Below the pieces are notes generated by a model. That model searched no databases and had not been told where the DNA came from. It worked only from the letters and a program-made list of their open reading frames with translations. This document shows, piece after piece, positions 1 to 56,977 of a stretch of DNA of 56,977 bases (position 1 is the first letter of the stretch; each line of letters starts with the position of its first letter). The position numbers were made by a program, and so were the translations under genes. This stretch comes from Gonapodya prolifera JEL478 (lineage: Eukaryota > Monoblepharomycota > Monoblepharidomycetes > Monoblepharidales > Gonapodyaceae). The stretch spans positions 340,126-397,102 of the forward strand of contig KQ965760.1 of assembly GCA_001574975.1 (NCBI GenBank), written 5' to 3'.

Positions 1-410
1 GCGTATTCCTTGGTCAGGAAGTCTCCGCTGTAGGGCAGGACTTTGCCGGTGAAAACTGGGCCCGTCACATTGCCACCAGTGATGGGGACGAAGTTGCGCT
101 CGAAGGTGAGATTGGTCGCATTCGGCGCCGCAATGGCGATGGACCGAGCGACTGAAGCTTCGATGAAGAACGCGTATTTGAGACCCGGAGCGGGGGGTTC
201 TGGGGTATTGTGCACTGTGTGAGGATCAGCTCTTCAGTCGCACTGATGCAAGGAATGGTTGCGTTCATTTTGACGCGGATACTCACATTGCAATCCCTTA
301 ACGAGGCCCTCCAAAGTGGAAACATCCGCACGACCCACGTTGGCGAAAAGGGTGACGAGAAGAAAGATCGCGCCTGCGAGGACGCTCCAGGATCGGAGTA
401 CGTGTGCCAT
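1..410 (-). CDS. Secreted DUF3237-family protein, truncated by window edge
   Basis: Two exons are visible: 287-410 and 1-214, with the gene running off the left edge. Exon 1 starts at the ATG at 410 and encodes a short basic head followed by a hydrophobic run (VLAGAIFLLVTLFANVG), a credible signal peptide. The donor is GTGAGT and the acceptor ACACAG; the phases join. Exon 2 carries FVPITGGNVTGP and GKVLPYSGDF, which match the core of the DUF3237 (UPF0311) family, where a PITGG...G...G.VLPGG.D pattern is characteristic. The biochemical role of that family is not established. The C-terminal part lies outside the window. The family call rests on motif recall; the signal peptide and splice sites are directly visible. 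Confidence 0.68.
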
Positions 411-1517
411 GCAGGTGCGGACGAGGTGCGAGGTCCACAGTTTGGTAAAGATAGCACCGATCTGATTGGCACCCGCTTTATAATCCCGGTAGAATCATTG
501 GGGGGCAGATTCGTCGTAGGGCGGCGTTAGTGGGCGGGCCGGTGGTTGCTCCCTAGAACCTCCCATCCTTGGTGTAAGCTGTCGTCTGCGATTCGACCCC
601 GATTCAAGAGATTCTATCCGGAAGGGTTCGGAAGAGAGATTTTCTTGTAGGTATGAGGGACAGGCACCGGGGAGTGTCGGAAATTCATGACGTCAACGGG
701 GGATTGTTGAGGCTAAGACCCACGCCTGCACACCCGCCTCCACAACCGAGCAAAACCAAACGTGGAGCGCCTCAAAACCGTGAGAGTTTTGTGCATAGAG
801 ATGTGGCTATCTCCACGCTATTCCGGAATGGTCCACCCTATTTGACTCAGGCATGTTAATCCAATGAATGGAGAGCCATGATCTTGCGATGTACCCTTGC
901 GTAAAAGCTTAGCTTTGTAAAAAAATGACGGACAGTGTATTCAAATACATTTATCGATATGGATTTCAGTTAATGCTCGAGACTTTCGGCTCGAAACAAC
1001 ACGAGCTGTCGCACTAAACGACCAAAGTTGCCGGAGCACTCATCACCACATCCATAGGAGCGCCATGCGACGTCCCACTCCCAGACCCACTGGTCTGGCC
1101 TCCATTCGGGGCTGTATGGGTCCCTGCTGCACCCTCGTGGCGCCCTGATGATCCGTGTCCGGTACCTGCCCCGACTCTGAACCCGAGAGAAGAAGGTGGC
1201 CGTATCCGAGCCACGATGCGAGGAATAGCTCCGGGAAGAGCCGACTTAAAGTCCTCGGCCTTGGCTTTCCCCTTCACCGCTTCGGTCATCTTCTTGCTTG
1301 TGATCTTGGGAACAATGGTACCGCCGTACGGTAGGGCGCCTCGTCGAGGAGCTGGCTCGGTCGGCCATCGTGGTGTGTCCGCTTCGGCAAAGTCGAGGAA
1401 GTCTTGGATGTGGTCGCGGGGAATGTGCCAGGACTTCCGAAGAGACGTGGTGTGGGCGCACGTCTGAGATACGGGAGAAGACCGGACTTGGAGGGAACAC
1501 TCACGTTTCCTGTTCCT
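411..1517. other. No secure gene; possible extra 3' exon of the neighbour
   Basis: I see no confident gene between 411 and about 1013. From 1014 to 1500 the minus strand keeps an open frame with protein-like content (for example KKMTEAVKGKAKAEDFKSA), preceded by a good 41-bp intron (GTGAGT...CTCAG, about 1459-1499). It may be a 3' exon of the coiled-coil gene to the right, but its phase does not match the upstream exon, which ends in TAA at 1518. Either the gene has an alternative 3' end or there is a one-base problem in this stretch. Confidence 0.4.
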
Positions 1518-2395
1518 TTAACCGTTTTCTGCGGCGTTGACTTTGAACGTCTCCCACGTGTCTGGGAACCTTGACTTGAGGTACTCAACTGGGAGCGACT
1601 GCTTGCTCCTTCGCCGGCCACTGTGGGGTTAACCAGAGGGGTCGAATGAGGACGGGGCGTGACTTTGCGTTTTGAGCAGTTCGACTCACATAGCGGCCTT
1701 TCCAACGATGTGTACGTATCGGTCCCAGGCACCTTGGTAGTGCTCTTCGCAAATTCGCATCCAGGGAACGAGTTCGGTGGGTGGGTAGGGACATTCGGCG
1801 CTAGAAGGGATATAGTCAGTGTGAGGTTTTATCAGAAACCTACGGAGGTCGGACAAGGCACCGCTCACGGAGGATTATAGACGCGAGGCGGACGCTTTTC
1901 CCCGACGATACGAATTGAGTCAAAAGCCTTCCACCGGAGAGCTGTAGCCAAACCACTCACAGCTGAGTTCGGATTCGCAGGTCGAATCTTCTTCGCCGGC
2001 GGCCCCACCCCATCAACCACATCCCCCGCCTCCGCCTCCGCCCTTCTTTTCCGTGGCCAGAACGACGCCAGTAGCTCGTCCACCGACCCGAACCCCGCCG
2101 GCAGCCGCCTCTGCACCTCCCTCCTCCACTTTTCGCGGTCCCGCTCGAACTCATGCTTGCTCCGCGCCAGCGCCACCGTCGCCGACTCGATTTCGAGCTC
2201 GGTCAGGCGAATCTCCTGTCGCCGCGCTTTGAGGTCCAGCCGCGCGCGCTCTAGGTCGACTTCGTCCCGTTCGAGAGCAACCTCGGCGCGATGGATGGCG
2301 AGGGTCACGCTCTCCAGGTGGACTTTCTTCTCGCGGAGAATGGCGGTGAGCTCGTCCATGGAGTCGTCGGAGGAATCGAGAGATTCGCGGGTCAT
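1518..2395 (-). CDS. Coiled-coil protein of unknown function
   Basis: Modelled exons are 1869-2395, 1690-1800 and 1518-1620; donors are GTGAGC and GTGAGT, acceptors TTCTAG and CCACAG, and the reading phase is kept through to TAA. The start is the ATG at 2395. Residues about 10-110 are a long charged heptad-rich helix (alternating E, R, L, A), so a coiled coil is expected. A basic stretch (PRKRRAEAEAGD, then PPAKKIRP) could be a nuclear localisation signal. The second and third exons encode a compact aromatic segment (YPPTELVPWMRICEEHYQGA). I do not recognise a family. The 3' end is uncertain because good coding signal continues further left in another phase. A nuclear or scaffold role would be inference only. 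Confidence 0.55.
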
Positions 2396-2568
2396 TGTGT
2401 TGGAAGCCGTACAAGTTGATGTGGCATCGAAGAGGTGAGGAATGTCTCGTTTATTATTGTAATCTACGTTTTAGATTTATCTTCTTTAGGCACAAAATTG
2501 TGACGCTTCTTTTTGACTTTTGACATGACGTTTCCAAAAACACCTCGCTCCGACCTCCACGTCCAGAC

Positions 2569-5339
<2,771 letters not shown>

Positions 5340-5480
5340 AGGCACTACGGAGGCCCCGAAATGTCCACACACACGAGGATAACACTTCTCATTGCATGCA
5401 CGAGATCGCCGAGACTATACGTTCCATTGGGAGACGAAAGGCGGAACTCGGGTCCTGGACACGCTCTTGACGCTTGAGCC
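5340..5480 (-). pseudogene. Relic of the ankyrin/coiled-coil/SH3 family
   Basis: On the minus strand this stretch aligns by eye with the part of the intact 7955-9614 paralogue that follows its ankyrin region (plus-strand 8883-8980). Shared landmarks are the DNA around gcacgcgaccgccgagact / gcacgagatcgccgagact and gcgacgaaaggc / gagacgaaaggc, and at the protein level a SRRSRA element followed by VDIS/MDIS. Several stop codons and frame changes interrupt it. Only about 140 bp are recognisable, so it is a short decayed copy, not a gene. It lies just downstream (minus sense) of the two intact tandem copies. Confidence 0.6.
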
Positions 5481-5670
5481 TCGAATAAAATCAATATTGC
5501 ACGGTGATAATGAAGGTGAGTATTTTACTTATAGTTCATGGGAACTACGACGATACTACTATACCTAATTACGATCAATGATCAATGAGGTGTGGCCGTT
5601 GAGCTCCTGGAATCTCCCACCTACAAATCAAATCGCGGCACGTATATGTATTACACCGCTCATATAAAAA

Positions 5671-7413
5671 TCACGCTCCAGGTGCATGTGGGGAAGAAAT
5701 CGCTCCAAAGAACTGTCTCCAATACTGCGCCGGAACCGGTTGACTCCCTCTCGACTGGCCTACGAACGTCATCAACGACAAAGCCGCCGATGCCAGCGCG
5801 CCATTGGCATTGGCATTACGTGAGTCCGTTGTGGTGCTCGATTGCGTGAGAGACTCGACGCGAGAGCTGGTCTCGGGAAGGTCCAGTTGTGACAGGATGG
5901 AACTGCTGTCGTCCGGGTCGGGCAGGCTCTCGGCGACGTGTGAGAAGGGGAAAAACCCGAACGCGTAGGTTCCTGCGTGGAGACCCTGTGCAAAGGTGGA
6001 AACGACTCGATTTAATCATTGCGCGCTGTTCGAGTCAAAATGACAGGGATCACGTCTGCAAAACACACCGAAGCCCATCCGTCTGGAAACACCACTGCCA
6101 CAAACACAGGATCACCGATCGACAACATGATTTCATCCAACTCTCTCGGTTGAAAGTTCCCCACCGCGTACATGAGCCGGTTAATAGTTCTGGTGGTCCG
6201 TGCTTGCCTCACAATCTGTGCATGCAGCGCGTCGACTTCCTTCTTCAGGGCGCCGTTTACTTCTGTCAGGGATGACACCTGTTGGCGCAAGGTGGAGGTC
6301 TCTGTTTGGAGGGCCGTGTTTTTACTCTGAAGAGCTGCATTTTCACGGGCGAGGTCTTGAGTTTCACGTTCCTGGGAAGCTATCCGGGCTGATACGTCTG
6401 CAATATGTGAGCGGAGCGATGCTGCTTCTCTCTCCTTCTCCTCGGTCCTGGCTTTGGCAGTTTCAGCAGCTCGCTCCGCCTTCGCAAGCTTCGACCTGAG
6501 TCTCTCAACTAAGGCACTTTGTTCAGTGCCGAGCGCAGCAGGATCTGAACTCGACGCACGCGTCGACTGGAAGTTGGAGGATGTCGATCGAGGTAGCGCC
6601 GTGCCGAAACTGCTCCGCGACGCCCGGGGAGGACTATGGTCCACGGCTTGGCTTTCGACCGCCTGACAGCACGCCGCGTCTGGACACATCTTCGCGGCGC
6701 GAAGTTCCTGAGTTCGCACAATAGCTCCATTCGAAAGAAGCGCCCGCACAATTTCAACTCGGGGTTGCAGGCGGTGGGAAACGCGCACCGCGGACTCATT
6801 TCGAGGGTTGCTAATTATGACGTTGGCGCCAGGATGGTTGATGGATACGTGTCCGCTTTTGTCTGGTCGTGGGTCTGGACGTTCTGCCGGAACCAACCCA
6901 ACGCGCGTGGAGAGACCGCATCTTCCAAGTGCAAGACAGAGTATGCTTGGAAAGGTTATTGTGGCGTACCTATGGTCATCGCAGGGTCCATGTGCGTCCG
7001 TATAAGGTCGTACAGAACGAAGCTCACCATCGTTTTGACTCCCAATCCTTCACGGTCCAATAGTCACGACCATCCTCGGGACGCTCTCCGATTCCTTTCA
7101 ACCATCCGTTTGCAATTGTCCACGCCACCTTTTCCTCTATATTAGCACCGTGGTCTAACAGTTCCTCGACAATTTCGCTGAACCCGTGAATCACGGCGAG
7201 CACTAGCGCACTCTCGCACTCGATGACATCTGTTTTGACTTCGACGTCGTCCGCTCGCCATATGTTGTGGCGCACGACGACTCGGGACGATAGGGAAACC
7301 TTTTTCCGAGCATTGGGGGACGCTCCGGCTTGGAGGAGCGTGCGGACGTCCGAGACGTCGCCGGCCTCGATGGCATTAATGAGCGCGTCGTCGTGCGTGT
7401 GACTCGTTTGCAT
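5671..7413 (-). CDS. Ankyrin / coiled-coil / SH3 protein, copy A
   Basis: Exons 7028-7413, 6069-6969 and 5671-5985 give 533 aa with all phases closed. The start is the ATG at 7413. Residues about 8-35 (DALINAIEAGDVSDVRTLLQ) and about 70-100 (ESALVLAVIHGFSEIVEELL) are ankyrin repeats; a third weaker one surrounds RVEIVRALLSNGA. Then come a Ser-rich linker and a long heptad coiled coil (about residues 270-380). The C-terminal third has an SH3-like fold signature: MYAVGNFQPRELDEIMLSIG, then FPDGWAS, and FGFFPFSHV, interrupted by an intron exactly after GWAS. The protein ends in a 60-residue low-complexity tail with QYWRQFFGAIS. It is a paralogue of the next gene to the right, which has identical length. 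A scaffold role is inference from domain types; the combination as a family is one I do not recognise. Confidence 0.82.
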
Positions 7414-7954
7414 CCCAGTTTTCTCTGCCGGGGGGAGTTGCCGAGGAACCTCAGTCGTTTGGTCTCCTTGGGCTCCCCTCAGAGTGCCGCAGTATATTTG
7501 AATATCGCTTGGCACTTTGAAACCGAATTCAAGTGATAGAGAGAGAAAAGAGCTGACCAAGCTCAACAGATATTCCATTCGACCTGAATGACGTGCTGTC
7601 ATTCGGTGCCGAACTACGTACGTCTGAAATAATCGAACAGGTGGGCTCCACGCCACCACCTCTTCACAAACATTTAATGGGATTGATGCCCCCAAACGGC
7701 AGTTCAACGGCCTTTCATTCCTTTGCGGGTGCCTCATTTGGACCTTCCTGTTTCGGTCAATCCGGGTCCACACATATATTCGACACTTGATAAATTCGAG
7801 TGGCGCCACACAGTCAAAAAACTCTTTACGAAATCCGTAATAGAATAGGATACAATACTCAAAACAATAGTAAAGATTACGGAGAACCGCTCGACTCATT
7901 TCTCCCGAAGTTGACCAACACCCAACTCCTCACAGCTCCTCACCCCACGAACCG
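7414..7954. other. Intergenic spacer between tandem paralogues A and B
   Basis: About 540 bp upstream of copy A and downstream of copy B. The minus-strand frame stays open upstream of the chosen ATG but its composition (a Leu/Ser-rich run, then mixed residues) is not shared with the paralogue, so I treat it as 5' flank. No RNA gene or repeat is recognised. Confidence 0.5.
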
Positions 7955-9614
7955 CTACCCCGCCGACGACTGAGGCGCATTGGAAATCGTTGCAAAGAAC
8001 TGTCTCCAGAACTCCACGGGCACATTCTGCGGCGTCGTGACTCCTGAGCCTGTAACGGCGTGCACACTCGTTCCAAAGGAGGGTCGCTCGGAGTCGATCA
8101 TGGAGCTTGTTTCCGTGAGAGACTCCCACCGCGAACTTGCGAGTGGTGCAATCGTGCTGACGGTTGCGGCGCTGGCGATGGACATGGCGTCGACTTGGGA
8201 AGCTGACGTGTTGGTGAGGGAAAGAGCAGGCGGCACGTCCGAGACGTGGCAGAAGGGGAAGAACCCGAATCGGTGTGTGACTGCATTCAAACCCTGGACA
8301 TCTCGGTTTAAACCTTGGAGAGGAGGGGAGAACGGGAACTTGAAGCCTTACCGAAGCCCATCCGTCCGCAAATGCCAACGCCACAAACACCGCATCTCCC
8401 GCCGCGAGGCCAATCTCATCTTGCTCTCTCGGGTGGAAATCCGCCAGGGCGAACATCACTTTATTGACGATCCGCGTAGCTCGGGTGGCCCGCTTGGTGA
8501 TTTGCGCGCGGAGGGTTGCGGTTTCGCGTTTCAGAGCGATATTCTCCTCGGTGGTGGATGCAAGCTGCTGCTGGATGCGGGATATCTCTGTTTTGAGGGA
8601 TGTGGTTTCGCGGTCGAGGTCCAACACTTTAGTTGTGAATGTGGAATTGGTTGCGGCAAGCTCCGCGTTTCGGGCCCGTTCCTCGGCGAGAGAGGTTTCG
8701 TGCTCTGTGAGTTTGAACTCCGCGGCAGTGACGGCCCGCTCGGCAGTCAAGGCTCGCGCAGTGAGCCGTTCGATCATTTTGGCTTGGTCCGTGATGACCT
8801 TTGTCGCGTCCACCACTGAGGAATGGGGAGCGTACTGCGACGTTTGAAGATTCCTAGAAATGTCCATTCCCATGAGACTGCTCGTAGATGCACGCGACCG
8901 CCGAGACTCTGCAAAAGAGCCCTCCACCAAGCGACGAAAGGCCGGGTCTGGGCACGCTCTGGCAGCTTCGACCTCGGCGTCTCCCACGCGTGCTCCGCTT
9001 GCCAGGAGTAAGCGAACAATTTCAATGCGTGGATTGAGACGGTGCCAGACACGGACGTCGACGTCGGAGCGCGGGTTGTCGATAAGGACGTGTCCCCCCA
9101 TGCGGTTGATAGATATGCGGCCTTGGGCGTCAGGACGCGGCTCGTAAACGCCCTCCCATTCCAAAACGGATTTCCCGCCTTGCCCAAGTGCGAGGCATAG
9201 TGGAGAAGGGAAGGAGTAGGTCGAGTACCACCGTCGCGAGGCCCACTCCTCCTGAGTCCAGGTTGTCTCGTGGGGTTCCTTCTTCATCCACCCGTTCCCA
9301 ATGTTCCAAGAAACCATGCCTCTCGGGGAAACGCCATTCTGGAGCAACACCTCCACGATCTCGACCAGCCCATGAACGATGGCCAGCACGAGGGCCGACT
9401 CGCACTCCATGGTGTCTGTCTTGTTTTCGACGGAGTACCCGCCCCATATCTTCTGTCTCCCAGTCACGCGGCAGGTGATGGTGACTCGTTTCCTCGCTGT
9501 GGCGGAAGCTCCGGTGCGTAATGCGTTTCGGACGTCTGCTGCAACTCCGGACTCGACGATGGATATGAAGTCTGCGTTGGACGGCACACGCGTGGTGGTC
9601 GAATGCCCTCGCAT
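7955..9614 (-). CDS. Ankyrin / coiled-coil / SH3 protein, copy B
   Basis: Exons 8352-9614 and 7955-8293, 533 aa, phases closed; start ATG at 9614. The domain order matches copy A: ankyrin-type segments (ADVRNALRTGASATARKR; ESALVLAIVHGLVEIVEVLL; RIEIVRLLLASGA), a coiled coil (about residues 290-400), then SH3-like blocks MFALADFHPREQDEIGLAAG, FADGWAS and, after the intron, FGFFPFCHV. The tail again ends with an aromatic FWRQFFATIS element. The intron inside the SH3 domain is at the same residue as in copy A. Copy A's first intron (after SKRW) is absent here, where RRWYSTYSFPSPLCLALG is read straight through. Tandem, same-strand duplicate of copy A. Confidence 0.82.
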
Positions 9615-10159
9615 CGCTGGTCGGTACGCGTCTATTCGTGACCCGGGAATTCCCTAAATATATTGAGTGAGGATAGGACACGGCCGCAGATTCAGGGGTG
9701 GCCCGAGAGAGCACACTGCGATGGAATCCAGCTAAGATGACGCGCTAAACATCACTCACTATTAGAGACAGCTCTTTGGTGCGATTTCTACCCCTCCTTG
9801 CCCCGCAGCGCGCAACGGCATGTTGGGTGAAGTGAATGAATACATATCGTTCCCGATTTATGGTTACAGATTCCAGGCTGGCAGCAGATATACCACATTT
9901 GACCGGAACCATTAGGCAGAATATTGTAGTACCCATCAATTGATGCCAAGTGCGCCACTCCAATGTACATATAAGATCTATAGCAGGTTTTTTTTTTGTG
10001 ACGTTGGCGTCCGATACCGGAAGTTGTGGTGGTGCCAAATGCATTGCCCATGCAGTTTAAAAGGTCAGAATGTAAAGCGCTGGTAGCGGTCGGCCTAAAT
10101 TGACGGGAAACCGCGGAAGACCCCAGCCAAACCTCCCGTGCTCGAATGGAAAGACATCG
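9615..10159. other. Divergent intergenic region
   Basis: About 545 bp between copy B (minus) and broken copy C (plus). It contains a nine-base T run near 9990 and no convincing coding frame. As a head-to-head spacer it probably holds both 5' control regions; no specific element is recognised. Confidence 0.5.
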
Positions 10160-11815
10160 ATGGAATCGAGTCACAACGGCAAACTTATCACCGCGATCGA
10201 GGCCGGTAACCTTTCGGATGTCCGCGACCTGCTCCAGGCTGGAGCGTCTCCCAACACACGGAAAAGTGTGACTCTTTCCTCCCGCGTGGTCGTACGCCAC
10301 AACACATGGCGTGCTGACGACGTGGGGACCAAGACGGACGTGATTAAATGCGAGAGTGCTTTGGCACTTGCCGTTCTTCACGTGTTCCACGAGAAGGTCG
10401 AGGAACTTCTGGACAACGGGGCTGATATACATGAAAAAGTGTTTTGGACAATAGCGAACGGGTGGTTGAAAGGAATCGGAGAACATCAAGACCATTGGAC
10501 GTTGAATGGCTGGCAGACAGAACGATGGTGGGCATTGCTCACAAACTTGACCATTGCATAACACATGGCCCACGTAACTGTAGGCACGCGACAATAAGCT
10601 TCCCGAGCGTGCTTTGCCTGGCTCTTGGAAGATGCGGCCAATCAACGCGCCTTGGATCGGCTCAATCGGATCGCCCAGATCCGCGATTCGACAAACAAGG
10701 GAATGTATCAATCAAGCACCCTGGCGCCAACGTTACAATTGACAACCCTCGTAGTGACGGCTGTTCGCGTTCGCCACCGACTGGAACCTCGAATTGAAAT
10801 CGTGCGTGTTCTCCTTTCGAGCGGGCCAAGGTCGGAACTGCAGAATTGCGGGCAGCGAAGCTGTGTCCAGATGTGGCGTACAGCCACACTGCTGAGAGTC
10901 ACGTCGCGGACCAGACTCCCCCCCGGGTGTCGCGGAGCAGTGTTGGTACAACATCGGCCGCTCCCTCGACGACCTTCGCTTCACACCCCCACACCCGTGG
11001 GGCGCTCAGTTCGGACCCTGTTGTTGTCATTGCCGAACAAAGCGTTTACATTGAGAGCCTCACGTCCAAGGCTGCAAAGGCGGAACGTGAAGCTGAAGCT
11101 GCCAACAAGAAAACAGAAGAAATGGAAAGGGAAGCGGCATCACAACGTGCAATCGTTGCTGATCTTTTAACCAGGGTGGGCCCTGAGGAGCTGAAAGTTG
11201 AAAGGCTCACCGCGTCTTAAATACTATACTCGACATTTAGAATTCTATCCTCGAGCTCCAGGCATCCAGTCTCCGAGGAGAGGTGGAATCTTTGACGGAC
11301 AAAATCTCCAACTTGATGACAGAAATGGACAAACTTCGTGCTCAAATACAATCGCGATCACCAACAATCTTGAACGACTTCATGTTAGCGGTGGGGAACT
11401 TCAACCCAAATGAGCCCGATGAAATTGAATTGGTGGCGGGATGTGAAGTGTTTGTGGCAATGCTGTTTGCAGATGGATGGGCTTCGGTATGTATTGGTAG
11501 ATGAAATTCAATTTCTCTCGGACCCACCTTTGCCACTTGCCAGGGCTGAAACGCAGTTTCTCGCATGTCGACGACAATCCACCCGTCTTCACCGATGATG
11601 GCTCTTTTATCTCACAATTGAACCTTGGAGACACCAGCTCTCGTACAGTCTACATCAGGCATTACTGCCGATCCGACGAATTCTGGATTGGCGCCATCAG
11701 TACCGATGACAAGACTCTCTACACAGCCTTAGTCGGCCGGCTCCAGCGCATTATTATGGACAGTTTTTTGGAGCAATATCAACCCCCCACGGATTCGGTG
11801 CATGACAGCCGATAG
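10160..11815 (+). pseudogene. Broken copy C of the ankyrin / coiled-coil / SH3 family
   Basis: Starts well: MESSHNGKLITAIEAGNLSD and the ankyrin part are highly like copy A, with a donor after the equivalent SERW/TERW position (about 10527) and an acceptor near 10585. After NPRSDG (about 10760) the frame shifts to keep AVRVRHRLEPRIEIVRVLLS. A second shift near 10828 restores ELRAAKLCPDVAY. A third lesion (stop TAA at 11218, frame change and an in-frame TAG near 11237) separates the coiled coil from ILELQASSLRGEVESL. The SH3 first half is intact (MLAVGNFNPNEPDEIELVAG, FADGWAS plus the conserved intron), but the second half lacks the FGFFPF block: it reads GLKRSFSHVDDN. Gene content is the same as the intact copies but it lies inverted relative to them. 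Pseudogene by at least four independent lesions. Confidence 0.85.
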
Positions 11816-12001
11816 CGACCATGTTCAGATGAACTCTGCTAGAATCCGACGGAACTCAGTCGTTCATATATATGTTCCACCGTCCAATAGTTTTGTTCAA
11901 GAAATTGTTGTGATTACAATGAAAAGTTTGGTAGCAAGGTTATCGTTTTCTTCAATTACGTCCAACCGACTCGCCGCACAAGTCGACGCAAGGGGAATAT
12001 T

Positions 12002-13488
12002 TCAACACGTCGCGGAGGTCCATAACAATTGTTGTTCCTCCTGTTGACGCATAGTCGCGGAGGCGTGCTCTCCCGGAAAGAGCATCCGACCGCCACTTGG
12101 GTCGCACCGGATGTGCTTTCGCCTCACGCGATCGTACGGCCCCAGGTCCACCACTAGTGGTTGGTCACAAAGCTTCACTTTTGTTCGTGAAGTGCTGCCC
12201 GAGGTCTTCGACTTTGTGGAAGAGTGGGTGACGTTGACCAGCGATGCGAGGGAGCCGGGTGTTATGGCGGGGTGGTGTTTGGAGAAGGATGAGTTCGGGC
12301 GAGAGCTTTCCGTCAGGAGGAGCGTCGAGAGGGAGCGCAATGTGTCCACGAGGGCTGATGGGCGGTTTGTCTTGGCAGATGATGATGTGGCGCTGAGGAC
12401 ACCGGACGCACGAGAAGCACGGCGAGTGAGGTCGGTTCCTCGGGGTGGCTTCGGGCGAGAGTCGGGTGCTTCGGTGCGTTGCCTGAGAACACGGGTAAAC
12501 GATTGATATGTGTGGTTGCGACAACTATCAGACAAGGACGAACCTCGAATCCACTTGCATCAAATCATACATAGTTTCGTCTTTCAATTCACTCGGCGGG
12601 GGAGTTACAGTACTGAGCGAGGCACTTTCCCTGTAGACACACGAGGGGTTGATTACAAATCAATAATACATTCAAACCGGTAGATTGAACTCACTCGACA
12701 GTAGACATGAAAACATGGCGGGCAGAAGACATGGGTGCTGACGATATGCTGCGATGCTCATACTGATGTCGCCTCGTCACTCGCACCGCCGCAAGTCGGG
12801 ACCGCCTCTGGAGTGTCATGATGGCGGCGTTCATCGGCCGAGGGGATTGATGGGCCGATGCCGGTGAGGGTACACGACTGGTGTGGTTTTGTGCGGATTT
12901 TTCGGGATGGCGAGGAGTCGGAATGGGCTCAGGCTTTAATGGAATCAAACTTAAGTCGAGGAACGACATTCGCCTCCAAGTTGATTCCTGGGAACTCACC
13001 TTTTGGATATTCACCTCGTCAGACGTTCCAGCTATAGTATTTCCATCTTCTGAGAGCAGCAATCGCGAGCAGAGAGTGGCCAGTCTGTCCAATCCCGACT
13101 CTGAGCGAAAAGGCGGTATCGCGGGCAAAGTCCCAAAATCCATCGGATCTCGACTCGACTCCACTTCAGAACACCCTCTATACATCGCATCGCCGTCCAG
13201 TGACATCGATCGCGGTCTTTGAAACACTCGACGTAAAGAAACGTCCGCCGAATGATGGCCGCCAGCATTCCCGGCCTCCCAAGCGTCCCCCGGGAGCGAA
13301 TTCCATCGATGAAGCGCGCGATCGTCGCTTTGAGTCTTTCGTGCGGGATCTCTGCTGCTTCTGCGAGATTCTGCGCTGCGACCAGCCATCCGCCGGTGGA
13401 GGAGGTGCGGTGGGCGATGGAGAAGGGCGAGACCGGCGAGCGCCTCATGCGGTGCGTTGGGCGGAAGGACAGACGCGAGAAGTTCCAT
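12002..13488 (-). CDS. Ser/Arg-rich, largely disordered protein
   Basis: Exons 12695-13488, 12544-12630 and 12002-12482 join in phase to 453 aa. Start ATG at 13488. The first exon has basic, Arg/Ser-rich stretches and a central more structured patch (GLDRLATLCSRLLLSEDG). The 87-bp middle exon encodes ETMYDLMQVDSR-type sequence and the last exon a Ser/Thr-rich region followed by DQPLVVDLGPYDRVRRKHIR, a short motif that looks conserved but that I cannot assign. An optional 66-bp in-frame intron with GTGAGT...AAAG may exist around 12935-13000. Phosphorylation-rich regulatory protein is the most I would infer. No known domain recognised. Confidence 0.6.
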
Positions 13489-13596
13489 CGATCACGATGA
13501 ATGAATTTGGGAATGGTCGAATCTGAGGGGCGGGGTGGAGTCTTCTCAAATCAAGACCACAGGTGCGCACGGACCACTGCAATTCGAATGCACCCC

Positions 13597-13614
13597 GTTG
13601 TTGCATGATTTCAG
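13597..13614. repeat. 18-bp direct repeat, copy 1
   Basis: The sequence gttgttgcatgatttcag occurs here and again, identical, at 13752-13769, 155 bp away. The flanks differ. It could be the trace of a small duplication or the end of an unrecognised element. Confidence 0.8.
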
Positions 13615-13751
13615 TGATTGGCAAAGTGTAAATGTGATTCTACACGACAATGAGTTACTTCGATGAATATAAGACACACTCATGTAACGAAAGAACAGCA
13701 TGGTGCCGGAGAATATCATCAATCGTTCTCCTCATTGGAGTACTGTGTCCA

Positions 13752-13769
13752 GTTGTTGCATGATTTCAG
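13752..13769. repeat. 18-bp direct repeat, copy 2
   Basis: Identical to 13597-13614 over 18 bases; see that entry. Confidence 0.8.
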
Positions 13770-14094
13770 AAAACTGAACACAGAGAAAGTTTTGAGGTTT
13801 CGATGGGTATTAGGCACATTTTTTGAACCTCATATGTCTGCTTATGACGCCGTTCAGTCATTCGGGTGCGTGATTAGACACAATTATTGATTGATTGAAC
13901 GACATCGGAATCAAAACGTAACTATCATCGTTCACCTACGTCGAGCATGTGCCAGGACTCCTCCTGCAACCAAATGTAACAAATGGTCAGTCAACAAGTA
14001 GCGCAAAAAAGCAAGTAATCGCAAAACATTTGGCCACACGCTCAATCAGTTACTGCCCGGGTTTGTTCGTGAGCTGATAGTTCGGGCGTCTTCG

Positions 14095-15599
14095 TCAGAG
14101 TATTCGGAAGACCATCGTGATTTGGTGTATCATCATCCAGAGCGTGGCCATTGCCTTCCTGAGCGCTCAAAGGGAGGTAATAGAAACTCACCATCAGGTA
14201 AATGTGTCAACCGAACGAATAGGCTGTATGGCAGACTTGGAAGAACGAAAAGGATAACTCGAAGACTGCCAAGAGGACCGAATCGTCAGTGCAATGAAAA
14301 CACTTCTACAGTAAAGATCCGTCGAAGGCGCTCCAAGTCTCTCAGACCTTTTACTAAATCCTCAAACGTTGCGTCGGACATATGCTTGTCTTTAGTTGTG
14401 TTTGGATCATCTCCGAGTCTCGCATCCAGGTCGAAAGGAACTTGTTCCAATTCTCACCTTTGAAGATTAAAACAGTGGCCGTTGTCACAAATAGAATTGA
14501 CAAGACAGAGTCACAGTAAAAGATATCCCGGTGAAAGTCAAACAACAGTTGTTCGAAATGGCCCACTCAGTTAAGCCAGGTGAGCACCAAGATCGACAAC
14601 AAAAGTCGGATCCTGTTGAGCATTGGAGATGCCATTGCTGCACAAATGGCAGCATTGTAGCCAAAGAAACGTGAACACGTGGAAGAATGTATCGGATGTA
14701 TGCCAGCACCCCATCATTATGAAATGGATGATGGTGGATGCTAACACATACCAGAGACCTTCAACAAGCGATCACACGTCTAAAAATCGACATCAAATCA
14801 TGGGCTCAACCACCCATAAGTCGTATCGTAAATGACGCATACGTCGAGTCGAAGATACGAGGAGTCGGTTCCTGCGAAACAAGAGCCACTGTTAGAAGGC
14901 CAGAATAATATTTAAAAAACCAGTTTCTTCTTCTCGATACCCTCAGTCCGTATATTGCCAAATGGTAGATGAATCCGTCAAGAATTGTCGGTCTCGTCAT
15001 CAAAAAAGACATCACAGGAACGATCCCTTCGTTCCATCGAAATGAAATCTCCTTCGTACCGAGACTAACCTTGTCTAGACGAATGTGAGTGTGAAGAGGT
15101 GAAGGCCCAGAGTGGTGAACGTATGGAGATTCGTCCGAATGCATAGTGCTACAAAAAGAGAAAATTTGGTCAGCACATGGTTCACCCTACGAAACTTTCG
15201 GAAGCGAAATGACAGAAATTCAGAAAATTGAATGTCATACTGGATATCAACATCCGTACTCGAGGGGAGGTTCAGTACCCAGTGCTATAGAAAAACATCA
15301 TTGTGTCGACGATAGGGTCAACAGAGCCTGGCGGCTTTTGGACACGGCTTGGTACTCACCATTTGGAGTTCACGATGAGCTCGTGCGGCAGCGAGGTGAT
15401 TGAGGACGAGGAAGCGAGGATTGTCACGAACGATTTGGATGGAAACACCTGGAAAAGTGGATCGGTCACGAAGTCAGTCAAAAATGCCCCGGGAGAAGCA
15501 AGACCAAAATCAGAGCAAACATATCCAGCGACAATGTTCCTCAGGTTGCGTATGGTACCTAGTGTTTTCTCTTCAAAGATATTCAGTCGGTAATTCCAG
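14095..15599 (-). CDS. Wntless-like multi-pass membrane protein (many short exons)
   Basis: Supported exons include 15559-15599, 15360-15448, 15241-15284, 14941-15148, 14811-14871, one ending at 14458, one starting at 14389, and 3' exons down to a stop at 14095. Several consecutive junctions keep phase, e.g. FEEKTLGVSIQIVRDNPRF and STDVDIHTMHSDESPYV. The upstream half is a soluble-type region; then VMSFLMTRPTILDGFIYHLA and LLFDFHRDIFYCDSVLSILF resemble the MSRPPVLLEK... and LLFGDIRQGIFYAMLLSF region of the Wntless/TMEM181 transmembrane domain, followed by DKHMSDA, a hydrophobic LRVILFVLPSLPYSLFVRL and a last ALRKAMATLWMMI segment. Wntless proteins sort secreted cargo between Golgi and surface. 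Upstream exons (to about 16080) and exons between 14570 and 14760 are unresolved, so completeness is uncertain and decay cannot be excluded. Confidence 0.5.
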
Positions 15600-16262
15600 C
15601 TGTTCAGGTTTGTTTCATCCACGGACAGTCGCGGCAGGAACCACCGGCAGTAGATATCAAACTCACCATTTACAGCAATCAGGCTATCTTATAGACGAGG
15701 GTTTGCTGACTGGTTTCGGTTTTAGGCATCTGAGATTGGGGTAGAAAGAGAAAATGGTCAGCCACGAAAACACACCATTGGGACGACATCGAACCCCGGA
15801 AACGCCTCTTCGCTATCCACAAATGCTTTGCAGCGAGATTTTCAGCTCCGTGATGTGCAACGCACGATTCAACACATGAGATTCAGAGACTCTAGTTTGT
15901 ATGTCGGAAAAACATCCTCACGCTCCATGGGGGTACGGCGAAAGCGATAGAGTCCATTGAAAAGGCGATTGAACTCACCGCGCACACGCGATTGATGGGT
16001 CCATCTGAGATTCCACGTTGGGTGAAAGAAAAGTGCAGAAGTGGCCGAATGAGGCGCAGCCACGGGACGAGGGCTCATGAGTTGTAAAGCCTTTCTTAGA
16101 AGGTTTCCTTTGTAAAAAGACCAGTGAGCTCCGACAGCCTTTCCTACTTTTGGGAACGCCCTCCAAAAGTCCAGGAATCGACTCTCTCTTCCTCTTCCCC
16201 AGAGCTACAACTCGGCTATATCCTACTGTCACACTTCGTAATCCTTACGCTTTTCTGTCAAG
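15600..16262. other. Unresolved 5' part of the Wntless-like gene and intergenic DNA
   Basis: Minus-strand coding-like pieces are visible, for example about 15775-15830 (FVDSEEAFPGFDVVPM followed by a GTGTGT donor) and a piece at about 15978-16075. A piece at 15668-15735 runs into stops in the expected phase. These are probable 5' exons of the gene to the left, not resolved here. The right end should hold the promoter of the CBM21 gene. Confidence 0.4.
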
Positions 16263-17930
16263 ATGATGGCAACGGCAGCACCCGCCCAGCGCACACGGGA
16301 GTCTTCGTACGCGGAAGTCCGCGATCTTTACCTGTCAAGGTGCGCAGGAGTCATTACTTCACTGTTGTGTGGACCTGTCACAATGTCCGGCTCGTCAGAG
16401 ACATTCGCCTCCTCCGCACAGAAGATAGAGACCCCACACGAATGAACCCTATCCATCTCGTGTGCGTGCACTTGAACAAGGGATATTACCTGGAGGGGAG
16501 AATCGATGTCGCCAATATCGCTTTCGGTGAGTCGGTCACCATGGTCACAGTTCGCAGAGGAAGAGGGAAGTCCGAATGTGAACCCAAATGAGGAATGGGT
16601 GGAATGTTCGGATCCAATGAATTGTGGTGTTCGAATGCGGGCTGGCGGCATGTGATAATGTTGCGGACTGCTTGCATTCGGAAAGACTCATTCGAACTCA
16701 CACCCACCTTCTCCTCCCTCTAGAAAAAGACGTCTCCCTCCACGTCAGCTGGAACAACTGGCAAACCTCCCAAGACATCGCCGCCACCTACATTTCCTCG
16801 CACGAAAACTCCCGCAACGCTGAGATTGCCGCACTCCAAGACGCCGCTTCCAGGACGGCTCGAACCATCGAAGCCCCGCTGAATGATGAAGATGTGGGAG
16901 GATATGCGAGGCGCGCGACACTTCAGGGGACCTTGGAGGAGGCGGGTGTAGAGAAGCAACAGCCTCGTGAGTGTCGAGGTGCCGAAGCCCGAATCAAAAC
17001 CACGACAAAGCGCGGACATAAGCAGCAAAGTTGATTTCGACACGGATTCCTCGGAGGATGTCGCTCGATGTATTGCTGTTGTCATTGGACATAATATTCC
17101 TTGATTTTCAACAACCCCTCCTTACATAGCCACGCCCGAACCACCCGTGGACCGCTTCTTTTTCCGCCTGCACCTACTGCCCTTCCTCCGCTCCGCATCG
17201 GGCGCCGGTCACGTCACCCACCTCGAATTCCAGCTCTGCGCAAAGTTCTCCGCACCCGCCGTGGGAAGAGAGTGGTGGGATAGCAACTACGGGGCGAATT
17301 ACAGGTGCACGGTAAGTTTATGATAGGTGGGCATATTAAGAGTGTGTGGAGGGTGGCTTGGAGGTGGCACAAGGGTGGCGAGGTCAATATTGTCGGACAA
17401 TTCAGGAGGAATCCTTCGGCGGTCTGCACCCACACCAGCGCGGCGGGTCTCACACCACACTCTTCTGATACATGCCACTCTCACTCGCCATCAGGCTCGG
17501 TTCCCCTCCGCCTACGAAGCTTCCCTCGTCCGCGAATTCCTTCCAGGCTACGGGCTTCCCCAAATCAAGCAAGGCGCCCAGAAAAGTGCCATCAACAGAA
17601 GGTACGTCCGCTTCCTGGCTGTCGACCTGACTTCCCGTTTATATCACGCCATCATATCCTCTATCAACCATCCAACCGACCCATCCCCCCACCCCGCACG
17701 TCTCCGTCCTCAGATACGACACCATCGACCGCCTCACGGACCGCTTCCGGGCCTCGCTCGCTTCTCCCACCGCCAAGGGCGGTCCATCTCCACCCGCGTC
17801 CCCCGTGGAGAGCAAGCTGAACACATCCAACGGTTCCTGCTACTTTGACGGGTGGAACGAGAGCAAGGGGAGCGAGGGTGAGGGGTTCATGGTGCCGACC
17901 AAGGGGACCTGCGAGTGCGAGGATCAGTAA
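16263..17930 (+). CDS. CBM21 protein, PP1 glycogen-targeting subunit type
   Basis: Exons 16263-16339, 16399-16526, 16724-16966, 17130-17311, 17495-17601, 17714-17930; 317 aa, all phases closed, stop TAA. The carbohydrate-binding module family 21 is recognisable in order: GRIDVANIAFEKDVSLHVSW (first beta strands and the typical V.N..F.K.V..R.. pattern), NNWQTSQDI, then after a charged insert DRFFFRLHLLPF, EFQLCAKFSAP and the hallmark WWDSNYGANYRC. CBM21 subunits (yeast Gac1/Pig2, animal PPP1R3) bind glycogen and bring protein phosphatase 1 to glycogen synthase. I do not see a clear RVxF phosphatase-docking motif, so PP1 binding is inferred from the family. The linker between the two halves of the module is unusually long (about 60 residues). 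Confidence 0.85.
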
Positions 17931-18235
17931 TGGATCTGGTGTTTGAAAGCGAATGGGCGAGCAATTGCGTGAAGCGATGGGCTGACTTGGTGTTGGCGTG
18001 GTTTGTCATATTTTTGATTGTTGGTTGTGTTACGTGCTCGAAAAATCCAGTGAATTGTGTTGTAATGAAATAAAACGAAGGAGGGTAATATGATTCCCTT
18101 ACAATTGTGTACGAGTTACTATATTTGGCGTCTTTCTTTCCAGAGTCCTTTCACTTGGGCTCCAAACGTAATCGCACAAATCAGATCACACTACAAAAGA
18201 TTCCCTTACATATCATTTTACAGCTTGGGTTGGTA
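17931..18235. other. Convergent 3' intergenic region
   Basis: 305 bp between the ends of the CBM21 gene (plus) and the thiolase gene (minus). AT-richer, with AATAAA-like tgaaataaaacg near 18067, a candidate polyadenylation signal for the CBM21 gene. Nothing else recognised. Confidence 0.5.
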
Positions 18236-20610
18236 CTAGAAATAGGCAACATCCGTCAAGACAGTATTCGAACCACTCCTCAACGACACCACCTCAATCG
18301 TGAAACTCACCACCAAATTATCCGGCCTACCAGCCAAGCTACCACCCTTAGCCATGACCTTCTGCAGGTCCTCCTTCTTGATTCCACGGCACTCAACGGC
18401 CGGGTTGTACCCGAAACGTTCGCGCGGGTCCTGCCAGCCCTTGAGATTCTTCTCGGCGCCGTTGGCGAAGGTGGCCTTCTTGTAGATTCCGACGACGACG
18501 GCTCCACCAAGACCCACGTTGTGTTGCAGAGCGTACCTGAGGTTGGGCACCTGGCGCTTACCGCCTGGCATGAGTGGAGGACGTGGCCGTTGAGGAGGTT
18601 TACAGGATGGGTACTTCGTCAGAGCCTCGTCCGTCCGCCACGCGGACAAACGCAAAGCACTCACACCATCCCCTCAGCTGCCAGGTGAGCTCCGTAGCCT
18701 GGGCGATCCCCGTGGCGCCAAGAGGGTGTCCCTTGGAAATGAGACCTCCCGATGGGTTGATCACGTACTTCCCCCCGTGCGTGGCGTTGCCGGACTCGAT
18801 CAGAAGGTGCGCCTTGCCGGTGTCGCAGAGGCCGAGGGCATCGTAGGTGATGAGCTTTTGTAGATTATAGGGGGAGAGGGTCGGCGCCGCGGACGTTGAA
18901 GAGGGTGAGCAAAACCACGAACGGCGCCGCCGGAGAGCCATAACAAGAAAACCAGCTCACCTCGTTGGCAGAGAAACAGTCATGCAACTCCACAACACCA
19001 ATATCGTCCCTCGTCACGCCGGCGATCTTGTACGCATCCTGCGCAGCGCGCTTGGTCATGTCGAACCCGGCGACCTCCATGGACGATTTGGTACCAATGG
19101 GCTTGTAGGAGCTGGACGAGAGAGGGTGATGGAGGTAGTACGAAGTATGGGTGTGGCGTGGGCGAAATGAGTCCGTCGCGTGTCTTGAACACGTCACCCC
19201 AACGCTGAACACTCACTCAGTAGCCATTGTCTGAGCCACAATCTCGACCGCCTGAGGCTCGAGCCTGTGCTTCTTGACAAACTCCTCCGAGCAGACGATG
19301 ACGGCGCCAGACCCGTCCGAGGTCGGGCAGCACTGAAGCATCGTTAGCGGACCAAAGATGGTGCGCGATTTGACGACCTCGTCGAGTGTGTATTGGTCCA
19401 TGAACTGGGAGTAGGGGTTCAAGGTGCTGGGTGGGAGTGATGAGGGGGTGCCGGGGGAGACGGCCGACGGGTAAGATGTTAGCGAGAGGAACGAGAAGGT
19501 CGAGCCACCAGAAAGAGTTAAGACACCTATGCCTGTGGTTCTTCTCACCGATCATGGCCATGTGGATGGGCTTGGCACCGTACTTCTCCATGTACTCGAT
19601 GCCGGCGTTTCCGCTGAAGGGAAGGGAGAACGAGGTCAGATTTTAAATCCAACGACGGAATGCACTCCATGAGTATTCTGCTTCTCGGAGAATTCACCTC
19701 CGATGGACACCTCGGTCAGCGCTATCATGCTTAGACCACGCAGTCCTCCAGCTGCTCGCACTGCTCGCTCCTCCAACCAACTCACAATTTCTGCGCAGCC
19801 CCCGGCGCCTTAGGGTCAATCCCCCTCGTCTCGCCCATAATCTTAGACCCCCAAATCGTGGGCGCCTCCCTGTCCTTGAAATACGTCTGCAGCGACCCGG
19901 GGGACATCTTCTCGAACCCGAGTGCGAGCGCGCAGTCGTAGAGTCCGCCCTCGATGGCCTGCCGGCATAGGTAGATGGCAGTGGAGCCTGTGGAGCAGTT
20001 GTTGTTCACGTTGATGATGGGGATCTGTGGAAATGATTGGGAGGGAAAGATCAGGGTGGTTGGAAATGGAGCCTGAGTTCATTGCGTTGTGGAGGGACCA
20101 ATTAAATTTACATACCTGGTTCATTCCCAGACCGTATAGCACACGCTGACCGCATGTGGAGTCACCGTAGCAGTATCCGACGGCGGCGAACTACGGGGAA
20201 AGTTTGTTGTTTATGTATAAGAGCACATACTGCTGTGAATCGAGCCGGATGAAACATTAAATTTCATCAACAACGAACTTCGACATCGTCGTAGCTGATT
20301 CCCGCATCGAGAAGGGCCTTTGTTCCGGCCTCGATACCGTAGTCGGGGTAATCGACACTGCCAGGCGAGAGAGGGGATCGGAATGAGATTCGGGATGTTC
20401 GACGCGAAAACGGGGTCTAGCAACGACACAACACGCACTCCTTCCGTCGTCCGGGCTTGTCGAAGTGGGTCATGCCCACACCGACGATGAAGACTTTGCG
20501 ACCCTTTCCGGCCCTGGATCAGAGTGGGGAGCGTGGGTGAGATGGAGAAGATGACGACGATGGTGAGCAGAGGGAACGGAGAAAGGGAGCGGGTGCAGAC
20601 GGTCATACAT
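18236..20610 (-). CDS. SCP2/SCPx-like: SCP-x-type 3-ketoacyl-CoA thiolase
   Basis: Ten coding segments: 20609-20610 (the AT of the start codon), 20439-20513, 20279-20357, 20116-20190, 19786-20024, 19527-19613, 19217-19426, 18961-19111, 18665-18854, 18236-18564; 478 aa with every phase closed. Motifs: [34 protein letters not shown], the active-site Cys in [10 protein letters not shown] (about Cys87), [35 protein letters not shown] and GHPLGATG (His about 349). The SCP-x family cleaves branched 3-ketoacyl-CoAs, usually in peroxisomes. The C-terminal sterol-carrier (SCP2) domain of animal SCP-x is absent; about 75 extra residues ending in AYF follow the thiolase fold instead, with no SKL-type signal. 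The intron-split start is discussed under findings. Confidence 0.92.
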
Positions 20611-21662
20611 TGAGAGATTGAAGGGCGGGTGCTGTTGAGTAGTTCGGAGACAAGGATTGGATTGGACGCGGGTCTTCTGTGAAATCGAGGCGGGCAAGGC
20701 GCAGCAGAAACGAAAAAGACGGTTTCCGGCGTTGGCTTGAAAGCACTTCGGATAGCGTGTACCTTCCGATGGGAGAGGAAGGATGTTTTTCCGTTTGCCG
20801 CACCGAAACCCGCCAGACAGAATGATTCCGGTTCCCTTGCGTCACCGCATTCACAATGACACATACCAACTCTTTCAAATACGTAACGATAGAACGGGTT
20901 TGGATGCTGTTCGCAGCGATGTACGCCGTGATGTCCGTTCATGCTGAGGGCATTGAGCTGAGCAACTCTGCCTACAGGCTCTGGTCCATGATTTTGATGC
21001 CAGTACTTGATATGTGTAGAGCAAAACTATCAGCCCATAGCGCAACCAGCATTTTTCCAACGAGAACGTATTCGCCCTCGCATGAAAAAATGAATTCCGC
21101 GCAAACTGCAAGTCACAGCAAAGCCAAAAGTGCTGGAGCAGTAACTACTGCTGACCGAAATCTTGCATCAACATGGCGGGCTCGTTTGAGGTGGATGTGT
21201 TGGTTGATCCACTGCGTTTAAGGATTTCTAAACAATAGAATGCAGTACTGAACCGAAATCGAAGAGGTAAATGAGTCGGTGTTTGATGGGTTAGTTCAAA
21301 TTCGTCTGCCGCTATCGCGTGAATCGGTATCCGCAAGATTTACGATAATAATTGGCGTGCAGAGATGGGGTAACCACGCACTGCTCGGCACTCGGTCAGT
21401 AGAAGAAAATGCATGGAATTGTGTCCAAAATTGTTCTGAGACTGTTAGCTGGATTATTTCGTTGCCCGTTCTTCACGTGTAAACCGCTGCACACACACCA
21501 TATCGCCACAATGCAAGGATCTCCTGCACTTCGCAGACCTGACCTGCATGCACCGAGGCCCACTGTTACCGGAGGAACGAAATCGCGTGGCGGCCGTGGA
21601 GCGGTTGCGACCGCCGGGAGAGGGTGTGTCTCAATGCTACATCCTCATTCCCCTGACAACCG
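20611..21662. other. Gene-poor spacer
   Basis: About 1 kb upstream of the thiolase with no gene I can support. Open frames on both strands (e.g. plus 20856-21221) have unremarkable composition and no splice context. Confidence 0.5.
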
Positions 21663-22870
21663 ATGTTGATTCTTTTGAAACCAAGGAGGGAAAAGGTTCA
21701 AAGGACGCCGGAGCAGCTTTGCCTGGAAGCTTACTGCGAGCTGCTAGACGAAGTGCAGTCCCTTTCGGCGCACAACGCGCACTGCTCCTGTCAGGGGGAA
21801 CAGGCGAGGGTGGCTGGGTGAGGCCGTGAGCACGCGGAGGGCGTGCGAGAGACGAGTACGAGAGTGAACCGAGAGAGGGAGATCCGAGAGGTCACGCCAA
21901 GTGACCGGAGAGACGAGCGAGACGAGGGGAACGAGATGAGCGAGCGAGGGTGAGGATCGAAGTCGGATCTTATTTTGTAGCAGTTTACATTCATTTATAA
22001 ATCGCCAGATTTCTAGTTTACGCTAAGAGGGTGAAGTCCAACTGCTGGGTGAAGTCCAAAAGCTTCCGGATTTGAGGAATCGTGGTGCCAGAGGTTGGCC
22101 ACAGCAACTTGCGAGGGAGCCCGCCCAAGCCCCTCGCACTCCTCTGTACAAAATCTCGTGGTTTCAAGAGGGAAATGTTGAAAAAGCACGCGTTCACACT
22201 GCAGAAGGAGTTCTGGGAGCTGGTTCGCTTGACTAGTGTTGCTCTCCGTCTCGCTCGAGGTGGTTTGTTCCGGATCAAGTTGGCACAACCTAATTGTCTG
22301 TGACGGTGACCTTGCCACTTTAGATATCCTACAGAAGTCCAGTAGGCTCATCTATTTCCAACTCGCAAGATCAACCTGGGCCGTCTTCGGAAGAGGAAGC
22401 GCATGACGTTGCTGATAGGCTCACCCGAGTGCCTGAGGGAGCACCGGACGACTCTCCTATAAAATATCCCGCGTCTGCAACAGATCGAGACATTTCCAAT
22501 CTTGATATCGAGGTACTTTCACATTTTTCCATGGTTTAGTACATGAGCACGTGGACAAGCCATTGATAATAATCGGTCCCATTAAGCTTATACCACTCAG
22601 GTTCAACGTGAACAGCAGGGGCTCAAAACAGAGTGATTTGAAATGCACCTTATTGAGGCCACTCGAAATCTGTGCCGATGTGGTGGGAATACATCCAACG
22701 TTGACCTCGATGAAGTATTGGCGCGTTGGCTTGTGGAGAATTCAAGAACAGGCGAGGTCGCGCCAGAACATTTTCTCCTCCTTGACGATCTTCCGAGGGT
22801 GAAGGCGCTGTGCGAAGTGGACATTGGGAGTTTGGTGGAAACCTTGGTGGACATTATGCACGACGACTAG
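21663..22870 (+). pseudogene. Decaying multi-exon gene of unknown function
   Basis: Plus-strand pieces are protein-like: from the ATG at 21663, LCLEAYCELLDEVQSLSAHN followed by a GTGAGG donor near 21819; then about 22040-22230 with LPDLRNRGARGWPQQLAREP; then up to 22512 SSEEEAHDVADRLTRVPEGA before a GTACTT donor; then 22601-22870, ending HFLLLDDLPRVKALCEVDIG...HDD and a stop. The last exon has an in-frame TGA at 22634 and the middle part hits a TAG after GAGS, so the gene looks broken, although missed introns are possible. No family recognised. Confidence 0.4.
21836..21960. repeat. Purine-rich GAGA low-complexity tract
   Basis: About 125 bp dominated by GAG/GAGA/CGAG words on the plus strand, falling inside the probable first intron of the decaying gene. 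Degenerate, not a clean microsatellite. Confidence 0.7.
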
Positions 22871-24667
22871 CATGTATGTATTTAGGAATGATGAATCTTG
22901 ATAAATACCTCGCCGTAAAAACCATAGAAGCCCTAATTCGTACACTAGTGACAAGTCCAGGCCTCAAGGTCATCAGCAGTCCCCGTCACTGAAAGCAATC
23001 GAATGACGCTGGTCCCTCGCTAGCGCAGTTCCGAGCGATTGCTTTTGCACCCTTCATGACATGATATTAGAAACAATCTCTGACCAAAGTTCACTACATC
23101 CCAGTCCGGGAAATGATGACACCAAACCAACGGGTTTGGTAGTGGATGTGGATGTGCTGCTGCGAGAGAGACCCCAAGAGGACAGTGATGCCATGCTGGT
23201 GTGAGGTAATGTAAGATCGGTAGAAAGAAAATCAGGGTGGAAGAGAAGCAATATCCTTTTTGGCACACTTTGGGCGGGGGAGGGCAGGCTTCTGGGGTGT
23301 AGAATTCCAGATAAGCCTGACAGAAGAAGCCTCACTGAAGCTCATTTGATGTCGACCATTCCAATCAGACCGCAGAGACCGGGTGCAGCATAAGGGGGCA
23401 TTGTTGCAAGCATGTTACAGTCCGAAAGTTGAATGCTCCAACTTTACTTCCACAATGTGGTCGAACAGACAACTTGATATAATCCAAAACTCACATGCTT
23501 TGTCCGAGCTCGCAGTAACGCCTTCACGTTCACGGGGCCTTGACATATTCTTGTCCAGATTGTCGCTGACGTGGTTCACATGCACACTCCCCGAATGTCC
23601 CTGCTGCGTATTCCGCCACCGCCCAAGCACAAGGTGTACTTTGTCGAGCGAGGAAAAGCTGTCCGAGGAAGCAGTCCCAGTAGCGGGCTGCCGAACTTCA
23701 ACCCAACAACCCTTTCGACACATTCGCTCCCATAACTGGCGTCTCTCGCGTCAATGATGGTGGAAAATGTATCTACCAAATGATCTCGGTGCCATCACCG
23801 TCGCCACTTCGCCTCTTTCAGTCGATCAAGAGAAGAAACGGTCGAGAACGGTTGATTCACGTTGAACCTCACGAAGTTCACCAAGTAACATCAACCCCTC
23901 CGTCTTATTCTTAGGCAAAGACCGTCTCTGACTCACGCTTGTTCTAATGTTGGCAATCCCCCCAGTCTTTCCACAAAATCTATGTTATATAAGGTATCCG
24001 TCATCGCATTCTTTTGCACCGCACACCTTTCCAAACCTGCATCATTTGTAGGCAGGGAACTCATCACGAGAGCAATACCCGAAATTGGTTTGGTGACCGG
24101 ATCACAGGATAGAATGAATCGAAATTCTATGAGTGAGAGAGATTCGTTTCACGTGTTGACGTACCGGAGCAATATCACATGTTATTCTTGCGTAGATACG
24201 ACACTTGAGCGTAGAGACAAGGCCGTCGCGCTCACTGTAGTGGGCCGGCGAGGTATCTCCGGCCTCTAGTGCGACGACTGTCACCATGTACCACCTCACA
24301 AATACCGTACCGGCCTTATCTGTCGCCATGTATCGTGCTCCCTGTTCCGACATCAAATGCCTCATTCGCGCCCAATGAAAAAGTACGTAATGTCCTTGGG
24401 CCTTTTCCGGTAACGATGCTGTGCGCGATGGTGTGTGTAAGTGCCCCTGAATTCGCTGAATCAACTTTTGTAACTCCATCGTGCGTTGCAAAGACTTGAA
24501 CGAAAGGTCTGACGACATAACTCGACACAGATTTTCACTCTTTAGAGTCGCAGATGAAGGTTGAATAAACTAATGACGGAGATCTGCGGCCACTGCAAGA
24601 CGATCGGAACATAGTAGCCGACATCAAAAATCAAACATTTGAGCTATCCGAGCAACCTTACCGCAAC
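22871..24667. other. Longest gene-free stretch of the window
   Basis: About 1.8 kb without a supported gene. A minus-strand frame at 24102-24518 (138 aa from an ATG) is open and overlaps other open frames at the same place on both strands, so I cannot decide whether any is real. No tRNA, rRNA or repeat recognised. Confidence 0.45.
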
Positions 24668-26003
24668 ATGACACGCACGATTGGCACTCGCATGATCAAC
24701 AAGTCCACGGTCTGTACCGCTGTTCGCGCGTAACGCACCGTATTCATGCTAATTCTGGTTCCGTCTACACCTTCTAGGGCAAAGGACGTATTTGCCTCGT
24801 AACGGGTTCTGCAAGCCAAGGAATGGGAAGGGAAGACATCAAGTTGATGGCGCAGGAGGGTGCGGTGGTCGCTGTCAGCGACATTCCTTCCAGAGAGAAT
24901 GAGGGCCGAGGTGAGAAATGCCCCCATTCGAAAACCCCCACGTCATTTTAACTCAATGTCTTCCTGCAGAGCTCGTAAAAGAGCTAGAAGATACTGGTAC
25001 GAAGGCGATCTGGGTCCCCCTGTAAGTATCAGCGCGTTAAGTACACATGTCTAATATGGCACCGCTATTCGGGACTCTGATGCATTTACACCCAGCGACG
25101 TGACGAGCGAAGAAGACTGGGAAAAGGCAATCGAGCAGTGAGTACATTTTGCGGAGGGCCCCACCGTGCAGCTCCGATTGCTCGACTCACCTTCAAAATA
25201 ACAATTCACAGAATCGAAGCAGAACTGTGAGTCACTATCCTCATTGTGACTATCAACCGCGAACACACTTTGACGTTCCACGCAGTGGAGTCCTCGACGT
25301 GCTGGTGAACAACGCTGGCATTGGTGGTCCGTCCGAGCCCGCTGTCGGCGGAATCGAGAACCTCTCGCTCGAAGACTGGCGGAAAACCCAGAGGGTCAAC
25401 ACTGAAGGGGTGTTTTTGGGTCACAAGTACGCAATCAAGTCTATGAAAACGAACACGGCCCAAGTGAGTTCTTCGTGTTCCCTTTTCATAGTCGCAATAC
25501 TCATTAACAACGAATGGCTGATCCCTCATATTTCTCCATAGGAAGCTTGCTCCATCGTCAATATTTCATCTCGCGCTGGTCTCTCCGGTGGCGGTTTCCT
25601 CGTCTCTTACAGCGCTTCCAAATGGGCTGTTCGCGGTATGACGAAAAGCTTTGCTGCCTATTGCAGTGAGAAGGGATACAAAATCCGCGTGAATTCTGTG
25701 CACCCTGGTATGTTTTGCGCTCAATATTGGGGGTCGAATAGTCACTCCATAGAGTTGTGTGGTAATCACCTATCTTTTCACCATTCACGCTTGGCTCCAG
25801 GTGTTATCATCACTGACATGACTCGCGGGGTCTGGTTTGACAAGGAAGATAAGCCGATTCACAACGCCATAGAGGGTGCCAGTTTGCTCAAACGCTCCGC
25901 GGAGGCAAAGGAGGTTGCAAACCTGGTCTTGTATCTCGCGAGTGACGAGTCGAGCTATTCAAATGCGTCAGAATTCATCGTTGACGGGGGTTGGAAGAGC
26001 TAA
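24668..26003 (+). CDS. Short-chain dehydrogenase/reductase
   Basis: Exons 24668-24709, 24778-24910, 24970-25021, 25096-25137, 25212-25226, 25286-25463, 25542-25707, 25801-26003; 276 aa, all phases closed. Classical SDR layout: NAD(P)-binding TGSASQGMG at about residue 22, VVAVSDIPSREN (the Asp after the second strand suggests NAD preference), LDVTSEEDW, the NNAGIGG motif, the catalytic Ser in NISSRAG, YSASK for Tyr/Lys, and the C-terminal EFIVDGGW that closes most SDRs. Substrate is not predictable. Odd points: a 15-bp microexon (25212-25226) encoding five residues, and an Asn-Ile-Glu insert before the middle helix. The first exon is short and its donor (GTCTGT) is weak, so the exact N-terminus is less certain. 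Confidence 0.9.
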
Positions 26004-26531
26004 TTATGAATGTTAATTTGTCTCAAAATGTATTCAGCCACCAAAATTCAGTATGATATTAATCGCACCATAAATGCTGTTTCGTACGGCGAGACTTTGA
26101 TTTCAATAATCGATTGCTCGATTTGGGCTTCGCATTTGAAGTGCAGTGCCAGGGCAGCAATTCCCGTCCTCAGGCACTTTTCCCGATTTTCCACGACGAA
26201 ACAGCCGGACATTCCCTCGGGATTTACAGGAGCTAGGGAAGTCGGAACTTGCTCACCCCCGTTGGCAGCGTGAGTGTGGGGCCATCGCGATTGGACGCCA
26301 GGATTCTGGTGGGAGTACCGCCATTGAAGGGGATTCATCGTTCGAACGAGTGGGATGTCCGAAAATGACTCGCTAGAACTGCTTGCTGGAATGCTCTCTC
26401 GCGGTCCCTTGAAACTCCCGCCCACGTCCTTGATTCCACAATGGAACCACCCCCTGAACACCAATCCCTGACGAACGGGCTTAGGCGTTGAACTCATTCA
26501 TCTTACCCATTTTCGTCAGAAACTCTCAACT
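26004..26531. other. Intergenic, upstream of CDK1-like gene
   Basis: About 530 bp between two plus-strand genes. A minus-strand open frame (26048-26497) exists but has no splice context or recognisable content. Presumed to contain the CDK promoter; no specific element identified. Confidence 0.5.
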
Positions 26532-27971
<1,440 letters not shown>

Positions 27972-28199
27972 GCGCGACTAGAATTTCTGTTTCGCAGTTT
28001 AGAGGCTTGAATTGGGGGCGTCTCTTCAAAGGAGTAATGGATTTGTTTCAGACTAATGTAACTTCATTGCATTCGATTTTATGGTTAGTGAGGTAGAGGG
28101 CCGGTGTTTGCCAAGTCATTGCTTGAGATGGATGGGGGAGGCTGCGGAAATAGGAATCTACCGCTTGTTCCCCAAGCAAGGAGAACACATCCAAGCCAT

Positions 28200-29430
28200 A
28201 TGTCGAAATCTGAAGAAAATCGAAGCCTGCTCTTTTCGTCACAGACTGGAGACTCGGCCATGCTCACTCCCTCTTCGCCAGCACCGGCAACTTCTGCCCC
28301 ATCACCCATCACACATTATCCACCTCCGTCCGAGCAGCCCCCACCTTCCTACAGCGCTCATCCGGGGGGAGAAGGTTACTATGTCGACCCAGAGGCGGCG
28401 GTGAAGCCCGTGGTGATTACCGCGGAAGCTGGAGACCCAATCCGGCGGGGTTTCATTCGGAAAGTCTACACAATACTGGCAGCGCAAATAGGACTTTCTG
28501 TTTTAATTGGTGGGTTTTGCTGTACGATATACGTGTTGTGGAAACGAGACTGATCAAACCAACTCTAAACTCGTGGCTGCAGGAGCAATGTTGATGTTCG
28601 CGAATGGTGGTAGCTTCAGGACTTGGATTTTACAGAATGTTTGGGCATTTTACGTTCCTCTGGCGGTGGCATTCGTGGGTTTCTAAGCGGATTTGTCGGG
28701 CAATTACAACGATTATGGTACTACGGGATTATCCGTTCGCTTCAGGTTTCTCTCATCGTCTTGAACTTCATCAAGAGGAAGACCCCATGGAACTTTGTGG
28801 TGCTGTCCATGTATGTGGGTCGAGCATCTGGGTTACTGCAATTTCTGATATTCCTTGTGGAAACAACCTGGTTCAAAGTTTCACGGTTTGCGAAGCCTTC
28901 TCAATTGGAACCGCTGGTACGATAAATACCGCCTTTACCCAGAACCTCTTTGGCATTGAAACGACTTGCTTTTTTATGCATACAGTGTCGCTCTATGACT
29001 CTCGGGTTGTTCTCCAAGCTGTCATCATCACATTCGCTCTCTTCGTACTCCTCACCATATTCACGATTCAGTCGAAGTTCGACTTTTCTGGATTAGGCCC
29101 ATTTCTCTTCATAGCTCTATTCGCCCTGATTATCGCTGGTTTCGTTCAGTTGTTTCTTCCTTTCAACAGGGTAACAGACTTGGTCATCGCTGTAATTGGA
29201 GCACTTGTGTTTTGCGGATACACGGTTTTTGATACATACATGATCGTGAACAGAGCCAGGTGAGTAACATCGCAATATCTTCACCATCATCGTGATCAGT
29301 TTACAAAAGCATGAACCATTTCCACCACAGTCCGGAGGACTACATCATTGCAGCCGTGGAGCTTTATCTCGACATCCTCAACCTCTTCCTCTACATTTTA
29401 AAGATTCTCAGTAGTTTGAAGAGCAATTAA
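28200..29430 (+). CDS. TMBIM / BAX-inhibitor-1-like membrane protein
   Basis: Exons 28200-28509, 28583-28674, 28746-28810, 28879-28916, 28986-29259, 29331-29430; 292 aa, phases closed. A Pro/Ser-rich cytosolic head (PPPSEQPPPSYSAHPGG, with PPxY-type PPPSY) precedes seven hydrophobic segments. Family signatures: RRGFIRKVYTILAAQIGLSV, NFIKRKTPWNFVVLS, FTVCEAFSIGTAV, TIFTIQSKFDFSG, VFDTYMIV and the C-terminal EDYIIAAVELYLDILNLFLY. The lifeguard/TMBIM4 subgroup acts as an ion-leak channel in ER or Golgi membranes and dampens cell death in other eukaryotes; here that is inferred from family. The PPSY motif could recruit WW-domain ubiquitin ligases. An internal start at 28260 is possible. Confidence 0.93.
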
Positions 29431-29905
29431 CGACCTAACCATGAGATGAAGGCGTTATCTTGGCACCAATTTTGTACCGAGCCCGTTTGGGATGATCTCG
29501 GTCGATGCACTTCTGAATTTTTGGATTTGATAAACACTTCCTTAGATTTCTTTGTCAACACATGTGAAGAGTGGCTGTGACCGAAGTTGAGGAATATTCT
29601 TGTATTCTTCGGGAGCTACGAGCGCAAACAACACTCCGACGTCTTGCGAAGGAGTGTGTTGATCGTCGATGTCGCCAAGGAGGCTCCAGTGCTCGATGGC
29701 GCACGGACGAGGGGCTTCCACCGCGCTCATCTGGAACTCGACCGCTCCACGACGTCAATCGTCGGACATCGCTGTCGCAGCCTTTCAGCGTGACATTGAT
29801 TAGACGTCGTCCATCATCAAGATCGAGTAAGGTCGGTCAGTGCCTCTTCCAGTCATGGTGATCGGATCCAACTACGCAAAATCTCTCATAGCTCAGGTGA
29901 CAACG
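29431..29905. other. Intergenic between TMBIM gene and HMG gene 1
   Basis: About 475 bp. Open frames on both strands without recognisable content. The frame of HMG gene 1 is open upstream (to about 29840) but the first convincing starts are at 29855 and 29906. Confidence 0.45.
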
Positions 29906-31150
29906 ATGGCTTCACCCTCGCTCTCTCCTTTTGGACCGGAATTTCCCTCGATTGCGTCTTTCAACACATTCGAGTCGCGCTTGCTTCCGCAGGCTTCTCA
30001 AGCTGACAGAGATCCCGAACCTCCCGCTGCATTTCTATCCGACGCTGCGGCTGACTGGGACATTGATCAACTAATTGCTACACTCCATCCAAGCTTGAGA
30101 CCCGACGACAGGGATCGAGGTGCTTGTGCAGGGGAACAAGGGAACCTGTCATCGTCGACGTATCACAGCGATCCTTTGTCGTGGGACTGGGACTGCAAGG
30201 CACAGACTGTGGAGTTGCAGGCACCTGAAGCATCGAACGATTTCGTCGAAGTCGCGCCTGCCAGTACTCCCGCTGCGGATGCGAATTCATCGCACCCATT
30301 AATCCCCGAAAATTTCGTTCCCCTTCCTTTCCCAATGATGTTTCAAGGGACAGCTGACTATTTCAGCCAAATTGGATGCTACCTGAATCTGCCGCCTGAA
30401 GATAATGGTCGCGCTCCGACCATTGATCATGCGGATCATCTGTACTTTCTCTTCCCAGCAGGAATCGGAGCGGAGTGGTACATCCCATGTCCTCCTCAAG
30501 ACAATGCTGATATGACTTCGAACAAAATCGGAAAAGTTGAGGCTCCACCGTACAATACTGAGCTCGAACATATGATTCAACAATCAAGTAAAGCTGACCT
30601 GGACATTGAAACCCGACCAAATCATGTCTCCTTTGATAATAAAGCTCCCTTCGGTGGGGATGATGAAGATTCCCGCATGAAGACCAGCAGGAAAGCCGCT
30701 AAGGGGAAGTCTGCCGCGCGGGTATGTTCGAGGCAGCGCTGGTTCCTTTTCATAGACGGCCTCTATAACAACACCCAAAAGCAGATTCGTCGGTCGGCTA
30801 GAACTCAATCCGACAATGAAATGGTACCTCCAAGTGATCACGCCCAGGCGATTGACCAGTCATTTGGAGCGAGTGCATTGCGCGTGTCGTCAGTACCGCG
30901 CCCACCCAATTCGTTTATCCTATATCGGCGAGAAGCATCCCGTGCAATCATATCGGAACACTTGGAACGGGGAGAGGCGATCTCGAACATCAAGGTCAGC
31001 AAGCTTGTGGGCGAAAGGTGGGCCAATGAAAGTCGCGAAGTCAAGCAAAAGTACGCCAAAATGGCTTTGGAGTGTCGTAAGAAGCACATGGAGCTCTATC
31101 CTGGGGTGTGTTTCAGTTTTGCAGGTATAAACCTCAAACGCAGGTCCTAA
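29906..31150 (+). CDS. MATA-type HMG-box transcription factor 1
   Basis: Start chosen at the ATG 29906 (MASPSLSPF); an ATG at 29855 is possible. One open frame of 414 aa; a 60-bp in-frame intron (30722-30781, GTATGT...AAAAG) probably removes 20 residues. The N-terminal two thirds are disordered and acidic. The HMG box sits at about residues 328-400: RPPNSFILYRREASRAI, SNIKVSKLVGERWANES, KQKYAKMALECRKKH and ELYPG. RPPNxFILYR plus IxxSKLVGxxW is the MATA_HMG subgroup, found in fungal mating-type and sex-locus regulators. The usual YKYxPR after YPG is displaced by a short GTGTGT...GCAG stretch, so the 3' splice structure is uncertain: YPG may continue as YKPQTQ after an intron. Convergent with HMG gene 2. 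Confidence 0.85.
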   Translation: MASPSLSPFGPEFPSIASFNTFESRLLPQASQADRDPEPPAAFLSDAAADWDIDQLIATLHPSLRPDDRDRGACAGEQGNLSSSTYHSDPLSWDWDCKAQTVELQAPEASNDFVEVAPASTPAADANSSHPLIPENFVPLPFPMMFQGTADYFSQIGCYLNLPPEDNGRAPTIDHADHLYFLFPAGIGAEWYIPCPPQDNADMTSNKIGKVEAPPYNTELEHMIQQSSKADLDIETRPNHVSFDNKAPFGGDDEDSRMKTSRKAAKGKSAARVCSRQRWFLFIDGLYNNTQKQIRRSARTQSDNEMVPPSDHAQAIDQSFGASALRVSSVPRPPNSFILYRREASRAIISEHLERGEAISNIKVSKLVGERWANESREVKQKYAKMALECRKKHMELYPGVCFSFAGINLKRRS

Positions 31151-31588
31151 GACTCCCCGTTTCTGTGGTTTCCTGCTCCATTTTCACATAGTACAAGTAC
31201 ACCCCACGCAAACAAAAGCCCCGACGATGTAAGCGGGAGCATAATGAGGTAATGTCTCTTTTTGATTTCTGAGTGTGTCCTCAGGACTAAAATGGAGCAC
31301 CACCGTCTCCGTTTCTTTCAGTATCCTATTACACAGCTGAAAGAGCCAAGGAATGATGTTTATGGCACCCTCAACTTCGACGAGGAATTGTGATGCATTC
31401 ACACCATGTCGATCACAACTTGTAGAACAGAGAAGCTAGGCAGTACGAACATGTACTTCAATTATGCATGGTCAAAATTTCATGAACTAAACATGAGGAA
31501 GGTTGAATTTGTCGCTATGAGAATAATAGTGTACACTAAAGCTGAAGAAGACTGTGAGTCGAAAACGTGCTCTTTCGTCGAATACGGA
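31151..31588. other. Spacer between the two convergent HMG genes
   Basis: About 440 bp between the 3' ends. May include the unresolved last exon of HMG gene 1 (to about 31190). AT-richer; no gene recognised. Confidence 0.5.
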
Positions 31589-34107
31589 TCATTCCGTCAT
31601 CACTGATGAGGACGAATGGGATCTGGATCTCGCAAGAATCTCATTCTGAATATAAAGGGGGTTCGGCATTTCGCAGCATGTATTTGTTTGGATTCACGGG
31701 GAACTTTGGAACGTAGGAAATCAGACAATTGCGACAAAAAGGAACTCAAGGAAAGAAACTCACATCATTGTAATCCCTTTTCGACCTTCTCTGCACCATC
31801 TTCCTTGGAGCGTACTTGTAGCCCGGATACATTTCTGCGTGCTTCCTCGCCTCTTCCTTCTGCATCGCCGCGTATTTGGCCTTCACCTCTGCACTTTCTT
31901 GTTGCCACATCTTCCCAACCAACTTCGAGATTTCAATGTTGGAGATCGTCATTCCGGCCTCGAAATGGGAAATCACAATCTCCTTGTGCTTGTCACGACG
32001 ATACAGCACAAACTGATTTGGTGGGCGGGGCGGACCACCCCATAAACGTGGCTTTCGGTTCGGATCTCCACTCGCAGTTGTTGGAGGTGGCGTCAGCTGA
32101 CTGTTTGTTTCACCGTTGGGATCAGGCCTGTGTTGGGCATTAATCGTGGCCAGGCTGTCGGTTTTCCTTTTCCGTGGTGCTCTTGGTTTCCAAGTCGCCG
32201 ATTTTTGTTTCGTAGTCGCCGGATTCAAGATGTTCGACTGAGATGGACCGCCGACAGAAACGTCTCCTCTTGGTGTGACAGTGCGGCGTTTTCGAGGGCC
32301 CGCTGGTGGACTGGCCTCGCGGGTGAGCCGTAAGTCGACGGTAGACGAAACCCATGTCCGAGGATCGTCATCATCCATCTGAGAAGCCCGATCCCACGCA
32401 GAATCATCCATATCCATCTGTACAGGCGGATTGGTTTCAAAAGGCCCTGTTGCATCTTCAAGTTCGATTGCTTGCGTCCTCCTTTCTGGGTATGTCGACC
32501 GTCTCCGAACTCTAATGTAAATCTTTGGTAGAGGTGGAAGCGTTCTAAGTCGCTCCCGAATGTCTTCGGTAGAAGCCTCCAGTGGGGCGTCTTCCGGCTC
32601 ATCGTCTTCCTCGTCGTCGTCAGAACTTTGATCAAAGTTCCACGGATCCGATCTGTCTTTCATCTTTACATCCTCCTCTTCAGATGACGAAATATCCTCG
32701 AGATCGGATTGGGTTGGCGGTGGGGTTGGGGCATCATCGCTTGTGTCATCGGCATCACTTTCGACTGGGCGCTTCTCTTCTGTGTGTGCAGGTGCTTCCT
32801 CCGTAGTAACATCATCTGGGGGAGGAGCCGGGTCGCGGTTACGAATCGGTAAGTCGGCAAAGGTAATATTCTCGCTCCGAGAAGGGAGAAAGAGCTCGGT
32901 GTAAACAGACGGAACGGATGCGGTGGTGGAAGTGGCAGCGGAATTAGCCGGGGAAATACCACGCTGTGGACGGGTGGACGTATCTTCGGTAAAACTAAGT
33001 CATAGATTTCACGTAGTCCTGCTCACCTGTGGAGGCTTCAATTCCAGCATATCCAATACCTCCCAGCCGGGCCTATAAACCATCCCCCCCCTTGACGTCC
33101 AAGCACGAACATCTTCTTCTTTGATCTCCCCTGTCATTACTCTATGCTTCCACAACCTGTACTTTTCGTGGTGTTCCAGGGCCTTCTGTTGAGCCATAGC
33201 CTGGAATCGCTGTTTGACCTCGTTACTTTCCACCCTCCACATCTTGGCGACGAGCCGGGAGACTTCAGCGTTCTGAACCTTCACACCAAGTTGATTGTAA
33301 AAGGAGTGAACTCTCCTGCTAGCCGCGCTGCGGAAAAGCAGGAAACTGTTCTCAGGGCGAGGGGGCGGAGCTGTGTCTGGGCGACGGCGGTGGTGACGAC
33401 GCTGGCAAAGTGGCGGGTCGACGATTGATTCGTAGCTACAAAAGGACGTGAGCTTACCTTCCGTGGCGCTGCGTCCTCGTCATCTTCAAATGGGTAATTT
33501 CCGTCGGCTGGGAGAAGACCTTCCGGAAGTTCGATGTCATCTTTGTCATACTTCTGGGGAGTTTCCTGCTTTCGAAAAAAAAAGTCTAAGGTGAAGAATG
33601 CAGCTCTCGGTTTTGTCCACTGGATTGTACCTTCGAAGTTGCAAGTGTTGGCACATTACTGACAACCGAAGAGGGCTGAGAATCGTCAGGGCGCTTGACT
33701 GCCAGTGACTGCTCCATATTAGCAAGTTCAGTGTCCGATGGGTCCGAATCCCATGCTGAGGAGCGCTTCTTACGGCCCCGTATCGTGGGTTTAGATCCTC
33801 GATTAGCTTTTTTGACATTATTGGACTTCTGGCCTCCTTGGTTGATAGTTCTACCGTCAGTCAGTAGCGTCGTATCAGTGGCGGATGGGGTAATTGGGTT
33901 GGAAACCCTTGCAGAAGAACGGGGAGGTTGATTTTGAAGTTGGGGTTGCATTGGAGAGTTGTGGCTCCCCGTTTGGCGTTCGTCGGACGCTACTACCATA
34001 TCCTGGCCCCTTTGGTATCCAAAAGATGGGTGAGAGCCTTGTTGAAACCATTTGAGACCAAAGGCGCCCTCCGGATTGTGGTGAATGGTTGCAGGGTGAG
34101 AGGGCAT
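31589..34107 (-). CDS. Two-HMG-box MATA-type transcription factor 2
   Basis: Exons 33631-34107, 33458-33565, 33027-33401, 31764-32963, 31589-31645 join without phase break to 738 aa. The first HMG box (exon 3, about residues 205-275) reads RPENSFLLFRSAASRRVHSF, VQNAEVSRLVAKMWRVES and KQRFQAMAQQKALEHHEKY: a diverged box. After it comes a Trp/Tyr-rich segment and a long acidic, Pro-rich linker. The second box (about 631-705) is a canonical MATA_HMG: RPPNQFVLYRRDKHKEIV, SNIEISKLVGKMWQQES, YPGYKYAPRKM, followed by a basic QRRSKRD tail. The N-terminus has NLS-like GRKKRSSAW. A short last exon encodes a Ser-rich end. I chose the ATG at 34107; one at 34170 would add a hydrophobic head unlikely for a nuclear protein. 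Confidence 0.86.
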
Positions 34108-34320
34108 TCTAGACGCCGCGAGGAATACCGAGAGGAACGCGTCGCATGAATAGTAACAGTGATTTAACATCGTAATGTACTGTGAGCGGAGTCGAAACGC
34201 GTTTATCGCGCTGATACCACAATGCTTACCTTATGAACAATGGATCGGTCGGCGCACGAACTGTCCCTTGATGGCTCGCAAAGGAGGTCGCAGAGTGAAG
34301 CAATTTGTTGAAGGAGAATA

Positions 34321-37300
34321 ATGCGCTTGCTGCAGCCAAGTCCGCCTCCCCTGAGCGACGATGCGGAGGGTGGGGTGTTTGGTTCCTCGCTACTGGGTAC
34401 TCTGGAGTTTGAAGGGCCGAAGGGAGCATCGCAGCAGCGAAGGCGAAGGAAGTTGGGTATCAAAGTCGTTGAGCTTCCGCAGCAGACGGTGCAGGGGGAG
34501 GTTTGTCTCAATGGGCTCGTTTTGGGCAGTTGGCTTTCGCAATTTGAGGCACACATCAATAGGCTTGAAATTTCTAAACACTTCCACAACGCATGCTTTC
34601 TATTTCAATTTAGAAGTCAACCATGAAAGCAAATTTATTCTGAAAGCGTTAGATGACATGGGAAGGTCGACGCTAAGTGTGACCCTCACCTATGTGGAAA
34701 CAACGAAGAGGGTTCCACTGGGACAACGGAAGACGTTCACATTGTACGCCTTTATTGGGGAAGGGTGGTGGTGGCACAGCAACTCATTCCCGAGCTCTCA
34801 CTACTTCAGGTTGTGTTCTCTTTTGGATCACATCCAAATGGAGCCCCTCGTTTGGGTCGCGATACCGGAAGAAGCTACGCCATCTGCGAATCTGGACTCG
34901 TCCGATTACTTCCCTCCGCAATCAGAGGGTGTGATTCTCAGCGCGAATGGACCTGTCCCAGCGATATCCATCAGCGGAACACCTGACGAGAACACGCCAG
35001 CAGAAGGAGCGATCTCATTTGACGCGGAAGTTACTCTGAAGACGCACGCCTCCACGGATGCTGTTACTGGCGGGGAAATTGTCAGTGAAATCAGTTCAGA
35101 TCAATTATCAGTGGAAGAGGAAGTCGTCCTACAGCCTCCCGCACCGCATCTGTCGCTAAGTAATCAATTGTAAGTGATAGTTCGAACTCTCTAACTTTCG
35201 CCACTCATGTGATTGTGAAGTCCACTTTACGGTCCAGCAAATCGGGCACCCGCAAAAGTGTCACAGCTCTCCCTTCATCACCAGAACCCGTCTCATGGAC
35301 TCTCGAGTGTCATATCGCCACACCTTAGAGGAAGTGGCGATCGTCTCCACAGTTCTGATGTCTCCTCTGGCTCCACAACGGTGACCAGTTTAGATAGGCT
35401 CAGGACGAATGATGAGCAGCCCCGATTACCCGTATCAGATTTTCGATCCCCTTCCGAACTATCCACGGCATCCGCAGATTATGTCGATGGTGAAAATCAC
35501 TTCTGCCACGGTTTGCAATCTCCATTCCCTCGTCTTCCACCTAGCATTTCCTGTCACCGCGCCGCTTTCGACTTGGAATCTCCTCTCGAGCCTACACCAA
35601 AAGATATTATCAATCCTTTCATAGCCGCCCATACGTCGATCCCAAATGAAGCTTCAACAAGTTCAAACATTCTTCCTCGTGAAACAATGAGTTCTAATCT
35701 ACTTCCACACGAAGTGGAGTCGAGTACCAACGTTCCACACCACCCTCGCGCACCAATACTCGATACTTTACCAAGTTTCTCGCACGAGGATTGCAGCCTC
35801 ACGTCCCGAGATCCACCCGCCGCGAACGCAACCCCACGGAAACGCTCCTCCTCTGTCAGTATTGGACATATTTCAAGGTTTCACGCCCTACAATCACAAT
35901 CGTACGAACTACCATCCGGAGGAACCCTGAGTCGAAATCAGTCCACCCTCCACAAGCTTCTTCATCATTCACGTGATGACGATGGCAGCAATTGTGGTGG
36001 CATGGGAGATGGTGGACTCGCGGGTAACGATTCTCATCAACTGCCCTATCCAACATTCCACCGGCCAAGAGCTGGAAGCGGCACCAGTCAGGATCACGAT
36101 TCTCACATTGGTGGGAAAAGTAGACGAAGCTCATTTGCACGAGACCTTCACGATCTCGGCGACCATGATTTCCTCAGTAGCACGGCATCGTTCTTTCACC
36201 GTGTGTTCCAACACCACACTCGTGGTTCCTCCCGACAGACCTCTCTTCAAGGCTCGCGAGCGGCATCACGTGAGGATCTCCGCCATGTCGAGAATGCCGA
36301 GGGCTCCTCGGACTCCAATGAAACTCGTTTCGAACACCGCAAGGGTTCAAGCCAGCGCTCCCAAGATCTCCATTCTGAAGAATCATTGTCTCAGGCCCAC
36401 AAAGGAACACCACAAGAACCATTCCCTCGAATACACCGCAAGTCGTCCCACGGATCAACGCATGGATCTCGTCATGGCCCGCACGAGCACTCAAGCCTTT
36501 TCAAGGACCTCTTCACCAAGCATCGACACGAAAGCTCTAACGGAGGTCCGGGGGAGACACCGACCAGTGGCGAGAGTGAACCGCACTCTCCGGCGTCGCT
36601 TGGCTTTGAGCCATCCCATCATCTCGCGACACCCAAGAAGCTCGAACGAACACCAAGTGAGACAAGCTTGTCGGACAAGTATGGGCTGATTGGGAAGCAT
36701 CTTGGAAAAGGAGCGAACGCCGTGGTGCGGCTAGCTAAGAAGGTTGACGATTGGCAGAAACAGCCAACGTATTACGCCGTGAAGGTGAGATAGTCGTCCC
36801 ATAGAGTCAGTGGGGACTCTGCAAATACCGTTCCTTTAACCTTCACAGAAATTCCGTAAAAGAGGCAAAGACGAGCATAAGCGCGATTACATAAAAAAGG
36901 TGATCGCAGAGTTCTGCATAAGGTTGGTATTTTTGTGTGCCAGCGAACTATGAGTTCGCCTATAACTCGTCTCGTCGGACCACCGCTTCAAGTTCATCAC
37001 TCCACCACCCCAATGTCGTCGAAGCCGCTGACCTTGTAAAGGACGATGACGGACGGTGGTGTGAGATAATGGAGTATCTCCCCGGAGGGGACCTCTACGG
37101 TCGCATGGCGGCGGACAAAATCACCACCCACGATGAGATCAATTGTTACTTCATGCAATTACTGAAGGGTGTCGAATATTTGCACAGTATTGGGGTGGCG
37201 CATCGGTAAGTCCATGTACAGGGTGTCCTTGTCCGTTACGGTTCCAAATTTATCGTTCCATGGTTATACTTCAGAGATCTGAAACCCGAAAACCTGATTC

Positions 37301-37942
37301 TCACCGCCAAATGCGACACCCTAAAAATTGCCGACTTTGGATCTTCATTCGTGTTTCGAACGCCATGGAGCACAGAACTCCAGCTCGCTCGCGGGGCGTG
37401 CGGTTCCGGTCCGTACATTGCACCCGAGGAGTGGCTTATGGACGATGATGGACGACCGAAACCGTATGACGCGTCCAAGGTGGACGTTTGGGCATGTGGT
37501 GAGTGTAGTTTCACCTTTGTAGAATCCTTGTCTCATTTCTGATCCTTTTCTGTTCCTTACAGGGGTGATTTACTACACATTATTCCACAACTCCGTTCCC
37601 TGGAGAGAAGCGCAACCCTCCGACGTCCATTTTCGGGCCTACGTGACAACGCTCCGTCGCGAAAAGCCCTTTACTCCCATTGACTCACTCGCCCCAGGTC
37701 CACGCGAACTCATGCGGTCAATGCTGCACCCCGAACCGGACAAGCGACCCGCCGTCGCAGACCTCCTAAAGACGGATTTCGCGAGGTTGGTGGAGGTCTG
37801 TCTGCCTGGAAAACCAGCCCTGTGGCACGAACACGAGCCAGTGAAGGAGAAGGATTTACCGGTGGGATTGGCGGACGATACCCGCGGTTCGAGGACGGAC
37901 TTGTCTGCAATGAGGCCACCGAGTCATGCACCAGTACAGTGA
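34321..37942 (+). CDS. HAL4/HAL5-type (NPR family) protein kinase with long N-terminus
   Basis: Well-supported exons: 34614-35169, 35221-36784, 36849-36922, 36993-37205, 37275-37498, 37563-37942. The first exon (34321-34456) is tentative. About 1048 aa if it is right. The kinase domain is C-terminal: KYGLIGKHLGKGANAVVRLA, YYAVK, SSLHHPNVVEAADLV, MEYLPGGDLYGRM, HRDLKPENL, ADFGSSF, and GSGPYIAPEEW. KYG...GKGA..VVRLA with LHHPNV.E..DLV and EYCPGGDLY-like sequence is typical of the fungal-specific HAL4/SAT4, HAL5, HRK1 and NPR1 group, which control plasma-membrane ion pumps and nutrient transporters. The roughly 700 residues before it are Ser/His-rich and disordered, except for a folded-looking segment (about 34614-34760: VNHESKFILKALDDMGRSTL) that I cannot assign. 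Confidence 0.85.
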
Positions 37943-38140
37943 TGAGTGTGAAGTACTATTGTCTATTTGCTCTATCAGAGTTGTGCTTGTTCATTTAATT
38001 GTATCATCCAGACATTACAATCACTACATCTTCCAATAATTCAGTCACAAATGTTCACGTTTATAGTTTACGAGTCAGCAATCCAGTTCATTTTATCATA
38101 CTTGCAGCAGTATAAAGGTGCCAGCGCACAAGCCAATTAA

Positions 38141-40583
38141 CTACTTCTTTCCCACGACACCAAACATCCTTTTCAAGCTCAACGACCGCGCAACGTCCCC
38201 CTCGTCCTCGGATTCGGAGTCCGACGAGTCCGAACCGTGCGCAGTTTTGGTTGGCGGTTTCGCCTTACTCATATGATGCCCCATGACGATCGAACGTGAA
38301 TATGAGACAGGTTGGGATGCGGCGGCGCCCACGAGTTGCGTCGAGGAGGTTCCTTTGGGCGTTGGTTGGGAGAAGTGTTGCTTCCGAGACGAGTCTGTTG
38401 CGGGAGCACTCCAGCTAATTGGCTTCTCCCACTCAGCACCTGGACCCGGAGATGGAGTTTGAGAACTCCGAATCAATGCAGAAACAGCAAGGCGGAGTCC
38501 AGAGTCTCCCACATCACTAGGTGATTGTTCTCGATCTCCAGGCTCTGTTTCAGACGACGACGAGGAGTCTGAATCTTGGTCACCATCCGTCTCAGACGAA
38601 GGAGCTTCCGAAGCCGACATTTCTTGCTCAGTCGCCGATGGAGCGATCTCTGCGTCTTGTTGACCATCATCCACTGAATCTCTCTGCTCAGTCTCCGACG
38701 AGGCATCTTCGGAATCCGGCTCGACCTCATCGACCTCGGACGCCGAAACGCCCTCTTCTTGAGCATCTTCTCCCCCTGTTGGCGCGGACATTTCAGTCTG
38801 CCCCTCACGAGGTTCGACGGGTACCGCCCCTGACATTCCATTCGCGGAAGAATTGGTAAAGGTTGTGACGTTGTCTGCCGGTGGGATCCTGACCACGTCA
38901 GTAGGTGGCGCGACTATGCTCCCATTCGCTTGTGGAGTCCCCCGCTTCTCGGCAGGCGGCACTTTATTGCTCCCTTTCCGCTCGGCCGCCTTTACCGCCG
39001 CGACCCCATTGAGACGCACACTACGCTTTCGGTCGTCACCTGAGTCCAATGAGAACAATGAGCAATGACGTTCGGTGACATATTCCTGTATTAGCATAAA
39101 TACCTTCCACATCGTCGGGTTGTGTCACATCGAGTGAATTCGGGGATTCAATCCCCACATCCGCCGGCGGGATATCGCCATGTGGTAGACAAGCGTCTCG
39201 GGGAGACTCCGTGTACTCAACGTCACCGGGTCTTTCTTGCGTCAATTTCGCATCTGCATCCGCCACCGAGGTGCCCGTCTCCTCCTTCTGATTCATCCTC
39301 GACGATCGTTGGGGAGGACTCGTAGTTTCGGTTCTCGGTTCTTCCAGCTGCACGTCAGGAGGGTTCACACCTCCTCGAGCAGTACGCCTTGGACCTCGTC
39401 GTGGCGTGGGGTCAATTTGATCCTCTGTATCGGTTTGTGAGATGGTAGCGTCGGTCTGCACTTCCACGGGCTGAGTGACGGGTGTGGGTGGGTGGGACTG
39501 TTCGACTGTGCTGACGCTCCCAACGTCGACGGGCTGCAGGACTTCCTCGGAGTCTTCGTCCATCGCCACGTCTGTGATGTGAGCCAGTGACTTGGGGGGT
39601 GATGATTGAGACTTGGGTATTCGAGGAGACCTTCGTACGGGCGTCTTTGGAATTTGCTGGTTAGTGCTTGAGCCCTTTAATTCGGAGTCGTCGGGCAGAG
39701 GATCAGAGGTCGTGACGTGTGGTTCTTGGCCTTCGGGAGGTTGATTGCGCACAACTGTGTCGGTACTCAAATCAAGGGGTGCTAGGAGGTCTTCAACCGA
39801 CGGGAGCGAAGCGGGGATAGAGCTGCCGAGGGCGGTATCGGTACTCGATAAGACGCGACAAGACGATAGGAGGGTGGGAATGTCGAAAGAGGAGCTGGCA
39901 TGTCGTCTTTGAAGTAGAGTATCGAATCATTTTAGTGAGCCATATAAGCACAGGGCGGAAGAGATACCACAACCCACCGGATGAGCGACAGCATTGAAGC
40001 AAAATCTTTTGCTGGTACGACGAGGAAGTACGAGAAAGGATCCAACGCATGAACAGGCTTCGGAACGAGCATTCAGATGAGATTCGTCATCAGGCACCTC
40101 AACGAAATTTAAGAAATACACCTCTTCAATGACATTTACACCATTTGCCTTCTTTCGTCTTTTTGGACCAAGTTTCTCAGTGTCGCTGTTCTCCAGTTTC
40201 CGCTTGAAACCCACAACCTTATTGGAAGTGGCTTTTCCTTTTTGCTTCTGCTCCTCTTGCCGCCTCGTCTTCTCCATCGCCAGGCGCTTCTTCTCCGCTT
40301 CCATCTCCTCGCGTCGTCGGTTCTCCTCCTCCAATTTCTCCCTTGCCTTTCGCTCCGTCTCCTCTCGTTCCTTCCTCGCCTTCTCTTCGGCTGCCCTTTG
40401 TCTCGCCATCTCCTCCGCTATCTTGTATCTCTCTTTCGCATCGGCCAGCTTCTTCTCCAGCTCTCGAATCAGGTGGTCTGTTGAAGAGTTGGTGTTGGTC
40501 GATTCGTCAGGCATCAATTGGGTCGGTGATGTCTGCCTTTTAGACACCTGAGTAGCCTCCCGTACGGCTCGCTTCGATCCCAT
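38141..40583 (-). CDS. Coiled-coil, acidic low-complexity nuclear-type protein
   Basis: Start ATG at 40583. The first exon (to about 40123) encodes a long charged coiled coil (EEKARKEREETERKAREKLE and similar) followed by basic NLS-like GPKRRKKANG. Short central exons in 39900-40110 are not fully resolved; a likely one encodes FASMLSLIR and joins in phase to RHASSSFDIPTLLSS (about 39915 leftwards). A large exon down to about 39107 is Pro/Ser/Thr-rich with RRSPRIPKSQ and repeated TPRRGPRR-type basic elements; its donor GTATTT joins in phase to the last exon (about 39052-38141): DDRKRSVRLNG, then acidic Ser-rich runs (SDSSSSSETEPGD, DSSDSESEDEGD) and the stop. No catalytic domain. Composition suggests a chromatin- or nucleolus-associated protein; that is inference. 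Confidence 0.65.
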
Positions 40584-40696
40584 GATATCCCGACGATTGG
40601 ATGTGGTGAGTAATAAAGAGAAAGTTCATATGAGCTGTGGACACAACGGTCGACCAACCCACTCCATTTCGTTCATCGCATTCTCCGGACCCCGTC

Positions 40697-42465
40697 ATGT
40701 CCTTCCTGCGGCGCATATTCAGCGAGCTTAACCCATTACTTCGGCCTAACGAGAGCAAAACATCAACCAGTTTTGCTTCAATCGCGAATCTGCCGGACGA
40801 ACTTTTATCGATCATTTTTCTTCACCTGCCGCCACGCGGTATACTATGCTGTCACATCCAAAGTCTGCAAACGATGGAACACGGTCACGTCGACGCTCGT
40901 GAATTCCCAGAAACGGGTTCCGGCAGCAGTCGTGTTCGAGCTGACGCACGATTCCTACTTTGAACGGTTCAACAGAGGAACCAAAGTGATCTGCGATGTT
41001 TCGATGGTTTCATCGTTCCGTGGGACGTTGGCCAGAGTGCCTCGATCTCGAAACCCCACTCAACAATCCAATCATGACCTCGTTGCACTCAAAGTCAGCA
41101 TCCGCACCGCTGTTTCGGTTTTATTGGACCTGAAAACTGCCAGCTTGGACAAAACCGAAGATTACGTCAATCGGAAGCTAATGGAGTGGGAGCGACCCCG
41201 TAGGGAAGGTGCTTCCCCTCTCCCTCGAATTCGACCTGTGATGGGAGCTTCAACCCTGAGCACAGATTAGTGTGTGTTATAATGCTTTTCCGGTTCAGGT
41301 GGGACTTGAAGAGAACTCAACTGAAATGGAATTCTCCACATTTATAAAGGTTTCCCTTCAACGAGCACTCTTTTTCGTCTCCAACCTTGCCACTTTCTCA
41401 CATCACCTCTCTCTGAATCATTTCGGTCTGCCTCCCTCTCCATGACCGTCTCTTCCCTTACCATGCTCTCCTCACACATGGGAATCAACATGGGAGACAC
41501 AATACGCACTCTTCAAATTGTTGGAAGTTGGACATCACCACTGTCATGTGTAATCCTACCTCCATCAACCGACCCATTTGATCTTACCCGGGACATGTTT
41601 GTGCCATTCCCAAAAGTCACGCACCTCGTGGTCCGCCCTGATACCACCAGCGGATGGAACCGCCCCTACCTCTCTGAGATCATCTGTGCTCTTGCATCTG
41701 TTCCATTTGAACTCCGTGCCTGCATCACGTCGTTCCGCATGTACAAGGATTTTTCAGAACCAAGTTGTTACAATGACCATCCCGCGGAGACAGCGGGACA
41801 CCCCAAGGATCCAGTGGGGCTTCTCCGCTTGCTATGCAGCTTGCTCCCCAACTTGACTGACCTGGGCAACATCTCTGGCCGTGGCCAGTGTACCAACTAC
41901 TTGCGTGATGATCCAGATGTCCTACAACCCTCTCCTCCGTGCAAAACGCAGGATTCGTTTGCTACCCGACCACACGGCCCTCGTTCAACAATTTCCTTTC
42001 AAATACACCTCACCTTGACACATCTTACCTTCCATCTTCGCTCTAGTACTCTCCTGACAAGAAGCCTACGCCGTCGGGCACCTCCTCCCATTTGTTTCCA
42101 ACCAATTCGGTTCCATTTCAGTCCCGCCCGACCTGGTCCACATTCGTGCCCTGTGTGCCTGTTTCAGCTCTCTTCACGTCCTCACACTCATCTTGTACGC
42201 GCCCGGCCCCAATCGCAAGTGGGAGATACCCGCCTACAAAGTTCGATTGTCTGACGCCGCTTTAAGTAAATGGGCGGAATTTGTCGCCAACGTGCCTGCA
42301 CGGGAGGTCAGGATCGTCGGGGAGGGCTGGGGAAGGGCTGGAGAGATGGGGCTGGAGGAAGTCGGTGAGGAGTTCCGTGCCGCTGCGAAGTTTCTCAGAA
42401 AGGTCGGTAAAAGATGTGAAGGTTTTGGCAAGATGGTCGTTGGCGCGGACGACGTTTTGAGGTGA
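40697..42465 (+). pseudogene. F-box protein gene with frameshifts
   Basis: Begins at the ATG 40697 (MSFLRRIFSELNPLLRP). The F-box starts as SIANLPDELLSIIFLHLP and should continue as AVYYAVTSKVCKRWNTVTS, but that second half is in another frame: a one-base shift lies near 40842. A 25-bp GT...AG interval could join the frames but would delete the middle of the F-box and is too short for an intron here. Further right, LTDLGNISGRGQ (about 41850-41890) continues in another frame as PTTCVMIQMSYNPLLRAKRR, then after a stop EAYAVGHLLPFVSNQFGSIS and LTLILYAPGPNRKWEIPAYK, ending at 42465. At least two frame changes are not explained by good introns. F-box proteins are substrate adaptors of SCF ubiquitin ligases. 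Recent pseudogene or sequence errors. Confidence 0.65.
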
Positions 42466-42593
42466 TTCGTTTTGGACAGGTACACTAGCCACCAGGAACG
42501 ACTGATCCGCACAAAGACCTTTGGGTGGGACTTGGATCCCTTCTGACATCCTTCAAAGGCGAATCGGCTCGAAAACATAGGAAACGGAGCTGT

Positions 42594-42840
42594 TTTACTT
42601 GTCTCAACGCGACGTGTCCAGCTTGACGGCTGATACACGGCCGGTTGGGCTCGAGGACGCAATGAGGCTCCTGCGGTGCCGCAGCTGTTTGCTGGTACGG
42701 TACTGCAGCGTACCATGCCGAATGGTGGACGGCCCACTCATAAATTGGTGTGCGGGAAGGAGGAGCTTCAGTTGCCGACCAAGAGCGAATTGACGGTGCG
42801 GTATTGCTGCGAGCTGGACGACAATACCCCGGATCAATGA
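42594..42840 (+). pseudogene. Broken MYND zinc-finger copy
   Basis: Homologous to the minus-strand MYND gene at 44004-44931. Aligned landmarks: TCLNATCPA (here followed by TGA) versus ICLDATCPALM; LLRCRSCLLVRYCSVPC versus LVQCRGCLLVRYCSAQC; then after a frameshift near 42735, HKLVCGKEELQLPTKSELTV versus HKLICRKDELQLPTKTELKV; and RYCCELDDNTPDQ versus QYCCELEENSPDQ. It has one stop and at least one frameshift. It lies in inverted orientation relative to the intact copy about 1.2 kb away. Confidence 0.85.
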
Positions 42841-44003
42841 GTGAGAGTCCAAGATCCGTGCATGAGGCTGGACACATCAGGCGCACTTGCTCTTCTCTAC
42901 GAATTTAATGTTATGAACATCTAGCTTCTGATGTACATTTCGTCATCTGTCAAACAAGAGAGAACAGTTACCAATTCAGGCCAACTTGGCACGTTTGAGA
43001 GTGGCATTACTTTGGCACCAAAGTGACTGAGAACGAGCTAAATGTTGTTTGTCTTAGCAAAATTATTTTGGATTAAAAGAAGGAATACAAAGGCGAGCTG
43101 CGCGGTGCTCAGAAGAATGAAGGAATGCTTTCATGAACAACTTGGCTCGGCCAACCAGTCGAATACCTGAAGACTTCATTTCCCGAAAAAGTATGAAAAA
43201 AATCAAATGAGGAAGAATGCATTCAAATTACAAACATCAGAAGGTATAAATTTGCGTCGATGTTAAGCATAGAGCACGGCGTAAAAAGCGAATGCTTGAA
43301 GACGTCGGAGATGTCCGTTGGCCTGTTTTTGAAAATGACGCAAACGTGGGTCAGCCAGGCAGATCCCAACGAAACACTTGAGCAATTTCAAAGACTCACC
43401 AGTGTGATAGGTCTTTTTGAGACCTTTTAGGTATGAAGATACAAGAATCCAGGCAGTCGACGTGGGTGTTTACTCTTGCCCACCCCGTGGGCGGCGCCAA
43501 AGGCATGGACGCGACCTACGCGGGGTACCAACCTGGCGTCCGCTTACAGCACGAAGCTGAAAAATGCGTGCCCAGGCCGGAACCACATCCACCGCCCGCG
43601 CCTCTGCAGCGCGATGGAACCTTCAGTCAGCGCCTCTTACTGCATCGCCATCGAGCTATATGTCTCCGAGAAAAGCCGGTGGTGGAGCGGAAGAGGGAGG
43701 AGAGGGGGCGGTTGGACGGAAGAGTCAGTAGAGTATCGAGAAGAGACTTGCGAGAACTGCTCAGTAGTCGCTGGGTGGAGGGGGTCGCATTTGGGCGGGG
43801 TTTTACGTTGGCGAGTCTCTGACCTCGAGTGCCGAGACGGCAAATCACGACATTTCGTGGGAGTCGCCGATTCGACAGTTTGATACTTCGTTTAGTTGGT
43901 TTGGAAATTTCTGTAAAAGTTATACCACGTCAAATCAGAGCTATATACGCTAGCTGTCCCTCCGACGTGATTCCCATTGTTTGTAAATAAGAAGCTACAT
44001 TTC
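42841..44003. other. Spacer between inverted MYND copies
   Basis: 42841-43430 is AT-rich and non-coding in appearance. The plus strand at 43476-43720 has a protein-like frame (ASYCIAIELYVSEKSRWWSG) that faintly recalls the SET-domain motif seen in SET/MYND lysine methyltransferases, but no start, splice pattern or catalytic NHS block is visible. I leave it unannotated as a gene. Confidence 0.4.
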
Positions 44004-44931
44004 TTAATCATTGAGAAGTGCAAGTTCCTCTGATGTGTACTGCCTCACGAACTCATCGACTCGTGCACACTGATCCGGGGAATTTTCCTCCAGTTCGCAA
44101 CAATACTGGACCTTCAATTCAGTTTTGGTGGGCAACTGGAGCTCGTCCTTCCTGCATATCAACTTATGGGTAGACCAGTCCTCCTTCTGACATTGTGCGC
44201 TGCAGTATCGCACCAGCAAACAGCCGCGGCACTGGACGAGCCTCGTAGTATCCTCGCACCGAGACTGACGTGAGTCGACTGTCATCAAAGCTGGACACGT
44301 TGCGTCGAGGCAAATAAAGCGGCTCAGTTTTCTGTAATATCAGAAATCGGCCGGGGAATCGAAAAGGAGTCCAAGTCGCATCCGAACATCAGTCGTTGTT
44401 GGTGGGCCATCGGAAAAACGCCCTGATAGCGTGGTAAATTTCGAAACCCAGGATATCCCAGAATTCTGTCGGTATGTGGTGCGATGTCCCTCTGCGAAAC
44501 CGAATGCGTGGCGATGATACCAATTGTTGATAGAACTTTCTTCTCAGCACTAGTTGCAAAGTGGTCAGGCGGACCGGTGTATTCATCCTAGATAAGTGCG
44601 GCAGCGCATAAAAGGTCCACAAGCGCTGGCCTCTTTGCCAACGCCACGGTGGCATAGTCCAAGTTGCTCGCGAAAATGAGCAAACGAAGCCACCACCTGT
44701 TGCCAATGCAATAGTGCTGCCCTCAACAGGGGTTAGGCAGTGTCGAGATCCTAATGTCGATATATACTGTAAAAGCTGCCTTTCGATTTCGTCCAAGAGC
44801 CGGATTCCAAAGTTTGAGAAGACGTCACGAGGACTAACTGCCCCTCTGCTTTCGCCGGTGTGAGCAATCGGCCTCCCTTCGCCACGATGGGAGTTTGAAT
44901 GGCGGCATCTCGCACGATTAAGCTGCATCAT
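44004..44931 (-). CDS. MYND zinc-finger protein
   Basis: The C-terminal exon (44004-44331) is convincing: CRGCLLVRYCSAQCQKEDW followed by STHKLIC gives the Cys/His ligands of a MYND finger, a protein-protein interaction zinc module. An acceptor (ATTACAG) precedes it, and the tail ends CARVDEFVRQYTSEELALLN. An upstream open frame from the ATG at 44931 to about 44392 (RDVFSNFGIRLLDEIERQLL; HIPTEFWDILGFEIYHAIRA) is probably the 5' exon, but it runs into a TGA and I find no donor that keeps phase. The joined model is therefore uncertain: an unrecognised exon or a lesion is possible. Function unknown. Confidence 0.55.
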
Positions 44932-45241
44932 CTGAGCCCGATGCGTTCATTTCGCTAATTGTTGAAGGCCTTTTGTGTCAGAAGGATGATTTTGCCCGGT
45001 GAGTTTAGCCTTCATCCACCCAAACACAAGAAGGGAGCAATTTGGGTGACGTACGCCGTGACAGATTTTAGGAATTGATCTCTGTCGACCGAGTGAGAAG
45101 TCGCATCATGTAATTATGTAACTCCAGACTGTATAAATGAGAAAGAACCCGACGTTGAATCGATACAGAACTCGTCGACCTGGAAATCTACTTGTGAATG
45201 CGTCACAGTTCTAACGTCTTGTAAGTACCACGTTGAATCAT
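44932..45241. other. Intergenic
   Basis: 310 bp between the 5' end of the MYND gene and the 3' end of thioesterase copy 1. No feature recognised. Confidence 0.5.
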
Positions 45242-46909
45242 TCAAATCTTGGCCCTCGGTCCACTCGACTTCACACCACCTCCACCCTCGGAACCCGAAC
45301 TAGACTGCTTCGTCTCCAGCGACTGCCGTCCAGCCGCGTTCGCTTCCACAGTACGCGCGTCGCGCGCAGGACTGACGATTACGGTGCCTTGCATTTGCCT
45401 GTGAAATTTGCCGGCCGGGGTGGAGACCAACCGCGAACGCGTTTCGCGTGAGTGTACATGTAGTCGAATCCAACTATGAGTTGAGATATAGCACATGGGT
45501 ACCCTCCGGCCTCCACGAGACCGCAACGTACCTCGCAACAGCCAACAAAGTCCCCCCGTCATCCCACACCTCAATATCGAGGCATTTACGCCCGTTGGTC
45601 GCGTAGGGAACCTTGGACCGGAGGAGGACCCATTCGGTGGAGGGTGGGGGGATGTGTCGGATTTGGAGGGCGAAGTCCATTGTCTGGCGGGGTGGGGGGT
45701 GGCGGCGGGTCGTGGTTCAGATGGTTAACGACGTGCCACGTGAGGTTTTGAAAATGAGAACAAGAAACGTACAGGCGACCACTGCCGCACTCCCGAGTGC
45801 ATCTGCGGCCCGAAGAACTGGTGGATGATGATGGGGTTTATGGGCGTGTCGCCCCAGAAGGCCATGCTGGGGATGGATTGGACGTCGCCCGAGTTCCACT
45901 AGACGTTACGTCGACGGGTGATCACAAAAGCTCATGCCAAGTACAAGGAAAAGAGAACTCACCCGAACCCATTTACACCACTCAGCTCCGATCGGCAAGT
46001 CCCCAAGCTCCCCTTCCTCGTACTTCTGGTGCCGCACGTCAAAGAACTCACGGAACATCTTCCCCGTCCTGGGGCTGTGGTAATGGTCCTTCCACACGGT
46101 CTTGGACTCTACGGGCATCGTGTCGGCGAGGCGGGGGAGGCTGAGGCCCACACCGACGGTTAAAGAGCCTGAAGGGGATCGTAAGGCGGAGGGGAGGAAT
46201 GGGTCCGTTATGGGTGTCTTGCCGTCGTCGGAAAGGATTGTGGTCGTCCCGCGTTCGGATGCGAGGTCGGACATGGTAATTTTGGCGGTGAGGAGCGTGA
46301 TCCAGGGTGCGGAACCCGAAGCGAGGCCGGGTTTNGGGAGGGACAAGGGTGATTGCCGGATCGCGACGTCGAACACGGCGAACCGGCCCCCGATGCGGAC
46401 GGGTGTCACGAGTGCCAGGTATGCGTCGGATCGACCTGCTTCCAGGAGCGTGGCCGAGAGCGAAACGGGTTCTGGTGCGAACAAGAGATGCGTTAAGATT
46501 GATGCAAACCATTTGGGCCACGACAGGAGACGCACCTGGGAACCGCCCATCAATCCCCAACCTCGTGACCTCCAACCTCGCGGCCTGCATCGCAACACCC
46601 ACGACGTACCCTCCAAAGGGCGCGACGCCCGTCAGGAACTGGTCGTCGATTCTCCCCTCCCAGCACGCCGTCACGTGGTCGCCGCCGAGTTCGGGGAGGG
46701 AAGGGCGAGAGATGGCGGCGCGGAATGACATGTGCAGTGCGCGCGCTGCGTGTGTTGTGGGTGCGGAGAGTGCAGAGTCGGAAGCGGATTTGGTTCCGAG
46801 GGAAGGGAAGCTCACCGAACGGGCGGGCGCTCCCGCCGGATGCAGAAGAGTGCGCCTCTGTGCGGTCGGTGGAGCCACCGGCCTGTCGGTGCGGGTAATG
46901 CGTGCCCAT
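45242..46909 (-). CDS. Acyl-CoA thioesterase-like, double hotdog, copy 1
   Basis: Six exons: 46816-46909, 46536-46745, 45963-46471, 45773-45898, 45532-45683, 45242-45398; 415 aa, all phases closed. N-terminal hotdog: ACWEGRIDDQFLTGVAPFGG followed by YVVGVAMQAA, the typical F.G.i....w......GGY.....A pattern of thioesterase-like (TesB/ACOT8-type, 4HBT_3) proteins. The second half has GDTPINPIIIHQFFGPQ, TMDFALQIRHIPPPSTEWVL and CLDIEVWDDGG, and a tail with QMQGTVIVSPARDART. Such enzymes hydrolyse acyl-CoAs in peroxisomes or cytosol; substrate unknown. Start chosen at 46909 because it aligns with the start of copy 2 and fits the phase of exon 2. One N at 46335. The C-terminal AKI is not a clear peroxisomal signal. 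Confidence 0.85.
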
Positions 46910-48479
46910 TGTCGGCGAGACGCAGAGACCGCAAGGATGAGCTGCGGTCCGCCCTCAACACCTTTCGTTGAGAAAGTAAAGTTGAGACTCGTAAATGAAC
47001 TAAAGAACTCGCATGCAACGGTTTATCGATCTTTTATCTGCTGTGATGCGAATGGGACTCCCATGGTCGGCGGGAAGCGGAATTGGTCTGTGTCCACATT
47101 GAGAAGTTCACTGCTCACTGGCTCACTGCGCACCAACCTCTGCTTCATGGAACAGCGATCCCTTGATTTTGCACTTTGCACCGTCTTGTGTTTTGGGCAC
47201 TGTGTCGTCTCTCTGGTTCTGCGGTGCGACCAGGGTCAATCCGGTCCGCAAAGAAAACGAATCAATTGCACCAATTATACAACGCTTTCCAGGTTTTTGT
47301 TCCAGGAACCCGCTGGTTCTTTCATGTTGCTGATACATGGGCAGTCGCCTTTTCGTCTCGTGAAGCATCCTGGACGTACCTAAATTCTATGGCTAAGTTG
47401 CCTTATCCATTCACAGCGTACGTCTGACCTGCACGTGGAACTTTGATGCGACTCTTTTGTGATTCAATGCATCTTGAAGTGCGCACCTGTGTCGCTGGAC
47501 TCGACCAAATGCCTTTGTTCAAGTTCCGCGAGGACTCAGGACGTCAGTACCTGGATGAAATATGGAGGCAAAATATGTGGTCAACGCTCATGCCTCTCGC
47601 AAAATTGCATTCCCTGTGACGTCTTTGATCTACATTGGCATCCCTGATTCACCCAAACGCCCAAGGAAACCTCGTCGGAGCGTACAGTCATCTAATTGTT
47701 GCTGTCCGCTGAGTACGACATAACCGCTGTTCTTATATCCAATACATGTTGCTAATACACCTATGAAAGAATAAACACAACGGAAAAGCTTGCACTTCGT
47801 GGTTGCCTCAGGGTCCACTCTTGATGTGCGTCTCCCGGTGATGACGGAAAAATGTTCTGCGAATGCGTGTACAGTTCCACCCTGCCATGGAATTGCCGGC
47901 GGCCCCCTATTACCCAGCTCTGAATACGTCCAAGTCAGCCAGTGTGGTACCTGGCAGTCCTGCCGTCCAGAGCGCAAACATTCACTCAATGCGGTTCACT
48001 TCTCGACATGCACCAACCTTGAGGCATGCCTGCCTGGCCCTCAACCTCATCCTCCCATGGCAATTGGCATCAAGCGACAGGCCGGAACAGACAATTTTTC
48101 TAAAGCTTCGGTATAACAGGGTCAAAAGTCAAAGCGTGTCTGTCAAGGAGTGGGATCCGTACGTGCGGGAAAAACGGGATGGGATAGAGAAGGTGTGGTC
48201 GACAGGTGTAGTGTGTGTATTCTCCTGTACAATGTGCCACGTTGCAAAGATAAAACCTACGGTCAAAGTATCAAATCCAGATCACTTTGGATTCCCGGAA
48301 GTAAATCCAGGGAAGCAGCTACCAGTGGGCGAGGAGGGTCACCCGAAGCCCCTGACGACGGAATGCTGTCTGCAACTTTTTGACTGTTGCGCTGATTCGG
48401 CATGGTTTTGCGAGCCCCACCAGATCTGCTCCCCGGTGGAAGATGATGTACGAGTTTCTGGGAAACGAAGTGGAACAAT
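46910..48479. other. No supported gene
   Basis: About 1.6 kb upstream of thioesterase copy 1. Open frames on both strands (for example plus 47863-48633) are unremarkable in content, and the right part overlaps the C-terminal remnant of the aspartic protease on the minus strand. No RNA gene or element recognised. Confidence 0.45.
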
Positions 48480-50063
48480 CGTACTTCAGGAATTACTGGA
48501 GACCTCTTTCCTGGATCGAACACCCACCTCAGGAATATCATTCCCAACAACCATCGATTGGCTTCATCTTCCAGTGGATCGATCGGGAAGAATGCAAGTC
48601 GGCAAATGTCTCCCGTTAGGGGCGGGTAGCTGAACGGAACTTGGAATAAATCGTAGTCAGGAATGACAATTTCCACTTCGCCGACTTGGAATGTGGATCA
48701 CGCAAAAATAGTTGAGTTAATTTTAGTGGGCACTTTTCCGAGACACATCGCTGCAATGCTCACATGAGAATGTAAGATTTTCTCGCATGGTATGGTGTAC
48801 TTGTCGATCGTCGCATTATGTTCCATCCCCAGAGATAATCGTATCCATTAACGAGAACATTGGGAACCCAAGCGATGGGCCCGTCTATAAGTTCCTCATC
48901 GATCCCACCCAGAGTGACCTTGCCGCCCGTTCCAGCGCCACATATGCTGAAGTTGGACGCAACAGTTGTATTCAAGGAAAAGCTAGCAATGGGTTCGCAT
49001 GAGGTTGTTCTTGATCATGTAACTTAGTGGTGAGGTGTTGTTCACGACCGCAGAGAAACTCTGAAATTTGGGGCGCATCATTCAGATGAGCGAGATTCCA
49101 ATAAACAAAAGTAAACTCACGTCATAAGCAAGTCCAAATAGACCATCATTTGGGCCTCCTCCAAAAATGTACCCCGGATTAGTTCCCACCTGGTACACCA
49201 TCCCAAACACCTGGTCCGGTACTGTGATACCGCTAATACGAAAGGTATCATGTCGTAACGGAGAAACAATTCAATTGCAAGAATAATGGGGTAAACACTT
49301 TCCGCAAATTTTGATAGTTGATTGTGTACCGTAGCAGCCACAGCTGTTGCATTACCGCCGCCATAACTCATAATATACGTAGAGTTTGGACTTTGTCCCG
49401 GACTTGTAACGACGAGTGCCGCATTGTACGTAGATGAGTTGCGCGGGTCGTAGACGTCGAGTTCGTAGCAAGGCGCCGAAGGGTCAGTGTCGTTGCAGGG
49501 TAGCCCGTACACCCATAAATCGGTTGACCCAGTGTCTGGAATGAAACGGCACAGTTAGTTGGGTGGATATCGTATAGGCAAATTTTGTGCGAACATGCCC
49601 GGCATCCCGCGTCAAGGTGAGAGTGGCACGATTTTCACGACCAAGGAGTCCCAGTCTGCATCTTCGCATCAGTTTACCGTGTGTCGCTGCTTCTACTCAC
49701 CGAATATAACATAGAACGTCTGCGGGGGGTTTCCCAGCTGGATTTCACCCACTGCTATTGCATCGGTTCATAGTGTTCGTCATTCTCATATGAGAGCGAC
49801 TTGTCTATTTCAAACTCACGATAAAAGTTGTCTTCCCAGTCAATCTGTGGCGAGTTCACGACGGTTCCATCACGGCGTCTCTTAGAATGCTCGTTTGAAG
49901 CGTGCTGGTGCGATCGTTTGCCTTGGACAAGCGGATTGTGAATGGGTGACCCCGACAGAAGAGCATCTTGGCGACTGGGGAGTCTCGTGGGTGCCGCCGA
50001 GGTGTGGTTCAGGAGTATCGACACCGTCGACAAGAGCACGACTAGATGGGTGAAACGAGACAT
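48480..50063 (-). pseudogene. Decayed secreted aspartic protease (A1, pepsin-like)
   Basis: The 5' part is intact: ATG at 50063, signal peptide (FTHLVVLLSTVSILLNHTSA), a propeptide with dibasic KRSHQH, then exons 49820-50063, 49701-49751 and 49535 leftwards giving LGEIQLGNPPQTFYVIF and the first catalytic motif DTGSTDLWV. Decay follows: near 49270-49310 the frame jumps to DTFRISGITVPDQVFGMVYQ; after NNLM (about 48995) it shifts to SFSLNTTVASNFSICGAGTG and VTLGGIDEELIDGP; after NGYDYLWG (about 48825) it shifts again to HNATIDKYTIPCEKI. The second catalytic DTG/DSG, expected just before that last block, is missing. A recognisable C-terminus (VEIVIPDYDLFQVPFSYPP; RWLLGMIFLRWVFD) remains. At least three frame changes plus loss of an active-site Asp make it inactive. 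Confidence 0.8.
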
Positions 50064-50947
50064 ACCCGAAAAGGCGAGAGCAATGACCTTTGATTGTCAT
50101 TTTATTGCTGCGAAAAGGTGTCCCTGAATCCTTTGGGAGACTTCGTCAACGCACTGCACGACATCAAAATGCAGGCGCGGGAAAGTTTCAACGGGTTCCC
50201 ATCTTTGGTTCAATCTGTCATCCCAAGATCCTTGAAATCATGGTGCTACAGCCGTGGGTTTTCGGAATTTTGGATTTTGTGAGGGGGCCAAGGCCGATCG
50301 AGGGGCGCCGACCACATTTACGATGAGTTTTTGCTCATCAGAGCCCGTTTGGTAACACACTCGCGTTTTACAAAAACCTGAATTTTTGCCAAAATATGTT
50401 TTTTTTTTTAGTTTTTAAAACTACTTCGCTGTAAACTGAACGGTCCGAATACCTTCCAAAACTCCTCAGAAGGTCCGCTGGTTTTGTGGAGGGTAAAAAA
50501 CTGCGAAGGGGGATTCCATTGCTTGAAATGGTGACAAACTCTGGACAGAGGACGATTGCTTTGACGACGAAGCAATGTATTTTGTTACGGGCATGCCTTG
50601 GTAGCCATTGTCGCAGCTGTAGGACTTATGTAATGCACACTCTTGCTGCTGCAGTGAGCGCCCCCTCATTAGTTTGCCTGCACATCTGATACATGGGTCG
50701 AGGTGGGTGCGATGTCCAATCTCGAAACGTGCAGCGCAAAAGTCACCACCCTCATGACTATGTTTCACGGACGCTCCCTGCCTTGCGCTGTAGAGCTAAG
50801 ATCTCCTTGTCAGAGTGGACGCCAGCTTTCTGCAGACTTCGCGTTTGCATCATTAGGATGTATAACAAACATATCTAAAGTAGATTTAAACCCATAATTG
50901 TTTACCGATCTTGAATCTATATGAAGTAAGACATAGTAACAGTTCGT
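50064..50947. other. Intergenic, with a T homopolymer
   Basis: About 880 bp between the protease pseudogene and thioesterase copy 2. Around 50399-50411 there is a run of about 12-13 T inside an AT-rich patch, unusual for this window. No gene, inverted repeat or target-site duplication was found around it by eye. Confidence 0.5.
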
Positions 50948-52519
50948 TCAAATCTTCGCCGGCACACTGGATCCACTTCCAGTGTCTCCATTTGATCTCT
51001 TCGTCTTGAGCGACTGTAGTCCAGCCGCGTTGGCCTCAACGGTGCGCGCCTGCCTCTGTGCACTCACGACAACAGTGCCCTGCATTTGCCTGCATGTGAT
51101 AAAAGAGTAAAGAAAAGCCTGTGACGACGTCGGTATGTCCAGCGTACCTTGTGATAGCAAGTAAGTTCCCTTGCTCGTCCCACATTTCAATGTCGAGGCA
51201 TTTGCGACCGTTTGTCAAGTATGGTGCCTTGGACCGAACAAGAACCCATTCCATGTCAGGAGACGGAAGGCGCCGTATTTGGAGGGCAAAGTCCATGGTC
51301 TGACAATGCCATCGCGGGGTGGTAAGCGACGAGTCGCATGCCACATGTCACATGTGTCGCGTGTTTTTGACCAGCACAGTGGGATAACTCACTGGAGACC
51401 ATTGACGCTCCCGTCCTTGGGATTTTGGGCCAAATATATGGTTAATGATGATCGGACTCATGGACATATCGCCCCAGAACGCCATGCTCGGAATGTCTTG
51501 AACGTCCCCTGAATTCCACTGCCATGACATGATCAAACGCAGACTTTAATCTCTACACACCCACCACACAAACGACATCGCACCGACTCACCCGAACCCA
51601 TTTACACCACTCAGCACCCATCGGCAAGTCAACAATATCCTCCTCCTCATACTTTTGATGCCGCACGTCAAAAAACTGATGAAAGAACTTGCCTGTCCTC
51701 GGGCTCTTGTAATGTCCCTTCCACATCGTCTTGGGCTCCAGCGGCAACGCGTCCGCAAGTCGCGGAAGCCCCAACCCGAACCTCGTGGCGCCCGGAGGTG
51801 AGTGTAGTGCAGATGGAAGGAACGGGTGGTCCACAGGCGTCTTGCCGTCATCCGAAAGGATGGTGGTTGTGCCCCGCTCGGACGCAATGTCAGACATGGT
51901 GATTTTTGCGGTGAGGAGCGTGATCCAGGTTGTGGAACCAGCGGCCGAGGCTTTAGGCAAAGGCGCTTGCCGGATTGCGACGTCGAACACGGCGAAGCGG
52001 CCCCCGATACGGACGGGAGTTACGACTGCCAGAAAGGCGTCGGAGCGGCCGGCTTCCAGGAGGTTTGCGGAGAGAGAAACTGGTTCTGTGGCGGACGAAT
52101 GTTTGCTCGTCGACTTCGATGGAAAGCAGTACCGCCGCGCATAACAAGACACGCACCAGGAAACCTCCTCTCAATTCCTCTTCGCCTCACTTCCAACCGC
52201 GCAGCATGAAGTGCGATCCCCAAAACGTACCCCCCGAACGGCGCAATTCCAGTTAAGAACTGGTCGTCGATCCAGCCCTCCCAGCACGCCGTCACCTGAT
52301 CACCCCCGAGCTCCGGAAAAGAGTTAAGGGTGATGCCCTTGCGGAACTTCATTTCGAGAGCTCGAGCTGTGGGTGAATTTTGTGTCGGAAACGAACGATT
52401 CAACATCCGAGCGATTTCCAAGACTCACCGAACGGTCCGCCCCTCCGGTCGGATACCAGTGGTGCAGCGCCTTGATTGGTGGCGCCATCGCGGTGTTCTG
52501 GTGGAGAATGCGCTTCCAT
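50948..52519 (-). CDS. Acyl-CoA thioesterase-like, double hotdog, copy 2
   Basis: Six exons: 52429-52519, 52157-52366, 51592-52085, 51393-51518, 51148-51299, 50948-51089; 404 aa, all phases closed. Every intron sits at the same codon and phase as in copy 1, and exons 2, 4 and 5 have identical lengths (210, 126 and 152 bp). Motifs repeat those of copy 1: ACWEGWIDDQFLTGIAPFGG, SERGTTTILSDDGKTPVDHP, GDMSMSPIIINHIFGPKSQG, TMDFALQIRRLPSPDMEWVL, CLDIEMWDEQG, QMQGTVVVSAQRQART. The N-terminal 30 residues and the C-terminus have diverged most. The start is the ATG at 52519. Same strand as copy 1, so a direct tandem duplication with about 4 kb between. Located 97 bp downstream of the asparaginase gene. 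Confidence 0.87.
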
Positions 52520-52615
52520 TGGGCTCGACAATCGGGTTTTGGAGAGCTTCTGTGGTCAGGTCGGTAGGATTCCTGATTCAATATGGATGTATTCATAGGA
52601 AAGTGTTGTATTTCG

Positions 52616-55600
52616 CTACCCCGATCCTTCAAGATACGCCACACATTCCAAGAACCGCTGCGCCGCGGTGACATCTCCCCCAGTCTGAGCGTTCGCGACG
52701 CCCAGCCGCGCTTCATCCGCTGCAGTACGACCCCACCGATCAGCTTGCGACAAGTCCAGCGGCGATGAGGGTGGGAGTTTTTGAGGTGGGGGTGTGCGGC
52801 CTGGTGGGATGATCAGTGGACGGTTAGTAATTGGTCTACGACGAACATTTGAACAGCGCGGTTTCGCTGATTGGTACCTTGGAGTCGAGCAACAGGAGAC
52901 GGTACTCGTATAGGTGTCAAAGTGGTTACAGACGGGATTGGCACATTGTGGTGTGGGTCCGGAGGGCTCTCGGGAGATCTCAGAGTTGTCCTCCCGTTCA
53001 CAGTGCTGTCGCGTTGGACCGAGCTACGATTTCTTCCAAGTTGAGCAAGATAACGCACTACTGCAGCGTGTCCTCCTTGCGACGCCTGAACTCAAGAAAT
53101 GTGAGTGGATTCGAGCTAAAAGGAAAGCCAAGTCTGAGACGTGAACTCACCAGATGCAAGGCGGTTTGCCCGAAGCTGTTCGAAACACTGGGATCGGCAC
53201 CACATTCCACTAACAACTGGAGGCCAGATAGGTCTCCGCTAGCAGCGGTTCTACAATCACGGATATTTAAGGCGCACTTAAAACGCATCAACTCGAACAG
53301 ACCTCACCTCCAAACCATCTCGTTCACATGCCCACTTTCTCCTCCATAGCTGACAGCTGCAGCAAGCACCTGCCCTGACGTTGTCCCACCGACAAAGTGG
53401 GCACCCGCCCTCCTCAACAGCACCACGCACCCTTCCCAATCAGGGCTTTGATCGCCCTCCGCCCTCGTCGCTGTTGTCGGCGTCACCAGCCCTCCACTGC
53501 GCCGCCGGAATAGGAAGCCTTCCATCGCCTCGCTCAGCGGTGTCCGTCCGAACACGTCTTTTATGTAAACACTCGATCCGTTCTCGAGGAGGACTTGGAC
53601 GCACTCCGCAGCTCCGACGGACGCGGCCACGTGCAGTGCAGTCCTACCGTCCCACGGCGCTTGGTTCGCGTGCCGAGCGAGGTTATGATGCACTGCGAGT
53701 GTTTGGAGGTCCTCGGCGTCAAAGGCGGCAGAAGCTCGACATGCAAGTACGGAAACGAGCGCCGAGGCATGCACGGGGGTTTTGACAGTGGAACGGCTCG
53801 CAGTGGTGGTGGCAGCCGTCGCGTATAACTTCGCAGTTGACGCAGACGTCGAGGCGTGTTGGTCCTCCGAGTCTGTCGCGGCGGTTTCGATTTCGGCGGC
53901 CGATCGCATCGCCCCTAGAACGCGACCGGAGAAGGTGGACGGTTCAGGGTCGGGAGATGAGGGCAGGAGGTGCGCTTGTGGTGGGGGCGTGAGTTCACCG
54001 CGGAGGGGGATGCGGAGGAGTTGGCGAATGTCCTATATTCGAGGACACTGTTGGTGGGCTATACCAGATATAGCAGAGACAGACTCACGTCTACAACCAA
54101 GTTTCCTCCTTCTATTTCGCTTTTTGACAAGAGGTATGACAGTTTCGCCAGCGCGCATTCGGGGGTCATGTCGGCGCCGGGGACAACACCTGCTGCTGTG
54201 AGGGCCTTTCCCGTCGCCTAAGAGGACCCATGAGCCATAGAACCATTGTATAGTGAGATATCACACATGATAAACTTACATAAATGTCCGTGACAGTGCC
54301 TTCACAACGACGATCAGCTCTCAAGTTAACCTCACAAACGCGTCTCCATCAACCCACCTTTCGCGCACTGCGTCGTGTTCACCACCACAACACCCCTCGC
54401 ACAACCTTTCGCCAGTTCATCCAACCACGCCTTGGTCGGCGCGTTCCCCGCGCCGTAACTCTCCATCACCACACCCTGCACGTCCCCACCGAGAAAGGCC
54501 CGGACGGTAGCAGAGGAGAGGCCCGGGAAAATGCGTAAACTGGCCACGTGTGTGGAAAGACGTTTGTGTGCGCGGAAGGGGCGGATGGTTGTCGGGCGGA
54601 GGATGAGGGGCCAGTTGACGGCTGGGTTGGGTTTACATAGTCATATGTGGGTTCGTTTCCGCAAGAACGTAAGTCATACTTACTTATATCTACACCAAGC
54701 TCAACAAGCGGCTGCATATTCGGGCTGGCAAACGCCCCCAGCCCGACCGTATCCACCTTGGACGTCCTGTTGCCCCTGAACAGCTTGTTGTCGAAGAATA
54801 ACCCGACCTCGGCGATATTGAAGTGGCTCGCTACCGTCAGCGCGCCCAGAAGGTTCTCGGCGGCGTCGTTTCGCAGCTCCGAGAGGGGGATCTGGGAACC
54901 CGTGAGGATTACGGGTTTGCCGAGGTCTTCGAGAAGGAAGGAGAGTGCGGAGGCGGTGTAGGACATGGTGTCGGTGCCTTGGTGGGGGGTGAAGGTACGG
55001 TGATGCTAGCTTCGGTAGAGGTGGGCGGCAGAGTCCAGGCACCGCTTACCGTGAAGAACAATAAACGCATCAAACAGCCCATAATTGCACTCGACGTCGA
55101 TCGCAATCTTGACCCAGTCCGACATGGTCATCTCGGCCGAGTCCAGCAGGGGGTCGTATTCCAGGACACTGTACAGCGTCCGTTTCCCGTATAGAGAGGC
55201 GGGGGAGATGAGCGCGGGAAGGTTGGAGCGGAAGTAGGACGTGCCGTTGATCTGGGGGAGGTCGGCGGAGGTCAAGGAGGTGGAGGCGGGGAGCAAGGTG
55301 GTAGAATGCGTGGTAGGGATGTTGACGGCTTTGTTTTCGTCCGTCAGCACGACTACCTCCACTCGGTCAAACTGAAAATATCATGACATTTACCATTAAA
55401 CAAGGGCCACTCCTGCCCCTCCATCACACTCGCCCTTCTCTCCAACTCGCTCCATTTGAGCGGTGTTTCATTGCCGTCAGCGCTGACTGTCTCGACCAGA
55501 GGCACGTTGGGGGACAGCAAACCGTCGACCGACCGTTCGGGGAATCCAAAGGCGTGGGCGTACCCGGAAGGGTCGTGGAATCGAGTAGAGAGTGCTAGAC

Positions 55601-55906
55601 ATCGTGCGAGGAAGCCTGGTGCGGGTATATAGCCCTGGAAACATGCGTTTGGTGCGAGGTCGTGGAAGGTAAAGAATTCACGCCGGCAGATTCATCCCAA
55701 GACTCACATGTTGCGGTGTATTTTTCATTCCAATCGTTCCTCCCGTATAGATGATCAATACTTTAACCACATTCTGGGGTATCCTATGTGAATTGCCGTT
55801 GGTTTTCGTGTATCACCAAACTTTTCCTCTTTTGAAGGATCACTGACATATCACGGGTAGCCTTAGAGGTCAGCTGGACCGCCACCGCAGCACTCGGATG
55901 CTCCAT
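52616..55906 (-). CDS. ASPG-like: L-asparaginase with C-terminal ankyrin repeats
   Basis: Twelve exons: 55817-55906, 55708-55773, 55395-55634, 55050-55371, 54684-54977, 54358-54621, 54280-54299, 54089-54217, 53308-54032, 53151-53250, 53028-53085, 52616-52743; about 811 aa. Asparaginase motifs: VLIIYTGGTIGMKNTPQ (first catalytic Thr), GYIPAPGFLARCL, DWVKIAIDVE, HGTDTM (the TDT/Lys-type second site), SFLLEDLGKPVILTGSQIP, LFRGNRTSKVD and NTTQCAKG. After a 100-residue linker come ankyrin repeats: DGRTALHVAASVGAAECVQV, FGRTPLSEAMEG, TAASGDLSGLQLLVECGADP, FGQTALHLASQGGHAAVVRY, WGRTAADEARL. This matches the eukaryotic 60-kDa lysophospholipase/asparaginase (ASPG) layout; it deaminates asparagine. Exon 7 is only 20 bp. 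The join of exons 3 and 4 spans just 22-23 bp and is out of phase with GT-AG (see findings). Confidence 0.9.
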
Positions 55907-56357
55907 TTGTGTGGTCTATCGATGGTGAACGGGGTGCAGGACGAGAGAAGCAAAGGATGCATGATAGGGACGGGACACAAGTCAGGACTTTGCGAACACG
56001 TAGGAACATCGAAACTCTTTGCTGGCGTCGTCTTCGCTTCATGTTGCCACCACAAAATTAAACTTTTAATTATGCAGTGCACCGGCTAAAGAAGTCACAT
56101 CTGAGAGATTGATTTCCTGTGAAGTTTGAGAGAGGAAAAGACAGAAAGAAAGGAAATTATCATCGTTAAGCTTTGCTTTATTTTCTACCTTTATCGCCTG
56201 GGGAGTCATCTGGGGTGAGTAACGAGACGGCTTGATCTCGTGGCGTTGGTGGAATGCGGCACAGGGGCGAGACCAAGATTCGGTTCAAACCAACGAATTT
56301 TCTGCCCTTCTTCATCCCGGCAAACCCGACGGAGACGCTCTCGGATTCTCTACAACG
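55907..56357. other. Divergent intergenic region
   Basis: 450 bp between the start of the asparaginase gene (minus) and the secreted protein gene (plus). Head-to-head, so it likely contains both promoters. AT-richer in the middle (about 56140-56190); no defined element recognised. Confidence 0.5.
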
Positions 56358-56977
56358 ATGCCGGCAGTCTCGTGGACTCGACGTTTCCCTGCCCTGGCGT
56401 CCCTCCTTGCGCTGTGCGTGATCGCTCCGGGGGCGCTGGCCAGTTCTCGAATCGCCGGGTATCTATGCGGGATGGACGTCGACCTGATGGCAACTAGTCA
56501 GCACGGGTTACCGCTGGAACCCCAGGGTCAGCTCGCTGTTCGCCTTGTCGACCCCAACACTGCGACACACCATATCACCCTGTCAAACGTGGGACCCTAC
56601 ACCGGAATCTTCATGTACGCCAGAGACACTATGACGGGCATGCACAGAGGGTCCTGGACGTTTCCGGACGGGTATCTTGGAAAGGGTTGCGGCGGGACCA
56701 GTGGACGCAATTCCACCTTTGAGCACACAATGGCGCCCCGGTTCAGCACATATGATTTCACATGGCGCACAGATACATCCACGCCTATCGGCACGATGCT
56801 TGTGCTCGAAGCCATGGGTGAGCATTTGTGTTGCCGCAATGGCTTGCTCACCGCGTTAGCTAATCTCTTCGTCGCCACTCACTCAAAGTATGCATCTCAC
56901 TGCGTCAATGGTTCCTCGTTCCGCCTGTGGAGTTCACCGTCGGTCATGGTGCGTTACCTGTCCTCCGCATCCCCATC
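56358..56977 (+). CDS. Secreted Reeler-like domain protein, truncated by window edge
   Basis: Start ATG at 56358. A basic head and hydrophobic run (FPALASLLALCVIAPGALAS) form a clear signal peptide. Exon 1 runs to 56817 (donor GTGAGC) and exon 2 is 56889-56948 (acceptor CAAAG, donor GTGCGT) in phase. The mature part has NVGPYTGIFMYARD, GSWTFPDGYLGKGC and STYDFTWRTDTSTPIGTMLV, which fit the Reeler pattern (ARD near the middle, a C, then W..P/T...G...). Reeler domains occur in extracellular proteins and some cytochrome b561-type membrane proteins; fungal members exist but functions are poorly known. A DOMON/b561 part may follow beyond the window. The gene call is firmer than the family call. 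Confidence 0.6.
   Translation, partial: MPAVSWTRRFPALASLLALCVIAPGALASSRIAGYLCGMDVDLMATSQHGLPLEPQGQLAVRLVDPNTATHHITLSNVGPYTGIFMYARDTMTGMHRGSWTFPDGYLGKGCGGTSGRNSTFEHTMAPRFSTYDFTWRTDTSTPIGTMLVLEAMGEHLCCRNGLLTALANLFVATHSKYASHCVNGSSFRLWSSPSVMVRYLSSASP

Follow-up and report, generated by a model that had tools for sequence, protein, structure and literature searches.

Ankyrin, coiled-coil, and SH3 modules combined in a large gene family of Gonapodya prolifera JEL478

Here, we report a gene family of the zoosporic fungus Gonapodya prolifera JEL478, represented by more than 100 complete or partial copies. About half of the copies read join an ankyrin-type N-terminal domain, a central coiled coil, and an SH3 domain in one chain, often with a short motif in the tail. 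We tentatively favor, at somewhat less than an even chance, a large and old family of adaptors or oligomeric scaffolds in which an SH3 domain with an altered face docks the tail motif R-x-[DE]-S-L. The adaptors are probably intracellular.

Results

The window (the whole stretch of 56,977 nucleotides analyzed here; contig KQ965760.1, positions 340,126 to 397,102) holds the following features.

1-12955: contig C78 carries most of this stretch in the opposite orientation, in pieces between 50.9 and 66.7 kb (sequence identity; 12955 is the end of the compared stretch, not a measured boundary)
5358-5483, minus strand: relic of a copy-2-like gene, matching 8857-8976 (local alignment)
5671-7413, minus strand: copy 1, intact gene, 533 amino acids (stop-free spliced translation); exons 7413-7028, 6969-6069, and 5985-5671, separated by a 58-nt and an 83-nt intron
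6651-7413, minus strand: copy 1 ankyrin-type N-domain, residues 1-235, with an intron inside (Pfam Ank, 35.8 bits; cut-off, 21.1)
6201-6563, minus strand: coiled coil of copy 1, roughly residues 265-385 (heptad test)
5935-6173, minus strand: SH3 domain of copy 1, residues 395-446, interrupted by intron 6068-5986 (PDB phmmer match)
5848-5862, minus strand: RVESL motif in the copy 1 tail, residues 471-475 (motif census)
7955-9614, minus strand: copy 2, intact gene, 533 amino acids (stop-free spliced translation); exons 9614-8352 and 8293-7955, single intron of 58 nt
8910-9614, minus strand: copy 2 ankyrin-type N-domain, residues 1-235 (Pfam Ank, 21.6 bits for the N-domain alone; cut-off, 21.1)
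8460-8822, minus strand: coiled coil of copy 2, roughly residues 265-385 (helix in a single-sequence model, heptad test)
8243-8456, minus strand: SH3 domain of copy 2, residues 387-438, interrupted by intron 8351-8294 (26.1 bits to Pfam SH3_1; cut-off, 22.9)
8117-8131, minus strand: RWESL motif in the copy 2 tail, residues 476-480 (motif census)
10160-11815, plus strand: copy 3, a pseudogene in the opposite orientation to the two intact copies (frameshifts and a stop); introns 10528-10583 and 11487-11543, at the family positions

A first-pass annotation had proposed two intact paralogues of 533 amino acids, and both do splice without a stop. They align at 42% identity over 532 columns (E, 3e-128) with the same order of ankyrin, coiled-coil, and SH3 modules, as expected of the single family then suggested; the equal length is a coincidence, given the compensating indels in the alignment. 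In both copies the SH3 intron, earlier placed after GWAS, comes directly after the codon for the S of DGWAS, and the N-domain intron is present in copy 1 and absent from copy 2. Copy 3, already described as inverted and broken, shares 48-51% identity with copy 1 in longer segments, retains both copy 1 intron positions, and carries 5 frameshifts and 1 stop according to a frame-tolerant aligner, which may have misplaced part of the frameshifts near the second intron and the tail. The relic, also foreseen, scored 30 in local alignment against copy 2 (maximum of 17 in 300 shuffles; best score of 14 among 29 other window stretches).

The C78 block is 92% identical over window positions 1-4791 and 82-86% identical in long pieces over 5.45-12.96 kb. 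It includes a match to positions 5318-5375, which overlap the relic. Positions 8040-9591, the greater part of copy 2, are missing from it, and some 4.8 kb of it (57.1-61.9 kb) have no match in the compared stretch. Together, the relic, the broken copies, and this apparent duplicate without copy 2 uphold the suggestion of birth-and-death evolution.

Ankyrin repeats were recognized by Pfam (Ank, E ≤ 0.01) in all 42 N-domains scanned; in the full-length copy 2 protein, the match (18.5 bits) fell below the cut-off of 21.1. The AlphaFold2 model of the copy 2 N-domain (pTM, 0.66) has helix pairs and long strands (44-56 and 59-71), and its best matches were DARPins, led by 2jab_C (VIA-align Z, 13.5; 119 residues; 1.9 Å); it also matched 7xc5, the ANK domain of CLPB/SKD3 (Z, 12.6; 133 residues; 2.7 Å). 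The model shows an ankyrin fold whose hairpins are so enlarged that the 240 residues appear to make up no more than about four repeats.

For the coiled coil, the best a/d register of copy 1 reached 0.54 LIVMF (0.27 when shuffled) and that of copy 2 also 0.54 (0.30 when shuffled), with 0 of 1,000 shuffles doing so in either case. A single-sequence model of copy 2 exon 1, in which the coiled coil alone is readable (mean pLDDT, 50; pTM, 0.23), shows a helix at 267-391 that enters, without strands, the SH3 part held by exon 1.

The C-terminal domain, previously called SH3-like, is a true SH3 domain: Pfam found SH3_1 in 22/22 domains scanned (E ≤ 0.01), and the sequence marks of the fold (D22/E23, DGW, G45, G54, F56, and P57) are invariant or nearly so in the family. 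A full-length Pfam scan of copy 1 gave SH3_9 (E, 0.007) and SH3_1 (E, 0.1), neither of which reached the cut-off, and phmmer against the PDB matched its residues 397-448 to the vinexin SH3 domain (E, 7e-4). The best PDB sequence matches of the family SH3 profile were vinexin (E, 4e-13) and JIP (E, 4e-11).

Residue by residue, the aligned sequences show a peptide-binding face that departs from the PxxP type. W36 and P51 are kept in 22/22 domains of alignment A2, which holds 22 of the 32 readable SH3s and omits five close partners (L001, L014, L040, L057, and L064) and, without good reason, L003, L031, L041, L047, and L068. The face count was redone on all 32 (copy 3 excluded; L037 without a readable DGW; L041 one residue off register). 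The first ALYDY position is aromatic in none of them, nor is residue 37, next to W36 (Cys in 1/32), and position 54 is mostly H or Y (Y54 in 6/32), with Cys in 7/32. The family SH3s thus lack the full aromatic set of a canonical PxxP-binding face (the ALYDY Tyr pair, the Trp, the residue after it, and Tyr54).

The motif R.[DE]S[LR] occurs in 18/32 tails (shuffled mean, 0.18, and maximum, 2, in shuffles that ignore shared ancestry), lies 19-24 residues past the SH3 domain in 16 of these 18, and reads R-hydrophobic-[DE]-S-[LR] in many members; R.[ST]SL matched 0/32 tails. A count of 14/19 is low, because the aligner excised the L013 motif (RYDSL in another model) as a false intron; the grouping into main and divergent tails was made after the sequences had been seen. 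The seven Cys-54 SH3s, which come closest to Fus1, belong to the set lacking the motif, three tails of this group being incomplete in the sequence read and one reading RTASL.

From these features we propose an oligomeric scaffold, in which the ankyrin domain would hold a client and the coiled coil would form dimers or higher oligomers. As the sequences stand, the SH3 domain may bind the short motif in its own tail, which would be a closed state, or it might dock the motif of a neighboring chain or family member, giving assembly; competing partners would open this docking. Our confidence in docking is lowered by the Cys-54 SH3s without the motif, which sit more easily with another account, unlikely in our estimate yet quite conceivable: the proteins are adaptors whose tail motif is a phospho-switch, with a basophilic kinase marking R-x-x-S, a 14-3-3-type or other reader binding it, and SH3 partners being unrelated. 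The motif could indeed be a phosphorylation or 14-3-3 site; 14-3-3-type motifs read R-x-x-S-x-P, and several tails have R-x-[DE]-S-[LR]-P (RLDSLP, RFESLP, RTESLP, RLESRP, and RYDSLP). However, the P is limited to some of the tails and replaced by T in copies 1 and 2, and a phospho-switch explains neither the acidic residue that precedes the S nor the alteration of the SH3 face.

Across the genome, ankyrin-type N-domains were found on 58 contigs, at no fewer than 132 places. This extent goes beyond what the window alone shows. An SH3 domain was present in 31 of 62 further loci read, and 28/62 had none downstream within the stretch read (often about 1.7 kb); these loci are the best-scoring matches, a non-random sample, and 8/62 contain N. 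Only a piece of a single SH3 exon was seen in L026, L050, and L053, and the SH3 upstream of L015 belongs to a neighboring copy. A 3,673-aa open frame at C44:125761 extends into N.

Under the scaffold reading, copies would multiply by local and segmental duplication at the DNA level, some lacking SH3 or decaying and others being conserved. Amplification without selected function, by passive local duplication with most copies heading to decay, would fit the 28 loci without SH3 and the stop or frameshift in 12/34 SH3-type gene models (some of them in the ill-aligned tail); we consider it quite improbable, as 22/34 models are clean and dN/dS in close pairs is well below 1. The intron kept inside the SH3 domain argues against retrocopies.

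By codon comparison, the five close pairs are under purifying selection (dN/dS, 0.09-0.36), and one member is damaged in 3/5; the SH3 domain (0.05-0.08) is the most constrained part in 4/5 pairs, and the N-domain is at 0.10-0.39. Seven more distant pairs have dS of at least 1.2, which makes the family old. These ratios, pairwise averages compatible with a few fast sites, speak against an arms-race receptor, as far as sequences can tell, and lend no support to diversifying selection of the self/non-self kind.

A repertoire for recognizing self/non-self or parasites, its ankyrin domains diversifying for ligands under birth-and-death, would agree with the copy number, the decayed copies, the clustering (56/132 places under 15 kb from another; 10.9 expected), and the L069/L063 pair, where dN/dS reaches 0.56 at dS 1.2. 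It would also suit the at least 17 switches of SH3 presence on the N-domain tree, a count perhaps inflated by poor resolution (35/61 inner branches under 80). Set against it are the low N-domain ratios of the close pairs, the lack of contig-end enrichment (23/86 places, counting contigs whose length is known and reaches 200 kb; 24.6 expected), and the absence of NACHT and NB-ARC, either of which would mark a fungal NLR, and of HET from the Pfam listings of copy 1 (the 25 best of its 66 families) and copy 2 (its full set of 20). A HET search of the genome itself gave no match, and its control was equally silent, making it uninformative on absence. We judge this repertoire very improbable, and the earlier hint of rapid turnover as in self/non-self loci finds no support, given purifying selection in the close pairs compared, an old family, and no concentration at contig ends.

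Secreted effectors, whose families are often large, clustered, and variable in copy number, are hardly credible, since copies 1 and 2 have polar N-termini and their highest 19-residue hydropathy peaks (1.46 and 2.17; two proteins, hydropathy alone) fall inside the SH3 and ankyrin parts, respectively.

Scans of bacterial and archaeal contigs with a single N-domain query gave one weak Acidobacteriota ankyrin match (35%, residues 6-89), and those of viral contigs gave none; neither informs on distribution among fungi. Foldseek against viral models returned nothing at E ≤ 0.001, the top rows being mostly ankyrin proteins.

Discussion

A more ambitious form of the scaffold reading, rather improbable in our estimate, is a self-wiring network: scores of paralogues with client-specific ankyrin domains and grasping hairpins, joined by coiled coils and proline-independent SH3-tail docking, would make a combinatorial assembly system peculiar to one flagellated-fungus lineage. 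No account of the ankyrin-coiled-coil-SH3 layout was found among the papers covered, few of them from subscription journals.

Ankyrin expansions, likewise of many genes in zoosporic fungi, are reported for Neocallimastigomycota and for Rhizophydium megarrhizum (cluster3); the accessible parts of these sources mention no SH3 partner, and the likeness drawn here is to the published descriptions. A 2022 paper on early-diverging fungi states that work on what ankyrin repeats do in fungi is lacking.

Among animal proteins, SHANK and OSTF1 are adaptors or scaffolds that have ankyrin repeats and SH3 in a single chain, as the family does, but the family adds a coiled coil between the modules and enlarged ankyrin hairpins. 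SHANK has PDZ and SAM after its SH3 domain; neither appears in the Pfam listings of the two intact copies (for copy 1, the top 25 of 66 families; for copy 2, all 20). Vinexin/SORBS and JIP share the SH3 fold with the family and are, to our knowledge, animal adaptors without its N-domain. The helix pairs of DARPins and the CLPB/SKD3 ANK domain superpose on those of the N-domain, which differs, as modeled, by its enlarged hairpins.

A close parallel for the SH3 domain is yeast Fus1, a membrane-spanning protein; in copies 1 and 2, hydropathy showed no separate hydrophobic segment. According to the accessible text of the published work, the Fus1 SH3 domain has Cys at 37 and 54; its ligand is R[ST][ST]SL or Rx[ST]SL, a proline-free profile. 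The family SH3s resemble it in the non-aromatic residue after the conserved Trp (32/32) and, in 7/32, in Cys 54, and the R-x-x-S-L motif near the SH3 domain of many members resembles the Fus1 ligand. They differ in that position 54 is mostly H or Y, the motif carries D/E in place of the S/T of the Fus1 consensus and is missing in the Cys-54 rows, and the family adds ankyrin and coiled-coil modules. If SH3-tail docking is true, the family would join yeast Fus1 as a natural example of an SH3 domain recognizing an R-x-x-S-L type motif, with the motif in the same chain and with enough paralogues to read specificity from their sequences, and it would give the ankyrin expansion of a zoosporic fungus a testable function.

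Spliced, copies 1 and 2 (the intact ankyrin/coiled-coil/SH3 genes of the window) each gave 533 aa at 42% identity; their equal length is coincidental, because indels compensate each other in the alignment. Copy 3 (inverted) retained both copy 1 intron positions and was read with five frameshifts and one stop. The relic at 5358-5483 scored 30 against copy 2 (maximum, 17 in 300 shuffles and 14 in 29 other window stretches). These results bear out the first-pass annotation, which had described two intact copies, a broken copy, and a relic, and which was right to group them into one family, in the domain order that it gave (ankyrin-type repeats, coiled coil, SH3), and in its reading of birth-and-death evolution. 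The scale of the family is far beyond what could be seen from the window.

The window, the terminal part of contig C30 (KQ965760.1, 340126-397102; assembly, 47.6 Mb in 207 contigs), is one corner of a family spread across the genome. Genome searches with copy 1 and with the ankyrin-type N-terminal module (N-domain) of locus L029 gave 89 and 159 matches, respectively. Merging the matches listed, with copy 1 rows covering the C-terminal part alone excluded, gave at least 132 N-domain places, spread over 58 contigs; as a tally of matches this is a minimum, and it includes fragments. Among the matches listed, 56 of 132 places lay ≤15 kb from another (200 uniform placements: mean, 10.9; maximum, 24), contigs C44 (19 places) and C32 (12 places) were richest, and no enrichment near contig ends was found (23 of 86 places on contigs of ≥200 kb; 24.6 expected). 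One N-domain match (L059, C44:125761-126255) lay within a reported 3,673-aa open frame that, in the stretch read, ran into N. Other features of the window were as follows:

21784-22145, dispersed repeat of ~350 bp (>25 other genomic places, 68 to 97% identity)
29831-31150 (+) and 31746-32999 (-), convergent HMG-box open frames (Pfam HMG_box, 5e-13 and 1e-14), possibly a mating-type-like pair
45906-46631 and 51553-52170, open frames similar by eye, the latter with a weak, below-cut-off acyl-CoA thioesterase match
53304-54032, further ankyrin-repeat open frame (Pfam Ank_5, 2e-9; copy 2 match, E 0.84 over 24 residues only)

In the genome, radial-spoke exons scoring above the family cut-off indicate a flagellum. 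Several chitin synthase genes fit a fungus; the model also matched four bacterial controls, so weight rests on long, high-scoring matches.

The window's first 13 kb recurred for the most part on contig C78, inverted and mostly collinear, at 92% identity to 1-4791 and, in long pieces, 82 to 86% to 5.45-12.96 kb (the limit of the stretch compared). The C78 block lacked 8040-9591, with the copy 2 body lost and its ends kept, and ~4.8 kb at C78:57.1-61.9 kb had no counterpart in the window block. The C78 block may have arisen by segmental duplication or may represent a second haplotype.

A purpose-written spliced protein-to-DNA aligner was used to read 62 further loci. Downstream of the N-domain, the family SH3 profile detected a first SH3 exon plus a second piece in 31 loci (second piece weak in L003, E 0.14, and L037, E 0.22), a piece of a single SH3 exon in 3, and none in 28. 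The first exon ended at profile position 40-43, after DGW-x-S, in 30 of the 31, L056 being divided at another site. Twenty-two of 34 SH3-type models (31 loci plus three window copies) were free of stops and frameshifts. In a quick N-domain tree (64 rows), copies 1 and 2 clustered with two C78 copies (SH-aLRT, 99); SH3 presence required at least 17 changes across 56 labelled rows, on a tree with 35 of 61 inner branches below 80.

All 42 N-domains scanned matched Pfam Ank (E ≤ 0.01). A model built from five window rows (pTM, 0.66) had helix pairs that superpose on ankyrin domains, DARPins among them (Z up to 13.5), and long strands (44-56, 59-71, 101-109, 129-135, and others) forming enlarged hairpins between repeats; this hairpin detail is provisional, since Foldseek alone found nothing at E ≤ 0.001 and 69 of 240 residues had pLDDT <50. 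In copies 1 and 2, the a/d hydrophobic pattern of the coiled coil exceeded 1,000 shuffles, and a poor single-sequence model of copy 2 placed a helix at 267-391.

Pairwise dN/dS (Nei-Gojobori) was 0.14 (copy 1/L001), 0.12 (L014/L012), 0.36 (L040/L038), 0.09 (L057/L055), and 0.21 (L064/L063) in five close pairs. L001, L012, and L038 carried stops or a frameshift in the aligner reading; therefore, one member is decaying, or possibly so, in three of the five. SH3 values were 0.05 to 0.08 in all five, from one to four amino-acid-changing differences each, and were the lowest of any part in four (in L057/L055, the coil was lower). The broken pair copy 3/L003 gave 0.46 (SH3, 0.79), and seven more distant pairs (dS, 1.2 to 3.1) gave 0.11 to 0.56 (maximum, L069/L063). 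The pattern is conservation with occasional loss, not diversification, these being pairwise averages within which a few varying sites are possible; the close-pair values leave an earlier hint at self/non-self function unsupported.

All 22 SH3s scanned matched Pfam SH3_1 (E ≤ 0.01), and the family profile matched the vinexin SH3 (E 4e-13); in full-length Pfam scans, copy 2 fell above the SH3_1 cut-off and copy 1 below. W36 and P51 were kept in 22 of 22 aligned rows. Among 32 readable SH3s, none had an aromatic at the first ALYDY position; W36 was followed by G (21), A (9), C (1), or V (1), and position 54 was H (15), C (7), Y (6), F (3), or L (1).

The tail after the SH3 carried R-x-[DE]-S-[LR] in 18 of 32 cases (shuffled mean, 0.18), 19 to 24 residues past the SH3 in 16 of the 18. 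With a single row per close pair, it occurred in 14 of 26 tails (main group, 14/19; divergent group, 0/7; groups divided after the sequences had been seen). A second motif, DV-x-GP, occurred in 13 of 32. Because shuffling takes no account of common descent, these counts are evidence that the motifs are conserved, not that they arose independently. The most useful new lead, as a proposal from sequence, is the noncanonical SH3, for which the conserved R-x-[DE]-S-[LR] of the same protein's tail is a candidate ligand.

Published accounts place the departures of the yeast Fus1 SH3 (Cys at 37 and 54; PMC5823434) on the face that is also altered in the Gonapodya family SH3s; the Fus1 domain binds R[ST][ST]SL or Rx[ST]SL peptides (PMC5417721) and has a profile without prolines (PMC2756588). 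Counting against a parallel with Fus1, the exact consensus R.[ST]SL was found in 0 of 32 family tails, and the seven Cys-54 rows were without R-x-[DE]-S-[LR], three of their tails (L055, L063, L064) being incomplete and extending past the sequence read. The divergent L056 (C109:47883-50344; Cys at 54) has a tail RTASL that fits another Fus1 motif, R[ST]x[SW]L (PMC5417721).
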